From a virus, in the IMG/VR virus record IMGVR_UViG_3300010151_000206, positions 1-22,145 of that record: 22,145 nucleotides of DNA, one strand, 5' to 3'. How positions within the stretch are numbered: the first letter of the stretch is position 1; each line of letters begins with the position of its first letter. Positions 1-22,145 of the stretch are shown here, one piece after another. The position numbers and the translations under genes are program-made. The notes beneath the pieces were generated by a model. It was not told the DNA's origin and did not search any database. It saw only the letters and a list, made by a program, of their open reading frames with translations.

Positions 1-248
1 GCGTTTTTATCACCTAATATTAAATCATCTGATGTTACATCAGGTGTGAGTATGAGTGAGTCGAGTAACTTCTCAATTACGACACCCTTCTTAATTAAGT
101 TTTGTGATGTTAAAATATCTTCTTCCTTAGCTGTCATGTATTTAAGCTCAATCTTCCCTGAATGCAGGGGATGTTCTTTTGGATACAATTTACCTTTACT
201 TGGCAAATCAACTACTTCAGAAGGATATTTCTGTTTACTTTCAGCCAT
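1..248 (-). CDS. Baseplate hub-type structural protein, N-terminal part (truncated by window edge)
   Basis: The reading frame starts at 248 behind a good ribosome binding site (AGGAGA, about 6 bases upstream of the ATG) and is still open at base 1, so only the first 82 or so residues are visible. They begin MAESKQKYPSEVVDLPSKGK and continue with a conserved-looking stretch (KGKLYPKEHPL, IELKYMTAKEEDIL, LIKKGVVIEKLLDSLI, DDLILGDKN). I recall this pattern, a short Pro/Gly-rich entry followed by 'KYMTAKEEDIL' and 'GDKNA', from small baseplate-hub proteins annotated in T4-like marine phages (gp26/gp28 type). Which T4 hub gene it corresponds to cannot be decided from this fragment. Its position after tube and lysin genes fits a move into the baseplate module. 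It is separated from the upstream 73-residue gene by 23 bases. Confidence 0.6.
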   Translation of the reverse strand, partial: MAESKQKYPSEVVDLPSKGKLYPKEHPLHSGKIELKYMTAKEEDILTSQNLIKKGVVIEKLLDSLILTPDVTSDDLILGDKN

Positions 249-271
249 AACCTATCTCCTATAACTTATGT

Positions 272-493
272 TTATATTTCTATTACTTTGTATGATCTTT
301 CAGTTGTGTCAGATCCTGACAATTCAGCAGCTTTGGCGTTTGCATTAGCTTGTGCTCCACTACCACTAAATTCCCATAATGTTTCGTCTGCACTTAGTCT
401 TCCAACATATGCAACGTTAGTAACGTCCCAAGCCCATTGTTCAATGTCAGCCGGTTTACCAACCGCTTGTTTTACTACTCTGTAATTCGGCAT
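272..493 (-). CDS. Small hypothetical protein, 73 aa
   Basis: I place the start at 493 (MPNYRVVKQAVG), not at an in-frame ATG 36 bases further up. The 493 ATG forms a TAATG overlap with the endolysin stop and sits just behind a strong TTGGAGGT ribosome binding site; the upstream ATG would lie inside the endolysin coding sequence. The product is small and not recognised. It has a Trp-rich middle (QWAWDVTNVAYVG), an Ala/Asn-rich stretch (AQANANAKAAEL) and a C-terminus ending SYKVIEI. There is no signal peptide or membrane segment. Coupling to the endolysin and adjacency to the baseplate-hub gene suggest either a lysis accessory or a small tail or baseplate component; I cannot choose between them. 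Confidence 0.65.
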   Translation of the reverse strand: MPNYRVVKQAVGKPADIEQWAWDVTNVAYVGRLSADETLWEFSGSGAQANANAKAAELSGSDTTERSYKVIEI

Positions 494-966
494 TAGACCT
501 CCAAGGCCCTGTTGTACCAACCATACCAAAATTTCTCTTGTTCTGGTTTTTCTAGAACTATTTTTGCAAATTTTAATACTCTGTATGATCTGATTCGTGC
601 ATTTCGAACCGTCTCAAGTGAATTGATAGTCTTTGGTCCTATTTTACCATCAACTATCAAGCCAGCACCTTTCGCATTAGCTGCCCTTTGTAATACCTTT
701 ACAGCCCCACTTCGTCCAAAGTTTACACACATATCAAAATAAATATGCCGTAGTCTTGGTGGGATATCATCACATTTAGCTGGTCTCCAGTAATCTTGAT
801 GATATATTTTTTTAGCTTGTTCTTTTGTGAGGTTTTTGATATCTACCTTTGGATAAAACCGTTTCGTTATACCAAAATTTGTTTCACCTCCACGATCGGT
901 TGGATCATTCACATATCCACCTTCGTGTTCTAACACATATTCTATGATTTCCTCAAATGTTGTCAT
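493..966 (-). CDS. GH108-family endolysin (N-acetylmuramidase-like), 157 aa
   Basis: A probable peptidoglycan hydrolase that cleaves the glycan backbone, acting at lysis or as a cell-wall-degrading component of the particle. The N-terminus shows the glycosyl hydrolase 108 signature HEGGYVNDPTDRGGETNFGIT (residues 14-34), split here as HEGGYVNDP, DRGGETN and FGIT. The Glu of HEGG is the family's catalytic candidate. The middle contains YWRPAKCDDIPPRL and FDMCVNFG, and the C-terminus has the family's peptidoglycan-binding-type ending FWYGWYNRAL. Length is normal for a minimal single-chain phage enzyme. No signal peptide is visible, so a holin or entry with the tail would be needed; no certain holin is in the window. 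The start has no Shine-Dalgarno sequence: the A/T-rich element at 969-978 ends only two bases before the ATG, so the mRNA may be nearly leaderless if that element is a promoter. Confidence 0.88.
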   Translation of the reverse strand: MTTFEEIIEYVLEHEGGYVNDPTDRGGETNFGITKRFYPKVDIKNLTKEQAKKIYHQDYWRPAKCDDIPPRLRHIYFDMCVNFGRSGAVKVLQRAANAKGAGLIVDGKIGPKTINSLETVRNARIRSYRVLKFAKIVLEKPEQEKFWYGWYNRALEV

Positions 967-968
967 AT

Positions 969-978
969 ATATAAATAT
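969..978 (-). promoter_or_regulatory. ATATTTATAT intergenic element, copy 1
   Basis: The coding strand reads ATATTTATAT immediately before the endolysin start codon. It is one of six nearly identical elements in the intergenic gaps of this window (the others are near 4124, 4755, 9063, 12796 and 16457). A promoter role is inferred from recurrence and position. In this copy the element is so close to the ATG that it cannot be a -10 box for this gene with a normal leader; it may instead influence translation or serve a leaderless message. Confidence 0.35.
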
Positions 979-985
979 AACGAAA

Positions 986-1579
986 TTAAACTTTCTTCAT
1001 TTTAATTTCAAGTTGTAACAATAAGAAATTTATTTTCTCTAATTTTGGATGTTGTGGATCTGATTTTGTGAGATTAGCTCGTGTATTTATCAGTTTCCCG
1101 TATGCTTTTTGTAGATCTATCATAGCGATACCTTTCATGCTACGTCTATAATATAAGTAATGAAGGGCTTCATCTTCCGCTTCTGCACCTCGAACTCCAG
1201 CAACTGCAGTTATTTGTTCTACTTCACCAACATATTCTTCACCAATCTCTGTAATTTCATTCCAAACAGTATTATCCCACATTGCATCTAAATCTAATTC
1301 TTTATCAAAATCAATAGCTGCTATTTCTTCTTCACGTCTTTTTTCTTCTTCTAATCGTTTTTTATTCCGTTCTTCAAGAATAATAGCAAATGTAGAGTCT
1401 TCCCAAGCTGACGCTAACGAATCACATTCACTTAACCATTCACCATAGTTTTTCCAAGCGGGTAACCCTGAATATCCTCTAACCTCTGTATCATCACACG
1501 GGCGCCCTCTAAAATGCCCATTGTATTTTTCTTGTGAAAATATAACACTTATCAATAAAAAAAATGTTATGTATTTCAC
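986..1579 (-). CDS. Exported coiled-coil protein with signal peptide, 197 aa
   Basis: The start is a GTG overlapping the upstream stop (GTGA), so the gene is translationally coupled. The N-terminus is a short signal peptide: Lys at position 2, a hydrophobic core through about residue 14 and a likely signal peptidase I site after FS (FS|QEK). The mature protein has two Cys (C28 and C52) that could pair in the periplasm. A highly charged helix (about residues 68-90, rich in EEK/RREEE) looks like a coiled coil, and the remainder is also helical (YYRRSMKGIAMIDLQKAYGK). No family is recognised. It sits between the pilin-like genes and the endolysin, so it could assist lysis or belong with the pilins as an exported partner. 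The '...SVIFSQ' signal peptide is reminiscent of Bacteroidota/Marinimicrobia exports; this is only a hint about the host. Confidence 0.75.
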   Translation of the reverse strand: MKYITFFLLISVIFSQEKYNGHFRGRPCDDTEVRGYSGLPAWKNYGEWLSECDSLASAWEDSTFAIILEERNKKRLEEEKRREEEIAAIDFDKELDLDAMWDNTVWNEITEIGEEYVGEVEQITAVAGVRGAEAEDEALHYLYYRRSMKGIAMIDLQKAYGKLINTRANLTKSDPQHPKLEKINFLLLQLEIKMKKV

Positions 1580-2025
1580 GAGACTTCAATTTCTATAGAC
1601 CTACCACTTTCTTGATAAACAGTACCAACTGTAATGGTATAAATACCAGGAGTTATGTTCTGAGACCATTCCGTTTTATACAATTTCCAATTATAAGTCA
1701 TTATTCTCTCTCTACCGTCCCTATGCCTATCCAAATCAAATGGTTGTTCGTGAACTATTTTACCTTGTGAATCATATACACGAACTTTAGTATTCTCTTG
1801 CTCAACCAAATATTTAATCTTTACTATATCACCATCTTTATTTTCTGTCTGCCACGCTTCCAATGGGTATTGATAAAATGCTTCTTCAGAAGAAATGTTG
1901 GGTGCTGAGTGTGGTTTTGTGTCACCGTTACTCGATATCGTAAGAAATAAAACCAGCCCAATAGCACATATTAGGCCGGTTTCTTTCCAGGTATTTTTGT
2001 CTTTTTCATTCATGTTATTTACCAT
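1576..2025 (-). CDS. Membrane-anchored protein with FlgD/Ig-like domain, 149 aa
   Basis: The N-terminus is short and polar and is followed by one membrane segment (about residues 16-31, GLICAIGLVLFLTI), predicting an N-in signal anchor with the rest in the periplasm or outside. The C-terminal 70 or so residues look like a FlgD-type immunoglobulin-like beta domain: KVRVYDSQGKIVHEQ, then a polar loop, then the typical GIYTITVGTVYQ strand. Two starts are possible: ATG at 2025, overlapping the upstream pilin stop, or ATG at 2013 (MNEKDKN) five bases after it. Neither has a strong ribosome binding site. Its overlaps with a pilin-like gene upstream and a secreted protein downstream make it part of one translation-coupled, envelope-directed block. 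The Ig-like domain call is from fold-like pattern only. Confidence 0.7.
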   Translation of the reverse strand: MVNNMNEKDKNTWKETGLICAIGLVLFLTISSNGDTKPHSAPNISSEEAFYQYPLEAWQTENKDGDIVKIKYLVEQENTKVRVYDSQGKIVHEQPFDLDRHRDGRERIMTYNWKLYKTEWSQNITPGIYTITVGTVYQESGRSIEIEVS

Positions 2026-2477
2026 TCTGATGCTATGAATCTTAATCCGAGTTCAGCTAATTCAAAGTTTGTTGAATCATAAGTATAATAATATATCTCA
2101 TCATCAGGTCTTCTATGAAATATAGCTGGTTCATTAACTGCATCTAAACTGAATTGCCATTCTTTATCTTCATCAGGTACACCGTATTCTAAATTAAGTT
2201 TTAGATTACGACTTCTTCCCAACATAGTTAAAGGATGAAAAGGCCATCTTTCGAGACCATTTGTTATCAATTCATCAGCTGCATATGATTCGCATCCTGC
2301 CCAAATTTGATTGACTACAGTTTGTTCTGCTACAATTTCCGCCTTAGTCAACGTATTCATCATCTTTGGCATTGCAACTGCAGCTAAAATTCCTAAAATG
2401 ACTATAACCATAATTAGTTCAACTAAAGTAAAACCTTCATTTTTTTTGTATATTAAATACTTAATGAAGTTTTTCAT
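2019..2477 (-). CDS. Type IV pilin-like protein D (prepilin N-methylation signal), 152 aa
   Basis: The product has a class III (prepilin) signal. A 15-residue basic leader ends KKNEG, then come FTLVE with Glu at mature position 5 and the hydrophobic pilin helix LIMVIVILGILAAVAMPKM. In this family the host prepilin peptidase cuts after Gly and methylates the new Phe; the helix then anchors the pilin in the inner membrane until it is polymerised. The globular part (about 110 residues) contains WPFHPLTM and ends with IYYYTYDSTNFELAELGLRF, matching the layout of its two paralogues upstream. Short length and lack of a Cys pair are closer to pseudopilins or minor pilins than to a major pilin. It has a good AGGAGA ribosome binding site. 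No assembly ATPase or peptidase is present in the window. Confidence 0.85.
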   Translation of the reverse strand: MKNFIKYLIYKKNEGFTLVELIMVIVILGILAAVAMPKMMNTLTKAEIVAEQTVVNQIWAGCESYAADELITNGLERWPFHPLTMLGRSRNLKLNLEYGVPDEDKEWQFSLDAVNEPAIFHRRPDDEIYYYTYDSTNFELAELGLRFIASEW

Positions 2478-2478
2478 A

Positions 2479-2946
2479 TTATTCTCCTAAGTCTGATCTA
2501 TAAAGCATTTCGGCTGGAACATAAGGTGGGTCTGAATAACCTAATTCCCCAGTTAATGGGTCGTATGTCCATATAGCCAAACTATCTTGTTTCCGCCTAT
2601 GAACAATTCTGTTTGGATATTGTTGGTCATCTGTGCCTGTAAATATCCAATCGCTATCGTTCATTTCAATCATAGCAGTTTCACCAGTTTTATCATACGC
2701 TGGTGGTACCTTGTTGAGTGCATTGAATGGATTCGATGGCCATTTTAGTATCCCTTCTTCGATATACCGTTCGTGAGACCAAGTGTCTAAAGCAGCCACC
2801 ATACTAATTAAAACCCCTTGTTCGGAGGCTACTTCAGATTGCCTTACGATACCAGCAAATCTTGGAATTGATACAGCCGCTAATATACCGATGATAACCA
2901 TCACCATTATTAGTTCGACCATAGTAAATCCATTTCTGTTACTCAC
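2479..2946 (-). CDS. Type IV pilin-like protein C, 155 aa
   Basis: The start is GTG at 2946, overlapping the last codons of pilin B, so its translation may be coupled to that gene. The leader is only six residues (MSNRNG) before the prepilin cleavage point. It is followed by FTMVE, with the invariant Glu5, and the helix LIMVMVIIGILAAVSIPRF. The globular domain has LKWPSNPFNAL and an HRRKQDSLAIWTYDPLTGEL segment shared in form with the paralogues (WPxxPF, then RR, then W/YxYD, then GxLG). Expected location is the inner membrane, then a pilus-like fibre if host machinery accepts it. It is clearly a paralogue of the gene at 2019-2477 and of the interrupted one at 2939-3394. What it does for the phage is unknown. 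Confidence 0.85.
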   Translation of the reverse strand: MSNRNGFTMVELIMVMVIIGILAAVSIPRFAGIVRQSEVASEQGVLISMVAALDTWSHERYIEEGILKWPSNPFNALNKVPPAYDKTGETAMIEMNDSDWIFTGTDDQQYPNRIVHRRKQDSLAIWTYDPLTGELGYSDPPYVPAEMLYRSDLGE

Positions 2947-3394
2947 TGGACAAACTTTCTCTTCCTAATAGGTACCCTGTAGTATCAGCATCGGTGCCAG
3001 TATTAATACCAGCATCGTAAGCCCACTTCCACCTAGTATTATCAGATCTTTGGTGGGTTATATGAGCGGGATTGCCTTCTACAAATGTCCATTCTTGGTC
3101 CGAGTCAGCATTTGTTCCGTCCGTCGTGTAAGATTGAGGTGGTACTTTAAGAGCATCAAAAGGATTGTCTGGCCATATTCTACGACCACTATCAATCAAC
3201 TTATGTATTGCATGATTCTCTAAAGCTGCCTAAATGTTAGTTATGACTACATATTCAGTGGATAATTCAGAATTGACAATAATATCTATGTATATTGGAA
3301 TAGCTACTGCAGCTAAAATGCCTAAAATGATCATAACCATGATTAACTCAATAAGAGTAAATCCGTTGTGTTTGTTGTTATCTAGTTTCTTCAT
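2939..3394 (-). pseudogene. Type IV pilin-like protein B interrupted by an in-frame amber codon
   Basis: Reading from ATG 3394 gives a complete prepilin start: leader MKKLDNNKHNG, then FTLIE and the helix LIMVMIILGILAAVAIP. The frame then hits TAG at 3232-3230 (codon 55) and stays open in the same frame to a TAA at 2939, giving 151 codons if read through. This is the length of the two paralogues. Residues after the stop (AALENHA, IWPDNPFDALKVPP) align with the paralogues, where the interrupted position carries Trp (pilin D) or Val (pilin C), so a single TGG to TAG change would explain it. TAG ends other genes here (S21, the gp13-like gene, 18052, 20960), so general amber recoding is unlikely. 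Options are a pseudogene, programmed or suppressor readthrough, or a sequence error. Confidence 0.7.
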
Positions 3395-3436
3395 TATTTT
3401 CTCTTTCCGGGATCTTTCCCTGTTTTTAATAAAGTT

Positions 3437-4078
3437 TTAAGGTACTAACGTTTTATAGAATTGTGATGGATTCTCAGTATCAGCGACAAGTAATACTGGT
3501 GATTGTGCATCAGTACCACTACCAGTTCCTTGAATAACCAAGTAAATATATGAACCATCCTGAAAGGGTGATTGCATTCCTGTGTTACCAAAGTTCTTTT
3601 TGAAATCAGCTGCACCATCTACATCATATAGAAGTGTAGTATTACTTGGTGTCATCCAATCACCTTCAACGGCATCATCGTCATTTGATGCTGGTGAAAA
3701 GACATATACGAAATCTGATAAATCAGCGTCGTATGCATCTAATCCATCAAGTATTGTATCTACATAGACTTCAAGAGCTTCATCAGTAGTTACACCTTCT
3801 GAAAGTGTTACTCCACCTACTCCTTCGTCATACTTAGTTTGACCTGGGAATCTTCCACGACCTTCATCGGATATAGCTGCGTTGTAAAAGTTATTACCAA
3901 CAGATATAATCTTGTCAATGTTGTTCATGGTTTTCTTTTCTTTGGCTCCCGTACCAACTCCACCAAATTTTGGAGCGGCGGTTGTAGCGAGTGTCGCCAT
4001 CATAGCCGTAGTAACTGCAAATTCAGCAAGTGAATTTCCTCTATTACTCTTTAGTTTCTTTATTAGGTTTTTGAACAT
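3437..4078 (-). CDS. Type IV pilin-like protein A (divergent), 213 aa
   Basis: I choose ATG 4078 (MFKNLIKKLKSNRG) because GAGGAG lies 7 bases before it; a GTG at 4093 would lie on that ribosome binding site. The 14-residue basic leader ends in Gly and is followed by NSLAEFAVTTAMMATLATTA, which keeps Glu at mature position 5 but differs from the FTLVE type of its neighbours. It resembles an Asn-start pilin or pseudopilin. The globular part is acidic and Gly/Thr-rich (DGLDAYDADLSDFVYVFSPA, DVDGAADFKKNFGNTG) and contains no cysteine. It is the first gene after the palindrome-rich region and has a different globular domain from the three following pilins. It could therefore be the main subunit, with the smaller ones as minor pilins; this is inference. 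Confidence 0.75.
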   Translation of the reverse strand: MFKNLIKKLKSNRGNSLAEFAVTTAMMATLATTAAPKFGGVGTGAKEKKTMNNIDKIISVGNNFYNAAISDEGRGRFPGQTKYDEGVGGVTLSEGVTTDEALEVYVDTILDGLDAYDADLSDFVYVFSPASNDDDAVEGDWMTPSNTTLLYDVDGAADFKKNFGNTGMQSPFQDGSYIYLVIQGTGSGTDAQSPVLLVADTENPSQFYKTLVP

Positions 4079-4123
4079 TTCAGTTCTCCTCACTTACAAT
4101 TAATATTATTATCAATTGCATGC

Positions 4124-4132
4124 ATATAAATA
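4124..4132 (-). promoter_or_regulatory. ATATTTATAT-type element, copy 2 (variant)
   Basis: The coding strand reads TATTTATAT about 45 bases before the pilin A start. It matches the intergenic element shared with five other gaps except at its first base. A TGCATGCA palindrome abuts it (4117-4124). It would suit a promoter for the pilin block, but this is inferred from recurrence only. Confidence 0.35.
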
Positions 4133-4160
4133 AGAACTGAGATTTAAAACAATTTTAGGA

Positions 4161-4208
4161 TATGCACTAGTGCATAAAAATTGAACATAGTATGCAGTAT
4201 TGCATACT
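4161..4208. promoter_or_regulatory. Paired palindromes upstream of the pilin block (operator-like)
   Basis: Two inverted repeats with the same outer sequence lie between the tube gene and pilin A. TATGCACTAGTGCATA (4161-4176) is a perfect 16-base palindrome. TATGCA-GTAT-TGCATA (4191-4206) extends to an 8-base stem at 4189-4208. Their centres are 30 bases apart, near three helical turns, so dimeric proteins bound at each would lie on the same DNA face. A regulator binding site is the likeliest reading. A weak transcription-attenuating hairpin pair after the tube gene is the alternative; neither has the strong U-tract expected downstream. Confidence 0.45.
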
Positions 4209-4230
4209 TTTAGGTTAGCTTATTGCAGAA

Positions 4231-4719
4231 TTAGAACTGTAAGATGGCGTAATCGTATCTAAGAGTAAGTGAAATTTCTACTGGAGCACTATCTTCAAAA
4301 GACATATCACCAAAATTTGCTGATTGTATAAAAGCTCCTTTTAGTGTCCACTCTTCTATTATATCGCCTACTGGACCAAGTACGTTGAATGTAATATCCT
4401 TTTTATAAAAATCTGAATATCCATCACGACCGGTTACTGATTCGTGTCCTAAACGAATCCATTCAAGAACAGCCTGAGATGCAGAAGGTACTATTGGATC
4501 GTATAATGTTATTTCTAAAGTTTCCCACGTCGCTTTCCCCTTAACGAAACGCTTCACGTTCATGTGGTGTAACTCAACTTCTTCAAATGAGATAGTTGGT
4601 CTATTAATTGCTTTTATCATATAAGCAGGGATACCATCAATCTGCATGATAAACCGATTTTTGAGCTTTGGCTCAAACGGTGTAAACATTATGTCAGTTG
4701 CATCTACTAAATCAGGCAT
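4231..4719 (-). CDS. 19: Tail tube protein, T4 gp19-like, 162 aa
   Basis: Subunit of the inner tail tube, around which the contractile sheath assembles. Length (162 aa) is close to T4 gp19 (163 aa). The sequence shows the tube layout: FEPKLKNRFIMQIDGIPAY near the N-terminus, IKAINRPTISFEEVELHHMN, then WETLEITLYDPIVPS, and a C-terminal beta hairpin segment VEISLTLRYDYAILQF. Placement directly after two sheath genes is the usual 18-19 order. The start has a strong ribosome binding site (TAGGAGA). The 72-base gap before it carries the shared A/T-rich element, so it may have its own promoter as well as read-through from the sheath genes. Confidence 0.9.
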   Translation of the reverse strand: MPDLVDATDIMFTPFEPKLKNRFIMQIDGIPAYMIKAINRPTISFEEVELHHMNVKRFVKGKATWETLEITLYDPIVPSASQAVLEWIRLGHESVTGRDGYSDFYKKDITFNVLGPVGDIIEEWTLKGAFIQSANFGDMSFEDSAPVEISLTLRYDYAILQF

Positions 4720-4754
4720 TTAATTTCTCCTACATAGGTTATATTCTTGTTCAT

Positions 4755-4765
4755 ATATAAATATG
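4755..4765 (-). promoter_or_regulatory. CATATTTATAT element, copy 3
   Basis: The coding strand reads CATATTTATAT 35 bases before the tail tube start codon. The distance leaves room for a leader and the AGGAG site. It is identical over 11 bases to the copies at 9063 and 16457. Confidence 0.45.
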
Positions 4766-4791
4766 GATTAATCAAAAAAATACCCATAAAA

Positions 4792-7098
4792 TTATTCAGG
4801 GAACGTAGCCCCTGTTGGTTGTAATGTGAAATCAAGCACTATAAATTCTGCCGTCCTAGTCGGTTGTACGAATATTTGACCATATAGAATATTTCTATCT
4901 ACTAAATCTGGTGTGTTGTTGGATGCATCCATAACAACCCTAAATGCTGTTAATCCTGAATTGGATTGTACTTGTTCCATATAAGGATTAACTATACTTA
5001 GAAATTGCTGTCTTGTTTTAGAATTATTTTGTTCAAAAACTAGAAACCTACTTGTGCTTGCTATAAACTTCTTTAACGTAATAAGTAACCTACGAACATT
5101 TACTCGATCCAAAGCAGATGCTTTCATCTGTAATGTTTTTTGACCCCACACACAAACTCCCTGACCTGGGAATATTGCTATAGGATTAACGTTGCTTTCA
5201 TATAATGTATCTCTTGATGAATGTGTAAGTTTTCTTTCAACTTGCTGCACTGAATCAATGATGCCTCTATTTAAACCGGCTGGTGCAAACCATTGCTGAC
5301 CGACTCTATCATTAAAAGCATACACTCCTGCTATTACTACAGAAGGTGGTACCCATACGCCTCCTACTACTGGATCGTTTATTTGTACCCACGGATAATA
5401 CATTGCCGCGTAGCTTGAATCTCTACCTTCCGCTTCACCGGTTGCGGTTGTTATAGCGGAATCGTAAAATACCGGATCTGCTACTATAAAAGCATCACCT
5501 CTTTTTTCAACAGTCTCAATAGCTCTAGTCAAAATAGTTCCGCCACCAGTTCCAGCATCTACTACACCCGGTAGTAGAATTAAGTTAACATCATATTCAT
5601 CTTGGTTACCAAGTAATCTGATAGCATCTATGTAAGCATCTTGTCCACTACCAGCTACGTTAAGATTTAAACCTTGTGAGTTTGTATCTGCAATCTTATC
5701 ATAAAAATTCTTAGGATGTTGAACCGTACCGTCACTTCCTCCACTAAAACTACCACCAAATGAACCACTATTAGATCCACTAAAGAATGTTGGTAGTGAC
5801 CCAGATAATGAATTGAGTCTGAGATTACCATTCTCATCAAGATAATCTACTGTGGTATTCAGCACTTCGACTCTAACATATTTAGAATTGTTTCGATATG
5901 ATCCACTCAACGTTAAATATGGATCATCTGTCCCGCTACCTCTAAGTACTATCTTCTGATCACCAATTACTTTAGCTATGTAATTATTTGAATTTGGATC
6001 TAAAGATAAATTTTTCCAAGATTCAACAGCTTGCTTTTTCTTTATTGTATCATCACCACGACGTATTGCTAAAGAAAATGTACCTTTGTTTTCATTTAGT
6101 GAAGTAATTTCGTATCTAAAATTATTAGCTGATCCTGAAAGCAATAGTCCTTCAGTGCTACCGTGTAAATCAACACCATTCCCACTATTCAAAATTTCAC
6201 CATCAGCATGAGTATGTAATTTAAATACTAACTGTTCAGTTGATTTAGATCCATCATATCTCAATGTGCTAGATAAAACACCTACTTGGTCACCTAGAAA
6301 TGAACCAGTCATACATGAAGATGTGTGGAACGTAAATACATCTGTGCCGGCACCCTTCATTCCGTGTGAATATAAAACGTCTGTTTCACCAGCAACACTA
6401 CCCGTGAAACCTACAGTAAACGCTCCGTCACTACTTGCTGACAAATGAGTTAGTTGGTGTAGTGATTGACTATTATTAATAGCATCTCTCAAGGCAGAAG
6501 CTGCAAAAACGTTAGCGTCTCCATCCGCTCTTGAAGATGTTACAACCCAAATTTCATTAGCTGTATTGTTCATAATGCTAGCTTGTGACCCAGTGAACCG
6601 AAAAGCTACTTTAGTAACTGCACCAAGTCTAGCATCTGATGATGTTACTGAAAATTTAATTGTATCTTTTTGCCAAGCTGCGCTTGATGTTCCAGCATCA
6701 TATCCACCACCTAACAATAAAGATCCAGATCCCTTTGTTAATCTTGAATTTGATTCACCAATAACAAATGGGTCAATTGAAGATGATACTTCAACAGAAG
6801 CACCACCATATGATCCAGCAAGTACTCTAACAACCGTAAGTGCGCTACCATGCTTCAAGTATTCTCTTGCAGTTAATGAAGTCATGTACTGATAATCAGC
6901 ACTACCACTTTCGAATACATCACCAAAGATTTGCTGATACTCGCTATAACTGCCGACTTGTGTTGGTACTCCAGCAGGTCCCCTAACTGTTGGACCGACT
7001 ACAGCCGCTCCAATATCACCAACCCCAGCTGGTAGAAATGTTTGATCTATTTCATTTGTAAATACACCAGGACTTACTACTTTTTCACTTGACGCCAT
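4792..7098 (-). CDS. 18: Tail sheath protein, T4 gp18-like, long paralogue, 768 aa
   Basis: Contractile sheath subunit. The N-terminus (SSEKVVSPGVFTNEIDQTFL, then GPTVRGPAGVPTQV and YSEYQQIFGD) and the C-terminal core (RVNVRRLLITLKKFIA, FVFEQNN-like FLVFEQNNSKTRQQF, NPYMEQVQSNSGL, DRNILYGQIFVQPTRTAEFI) are conserved sheath regions and nearly match the upstream paralogue at 7115-9004. It is about 139 residues longer. Most of the excess is an insert at about residues 112-291 (roughly bases 6226-6770) before the shared FKLHT segment. The insert is rich in Ser, Gly and Thr and probably forms a surface-exposed domain. The gene begins 16 bases after the first sheath gene, with AGGAAA as a modest ribosome binding site. 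Two sheaths in tandem imply duplication followed by specialisation. Confidence 0.9.
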   Translation of the reverse strand: MASSEKVVSPGVFTNEIDQTFLPAGVGDIGAAVVGPTVRGPAGVPTQVGSYSEYQQIFGDVFESGSADYQYMTSLTAREYLKHGSALTVVRVLAGSYGGASVEVSSSIDPFVIGESNSRLTKGSGSLLLGGGYDAGTSSAAWQKDTIKFSVTSSDARLGAVTKVAFRFTGSQASIMNNTANEIWVVTSSRADGDANVFAASALRDAINNSQSLHQLTHLSASSDGAFTVGFTGSVAGETDVLYSHGMKGAGTDVFTFHTSSCMTGSFLGDQVGVLSSTLRYDGSKSTEQLVFKLHTHADGEILNSGNGVDLHGSTEGLLLSGSANNFRYEITSLNENKGTFSLAIRRGDDTIKKKQAVESWKNLSLDPNSNNYIAKVIGDQKIVLRGSGTDDPYLTLSGSYRNNSKYVRVEVLNTTVDYLDENGNLRLNSLSGSLPTFFSGSNSGSFGGSFSGGSDGTVQHPKNFYDKIADTNSQGLNLNVAGSGQDAYIDAIRLLGNQDEYDVNLILLPGVVDAGTGGGTILTRAIETVEKRGDAFIVADPVFYDSAITTATGEAEGRDSSYAAMYYPWVQINDPVVGGVWVPPSVVIAGVYAFNDRVGQQWFAPAGLNRGIIDSVQQVERKLTHSSRDTLYESNVNPIAIFPGQGVCVWGQKTLQMKASALDRVNVRRLLITLKKFIASTSRFLVFEQNNSKTRQQFLSIVNPYMEQVQSNSGLTAFRVVMDASNNTPDLVDRNILYGQIFVQPTRTAEFIVLDFTLQPTGATFPE

Positions 7099-7114
7099 GT
7101 TGGTTTCCTATATC

Positions 7115-9004
7115 TTATTCAGGGAATGTCGCACCTGTCGGTTGAATTGTAAAATCAAGTACAATAAACTCAGCTGTTCTTGTAGGTTGTAAGAATATTT
7201 GACCATATAGAATATTTCTATCTACTAAATCTGGTGTATTATTCGTTTCATCCATAACAACTCTGAATGCATTCAGACCTGAATTGGACTGGACTTGCTC
7301 TAAATAAGGATTCACTATTGCTAGGAATCTTTTTCTAGTTGAAGCGTTGTTTTGCTCAAACACTAAGAACCTTGAAGAACTTGCAATAAACTTCTTGACT
7401 CTTATCATTAATCGTCTTACATTTACTCGGTCTAATGCTGAGGCTTTTTTCTGTAATGTCTTTTGACCCCACACACAAATTCCTTGTCCAGGAAAAGTTG
7501 CTATTGGGTTTACATTAGATTCATATAAATCATCCCTATTGGAATGTGTTAACTTACGCTCAACTTGAACTGCTACATCGATTCCACCTCTATTTAATCC
7601 AGCAGGTGCGAACCAAGGATGTGCTACTTTATCATTGAATGCAAATATACCACCCATTACAACTGATGGTGGTACCCAAACGCTTTTATTTAAATCTGGG
7701 TCTGCGATTTGAACCCAAGGATAATACATTGCTGCATAACTTGAATCTCTGCCTTCTGCTTCACCAGTTGCAGTTGTTATAGCTGCATCGTAAAAAGTTG
7801 GATCTGCAACGGTAAACGCATCCGATCTGTTTTCACACATATCAATTGCTTTTGTGATTAAAGCTCCACAACCCGTTCCGTTATCAATAAGTCCAGGTAA
7901 CAATACTAAGTTAATATCATACTCATCTTGGTTACCTAATAGATTAATAGCATCTTGATATGCTGCAAATCCTCTACCAGTGTTTGATGATGCTCCACCT
8001 GATAAGTCATACCCTTGTGAATTGTCATCTGTTATTTTGTCGTAAAAATTAACAGCGGATGTATCACCCAGTTGATTTCCTAATGAATCGAATCCTATCC
8101 ATCCATCTGATCCACCTACAAATGATCCACTATTAATACCTGGAAGTGAACCAGTAATTACAGCGTGACCGGCAGCGTTTTCTGTGATGTTTCCGTTTGT
8201 ATCTAAATATCCTGCAGTATCTTTTAATACTTCAACTCTGACATACTTAGATTTATTTACATATGATCCACTTAATTGTAAGTACGGTTCAGTTGTTCCA
8301 CTATCTTTTAATGTGTATGACTGATCTCCAATTACCTTTGCAATATAATTTGGTTCACGTGGGTCTAGTGATACGTTATTCCAAGTCTCAAGAGTTTGCT
8401 TTCTCTTGTGAGTGTCATTACCACGTCTAATTAATAATGTAAAAGTACCTTTCTTAGGATTGACAGTAGATACTTCCCATCTTAAATTGCTAGATGAGCC
8501 TGATTTATTTAAATTTGAAGTTGTGAGATCTCCTCCCTCATAACCACCTCCAGTTGGAACAGCTCCATTTAGAATTGAACCGTGTGAGAGTGTATGCAAT
8601 TTAAAAGAATTCTGATCGTGAGCATCCCAATCTGTTGCTGTAGAACTACCGGTATTATACCCCGTCCCTGCAGGACCTATGCTACCAGTTGGAACATTAG
8701 CTACTGCAGTACTATAAGTACCACCTAGTAATCTTACTACTGTTAAAGAAGATCCATGTTTAAGATATTCTCTTGCTGTGTAAGATGTTAGATATGAATA
8801 GTAACCACTACCACTTTTAAATGTATCCCCAAACGTCTGTTGGTATTCTGAATAATTTGTTACTGTTGTTGGTATACCAGCTGGGCCTTTGACTGTTGGA
8901 CCGATTAAAGCGGCTCCAATATCCCCTACTGCGGCTGGTAAAAATGTTTGATCTATTTCGTTAGTAAATACGCCAGGACTTACTACCTTTTCACTTGAGG
9001 GCAT
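7115..9004 (-). CDS. 18: Tail sheath protein, T4 gp18-like, short paralogue, 629 aa
   Basis: Contractile sheath subunit similar in length to T4 gp18 (659 aa). It has the same conserved ends as its neighbour: SSEKVVSPGVFTNEIDQTFL at residues 3-22, GPTVKGPAGIPTTV, YSEYQQTFGD, TAREYLKHGSSLTVVRLLGG, and the C-terminal block NNTPDLVDRNILYGQIFLQP ending FTIQPTGATFPE. The centre (residues 100-330) is Gly/Ser-rich and diverges from the paralogue. A strong AGGAGA site precedes ATG 9004, and a terminator-like hairpin plus the shared A/T-rich element lie just upstream, so a transcription unit probably starts here. It is the better candidate for the ancestral or main sheath because its length is standard. 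Confidence 0.92.
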   Translation of the reverse strand: MPSSEKVVSPGVFTNEIDQTFLPAAVGDIGAALIGPTVKGPAGIPTTVTNYSEYQQTFGDTFKSGSGYYSYLTSYTAREYLKHGSSLTVVRLLGGTYSTAVANVPTGSIGPAGTGYNTGSSTATDWDAHDQNSFKLHTLSHGSILNGAVPTGGGYEGGDLTTSNLNKSGSSSNLRWEVSTVNPKKGTFTLLIRRGNDTHKRKQTLETWNNVSLDPREPNYIAKVIGDQSYTLKDSGTTEPYLQLSGSYVNKSKYVRVEVLKDTAGYLDTNGNITENAAGHAVITGSLPGINSGSFVGGSDGWIGFDSLGNQLGDTSAVNFYDKITDDNSQGYDLSGGASSNTGRGFAAYQDAINLLGNQDEYDINLVLLPGLIDNGTGCGALITKAIDMCENRSDAFTVADPTFYDAAITTATGEAEGRDSSYAAMYYPWVQIADPDLNKSVWVPPSVVMGGIFAFNDKVAHPWFAPAGLNRGGIDVAVQVERKLTHSNRDDLYESNVNPIATFPGQGICVWGQKTLQKKASALDRVNVRRLMIRVKKFIASSSRFLVFEQNNASTRKRFLAIVNPYLEQVQSNSGLNAFRVVMDETNNTPDLVDRNILYGQIFLQPTRTAEFIVLDFTIQPTGATFPE

Positions 9005-9062
9005 GCTGAGTCTCCTTTAAAATTTTTATTTGATAAATATATAGAATGGTCCGTTTCATCAA

Positions 9063-9073
9063 ATATAAATATG
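9063..9073 (-). promoter_or_regulatory. CATATTTATAT element, copy 4
   Basis: The coding strand reads CATATTTATAT 58 bases before the first sheath gene and directly after the T-tract of a terminator-like hairpin. That arrangement, stop signal then element then gene, supports a promoter role. Confidence 0.45.
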
Positions 9074-9074
9074 A

Positions 9075-9104
9075 TAAAAAAAACAAAACCATATATATTT
9101 ATGG
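9075..9104 (-). terminator. Probable intrinsic terminator after the 9122-9433 gene
   Basis: On the coding strand a short hairpin CCATA-AATATA-TATGG (9104-9089) is followed by TTTTGTTTTTTTTAT. The stem is weak (5 bp, two of them G-C) but the U-tract is long. It follows the stop of the coiled-coil gene by 17 bases. Confidence 0.5.
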
Positions 9105-9121
9105 ATTTAGCCCAAACTATT

Positions 9122-9433
9122 TTAAGTAGTTTCTGAAGTGTCTGAATCTATATCCGTAGGTTCGTTAGCTGTAAATTCTCCAGTTTCAGGATTTAGTACT
9201 CCTGGACCGTATTTATCATTTACTTGCCTAACAAACGCTTGTTCATCTTGTTGTGTTTTTTCGAATGCTTGTCGTACTTCATCTTCCATACCATCTAATT
9301 CTTCCATTCTCTGTTCGTTTTGAATCCTTTGCACAGCTATCTGTCCTAGATTATTTTGATGTTGTACATACTGATTTTGAAAAGTTGCGATTTGTTCTAG
9401 CTCTTTTTTTTCAAATTTGACTGGTTTAGCCAT
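9122..9433 (-). CDS. Small coiled-coil protein, 103 aa
   Basis: The first 75 residues are almost entirely helical and rich in Gln and Glu (KKELEQIATFQNQYVQ, HQNNLGQIAVQRIQNEQRME, EVRQAFEKTQQDEQAF), predicting a coiled coil. The C-terminus is an acidic, Thr-rich tail after the motif YGPGVLNPETGEF. Small proteins of this build occur in the structural operons of T4-like marine phages, but I know of no assigned role. A strong GGAGG site lies 9 bases before the ATG. The gene is flanked by the gp15-like gene and the sheath, so a virion-assembly chaperone or small tail component is possible. It is not a tape measure protein: far too short. Confidence 0.75.
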   Translation of the reverse strand: MAKPVKFEKKELEQIATFQNQYVQHQNNLGQIAVQRIQNEQRMEELDGMEDEVRQAFEKTQQDEQAFVRQVNDKYGPGVLNPETGEFTANEPTDIDSDTSETT

Positions 9434-9481
9434 AATAAGTAACCTCCGTATTATTGTTTATATTAATATATATAATGATTT

Positions 9482-10342
9482 TTATTTTTTGGTCTGATAA
9501 TCTGAAGCGTTTCCTTCATATCCAAAAGTGACTTTTCTTGGTGTAAGTATTTTACTCATCTCTGCAGATTTCCCAAAAATATTATCTGTAAATTCTGGTA
9601 TCATATATCCCTTAATGGTTATTGATAATTCATTTTTTATAATTCTTTCTCCAGCACTATCCATTTCAGATGAATCTGATATATCTCCTTCTAATGCTGA
9701 TAACAACTTATACTTAGTTGACTCACCAAAGTAGGTTTCTAAATGTTCAACCCATAAATCTATAAGGTCAGCCATTTGATCCATATACGCAGTAAACATC
9801 ATTATATTATATGAAACAACTACAAAATCCGGCATCCCTGTTGCAATTAATTCCATACTTGGTTTCGCGCCATTTTGTACAGAAAATTTATCATAATGAT
9901 TTTTCTTAGACCACTTATTGCCTCTTATAATTGATATGAATTCACCTCTAACATCGTGATCAAATGATAATGGTAAGTCTGGATTCATAGATAATCCAGT
10001 TCGTCGTATCATCATTAATGGTAATATTAGGCTGCTATTATTATCTCGTAACACCCCATTTGCTCTAACAGACTTCCACCGTTCTTCGTTTCCATACAAC
10101 ACAGGACATCTAACTATTTCTCCAGCTTCTCTAACAACCGGTTTCATTACGTTCTTTATATGAGTCATTACTGTAGTATCGATATCTTTAATACCTATAC
10201 TTAATCCTCTACCAAAATTTAAACCCGGGTTTGCTCTTTCAGATCTATTTCCAATTTCAGTATTACGAAATGATCGCTGTGCAGCTCGATCCACAGAACC
10301 ACCTGCTACTACTGATTTATTGGTTATCGGTTTAACTGCCAC
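9482..10342 (-). CDS. 15: Tail completion/sheath stabiliser, T4 gp15-like, 286 aa
   Basis: In T4 gp15 caps the tail tube and sheath and connects them to the neck. Similarity to gp15 is visible by eye in several places: IVRCPVLYGNEERW versus T4 IRVPITYASKEHF; SYNIMMFTAYMDQMADLIDL versus the T4 segment around YELSIFTRYEDDMFQIVEQI; and GYMIPEF versus the GWMYPP region. Length (286 aa) is close to T4 gp15 (272 aa). The start is GTG at 10342, with AGGAGA upstream, overlapping the end of the preceding gene. It lies just upstream of the sheath module, as expected for a tail terminator. Confidence 0.8.
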   Translation of the reverse strand: MAVKPITNKSVVAGGSVDRAAQRSFRNTEIGNRSERANPGLNFGRGLSIGIKDIDTTVMTHIKNVMKPVVREAGEIVRCPVLYGNEERWKSVRANGVLRDNNSSLILPLMMIRRTGLSMNPDLPLSFDHDVRGEFISIIRGNKWSKKNHYDKFSVQNGAKPSMELIATGMPDFVVVSYNIMMFTAYMDQMADLIDLWVEHLETYFGESTKYKLLSALEGDISDSSEMDSAGERIIKNELSITIKGYMIPEFTDNIFGKSAEMSKILTPRKVTFGYEGNASDYQTKK

Positions 10343-10700
10343 GTTGAGTTCTCCTTAATGTACGTAATTTTTGACTTTTTGTCATTACCTTTCCTTCATA
10401 AACATCTGATTCTACTGCGTTCTTATCTACATTTGAAATAGCAATCTCTCTTTTTATATCAACTTCTACTGGTGCTGTTTTTAAAGATTTTCCATTTGTA
10501 ATTTTTCCAGCTATTGCATTAGCTAACTGATTTATATCAATATTTGGTTGTTGAGGTGGTAATGGTTTATTATCACCGTACAAATTTAGATCCTCTTCTA
10601 CAACAGTATGTTGAGGTGCTTTCCTAACAATAGGTTTTATCGGTGGATTCCCTGATGTCCTAACGATCCGTTTAGTGCTTGCGAGTGGTTGAACAGCCAT
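10332..10700 (-). CDS. Small basic, proline-rich protein of the neck region, 122 aa
   Basis: No recognised family. The N-terminal half is Pro/Lys-rich and probably disordered (RTSGNPPIKPIVRKAP, NKPLPPQQPNID). A short helix follows (INQLANAIAGKI) and the protein ends in a basic tail, MTKSQKLRTLRRTQRGS. That tail resembles the end of the membrane protein at 20152-20457 (KTQKDKLRALRK), suggesting a shared C-terminal binding element. It overlaps the upstream MIKLK-tagged gene by one base (TAATG) and the downstream gp15-like gene by 11 bases, so it is made together with neck and tail-completion proteins. Confidence 0.7.
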   Translation of the reverse strand: MAVQPLASTKRIVRTSGNPPIKPIVRKAPQHTVVEEDLNLYGDNKPLPPQQPNIDINQLANAIAGKITNGKSLKTAPVEVDIKREIAISNVDKNAVESDVYEGKVMTKSQKLRTLRRTQRGS

Positions 10701-10993
10701 TACGTGAATCTCTCTTTACCAGTACCACTCAATTTTCGTTGTATGTATCCTTGTGCCCACTTACCAGCTTTCTTTAAAATATGTGTACCGGTATCTACTA
10801 CATAATCAGCACCCTTCCCCTTTACAAGTAGATAATAGTCATGTTTTTTAATTCTATATTTTTTTCCGATGGAATGTCGATCAGCTTCATTACTACGATA
10901 TAGTTGAACTTGTCTACCACCTTTTAATCGAGCAGTGCCATAATAGTCGTCACCAACACTCATCTTTTCTAATAATTCTTTTAATTTAATCAT
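10700..10993 (-). CDS. MIKLK-tagged small basic protein, putative internal head protein, 97 aa
   Basis: The N-terminus MIKLKELLEKMSVG matches the tag shared by five accepted genes in 18336-20155, although this gene sits in the neck module. The tag contains the (L/I)-x-E pattern seen at T4 prohead-protease sites (here E-L-L-E|K). The body is a compact, basic, beta-rich domain (YGTARLKGGRQVQLYRS, KKYRIKKHDYYLLVKGKGAD, YVVDTGTHIL) ending in a Lys/Arg-rich helix (GKWAQGYIQRKL). A DNA- or RNA-binding protein packed in the head is a reasonable guess. It directly follows the 41-residue gene (TAA then ATG) and overlaps the next gene by one base. Confidence 0.7.
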   Translation of the reverse strand: MIKLKELLEKMSVGDDYYGTARLKGGRQVQLYRSNEADRHSIGKKYRIKKHDYYLLVKGKGADYVVDTGTHILKKAGKWAQGYIQRKLSGTGKERFT

Positions 10994-11119
10994 TTAATAA
11001 TCCAGTTGTTTTTTTAAATTTAATTTTTCTTCACTTCTACTTTTTTTACGCTTATCTTTAAACACCTTAGTAGTCGGTATTGGAAAATCTGACATTTTAA
11101 TTTTATGAATTCTTTTCAT
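10994..11119 (-). CDS. Very small basic protein, 41 aa
   Basis: A 42-codon frame exactly fills the gap between the gp14-like gene and the tagged 97-residue gene. Its ATG (11119-11117) overlaps the upstream stop as TAATG, and its TAA directly precedes the next ATG. These junctions are of the type used by accepted genes here. The product is MKRIHKIKMSDFPIPTTKVF followed by a very basic stretch (KDKRKKSRSEEK) and a short helix LNLKKQLDY. A second in-frame ATG gives MSDFPIP. Function unknown; its charge suggests nucleic-acid or capsid-interior binding. It is supported by fit and coupling only, not by homology. Confidence 0.55.
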   Translation of the reverse strand: MKRIHKIKMSDFPIPTTKVFKDKRKKSRSEEKLNLKKQLDY

Positions 11120-11586
11120 TATTTAGGTCTCTCTACTATTTGTAATGATGATTGACGTATTCTATTCGCTACAGCTTTTATCATATGTTTAAATGCTTGA
11201 TGACCACCAATTAGCTGTGGTTCTGTGACAGCATTCATCTCCCAATAAAAATCATTCCAATATACGATGTCTCCTATTTCCGGTGCAAACCCTGCTTCAG
11301 AAAGTGTGGTCCGATGAAAATACATTTCTAAATTAGCATTTAGGTCTGGACCCATGTCACCTATATCAACTGTTGGTTCTTCAAAGGAAATCAAACAGTT
11401 AACTCTAAAACCGGTATCATAATATTTTGTGCTTGATTCACCATAAATATTTGAATCAGTATTTTCTAATGATATCTTATAAATGTCAACATATTGGCCT
11501 AAAACATCATCAATCAATTCTTCATTTAGAGTGTCAAAAAGATCTACTTCTTTTTGTGGTATAAAAAATGGTCTTGTTTCAGCCAT
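11119..11586 (-). CDS. Neck protein, probable T4 gp14-like, 155 aa
   Basis: Encoded four bases after the gp13-like gene with AGGA just before the ATG, in the usual 13-14 position. Visible features are NIYGESSTKYYDTGFRVNCL near residues 46-65, then SFEEPTVDIGDMGPDLNANL, then GFAPEIGDIVYWNDFYWEMN and LIGGHQAFKHMIKAVANRIR. The 'E.GD.v.w.d.ywEi..v.e.qligG' pattern occurs in head-completion and neck proteins of T4-like marine phages. It is shorter than T4 gp14 (256 aa), so the equivalence is by position and pattern, and a different connector or stopper protein is possible. Expected location is the portal-proximal neck of the virion. Confidence 0.55.
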   Translation of the reverse strand: MAETRPFFIPQKEVDLFDTLNEELIDDVLGQYVDIYKISLENTDSNIYGESSTKYYDTGFRVNCLISFEEPTVDIGDMGPDLNANLEMYFHRTTLSEAGFAPEIGDIVYWNDFYWEMNAVTEPQLIGGHQAFKHMIKAVANRIRQSSLQIVERPK

Positions 11587-11590
11587 AACA

Positions 11591-12772
11591 CTATCCTATA
11601 TAAATACCAACTGGGGACCTTGCTAAAATTTCTTGATTAGCTTGTGCTGTATCAGCTTCAGCTCGAGCTCTTTCAGATAATGTTACTCCTTCTAAAAATT
11701 CTTTCAGTTCTTCTAATAACGCATCTTTTTCTTCTCTACCTTCTGCTTTCAATGCTTCACCATCCATGGTTACTTCACCGTTTGGTAATGGTAATGATGC
11801 GTATTTACTTCTAATTATTCCTAATAATTCTTTTGCTAATGATAACGAAAATTTACGTATCCATTGTCGACCTGCCGCATTAATTCCACTATATGTGATA
11901 AACTTATACGGTACATTACTTGGATCCGTTACTTTATTTGTAGAATAATCTCTAGTAGTATCAGTTAGCTCATTCCTAACATAATATTCAAACCAAATTT
12001 TATTACCAGAATCATCTGCTGTTGGAACCGGGAATAGTTTTAATCTGTTATTAATTATTTCAAATGAATACGCTGATTTCCTAACTAAGTCATTTGTTTC
12101 TATAGCATTAGCTCTAGCTAAGTCATATGATATAGGACGCATAATGTATGAAACGGCTGGTGAAACGTTTCCCATTCCAAATTGATCTAACATATTACGT
12201 TGTTCAAAAGACCCTGCAAATGGATCATAAAATCTTGAAATTGATGACGGTCCTTGATTATATACTTTTTGTATCACAATACGATTTGAGCTTTCTGAAA
12301 CTGCAGCCCAATCCACATTCAAATCATAATCTTGCTGTTCTGATATTAATGATATGGAACCGCTCTTCAGTGTAACACCACCACCTACTCCTGCCATAGT
12401 ACCATATTGTTCTGATAACATAAATGTGGATCCCATATTTGCATGCACGGGTTCCATACTACCTGTTGAACTCATAACGGATCCTGAAACTCTGTCAACG
12501 TTTCCATATTGTTCCCACATCCAATTCTTAATATTGTAATGATTTATATGTAAAGAATATTCAGATATTGCTTCTTCAAAACAGGTGTATATTGATCCGG
12601 AATTAAATTCAAGTTGCATTACTGGATGACCCAGTCGTCTCGCAACCCACTTACATACGTTTAGACTATCATCAATAAAAGCTGAATCGGTATTGTACGT
12701 CCCATAAGGTGTTGACTGAGTGACCTCATTTTTGTTTGAAGGATCTGTGTATATGTAGCTAAATTTTGACAT
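11591..12772 (-). CDS. 13: Neck/head completion protein, T4 gp13-like, 393 aa
   Basis: Likely neck protein that seals the filled head with the gp14-like partner. The N-terminal region (CKWVARRLGHPVMQLEFNSG, then FEEAISEYSLHINHY) and the C-terminal helix pair (RKFSLSLAKELLGIIRSKYA, LPNGEVTMDGEAL, REEKDALLEELKEFLEGVTL) match what I know of gp13 proteins in marine T4-like phages, where a 'LAKE.LG.iR.Kf' helix is followed by a short 'p.pngevtlDGe' turn. It is longer than T4 gp13 (309 aa). The extra length is the Gly/Ser-rich middle (residues 90-150). The gene starts a new unit: the terminator at 12831 and the element at 12796 precede it. Stop codon is TAG. Confidence 0.75.
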   Translation of the reverse strand: MSKFSYIYTDPSNKNEVTQSTPYGTYNTDSAFIDDSLNVCKWVARRLGHPVMQLEFNSGSIYTCFEEAISEYSLHINHYNIKNWMWEQYGNVDRVSGSVMSSTGSMEPVHANMGSTFMLSEQYGTMAGVGGGVTLKSGSISLISEQQDYDLNVDWAAVSESSNRIVIQKVYNQGPSSISRFYDPFAGSFEQRNMLDQFGMGNVSPAVSYIMRPISYDLARANAIETNDLVRKSAYSFEIINNRLKLFPVPTADDSGNKIWFEYYVRNELTDTTRDYSTNKVTDPSNVPYKFITYSGINAAGRQWIRKFSLSLAKELLGIIRSKYASLPLPNGEVTMDGEALKAEGREEKDALLEELKEFLEGVTLSERARAEADTAQANQEILARSPVGIYIG

Positions 12773-12795
12773 AAAATTATTCCTGTTGCGTTCTT

Positions 12796-12805
12796 ATATA
12801 AATAT
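12796..12805 (-). promoter_or_regulatory. ATATTTATAT element, copy 5
   Basis: The coding strand reads ATATTTATAT between the 12831-12856 terminator and the gp13-like start codon (23 bases away). Terminator followed by element followed by gene makes this the clearest case for a promoter. Confidence 0.5.
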
Positions 12806-12830
12806 ACAGTAATAACAAAAAGCCTAACAT

Positions 12831-12856
12831 AAAAAAGGGGTAGTAAAACTACCCCT
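12831..12856 (-). terminator. Intrinsic terminator after the capsid gene group
   Basis: The coding strand has a perfect 8-bp GC-rich hairpin, AGGGGTAG-TTTTA-CTACCCCT (12856-12836), followed by TTTTTT. This is a textbook rho-independent terminator. It closes the scaffold, major capsid and decoration group before the neck genes. A T-rich flank on the other side would allow it to work in both directions. Confidence 0.85.
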
Positions 12857-12905
12857 CTTATTTTTGTTCGGTCTAAAGACTATTGATATCTTATGATTTA
12901 ACTCA

Positions 12906-13409
12906 TTAAGATGTAGCCCACGGAGCAGAACCCTGAGTATTTGCCATACCTACACACATGTAGTTTGTACCATCGCAATATACTTCGAGTCTATCACCAA
13001 CCACAGAATTAACTGTGTCAGCATTATATCTGACTGTAGTTACTGTATCTGTAGTATGTGCTTGTGCTGCACCTGATGCGGTAAAGCTAGTACATGACAT
13101 AATCATGTTGTCAGCTCCAGAAGTCCAGGTAACATCATTATCAGAAATAATTTTGAATATGAATGTTGCATGAAATCCTCCGGCACCGGCTACTGCAGGT
13201 AACGTATACGCGATAGTCCCATCAGTACTATCCATAAGATACGTTCTTCCGGAATCAGCCATCACCAACGTTGGGGTGGCCGCTCCAGTTGTCGTACTCA
13301 CTTGAACTCTCGCACCAGCGGACTGGTGCGCAGCTATTGCGGATACTTTATGGATTTGCTGCGTATTATGCTTTTTGCCATCAACCGTAACTTGTTTTAA
13401 GATCGCCAT
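12906..13409 (-). CDS. Putative head decoration/structural protein, 167 aa
   Basis: Small beta-rich protein made between major capsid and neck proteins. The N-terminal 35 residues are polar (MAILKQVTVDGKKHNTQQIH). The rest alternates short strands with Gly/Thr/Ala turns: RTYLMDSTDGTIAYTLPAVA, then GFHATFIFKIISDNDVTW, then GDRLEVYCDGTNYMCVGMAN. The 'tytLPa..aG..f.f.i..dndvtw....d.i' pattern is common in phage head-fibre and decoration proteins and in fibre tips, which explains the call. Its position right after the major capsid gene and before a strong terminator argues for an abundant capsid-surface protein. GGAGA precedes the ATG. Vertex or fibre-type proteins are alternatives. Confidence 0.55.
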   Translation of the reverse strand: MAILKQVTVDGKKHNTQQIHKVSAIAAHQSAGARVQVSTTTGAATPTLVMADSGRTYLMDSTDGTIAYTLPAVAGAGGFHATFIFKIISDNDVTWTSGADNMIMSCTSFTASGAAQAHTTDTVTTVRYNADTVNSVVGDRLEVYCDGTNYMCVGMANTQGSAPWATS

Positions 13410-13433
13410 TGAATTTCTCCAAGTTAAATAAGG

Positions 13434-13465
13434 GTTTGAGAGCTAAAATAAATTAGCTCTCAAAC
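13434..13465. promoter_or_regulatory. Perfect 12-bp hairpin between capsid and decoration genes
   Basis: GTTTGAGAGCTA and TAGCTCTCAAAC form a perfect 12-base inverted repeat with an 8-base A/T loop, 16 bases after the major capsid stop. The coding strand after the stem reads CCCTTATTT, too poor in U for a strong terminator. I read it as a partial terminator or an mRNA 3'-end-stabilising or processing hairpin that sets the high capsid to decoration protein ratio. Confidence 0.55.
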
Positions 13466-13480
13466 TCATTATTGTTGATT

Positions 13481-15160
13481 TTACAGTTTATCTAATCCAT
13501 CAATATGGATCTTACCATAAAACTCAGGTCTGATCATCTTCTTAGCGTAACGAGTCATCACACCTTTTCTTGGAGTAAAATCACTTGGATCATACACAAG
13601 AGGTGTCATGATTAACGGAACGTAAGGAGCATATACAGCACCGGTTTCTAGGAAATTGGATCCACGGAATCCGACAAGAACAGTGTTCTCAGTCATGTAA
13701 GGATTCTTATAGACGTTGAAACGGTTGTTAATACCACCGATTTTCTGTACGCCCATTGCGAATTGTGCTTTATCACCATCTGTATCAGCCATATAGCCAG
13801 GAAGCGATTCAAGAATCGTCGCGACTTTAGGTGAAACAACACAGAAGTTAGCACCACCACGTAGTGTTAATCTGTGAATTTCATTAGATACTTTTTGGAT
13901 CTTCTGCACCAGTGTTTGATACCACTCGAAACGTGTACCGTAGAAGGTTGTGTTTACGAACGCAGTTGAACTGGAGTTGTAATCGTCACCTTGGTTTACG
14001 GACCAGTAATCGACTGTGGAAGCATCACTGATTAACATATCAAGAATCTCAAGATCGATTTCCATTGATACATACTCAGAAAGCATTGAAGTTAACTCTG
14101 CTTCAGCGTCAACACTATGATAAGCGTTAAGGTCTTGAGCAAGCTCAGGAGTCCATACTGCTTTCAACTTACGTGTTTTAGCAACGATAGCACGAGATTT
14201 AAGTTCAATATCTACTTGTGGAATCTGTAAAGAGTCTGCAGTAGCATTGCCACCCGAATCTTCAAAGTCACCACGAGAAGCTTCTGAAGTGTACTTAACG
14301 TATGATGCTGTTATTGACAACAAGTGACCTACAGCGGATGCTGAGTAAATTGCTGACAATGTACCGGCTGTGCCTTCTGCACCAGTGATTTTAGTAAATT
14401 CAGGATAAAACGCATAAATCGGTTTACCTGAACCAATTGTATCACCGTGAGGGCTAGCTGCCGATGGTAATGCACCAGCACCAGAACCTGAATAGAATTG
14501 TGTAGCTCTGATTGACAGTTTGTCAATATCTGTTTCAGTAACAGCTTTTGTTACTTTAAAGATTTGACCTGCGTTCAGAGACTGACTAAATTCAGTGTTA
14601 AAATTAACATCATTCCAACTAGCAACTGCTGTCGTTAATGAATCGTAATTCAATGAGCTTGTTGCGGCTGAGTACCCGTAACGTCCAGCACCATAAAAGC
14701 CATCTTCACCAAAAGGTGCGCTTGACCCGGATGGGCTGTACTTACCAGTTTTACCTTGTAAACTTTCAGCTGATCCTTGACCCATTCTATTATTTCCATA
14801 TTGGAAATCTAGATAGAATACAAGACCAGATGGTAAGTTCATAGGCTGAACTGAAACGAATTCCTGAGCTGCAATCTCACCAAAGATTCTTCGAACCAAT
14901 GGGAGTGCAACACCAGACCATTCTTCATCACCTTTGTACCCACCTAAAGATCCAGCATTTGGACTTGTTGAAGAAGCCTCTTTGATCAATTCACGGGCTT
15001 GATTTTCAAGTAATTGGGCCATGCCACTTCTTTGAAAATCACCGTCAATACCATCAAGTAAACCAGTCTTGTCCCATTTACCGACTAGTTTTTTAGCATC
15101 TTCTTGCTGTTTCTTATAAGGCGAAGCGTCTAGTAATGCGTCGTTTATATAATTTGACAT
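13481..15160 (-). CDS. 23: Major capsid protein, T4 gp23-like, 559 aa
   Basis: Main shell subunit. The N-terminal region (MSNYINDALLDASPYKKQQE, then QRSGMAQLLENQARELIKE) looks like the T4 gp23 delta domain that is removed during maturation. The best cleavage point is after Glu61 in ELIKE|ASSTS; T4 cuts gp23 after Glu65 in LTE|AE. Downstream, VALPLVRRIFGEIAAQEFVS, VQPMNLPSGLVFYLDFQYG and the C-terminal TPRKGVMTRYAKKMIRPEFY are typical of the gp23 family. It starts 15 bases after the scaffold gene with a strong AGGAGA site and looks compositionally like a highly expressed gene (somewhat higher GC). Length is close to T4 (521 aa). Confidence 0.93.
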   Translation of the reverse strand: MSNYINDALLDASPYKKQQEDAKKLVGKWDKTGLLDGIDGDFQRSGMAQLLENQARELIKEASSTSPNAGSLGGYKGDEEWSGVALPLVRRIFGEIAAQEFVSVQPMNLPSGLVFYLDFQYGNNRMGQGSAESLQGKTGKYSPSGSSAPFGEDGFYGAGRYGYSAATSSLNYDSLTTAVASWNDVNFNTEFSQSLNAGQIFKVTKAVTETDIDKLSIRATQFYSGSGAGALPSAASPHGDTIGSGKPIYAFYPEFTKITGAEGTAGTLSAIYSASAVGHLLSITASYVKYTSEASRGDFEDSGGNATADSLQIPQVDIELKSRAIVAKTRKLKAVWTPELAQDLNAYHSVDAEAELTSMLSEYVSMEIDLEILDMLISDASTVDYWSVNQGDDYNSSSTAFVNTTFYGTRFEWYQTLVQKIQKVSNEIHRLTLRGGANFCVVSPKVATILESLPGYMADTDGDKAQFAMGVQKIGGINNRFNVYKNPYMTENTVLVGFRGSNFLETGAVYAPYVPLIMTPLVYDPSDFTPRKGVMTRYAKKMIRPEFYGKIHIDGLDKL

Positions 15161-15175
15161 CTAACTTCTCCTAAG

Positions 15176-16345
15176 TTATTTGATTATACCAGCTAGTTTT
15201 CTAAACCTATCAGCTACCTGACGTTCTTCTGTAATAATTTCAGTTTTACGTCTTGTAGATCCAGCTTTAGCACTTGCTGATTCTTTTAATTTTGATTTGC
15301 GATTTGGTACAGTTTTATCAGAAAAACTCTCGGCAAGTGTAGCGTAAACTAACTTGATCTCACGAGTAGATTGAGCACGATCAAATGTCTCAACAACTCT
15401 AAGTTTTTGACTGTTGTCCAAAGCAAATTCTTTAAACAGTTTGTTTGTAAACAGAAGTTTAGCATTCAAAATGTTGACCTCATGTAGCTTAGCTTTCAAA
15501 AATCTAACTGCAGCTTTGTACTCTTTGAGTTCTTCACTGTCGTCTTCTTCTTTTTCAGCATCTTCACCTTCAGTCATGTCTTCATCATCATCTTCTTCTT
15601 TTTCAGCGTCATCATTTTCAGCTACCATTGCAGGAGTATTACCTACACCAGTATCCTTATCACCAACATGTTCTGGGTCTTCTTTATTCTCTACATCTTC
15701 AGGATAAGCATCATCTGCTTCTGAGATCTTAGAGGTACTACCCATCTCTTCTGGTGGTTGTTCTTTATTGACATCGCCGTCGACATCTTCAGGGTAAGCA
15801 TCGTCCTCTTCATTTAGTTCAGACTCAAGCTCTTTAATGATAGATTCTAGGTCTAGAGTTTCTTGACCAGATCCATCAGGGTCATCAACACCTTCTACTT
15901 CCATCTCATGTTCATCTTCTACGTGCATCTTTTCGTATTTGATACCGTTGATATCAATTACTTCCGGTGCCGGCTCGTCTCCACCAGGAACTTCATCCTG
16001 TGCGGCGATCATGTCTTCCGGTTCCATCTCTTGTTCGATAGCTGGATCTAATTCGTCGTCTTCGACAGCTGGTTCACCAGTTACCGGATCCAATGCAGGC
16101 TCCGGAGCTAGTTCCATTTCATCATCCTCATCTGCCATTGGGTCGATTTCTGGTTCCATTCCTGGTTCCAGTTCATCGTCCTCGTCTGCCATTGGATCTA
16201 ACGGATCTTGTTCACGCAATTTAGCTGATAACATAGATTGAAGTTTTGGTGCGAATGCTTCTTCTAAAGCCATCTTTGCATTTTGTAAAGCTGTTTCACG
16301 AACCGCTTTAGCATCAGCAATAGCTTCTTTCAAAATATCACTCAT
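15176..16345 (-). CDS. 22: Prohead core scaffolding protein, T4 gp22-like, 389 aa
   Basis: Internal scaffold that is assembled inside the prohead and digested before packaging. The N-terminus MSDILKEAIADAKAV resembles T4 gp22 (MLKEQLIAEAQ) and includes LKE|A as a protease-type site. The centre (residues 45-275) is extremely acidic and repetitive: DPMADEDDE twice (50-58 and 68-76), DDAYPEDV twice (181-188 and 211-218, each preceded by a LNE or ISE site), DAEKEEDD twice. The C-terminal third (residues 272-345) is a long helix with LHEVNILNAKLLFTNKLF and ETFDRAQSTREIKLVYATL, as in core proteins of marine T4-like phages, and it ends FRKLAGIIK. It directly precedes the capsid gene, as in T4. Confidence 0.88.
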   Translation of the reverse strand: MSDILKEAIADAKAVRETALQNAKMALEEAFAPKLQSMLSAKLREQDPLDPMADEDDELEPGMEPEIDPMADEDDEMELAPEPALDPVTGEPAVEDDELDPAIEQEMEPEDMIAAQDEVPGGDEPAPEVIDINGIKYEKMHVEDEHEMEVEGVDDPDGSGQETLDLESIIKELESELNEEDDAYPEDVDGDVNKEQPPEEMGSTSKISEADDAYPEDVENKEDPEHVGDKDTGVGNTPAMVAENDDAEKEEDDDEDMTEGEDAEKEEDDSEELKEYKAAVRFLKAKLHEVNILNAKLLFTNKLFKEFALDNSQKLRVVETFDRAQSTREIKLVYATLAESFSDKTVPNRKSKLKESASAKAGSTRRKTEIITEERQVADRFRKLAGIIK

Positions 16346-16443
16346 GTGATTTCTCCACTATATTAATTTATTGGAAATACAGTTATTACAAGAACTGTAA
16401 TAATATTCTCATTTTTTTAGACTCTGTAATGAGCAGGACAGAG

Positions 16444-16451
16444 TATTTATA
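16444..16451 (-). promoter_or_regulatory. TATAAATA octamer, T4 late-promoter-like
   Basis: The coding strand reads TATAAATA, the T4 late-promoter consensus, in the correct orientation about 99 bases before the scaffold gene. It is the only correctly oriented exact copy I found in the intergenic regions. Chance occurrence in A/T-rich DNA is possible. Confidence 0.4.
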
Positions 16452-16456
16452 TACGC

Positions 16457-16467
16457 ATATAAATATG
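16457..16467 (-). promoter_or_regulatory. CATATTTATAT element, copy 6
   Basis: The coding strand reads CATATTTATAT 111 bases before the scaffold start and about 20 bases after the S21 stop. It is the most upstream of the six copies and heads the capsid group. Confidence 0.45.
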
Positions 16468-16486
16468 GGAAAATAAAAAAGTTGAC

Positions 16487-16711
16487 CTAGTTTTCTTTCA
16501 TTTTTTGATATTTTGCTCTAAGTATAGCCATCTTCTTCATATGTCTACGTTTAGTAGATTTTTTGGTGTAATAAGCACGTTCTCTTATCTCAAGTAAGAG
16601 CTCGCTATCTTTAACTTTTTGTTTAAACTTCGATAATGCTTTGTCTATATTGTTGTTATAAACCTTAACGTACAACCCTTTTGTCTTGGGTTCTTTTTGT
16701 CTTCGTGGCAT
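16487..16711 (-). CDS. rpsU: Phage-encoded ribosomal protein bS21, 74 aa
   Basis: The product matches bacterial small-subunit protein bS21 in length (E. coli 71 aa) and pattern. A short basic start is followed by GLYVKVYNNNIDKALSKFKQ (cf. ENEPFDVALRRFKR), then LLLEIRERAYYTKKSTKRRH (cf. [20 protein letters not shown]), then a basic C-terminal helix (MKKMAILRAKYQKMK). bS21 sits next to the anti-Shine-Dalgarno end of 16S rRNA and assists initiation. A phage copy could replace the host protein and bias ribosomes toward phage mRNAs; many genes here have strong AGGAG sites. bS21 genes are known from other phages, including pelagiphages and large phages. Its start lies inside the preceding gene behind an AGGAGG site, and the stop is TAG. 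Confidence 0.88.
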   Translation of the reverse strand: MPRRQKEPKTKGLYVKVYNNNIDKALSKFKQKVKDSELLLEIRERAYYTKKSTKRRHMKKMAILRAKYQKMKEN

Positions 16712-16997
16712 ATAACCTCCTAATTTCTTCTTTTATTATTTGTCGTAATTTCCGTTCAATCTGTGACTCTTTCACATTGCGTGATTCTAAAAATTTGTTT
16801 GCTAGATACCGTTCCTTACCATACTTTGCATGCTCCCATCTTTTTCGAAATGATTTTGGCATTGTCTCATAATCTTCCGACATTTGATTACGTACAAACC
16901 AAGCGACTCTTCTAGCATCCGCGTTTACTAATCTTTTATAACGATTTTCTTCAAGTGTTTTCATCCACTTCGAAATTTCTCTAACCGTTACTTTCAT
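16665..16997 (-). CDS. Small basic helical protein, 110 aa
   Basis: Not recognised. It is strongly basic and predicted mostly helical: VREISKWMKTLEENRYKRLV, ADARRVAWFVRNQMSEDYET, and a C-terminal helix RKLRQIIKEEIRRLYATKTK. The 'LRQIIKEEIRRL' type of helix is frequent in small proteins of T4-like marine phages. It is coupled to the actin-like gene (ATGA overlap) and its last 47 bases overlap the S21 gene. Translation in this trio is therefore probably linked: ATPase, basic protein, S21. An RNA- or DNA-binding role or a partner of the actin-like filament are both possible; the sequence shows neither directly. Confidence 0.65.
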   Translation of the reverse strand: MKVTVREISKWMKTLEENRYKRLVNADARRVAWFVRNQMSEDYETMPKSFRKRWEHAKYGKERYLANKFLESRNVKESQIERKLRQIIKEEIRRLYATKTKRTQDKRVVR

Positions 16998-18043
16998 GTT
17001 ACTTCCCCCTCTGACTGCGCTTCTTCTGCATCCTCTTCTATTAACTCAGCCTCTGATAAACATCCTCTCGATACAGCGCTATGTGCATCCTCTATTAAAA
17101 CTATTTCCGAAATTGGAATTGGAAATGTGTCTTGATCAAATTGTTCGTTAAATACATCTAAAAAACCTTTCACTAGTGCCGTACCACCACCAATAACGAT
17201 TGGTACTGAATTTGGAAATGCTGGTACGTTTGCAGTGCCCTCAAATTGCACTTTTAAATTTGTAAGTAAATAATTTACTAATGCCCCATAATATGATCTG
17301 ATCGCATGTAAAACTGTAAATTCGTCTGAACCTTCGTCATAAATATCTTGTACTATACCTTTAGATAAATCTAGTTGATTTGATGTTTCTTTAACATTAG
17401 ATACTTTTGCAATTGGAACTCCGGTGTCAATACTTACGTTTTTATCTATCCAATCACCACCTCTTGCTACTGAAAAGGATACTGCTGTCATTCCTTGATA
17501 CATAACAGCTATATTACACATTCCAGCTCCCATAGATATACATACTCCAGTTAATTCACTATCTACTAATCCTTCATACCCTAAAGCAACTGCTTCTTCA
17601 ATCTTCTTAACATTATATCCATAACTATCAATAATAGTTTTTAATACATCCTCGTGGTATGAAACTTCTCTATCTGCATCAATTGGTTTTGCTGGAACAC
17701 AGTAAACGCATACTTCATTGTCTTTTTTAGGCGTTCCTAGTAACTCTCCTATTATAGCATTTAAAATTGGTAGAGCATCTTTTTCTTCTGGATTCAATAA
17801 TCCACTTTTCATTGGTCGTCTCAATGTTGATGCACTAAATATCTGAGCATAGTTGAATGCGTGTTTTCCTACAATATGTACTTTATTAGCTTTTTCAACA
17901 AACGGAATATTTTGTCGTTTTAACATACGTTTTGCTTGACCAGCATCACCGTCGACGGTGAGGAAAGCATTTCTTTGTTTTTTTATTGAGTCATCGCGTG
18001 ATGCTATATAAAACGATGTACCACAATCTAAACCTACTGCCAT
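16994..18043 (-). CDS. Actin/MreB/Hsp70-fold ATPase-like protein, divergent, 349 aa
   Basis: The actin-superfamily signatures occur in order: phosphate-1 loop GLDCGTS (residues 4-10), connect-1-like EAVALGYEG (150-158), phosphate-2 loop ISMGAGMCNIAVM (169-181) and adenosine motif VIGGGTALVKGF (283-294). In the phosphate-2 loop the Asp that usually opens the motif (D-x-G-x-G-T) is replaced by Ser170, and the Thr after the last Gly by Met, so hydrolysis may be slow or lost. The C-terminus (from 331) is a short acidic tail. Length fits ParM/MreB-type filaments rather than full Hsp70. A strong AGGAGG lies 4 bases before the ATG. Possible roles are a cytomotive filament for phage DNA or capsid positioning, or an assembly chaperone. 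Nothing in the window resembles a ParR partner or a centromere-like repeat. Confidence 0.8.
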   Translation of the reverse strand: MAVGLDCGTSFYIASRDDSIKKQRNAFLTVDGDAGQAKRMLKRQNIPFVEKANKVHIVGKHAFNYAQIFSASTLRRPMKSGLLNPEEKDALPILNAIIGELLGTPKKDNEVCVYCVPAKPIDADREVSYHEDVLKTIIDSYGYNVKKIEEAVALGYEGLVDSELTGVCISMGAGMCNIAVMYQGMTAVSFSVARGGDWIDKNVSIDTGVPIAKVSNVKETSNQLDLSKGIVQDIYDEGSDEFTVLHAIRSYYGALVNYLLTNLKVQFEGTANVPAFPNSVPIVIGGGTALVKGFLDVFNEQFDQDTFPIPISEIVLIEDAHSAVSRGCLSEAELIEEDAEEAQSEGEVT

Positions 18044-18051
18044 TTTACCTC

Positions 18052-18345
18052 CTAAACCCCATGTACTGGGATATTCAATCTTATTAAGACTTCGATAACA
18101 TTATCAAAATGTTTAGATGGTATTGTTAATACACCTTTTTTTCCTTTTTGTGTAAAAGTATAACCATCTTTCTTTTTTGGACCAGCTACCGGTATACGCA
18201 ATTTCTTCATTGCGGCTAGAACTCGTACTTTAGATGTACGATCTGCTGGTACGGAAAGCTTTTCAACATTAGCTTCTTTAAGTTTTTGGATCTCATCTGA
18301 GACGAGTTCCTTTAATCTGGATCTTGTAATTTTCGTTATGTCCAT
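18052..18345 (-). CDS. Small basic protein with internal L-K-E|A site, 97 aa
   Basis: The N-terminal helix reads ITRSRLKELVSDEIQKLKEA. It does not have the exact MIKLK tag but contains the same kind of cleavage-like motif, LKE|ANVEKL (around residues 22-25). The body is basic with beta character (KVRVLAAMKKLRIPVAG, GYTFTQKGKKGVLTIPS, FDNVIEVLIRLNIPV) and may be a small alpha/beta domain with two related halves, each ending in an 'LRIPV/LNIPV' strand. The gene overlaps its upstream neighbour by 10 bases and ends in TAG eight bases before the actin-like gene. I infer an internal head protein by context; function unknown. Confidence 0.65.
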   Translation of the reverse strand: MDITKITRSRLKELVSDEIQKLKEANVEKLSVPADRTSKVRVLAAMKKLRIPVAGPKKKDGYTFTQKGKKGVLTIPSKHFDNVIEVLIRLNIPVHGV

Positions 18346-18596
18346 TTCATTAACACCTTGTGTAATTTGGAAGCTTCACGTTTGTCAAACTTTATTGTCG
18401 AATTAGATCGACCTCCTACATGGATCGTAATATACCCATTAGAATATTTGGTTATATATGCATTACCTATAGTTTCTTGACCTACTGTTGTCGCTTCACT
18501 GATTGTCTCTTGTTTAATCTGTGATGGAGTTTTGAATGGCGGTTGATCAGCATCCGTATAAATCTTACCTAACATTATATCTTTTAATTTAACCAT
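18336..18596 (-). CDS. Tagged small protein, putative internal head protein, 86 aa
   Basis: The start is set at 18596, where ATG overlaps the previous stop (TAATG); an in-frame start nine bases further up would read into the previous gene and has no support. The N-terminus MVKLKDIMLGKIYTDA is a variant of the MIKLK tag. A second motif, TISE|ATTVGQ, fits (I/L)-x-E|A and would remove about the first 33 residues. The remaining domain is a compact beta-rich unit (GNAYITKYSNGYITIHVGG, STIKFDKREASKLHKVLMKW). This layout of tag, spacer, cleavage-like site and small domain is what one expects for a T4-like internal protein precursor. Function unknown. Confidence 0.65.
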   Translation of the reverse strand: MVKLKDIMLGKIYTDADQPPFKTPSQIKQETISEATTVGQETIGNAYITKYSNGYITIHVGGRSNSTIKFDKREASKLHKVLMKWT

Positions 18597-19183
18597 TAGT
18601 CCCAATCATAATTTTTATCTAAATATTTTAACAATGTATCATTAGCTTTATACAATTTGTTAATCTGAGCTTTTAGCTGTCTGTCTTTCATGTAGTTCGT
18701 ATTTCTATTTGCCAGCCATCCTAGATTTTCTATTGCATCACCTAATGCATAAACTGCAGATCTCATAGAGATTTGACCTTCTTTTAACATATCTTTTAAT
18801 TTGATCATTTCTTTTATACGTTCTTCTTTTCTTACAAGTGGTTTAGGTCTATTCCAAGTCATATCCTTTAACATAGATTCTTTAATAAGTTCTTTTTCTA
18901 AACCTTCAAGTTGTAAATTCAGTTGTTTCCATTTATACCCTCCTTGTTTTCCGAGAGTCTTTTTTAACGAATCTTTAAAGAAATTAAATATCTCATCATT
19001 AACATTAAAATCCACTTCCATCTGCCCACCACCATAATCACGTACCTTTATGTGTTTAATACCGGCTTTTCTCATTATTGGTAATATCTTCTTTTTCATA
19101 AACTTTGTATTTCCGGTAAAAGTATGTTTTTGTTCTTGAAGTTTTTTTATTTTTTCTTTAATAAGTTCTTTTAATTTAATCAT
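18596..19183 (-). CDS. Two-module tagged protein (fusion of two MIKLK units), 195 aa
   Basis: I use ATG 19183 (MIKLKELIKE), directly after the preceding stop. The longer frame from 19222 would overlap the upstream gene by 38 bases and add a non-matching leader. The protein contains the tag twice: residues 1-10 and again at 126-136 (MIKLKDMLKEG), with no stop between. In the middle, ELIKESMLKDMTWNRPKPL (residues 98-116) repeats the start of the upstream gene at 19185-19445. It therefore looks like two tagged genes joined by recombination through that shared segment, or a precursor cut into parts. Module 1 is basic alpha/beta (GIKHIKVRDYGGGQMEVDFN). Module 2 is helical (SAVYALGDAIENLGWLANRN). 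An internal start at 18808 is possible but lacks a good ribosome binding site. Confidence 0.65.
   Translation of the reverse strand: MIKLKELIKEKIKKLQEQKHTFTGNTKFMKKKILPIMRKAGIKHIKVRDYGGGQMEVDFNVNDEIFNFFKDSLKKTLGKQGGYKWKQLNLQLEGLEKELIKESMLKDMTWNRPKPLVRKEERIKEMIKLKDMLKEGQISMRSAVYALGDAIENLGWLANRNTNYMKDRQLKAQINKLYKANDTLLKYLDKNYDWD
18840..18870. repeat. 31-base direct repeat, copy 1
   Basis: This block is identical over 31 bases to 19378-19408 and is followed, after a few mismatches, by a further similar run (attctttaataag). Both copies encode LKDMTWNRPKP in the same frame. It marks a recent duplication or recombination between adjacent tagged genes. Confidence 0.85.
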
Positions 19184-19184
19184 T

Positions 19185-19445
19185 TTACGTAATCCTCTGA
19201 TACATTGCTTTAAATGAAGCAAAAAAAGTGTTATAATTTTTCAAAGCCTTTCCTACCAATCGATTCCCTCCGCTATCGAGATCTCGAGATCTGGTGTGCG
19301 CGTATTTTTTAAATAGTTTTCCTAACCTACTGAACTCTCTGACCAGTTCAGCTAATTCATCAGGAGCTTCGTTAAGCGGTTTAGGTCTATTCCAAGTCAT
19401 ATCCTTTAGTCCATATTCTTTAATAAGCTCTTTTAGTTTAATCAT
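19185..19445 (-). CDS. Tagged small helical protein, putative internal head protein, 86 aa
   Basis: Begins MIKLKELIKEYGLKDMTWNR and continues PKPLNE|APDELAEL, so it carries both the tag and a second LNE|A cleavage-like site (around residues 25-28). The remaining helix-rich domain (LAELVREFSRLGKLFKKYAH, KALKNYNTFFASFKAMYQR) is basic. A perfect 14-base palindrome, AGATCTCGAGATCT (19279-19292), lies inside the coding sequence and is probably incidental. The gene starts one base after the previous stop (TGATATG) and ends one base before the next start. Function unknown; internal head protein is inferred from tag and neighbours. Confidence 0.65.
   Translation of the reverse strand: MIKLKELIKEYGLKDMTWNRPKPLNEAPDELAELVREFSRLGKLFKKYAHTRSRDLDSGGNRLVGKALKNYNTFFASFKAMYQRIT
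19378..19408. repeat. 31-base direct repeat, copy 2
   Basis: Identical over 31 bases to 18840-18870, in the same orientation and reading frame. Here it lies at the 5' end of the 86-residue tagged gene. Confidence 0.85.
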
Positions 19446-19446
19446 A

Positions 19447-19737
19447 TCAGAATACCGACTTTATCACATCAATGTTGGAAAACTTTTTTGCAGCCCTTGC
19501 GAATAACAGCTTATCCAGTGCATGCAAAGCTGCTCTGGTTTCATTGGCCTGCCTAAGTACATCTTCCACGTACATGAGACCCTGATATGCTTTGATGAGT
19601 CTTTTATCCCCGACATGTCTTGCCAAATCTGCTCGAGCTCTTGTGTGATTGTTTCTATCTGTGAGCATCCGGATGGATTCAAGTGCGGCTCCACCGAGCT
19701 CTGCTTTTTCGTTAAGTAGGTTTTTTAGTTTAATCAT
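19447..19737 (-). CDS. Tagged small helical protein of unusual base composition, 96 aa
   Basis: The N-terminus MIKLKNLLNEKAELGG carries the tag with LLNE|K as the cleavage-like point. The rest is an Ala/Arg-rich helical domain (RARADLARHVGDKRLIKAYQ, LMYVEDVLRQANETRAALHA, LDKLLFARAAKKF). By hand count the body is about 47% GC (19481-19710), against roughly a third in the neighbouring gene. The tag codons have the A/T-rich composition of the neighbours. This suggests that a foreign domain was placed behind a resident tag. A good AGGAG site precedes the ATG. Function unknown. Confidence 0.7.
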   Translation of the reverse strand: MIKLKNLLNEKAELGGAALESIRMLTDRNNHTRARADLARHVGDKRLIKAYQGLMYVEDVLRQANETRAALHALDKLLFARAAKKFSNIDVIKSVF

Positions 19738-19750
19738 TATTCAACTCCTA

Positions 19751-20155
19751 TTAGTCATCAAATTGTATGTGTTTTTTAGAAGTTTGTTGTAAAGCCTTTA
19801 GAACTTTGTTAGGATTTTTCAAATTACCTACTACACCCATAGACCTACTGCCTTTAGGATGTATTTCTACATCACCTTTTTTAGTTATTTTAAGAAACCA
19901 CCAATCTCTAAATTTTCCTTTTTTACCATTGTGAGCTACTTGATACTTAATAGCATAATAAGTAGGATGGGGAAACATTACTTCTGACGCAGTCTCAACA
20001 TGCCCACTACCCGAACTACGAAATTTTTTCCAAATCTTATCTAAAGTTTTGTGAACTTCTTGTTTATATTTTTTGGGTACTCCTGTTCCTGACTTTGTTT
20101 TAAGTCTATATACCTTTGAAAAGTCCTCATCTAATAAATCTTTTAGTTTAATCAT
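19751..20155 (-). CDS. Tagged basic protein, putative internal head protein, 134 aa
   Basis: Begins MIKLKDLLDEDFSKVYRLKT, the tag with LLDE as the cleavage-like point. The body is very basic and looks like a compact alpha/beta domain: YKQEVHKTLDKIWKKFRSSG, MFPHPTYYAIKYQVAHNGKK, GKFRDWWFLKITKKGDVEIH, ending KVLKALQQTSKKHIQF. The central 'WWFLKITKKGDVEIHPKG' hairpin may be a nucleic-acid-binding face, but I recognise no family. The start overlaps the previous stop (ATGA), linking it to the membrane protein upstream. Confidence 0.68.
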   Translation of the reverse strand: MIKLKDLLDEDFSKVYRLKTKSGTGVPKKYKQEVHKTLDKIWKKFRSSGSGHVETASEVMFPHPTYYAIKYQVAHNGKKGKFRDWWFLKITKKGDVEIHPKGSRSMGVVGNLKNPNKVLKALQQTSKKHIQFDD

Positions 20156-20457
20156 TTTCGTAAGGCCCTTAATTTATCTTTTTGCGTTTTAACTGTACCT
20201 TTCATCTCTTCATCCATTCTAACATGTTGAGTATCCGGCTTAATTAATTCTATATGTTTTTTGGTTTCCACTTCAACTGCCCTTATTGGTTCCTGAACCG
20301 TTGGTGTCGACTGTTGTTTCTGGCGACTGATAACAGTCGTACCGACCTGAGTTGGTAACGCTTGGGCGTGACTGAAATAATACTTCATAATCAATAGTAT
20401 TCCGGCTATGCATTGCCAAATGATTATTGATATTATTAATAGTATCCACCAATCCAT
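20152..20457 (-). CDS. Small single-span membrane protein, 101 aa
   Basis: A strong membrane helix occupies residues 3-26 (WWILLIISIIIWQCIAGILL and following). There is almost no N-terminal tail, so the remaining 75 residues face one side. The soluble part is polar, with a Gln/Thr/Pro-rich linker (ISRQKQQSTPTVQEP), a charged segment (EVETKKHIELIK) and a basic end KTQKDKLRALRK. That end is similar to the tail of the 10332-10700 protein (TKSQKLRTLRR). It is the only clear integral membrane protein of the head-side cluster. A holin or spanin role is conceivable but unsupported by gene position; a membrane anchor for head assembly is an alternative. An overlapping 62-codon frame starting at 20461 encodes nothing convincing. 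Confidence 0.65.
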   Translation of the reverse strand: MDWWILLIISIIIWQCIAGILLIMKYYFSHAQALPTQVGTTVISRQKQQSTPTVQEPIRAVEVETKKHIELIKPDTQHVRMDEEMKGTVKTQKDKLRALRK

Positions 20458-20460
20458 ACA

Positions 20461-20949
20461 TTACTGTACTTGAACAGCTTGTGTTACAGCGTCACGACGA
20501 TTCTTTAAATACTCATCTGAATCGTCAGTATCACCATCATTATCCACATCACTATCTTCACCACCGACCGGATCCATTGCTTCTTGAATATCATAATACC
20601 TGTTCAATATGCCACCTATATCTTCATATAAAGATGATAATCTATTATTAACAGCACTGTATTCCTTTGCAGCAACTTTAAATTCTTTAACCATTCCGTT
20701 CATCGCTTTCATGTTTCTATTAACCGTAACTTTATCAAACCAATCATCTGATTCTGATAAAACGTGGTTATGAGCTTGTTCTGCTATTTGTACTAGTTGC
20801 TCAGCTATTTCAAGAACATTTACTTCAGAATAAATCGATTTTCCAATATTTCCATATTGAGACACAGCCTCTATAACCGCATGTTTATCAATAGGCTGCT
20901 CATTTTCTTCAAATACCTCAACTAACAAATCTTTTAAATTTGTCGCCAT
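20461..20949 (-). CDS. Helical head-cluster protein with EF-hand-like calcium motif, 162 aa
   Basis: The N-terminus MATNLKDLLVEVFEENEQ is a variant of the tag (LKDLLVE). The middle is a long helical region (NVLEIAEQLVQIAEQAHNHV, GMVKEFKVAAKEYSAVNNRL). Near the end, DIQE|AMDPVGGED gives a cleavage-like site and is followed by DVDNDGDTDDSD, which has the D-x-D-x-D-G spacing of an EF-hand or dockerin calcium loop, then EYLKNRRDAV. If the precursor is cut at IQE|A, the calcium-loop peptide of about 40 residues is released. A strong AGGAG site precedes the ATG. Function unknown; a structural internal protein is most likely by context. Confidence 0.68.
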   Translation of the reverse strand: MATNLKDLLVEVFEENEQPIDKHAVIEAVSQYGNIGKSIYSEVNVLEIAEQLVQIAEQAHNHVLSESDDWFDKVTVNRNMKAMNGMVKEFKVAAKEYSAVNNRLSSLYEDIGGILNRYYDIQEAMDPVGGEDSDVDNDGDTDDSDEYLKNRRDAVTQAVQVQ

Positions 20950-20959
20950 TGTTTTTCTC

Positions 20960-22145
20960 CTACTTTATTTTCCGTAGCGCTTTTTGTGCTACATTTAAAA
21001 ATTTTATTGCTGCTCCAGGGCTTTTATAAACACCCTCTTCAGCTGCTCCTGGATGTTCAGAAATCATATATTCTATTTCTTCTTGAGCATCTCTCAAATG
21101 TTGTGAGAAAGGCATTGCTACTTCCTTCACATGTTCCTTCTTTCCTACAGCAAGCATTTTTTTCGATTTATCTACAAGTTTTTTATAACCATATAAAAAA
21201 TTTAAGCTACGAGCTGCTTTACCTGCTTCTACTTTATAAGTTGTATTATTAATTTGTTTTTTCTGTTTCATTCTTTCAACATCTTGAGCGTATTTTTCCC
21301 AATACTTAATTAACTCAACTGTATTCATCTTTGAAAGTGGTTTGGCTTCTTTTAAGGATTCATACCGAAACTTTCTTGTAAGTTTATTGTGAATTTTATC
21401 AGCCTTAGTCCTATCTGTTATATTTCTAGGTAAATCCATATAAGCCTCAGCACCTTTCTTTTTTATCCAAATGTAGAATCTTCCTTTTTTATCTTGGAAC
21501 ATTTCTGTACTATTTCCCTTGTTATCATTATAACCACCTATATAATTATCGCCTCTTTTTTTATGATGAAACTTACGTTCATTTATGGATTCGGTTTTCC
21601 ATTTATTCTTATCTGCCATTGCAGCTAATTTTTTCCAATCACTTCCCATTTTTCTCGTAACTCGAGTGAACGCCATATTATCGCCCTTTTTTAGATGCAT
21701 CATAAACCTATACAACCCTTCCCAGTTTGGTTCTACATTAATAGTTCTGGCTTCATTTACCCATTCAAAAGATAATTTTTTAAATGCTCCAAGTGCGGAT
21801 GGATGATTTGCAAAATAATCAATAATTTTTAATGCTCCCTGTTGATGTTGTAATTTTACAACACCCAATACCTTCAGAAGTTTGCGAATTGCTGGATTTT
21901 GTAACATTTTATCAACATCTATTTTAAATGCTTCATCTACAGATTCGTCAACGGACTTAACTATATTTTGTATTTTTTGTTTTACAAATTTTTCTTTAGC
22001 ACTACCTCTGAGAGACTTATAGTGTTTTATTACTTTTTCAGCAGTTTCAACATCCATAAAAATACTATCAATTCTTTTACCTTTTTTGGTTTTGAGAATC
22101 TTTCTTATATCGGCTATTTTATTTTGTGCTTCATTTACGGATTCA
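20960..22145 (-). CDS. Putative internal head polyprotein with repeated cleavage-like motifs (5' end outside window)
   Basis: The frame is open through the right edge, so the ATG at 22057 is probably internal; 29 codons precede it inside the window. The product is a very basic chain punctuated by six copies of E-(S/W/H)-(V/I/L)-(N/D/K)-E-(A/R/V): ESVNEA at the edge (22144-22127), then, counting from the ATG at 22057, ESVDEA (38-43), EWVNEA (98-103), ESINER (156-161), ESLKEA (233-238) and EHVKEV (308-313). The spacing is about 58-77 residues. Each fits the (I/L/V)-x-E| rule of T4-type prohead proteases. Segments between are distinct small domains, for example one with FHHKKRGDNYIGGYNDNKG and FYIWIKKKGAEAYMDL. 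I infer a polyprotein of packaged peptides. It ends in TAG. Confidence 0.65.
   Translation of the reverse strand, partial: ESVNEAQNKIADIRKILKTKKGKRIDSIFMDVETAEKVIKHYKSLRGSAKEKFVKQKIQNIVKSVDESVDEAFKIDVDKMLQNPAIRKLLKVLGVVKLQHQQGALKIIDYFANHPSALGAFKKLSFEWVNEARTINVEPNWEGLYRFMMHLKKGDNMAFTRVTRKMGSDWKKLAAMADKNKWKTESINERKFHHKKRGDNYIGGYNDNKGNSTEMFQDKKGRFYIWIKKKGAEAYMDLPRNITDRTKADKIHNKLTRKFRYESLKEAKPLSKMNTVELIKYWEKYAQDVERMKQKKQINNTTYKVEAGKAARSLNFLYGYKKLVDKSKKMLAVGKKEHVKEVAMPFSQHLRDAQEEIEYMISEHPGAAEEGVYKSPGAAIKFLNVAQKALRKIK

Follow-up and report, generated by a model that had tools for sequence, protein, structure and literature searches.

Exchangeable leaders ending in a predicted prohead-protease site point to a probable capsid-targeting system with many cargos in a T4-like phage and its relatives

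Introduction

Why would the major capsid protein (MCP) of a phage and a cluster of small proteins encoded in the same head module carry the same five residues, ELIKE? The question arises from a T4-like phage represented in IMG/VR by a fragment of 22,145 bases (the window), whose genes we called with a simple script. A first-pass annotation had placed ELIKE/ASSTS (the slash marking a predicted cut) at about MCP residues 57–66, had pointed to the same pentamer in several small proteins with a common N-terminal tag, one of them with an internal ELIKE/SM, and had proposed that one protease specificity processes capsid, scaffold and tagged proteins. The pentamer is where it was said to be: it occurs in the MCP (14978–14992) and at three more positions (19416–19430, 19154–19168 and, as the internal copy, 18878–18892), all three within tagged small ORFs, and it is absent from the plus strand of the window. 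The features considered here are collected in Table 1.

Table 1. Coordinates of features in the window
Position	Strand	Feature	Observation
10700..10993	-	Near-match to the tag, MIKLKELLEK, flanked by neck and tail genes	Orthologue MVKLKDLLER (L084); without E10
13481..15160	-	Major capsid protein (gp23 family), 559 aa, predicted propeptide residues 1–61	Pfam Gp23 PF07068 1.1e-76; phrog_138 2.7e-70
14963..14992	-	Predicted maturation site ELIKE/ASSTS, MCP 57–66	h-x-E in 86/86 relatives; P1' A, N, F or S
15176..16345	-	Scaffold-like core protein, MSDILKE/A, ALEE/A and more h-x-E sites	94 homologues; motif 2.8x expected
18052..18345	-	Tag-B protein MDITKITRSRLKELVSDEIQKLKE/A	Cargo shared with relatives, junctions at h-x-E
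18336..18596	-	Protein with leader MVKLKDIMLGKIYTDADQPPFKTPSQIKQETISE/A	Extended-leader pattern as in other tag-A proteins
18596..19183	-	Tagged two-cargo protein MIKLKELIKE/K..., internal ELIKE/SM	Second cargo homologous to tag-B proteins (L344, L001)
18836..18896	-	61-nt leader repeat	Repeat in DNA; 89% to copy at 19374–19434
19185..19445	-	Tagged protein MIKLKELIKE/YGLKDMTWNRPKPLNE/A, extended leader	61-nt leader repeat common with 18836–18896
19447..19737	-	Tagged protein MIKLKNLLNE/K, 96 aa, helical cargo	Homologues' leaders end in h-x-E exactly at junction
19751..20155	-	Tagged protein MIKLKDLLDE/D, 134 aa	Tag A pattern
20461..20949	-	Conserved head-module protein, 162-aa family, leader MATNLKDLLVE/V	108 non-redundant homologues; motif 3.4x
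20960..22057	-	Cargo built of modules, perhaps a polyprotein; junctions SVDE/A, VNE/A, INE/R, VKE/V	Modules separate elsewhere

Results

The MCP sequence around the predicted site reads LLENQARELIKE/ASSTSPNA, with E61 as P1 and the predicted scissile bond between the codons at 14978–14980 and 14975–14977. Across about 80 relatives the region has the form LENQAxQL[IV]xE/[A/S/N/F], and in the MCPs that remained after a 90% identity filter the hydrophobic-x-Glu (h-x-E) at the E61 column is invariant while P2 and P1' vary. We detected no covariation at P2 between MCPs and tags, the residue being the same in 13 of 86 cases against 10.5% expected. Because P2 is not common to MCP and tag, the identity of the pentamer is incidental, and on these alignments the shared element is h-x-E, the published motif of T4 gp21, rather than ELIKE. 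The further proposal that the site lies at the position of the T4 gp23 cut draws on its distance from the N terminus (E61 versus E65 in T4 gp23) and on family membership; a profile alignment of the two proteins covered the C-terminal half and left the N terminus uncovered, and an AlphaFold model of the MCP was set aside for its mean pLDDT of 50.6. Among the peptides that would span predicted cut sites are ARELIKEASST, MIKLKELIKEYG and LEKELIKESML.

A search of the 22-kb fragment's own sequence found no S77 prohead protease gene. The protease of relatives matches Peptidase_S77 (Pfam, 1.2e-29) and has an invariant h-x-E near residue 21 (55/55), mostly followed by S or A. The scaffold-like protein begins with the annotated ILKE/A, in the form MSDILKE/A, and carries further sites at ALEE/A29, ISE/A209, LAE/S339 and LKE/S355; several of its h-x-E columns are invariant among the homologues. 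To compare head with tail proteins, as the first-pass annotation had suggested, we counted [ILV]xE[ASG] in each protein and in shuffled versions of it; members of one family are non-independent, and the enrichments are therefore descriptions rather than tests. Alongside the scaffold and the 162-aa family (Table 1), the motif was enriched in the protease (2.3x), the MCP (1.8x), and tag-A (2.6x) and tag-B (3.1x) proteins, in contrast to the portal (0.46x), terminase (0.70x), neck proteins (0.45–1.0x), the better-sampled sheath (0.8x) and the tube (0.7x); among further tail proteins, a neck/tail family of 286 aa and two small sets of 9 and 12 proteins gave 1.3–1.4x. In the core proteins the mirror motif [ASG]Ex[ILV] was unenriched (0.35–1.4x), as were variants with xD or xQ (0.02–1.1x), whereas the control hxK[ASG] was likewise enriched in the protease (2.4x) and tag-B proteins (2.0x). 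The expected head-versus-tail difference thus appeared for the main head-core and tail families. These sequences support a single h-x-E/ specificity that covers the tagged proteins as well as capsid, scaffold and protease, insofar as h-x-E is conserved and enriched in head-core and tagged proteins; the parts of that proposal which did not survive are the pentamer, which is unconserved, and A/S/G at P1', which is no rule.

The commonest start among 244 loci was MIKLK, and two leaders dominated: A, MIKLKxhhxE, and B, MKITKSxLKEIIREExxKLNE. The leader is common to otherwise unrelated proteins, the 189 non-redundant tag-A proteins falling into 63 cargo clusters, of which 48 are singletons. E10 was retained in 97 of 110 A-type proteins, with residues 6, 9 and 11 variable. 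Compound leaders also occur, in which an inserted WxRKFGEPLPTL or GKVYTDxDxPPFK is followed by a second h-x-E. After E10, the window tags at 19751, 19447, 19185 and 18596 have D, K, Y and K, and in window tagged proteins A/S/G follows internal or second sites only; per cargo cluster, P1' is A/S/G in 30% of tags against a background of 21%. On these grounds we dropped A/S/G at P1' as a rule, and the sequences indicate that it is a preference. Position in the genome was also distinctive: 63 of 201 small ORFs between the protease and the actin/scaffold genes were tagged, and none of the 80 from the tail region was (p = 5e-11).

At the DNA level, viral contigs yielded at least 120 matches to the tag pattern, and cellular genomes totalling 257 Gb yielded six; a gene that by eye resembles uracil-DNA glycosylase contains two of the six. 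Among the tag DNA pattern matches listed, 94 fragments were at least 5 kb long, and in 59 of these we found head or tail markers of the T4 type belonging to this group. Of 17 large contigs with the tag, eight had none of gp23, S77 and the T4 portal on the contig; a recognisable terminase is missing from these eight too, and they may be fragments.

The relation between leader and cargo was clearest where cargos had changed leaders. Taking as the junction the position aligned to tag E10, which itself lies outside the alignment, we found h-x-E exactly at the junction in 18 of 37 homologues with another leader and at offset -1 in seven more, with about 0–1 at most other offsets; h-x-E is a short motif and family counts are non-independent, and merged into six cargo families the figures were four of six at offset 0 and five of six at offset -1. 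In relatives, the 19447 cargo is preceded by ISE/, IAE/, LTE/ or LNE/, and the 20461–20949 protein has leaders MKKLKTLLSE/V and MAKLKDLLSE/V. The 18052 cargo stands behind tag B in L084, L254 and L001 and within longer proteins of L002 and L008, with h-x-E at all junctions. Similarly, the second cargo of the 18596 gene stands behind tag B in L344 and L001, where the junction is again h-x-E; the window gene has a second complete tag inside it, MIKLKDMLKE/GQIS (18779–18808). The 20960–22057 gene consists of at least four modules that are found apart in L207, L001, L256, L095, L100 and others.

We then counted h-x-E at 852 non-redundant internal module starts, restricting the count to shorter proteins and using other residues as controls; a count that included long modular proteins was dropped because it was inflated by those proteins and by BLAST edge effects. 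A shared h-x-E was 2.04 times as frequent at module starts as inside modules, compared with 0.24x for hxK and 0–0.37x for other residues. This pattern is compatible with polyproteins cut within the capsid, as judged from the sequences, but would also fit recombination at leader-encoding sequences, because the leaders are DNA repeats.

Domains could be recognised in a minority of the cargos: Nudix (4e-19), GNAT (3e-8) and a zeta/AAA domain resembling kinases, together with a weak match of the HAD type. Tagged cargos had no match in GenBank phages, and a comparison of the window cargos with PADLOC and PHROGs gave nothing convincing; Pfam assigned no domain to 20960–22057 and gave weak, below-cutoff matches alone for 18596–19183. 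An AF2 model of the 19447 protein (pLDDT 91) has a compact helical domain at about 95 and leader residues 1–10 at 62, with a helix at residues 2–8; a fold search with its cargo returned no PDB relative and one viral model at 49% identity. Separately, a 252-aa tagged ORF of L342 has a tag-A cargo that by eye looks like an ADP-ribosyltransferase (YRGTS ... FSSFS ... EGEVLL) and recalls T4 Alt, with no match in Pfam. T4 IP1–3, which are recognised by their leader, turned out to inhibit restriction enzymes of type IV (PMC12373910), and by analogy a counter-defence role of the cargos is possible.

Several neighbouring genes, all on the minus strand, deserve mention in their own right. An actin-like ATPase (16994–18043; Pfam Volactin, 2.3e-71) adjoins the scaffold genes and is kept in the head module of close relatives. 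A gene for ribosomal protein bS21 (16487–16711; phrog_21469, 2.5e-10) also lies within the head module; Bacteroidetes-linked phages have a similar bS21 placement on the opposite strand (PMC9723584). Farther away are three pilin-like ORFs (GFTLIELIMVMIILGILAAVA) at 2019–3394, downstream of the tail tube gene, and tandem tail sheath paralogues of 768 and 629 aa at 4792–9004. Flavobacterium phage immuto is a cultured relative (MCP identity 50%). Its leader-bearing proteins have the predicted h-x-E ends MADNFNLRSFLTENKLTKNAQLLKE/G, MENFDLKKFLVENKLTTNSKILKE/N and MKKQILSEQFRRMQKLAGIITE/S, and other leader types, FNLRSFLTENKLTKNAQLLKE/ and SEQFRRMQKLAGIITE/, are found there as well (L081 4774–5238 and 10730–12030); SEQFRRMQKLAGIITE resembles the C terminus of the window scaffold, RFRKLAGIIK (15176–15210).

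Short leaders are known from T4 itself, where gp24 loses its first 10 residues (PMC9958956) and where, in IPIII, residues 4 and 7 serve targeting and residues 8 and 10 processing at an L/I-x-E motif (PMC9026906). The T4 leaders, taken from AF158101, read MAKINELLRE/S for gp24 and MKTYQEFIAE/A for IPII and IPIII. We built a tag-A profile from one sequence per cargo cluster, unfitted to T4, and scored it on 333 ATG frames in 46 kb of T4: gp24 ranked 1st, Alt 4th, IPIII 7th and IPII 8th. A rule that merges the residues published for T4 with those of the tag (hydrophobic at 4 and 7, I, L, V or M at 8, E at 10) retrieved from the T4 frames exactly gp24, IPIII and IPII (p = 2e-5). The small genes had been linked to head maturation without recourse to homology; that reading stands, and the matches in profile, length and register place the link to T4 closer than had been stated, because the tag resembles a T4-type capsid-targeting sequence.

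Discussion

Given conservation, motif enrichment, gene location, leader exchange at h-x-E and the match to T4 propeptides, we consider it highly probable that these genes form a capsid-targeting system like that of T4 gp24 and the internal proteins, in which leaders can be swapped, cargos are numerous and some precursors may be polyproteins; that the leaders are cut and the proteins packaged and injected, and what the cargos do, we infer from this. In such a system the leader would bind the prohead scaffold core through hydrophobic residues 4 and 7, and its end, with I/L at residue 8 and E at residue 10, would be the prohead protease cut site. The S77 protease, which relatives encode upstream of the region corresponding to the fragment, would cut the MCP after E61 during maturation, the scaffold at many h-x-E sites and itself near residue 21. 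Leaders would likewise be trimmed off the tagged proteins, which would stay in the head and probably be injected. The leaders themselves would be exchangeable modules (short A, longer B, and compound forms with a second h-x-E), and some genes would encode strings of cargos separable by the protease.

The leader might instead be an uncut amphipathic helix or a translation start cassette that has spread by gene conversion, its likeness to a protease site being incidental. Part of the likeness among tags does come from copying, because the leaders are near-identical DNA repeats and codon diversity in the tags is below background (I2 is ATT in 90 of 98), and the modelled leader helix would suit this account; yet the window tags show synonymous differences at L4 and L7, E10 is retained while residues 6 and 9 vary, unrelated leaders that have been swapped also end in h-x-E at the same residue, and the best T4 match of the tag is gp24, so that we regard this explanation as unlikely. 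It strikes us as quite improbable that the leaders target without being processed, the site staying mostly uncut and the h-x-E enrichment reflecting helical, acidic core proteins. Core proteins are indeed helical and acidic, E10 is followed by K, Y or D in several window tags, and T4 leaders with Asp at residue 10 are still targeted although their processing is blocked (PMC9026906); composition of this kind is nevertheless at odds with the behaviour of the mirror, xD and xQ motifs in the same proteins, and compound leaders carry a second h-x-E ahead of the cargo. That the tag is an import signal for another compartment, such as a phage nucleus or actin-based transport, we find scarcely credible: the actin-like gene does lie between tagged genes and scaffold, but the tags end in a protease motif and resemble T4 head precursors, and the 94 tag-A fragments contain the actin family in nine cases versus the protease in 33.

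Beyond capsid targeting as such, we tentatively suggest, as a reading that could well prove wrong, that modular delivery is widespread among uncultured T4-like phages: exchangeable capsid-address leaders, spread through recombination at protease sites, would mark dozens of effector families, and some genes would encode polyprotein cargos split by the prohead protease in the capsid before injection. Injected phage proteins are hard to recognise because they have no common fold. If uncultured phages, abundant as they are, carry an address label that can be read, candidate injected proteins could be listed and their mature N termini predicted. Such a label would also make packaging and function testable protein by protein.

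Comparison with known systems

Polyvalent proteins of phages and conjugative elements also place several domains in one polypeptide and are thought to be codelivered with DNA and released by peptidases (PMC5512222). They embed peptidase domains, whereas here small modules without a recognised peptidase are bounded by prohead-protease motifs. In phiKZ and SPN3US, as predicted here, many head proteins, including ejection proteins, are cut after Glu by a gp21-related protease, and their propeptides have redundant sites (PMC5694885, PMC9026906); those phages differ in their motif (S/A-x-E or A-x-E), in their mostly long propeptides and in having few common short leaders.

The closest parallel is T4. 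The capsid-targeting sequences of IPII and IPIII and the propeptides of gp24 and Alt are likewise 10-residue N-terminal leaders ending in h-x-E, with hydrophobic residues at 4 and 7, I/L at 8 and E at 10, and there too one leader is common to unrelated proteins and accompanies a gp21/S77 protease (here in relatives) and a gp23-family capsid protein. The tag, however, is closest in sequence to the gp24 propeptide rather than to the internal-protein leader. The present group is also set apart by the number of its cargo families, which runs to tens, by several leaders of interchangeable or compound form, and by leaders inside genes and genes with more than one cargo; its genes lie within the head module rather than at separate loci. 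Compared with the loading of injected proteins in T4, the principle appears the same and the scale larger.

Follow-up and report, generated by a model that had tools for sequence, protein, structure and literature searches.

Many small and otherwise unrelated proteins of this phage and its relatives begin with one short sequence, MIKLKDLLxE or a close variant of it, and this tag is very likely a T4-type capsid-targeting leader. The shape of the leader, its position, its conservation and its match both with the T4 determinants and with the equivalent site in the phage's own capsid protein are shown here, and targeting, cleavage, packaging and injection are inferred. In the proposed mechanism, a stretch of ~10 N-terminal residues, longer in some leaders, would carry each small protein into the prohead scaffolding core, a gp21-type prohead protease would cut after the Glu of L/I-X-E, and the mature cargo would stay inside the head with the DNA once the leader is cut. 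The leader would be a portable module that persists while the cargo genes between protease and scaffold, a plastic stretch, turn over. Packaged cargo may then enter the next cell with the phage DNA and may have early host-takeover or anti-defence roles; these steps are inferred, and there are no activity data for the proteins of the window.

The window, the whole 22,145-nucleotide stretch that was analysed, is a fragment that ends short of the protease gene. The gp23-type capsid protein, sheath, tube and gp13-like neck protein of the window phage occur together in one module, and by these head and tail genes it fits the T4-like (RM378/Immutovirus-related) myoviruses. The source phage is a marine T4-like virus.

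A sequence check places all listed tag copies of the window on the minus strand (Table 1; genes are named by their start positions). Five genes start with MIKLK[DEN]L[LI] and a sixth with the variant MVKLKDIM, so that 6 of 32 window genes have a tag-like start, against 0.00005 expected per set when the residues of each protein are shuffled. The DNA pattern of the tag read backwards gave zero matches. Within the near clade 37 N-termini carry the core motif, where its rate inside proteins predicts 2.1. The tag in the window is thus real and far above chance.

An earlier note, made from sequence alone, had claimed a shared tag at 10993, 18596, 18808, 19183, 19445, 19737 and 20155, and all of these copies are present. 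Two need correction. The 18596 leader (MVKLKDIMLG), described as a tag variant, is similar at its start only: there is no Glu among its first 10 residues, and it is a longer, different type ending in GKIYTDADQPPFKTPSQIKQETISE/A. The 10993 leader (MIKLKELLEK) does share the tag, with Glu at 9, and two relatives keep its L-L-E, as L-L-E or L-I-E-E. The claim that the bodies are unrelated held except for LKDMTWNRPKPL, a short segment common to the 19445 and 19183 genes that is nearly identical at the DNA level too. The list was also incomplete, as it missed the leaders at 20949 and 18345, the L-I-K-E of the capsid protein and five conserved scaffold sites. Its proposal of T4-like capsid targeting with an L/I-x-E protease site is supported, and the sequence predictions tested came out as expected. 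Its suggestions that the proteins are packaged, perhaps injected, and possibly act in anti-defence or host takeover remain inferred; Pfam and PHROG comparison recognised no domain in the window's tagged bodies.

Table 1. Leaders, cargo genes and protease sites of the window (a slash marks the predicted cut)
Feature	Positions	Strand	Basis or remark
Major capsid protein propeptide, ending LLENQARELIKE/ASS (after E61)	14978..15160	-	PHROG 138 match
gp22-like scaffold, conserved [LI]xE sites E29, E172, E289, E339, E373	15176..16345	-	alignments
Short leader MIKLKELLE/ (Glu at 9), 97-aa gene 10700-10993, neck region	10967..10993	-	sequence; relatives
Cargo gene with long leader, 97 aa	18052..18345	-	homologues; structure model
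Long leader MDITKITRSRLKELVSDEIQKLKE/A of the 97-aa gene 18052-18345	18274..18345	-	homologues; structure model
Cargo gene with third leader type, 86 aa	18336..18596	-	sequence
Third leader type MVKLKDIM-LGKIYTDADQPPFKTPSQIKQETISE/A, 86-aa gene 18336-18596	18495..18596	-	N-terminal module shared by other proteins
Tagged gene, 195 aa, single ORF with two cargo domains	18596..19183	-	comparison with relative G001
Internal leader MIKLKDMLKE/ preceding second cargo domain of 195-aa protein	18779..18808	-	sequence
Internal L-I-K-E/S, predicted protease site, aa 99-102 of 195-aa protein	18878..18889	-	sequence; gp21 rule (PMC9026906)
Short leader MIKLKELIKE/ of 195-aa gene 18596-19183	19154..19183	-	sequence
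Tagged cargo gene, 86 aa	19185..19445	-	shares LKDMTWNRPKPL with 19183 gene
Short leader MIKLKELIKE/ of 86-aa gene 19185-19445	19416..19445	-	sequence
Tagged cargo gene, 96 aa	19447..19737	-	all-helical domain (predicted by model)
Short leader MIKLKNLLNE/ of 96-aa gene 19447-19737	19708..19737	-	homologue alignment; structure model
Tagged cargo gene, 134 aa	19751..20155	-	no Pfam or convincing PHROG match
Short leader MIKLKDLLDE/ of 134-aa gene 19751-20155	20126..20155	-	sequence; T4 register L4 L7 L8 E10
Short leader MATNLKDLLVE/ of conserved core gene 20461-20949	20917..20949	-	sequence; relatives

The T4 leaders supply the register. Suppressor analysis showed that residues 4 and 7 of the T4 CTS serve targeting and residues 8 and 10 processing, and gp21 cleaves by the rule L/I-X-E (both PMC9026906). 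T4 IPI, IPII and IPIII (MKTYQEFIAE/A) resemble the tagged proteins: unrelated small bodies share one leader at the N-terminus, about 10 residues long, with hydrophobic residues at 4 and 7, L/I at 8 and E at 10, and the phage has a gp21-type protease. These positions are satisfied by the leaders at 19183, 19445, 19737 and 20155, and by the internal copy at 18808 with M7; 18596 fails them. As a control, T4 IPII and IPIII begin MKTYQEFIAE, and gp24 begins MAKINELLRE, which resembles the tag (MxKxxELLxE) and whose 10 residues are removed (PMC9958956). The gp24 and gp23 propeptides (the latter ending FLTEAE/) are likewise N-terminal pieces taken off by gp21, but gp24 and gp23 are shell proteins, and the tagged proteins lack detectable capsid protein similarity. 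Leaders intermediate between the tag and the T4 form, such as MIKFKEFIAE, occur among the IMG/VR matches; the tag is too short for homology statistics on common descent with the T4 leader. Standing against the leader reading are the absence of virion proteomics for the clade and the 18596 start without Glu in its first 10 residues.

Beyond the window, the tag pattern occurs in at least 120 IMG/VR stretches, compared with 2 for a codon-permuted control, and 119 of 129 matches lie at ORF starts. Some TerL starts, such as MAEKNIKQIVKEQY, fit the loose core motif, yet are not leaders. Behind the tag are 101 unrelated body clusters (BLASTP at 1e-3). Information content is ~3-4 bits to position 8, 0.93 at the free X and 0.76 directly after the Glu, so conservation stops at the Glu and unrelated bodies follow. 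Synonymous codons in the leader are mixed, with six codon types for one Leu, and selection therefore acts at the protein level. Could the repeated start be a passive, functionless relic of gene duplication and recombination? In its favour, two neighbouring genes are nearly identical in DNA around LKDMTWNRPKPL. However, the tag protein sequence is kept despite scrambled synonymous codons, E10 is retained among homologues only 31-51% identical, and many unrelated bodies in many contigs stand behind the same tag; a relic is all but excluded. The leader strings were not found in the literature searched.

In the 96-aa protein M1, K3 and E10 are invariant across 10 homologues, and in the long leader of the 18345 gene E24 is invariant in 5 homologues; both sets were collected by body similarity, not by leader. 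Model pLDDT for the 96-aa protein is 57 at residues 1-10 and 95 at residues 11-20, and a fold search with it found no PDB match. The 18345 protein is predicted to form a helix at residues 8-24 and a small alpha/beta domain from residue 29, with weak resemblance to small ferredoxin-like/ACT folds. The window's major capsid protein has L-I-K-E at its gp23 propeptide boundary, the same site as the tag, and L[IV]xE is invariant there among all relatives aligned. Alternatively, the tag may be an uncut helical peptide with which the tagged proteins dock onto scaffold or capsid during assembly, and these would then be full-length minor assembly or structural proteins. A helix is predicted in both structure models, tagged genes cluster beside the scaffold gene, and direct cleavage data are absent. 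Against this, the Glu is invariant in sets not chosen for it, and the corresponding T4 residue acts in processing and not in targeting (PMC9026906). The preceding residue varies freely, like the X of L/I-X-E, bodies start directly after the Glu, and the capsid protein has the same site. We consider docking without cleavage very unlikely.

The predicted cut has a candidate protease. G024, a near-identical sister phage, has a gene for an S77 (gp21-type) prohead protease just upstream, at 24458-25063; its product shares 48% identity with the immuto protease and matches PF03420 at E = 2.4e-31. A gp21 homologue is present in 13 of 20 relatives. The protease was found in 21 of 50 tag contigs versus 7 of 46 control contigs, and among contigs under 120 kb in 18 of 45 versus 1 of 39 (p = 4e-5); these controls were random contigs, unmatched as to phage group. 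No gp21 or gp23 match was seen in tag contigs of 96, 126 and 207 kb, whose ends are not closed. In three contigs the sheath genes had seemed to contain in-frame TAA codons; these proved false, and the frames are open.

Tagged genes make up 20 of the 65 genes between gp21 and scaffold versus 4 of 75 elsewhere (p = 8e-5), and in relatives the core gene (20461-20949) also lies there. Among the relatives, G009 and G010 lack canonical short tags here, the core gene excepted. The earlier note named as refuting a tag in many non-head genes, and the tags found are concentrated between gp21 and scaffold, or a tag in phages without a prohead protease; the protease is enriched in tag contigs, and some large ones, with unclosed ends, show no hit. 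A non-head role (a signal at translation start or in the RNA, for the membrane or for degradation, or a helix that forms complexes in the infected cell) could draw on tagged genes outside the head region (in G016, 3 of 117 genes after the sheath) and on leader synonymous codon use, which departs slightly from that of the bodies. We rate it as very improbable, given the mixed codons of the leader (six types for the same Leu), conservation that runs to the terminal Glu, the concentration beside gp21 and scaffold, and the in-register match to T4 leaders; T4 ip genes are likewise located away from the head cluster. One tagged G016 protein is matched by tape-measure profiles. Leucine-rich-repeat profile matches of one tagged protein were put down to repeat similarity.

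At the predicted cut, leaders are added to bodies, taken off or swapped. In G024, the same tag at the same place precedes a different cargo between flanking genes 83-95% identical to those of the window, and the 134-aa gene is missing. A DUF6267 body is found both tagged, as in Phage C48C1, and untagged, the junction being the predicted cut, and another body carries either a short or a long leader, joined at the predicted cut. The internal 18808 leader joins two cargo domains that are separate genes in G001, where the second bears the long leader MKLTKSKLKEIIKEELLGE/. A Mu Gam-like match of this 195-aa protein (E = 0.0007) spans its lysine-rich helix only and was not used. The third leader type is a module, GK[VI]YTDxDxPPFK, found at N-termini with differing bodies behind it. 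A 25-residue long-leader consensus had no matches in phage records, the query being too short for tblastn. A bolder reading, for and against which we see equal grounds, is a general cargo-loading cassette with interchangeable cleavable leaders (MIKLKDLLxE, MKLTKSKLKEIIREELLNE and the GKVYTDxDxPPFK type), in which exchange of cargo, at its junction with the leader, would take place in an operon hotspot next to the protease, and cargo domains fused in tandem behind a single leader would be freed by the prohead protease (the 195-aa ORF has three predicted cuts).

The proteins described here depart from the T4 internal proteins in their leader sequence, in having at least two more leader types, in the clustering of many tagged genes between protease and scaffold, and in one tandem two-domain cargo fusion. 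The cargo set of the uncultured T4-like phages is also far wider and includes enzymes (Nudix, Mom-like, Zeta-like kinase, GNAT and nucleotidase types). T4 Alt, a packaged and injected ADP-ribosyltransferase, is an enzyme packaged via gp21-processed ends, and enzyme domains occur in several tagged proteins too, but no ADP-ribosyltransferase was confirmed among them (two FHGS-like starts, no Pfam match). The inner-body and ejection proteins of phiKZ and SPN3US offer a parallel, in that a distant relative of gp21 processes many head proteins behind a motif that ends in Glu; the phiKZ motif is S/A-X-E, and the tag has L/I-X-E in a compact conserved leader.

Most of what is known about T4 internal proteins with a capsid-targeting leader comes from the T-even phages, in which IPI, Ip2 and Ip3 are inhibitors of Type IV restriction enzymes (PMC12373910). 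The same packaging principle would extend across uncultured aquatic T4-like phages, with leaders of their own and about 100 cargo clusters. The leader provides a sequence label for likely virion-packaged proteins, with which metagenomes can be searched for phage proteins that may enter the cell with DNA, and such predictions can be checked by mass spectrometry. If the bolder reading is true, the leader would mark a large number of effectors, as yet unread, that are carried in the virions of uncultured T4-like phages.

Six of the 32 window genes start with a shared short tag (five with MIKLK[DEN]L[LI], one with the variant MVKLKDIM), against 0.00005 expected when each protein's own residues are shuffled. 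Across the near clade, 37 N-termini carry the core motif, where its frequency inside proteins predicts 2.1. The earlier note's observation of a shared tag held, with corrections: every copy it listed is present; two had been misread, 18596 (MVKLKDIMLGK, without Glu in place) and 10993 (Glu at position 9), and leaders at 20949 and 18345 had been overlooked. The DNA pattern for MIKLK[DE..][LF][LIM]xE has at least 120 matches in IMG/VR, versus 2 stretches for a control of the same codons reordered, and 119 of 129 matches lie at an ORF start. From tag-pattern contigs and capsid-protein relatives, 214 tagged proteins were collected, forming 101 clusters of unrelated bodies. Aligned on Glu, information is ~3-4 bits at positions 1-8, 0.93 for the residue preceding Glu and 0.76 just past it, dropping to 0.2-0.5. 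Glu is 100% in this set by construction, as the collection pattern required it; it is invariant too in homologues picked by body similarity (E10 in 10 proteins, and E24 of a longer leader in 5). Because the tag Leu is encoded by up to six codons, with slight bias, conservation is at the protein rather than the DNA level.

In T4, MKTYQEFIAE is the start of the internal proteins IPII and IPIII, and MAKINELLRE that of gp24, whose first 10 residues are removed (PMC9958956). The prohead protease gp21 cleaves after L/I-X-E; targeting is the role of residues 4 and 7 of the IPIII leader, processing that of residues 8 and 10 (PMC9026906). The window leader MIKLKDLLDE satisfies all gp21 and capsid-targeting rules in identical register, and metagenomic leaders such as MIKFKEFIAE are intermediate between the two types. 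The capsid-targeting reading proposed earlier is one that sequence supports well; targeting, cleavage, packaging and injection remain inferences from sequence.

The window, a 22,145-base fragment from a virus with its genes on the minus strand, encodes a T4-like head-neck-tail module in which the major capsid protein and the actin-like volactin are accompanied by a scaffold, a neck protein resembling gp13, a tube protein and two sheath proteins. By capsid protein, the closest annotated phage records are Flavobacterium phage immuto, Microcystis phage Mel-JY01 and Rhodothermus phage RM378. Volactin, encoded between the cargo stretch and scaffold, is 72-93% identical throughout the clade. The sheath paralogues are in tandem, and the near-identical sister phage G024 has both. 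Type IV pilin-like proteins with an N-terminal methylation motif, uncommon content for a phage tail module, adjoin the tube gene, and one is kept in G024. At the right edge a frame runs open (ESVNEAQNKIADIRK...); as its homologue in contig L210 is 843 aa, the listed start at 22057 is possibly internal.

Coordinates of the features discussed
Feature	Record	Position	Strand	Match
Pilin-like proteins	window	2019-2477, 2479-2946, 3230-3394	minus	PF07963, E = 1.7e-8 and 1.7e-7
Tail sheath paralogues	window	4792-7098, 7115-9004	minus
Major capsid protein	window	13481-15160	minus	PHROG 138, E = 2.7e-70
Actin-like volactin	window	16994-18043	minus	PF25216, E = 2.3e-71
195-aa ORF	window	18596-19183	minus
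Gene with dockerin-like repeat	window	20461-20949	minus
Open frame	window	20960-22145	minus
gp21-type protease	G024	24458-25063		PF03420, E = 2.4e-31
1030-aa protein	L103	12921-16010		Nudix
1109-aa protein	L099	1676-5002		Nudix
Tagged 493-aa protein	L158	1-1479	minus	2'-5' RNA ligase-like, E = 0.0012 (weak); Acb1, 0.035 (very weak)
FHGS-start protein	L183	9039-9593
FHGS-start protein	L172	3688-4227	minus

The window capsid protein reads ...MAQLLENQARELIKE/ASSTSP (slashes mark predicted cuts after Glu), and every relative aligned over this stretch has L[IV]xE, with a variable linker after it. The site corresponds in position to the gp23 propeptide boundary, the cut itself being predicted. The scaffold, compared over 74 proteins, has five [LI]xE sites with conservation of ≥90%, exceeding all other residue combinations tested. 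The window stops before the protease gene, and a gp21-type gene was found upstream of the tagged stretch in G024 (capsid protein 95%, volactin 93% and tube 98% identical to the window). The protease is present in records of 13 of 20 relatives and, among contigs >20 kb, in 21/50 with the tag versus 7/46 controls (below 120 kb, 18/45 versus 1/39, p = 4e-5); controls were picked by an unrelated AT-rich 15-mer, without matching phage group. Three large tag contigs (96, 126 and 207 kb, ends not closed) lack a gp21/gp23 match, and one of these has a T4-type sheath. Tags are concentrated between protease and scaffold (20/65 genes versus 4/75 elsewhere in four phages, p = 8e-5); in the relative G016 they are in other places (3/117 genes past the sheath), and T4 ip genes likewise lie away from the head cluster.

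DUF6267 proteins carry the leaders MIKFKEFISE/QKNTH in contig L173 and MMLDFKNFITE/QKNTH in Phage C48C1, and the cyanophage S-PRM1 protein is leaderless, starting (M)AKNTHLEHLED. Since this start coincides with the post-cut start, the leader is joined precisely at the predicted cut. A long leader type, MK[LI]TKSKLKEIIREELLNE, starts 18 body clusters, and a third, with GKVYTDxDxPPFK, precedes differing bodies in ~10 genes, including the window 18596 gene. Predicted structures are consistent with leaders as modules: model confidence in a 96-aa protein is 57 for residues 1-10 versus 95 for 11-20, and a 97-aa protein has a leader helix (8-24), then a small alpha/beta domain. A dockerin-like repeat (EDSDVDNDGDTDDSDEYLKNRRDAV) at the C-terminus of the 20461-20949 product, common to parts of several unrelated PHROG families, may be a second portable module.

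In the 195-aa protein, a leader forms the N-terminus, L-I-K-E lies at 99-102 and a complete leader follows at 126-135. Its second domain follows the short leader KLKDMLKE/GQISMRS in the window and the long leader KLKEIIKEELLGE/QQITLRS in the relative G001, which encodes the two domains as separate genes. Cutting would free two cargo proteins and a linker, if the protease acts there; alternatively, the second part may also be initiated from its own ATG (18808). DNA surrounding LKDMTWNRPKPL is nearly identical in this gene and its neighbour, indicating recent recombination at the leader.

Between w20152 and w18052, flanks that are 83% and 86% identical in the window and G024, four tagged genes stand in the window, and G024 holds others with the same leader (MIKLKELLKE/GRDDD..., MIKLKQLIKE/NIYRE... 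and MIKLKDLIPE/QCECN...). At E 1e-3 the G024 products are not similar to any of the four. Cargo has been exchanged behind a retained leader.

No recognised domains were found in the window's tagged bodies. Tagged proteins elsewhere match Nudix, Mom (E = 1e-24), Zeta-toxin/AAA kinase (1.6e-10), NT5C (7e-7), GNAT, ParBc_2 and DUF6267 (2e-109), with weak metallopeptidase and 2H RNA-ligase-like matches. The relatives G009 and G010 encode large GRFQPFG-motif proteins starting MNQFIQEIIKPLLKE/D and MQLVKEIVKPFLVE/D; a putative cytidylyltransferase was contained in cyanophage S-SM1 virions (PMC3037559), a suggestive but untested parallel. The L103 and L099 proteins, encoded upstream of a terminase gene, have a GRFQPFG-type motif, and the L103 start resembles a leader ending L-x-E. 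The L158 protein is a possible, unproven packaged anti-CBASS candidate. The tagged L183 and L172 bodies start with FHGS motifs like some ADP-ribosyltransferases, without Pfam support.

Anti-defence roles, which the earlier note raised as a possibility, are plausible by analogy, because T4 Ip1-3 inhibit different GmrSD enzymes (PMC12373910); the present data do not show them. The capsid-targeting principle is already known from T4; new, as far as the literature searched goes (most subscription papers lay outside it), are the leaders themselves together with their number, exchange and reach.
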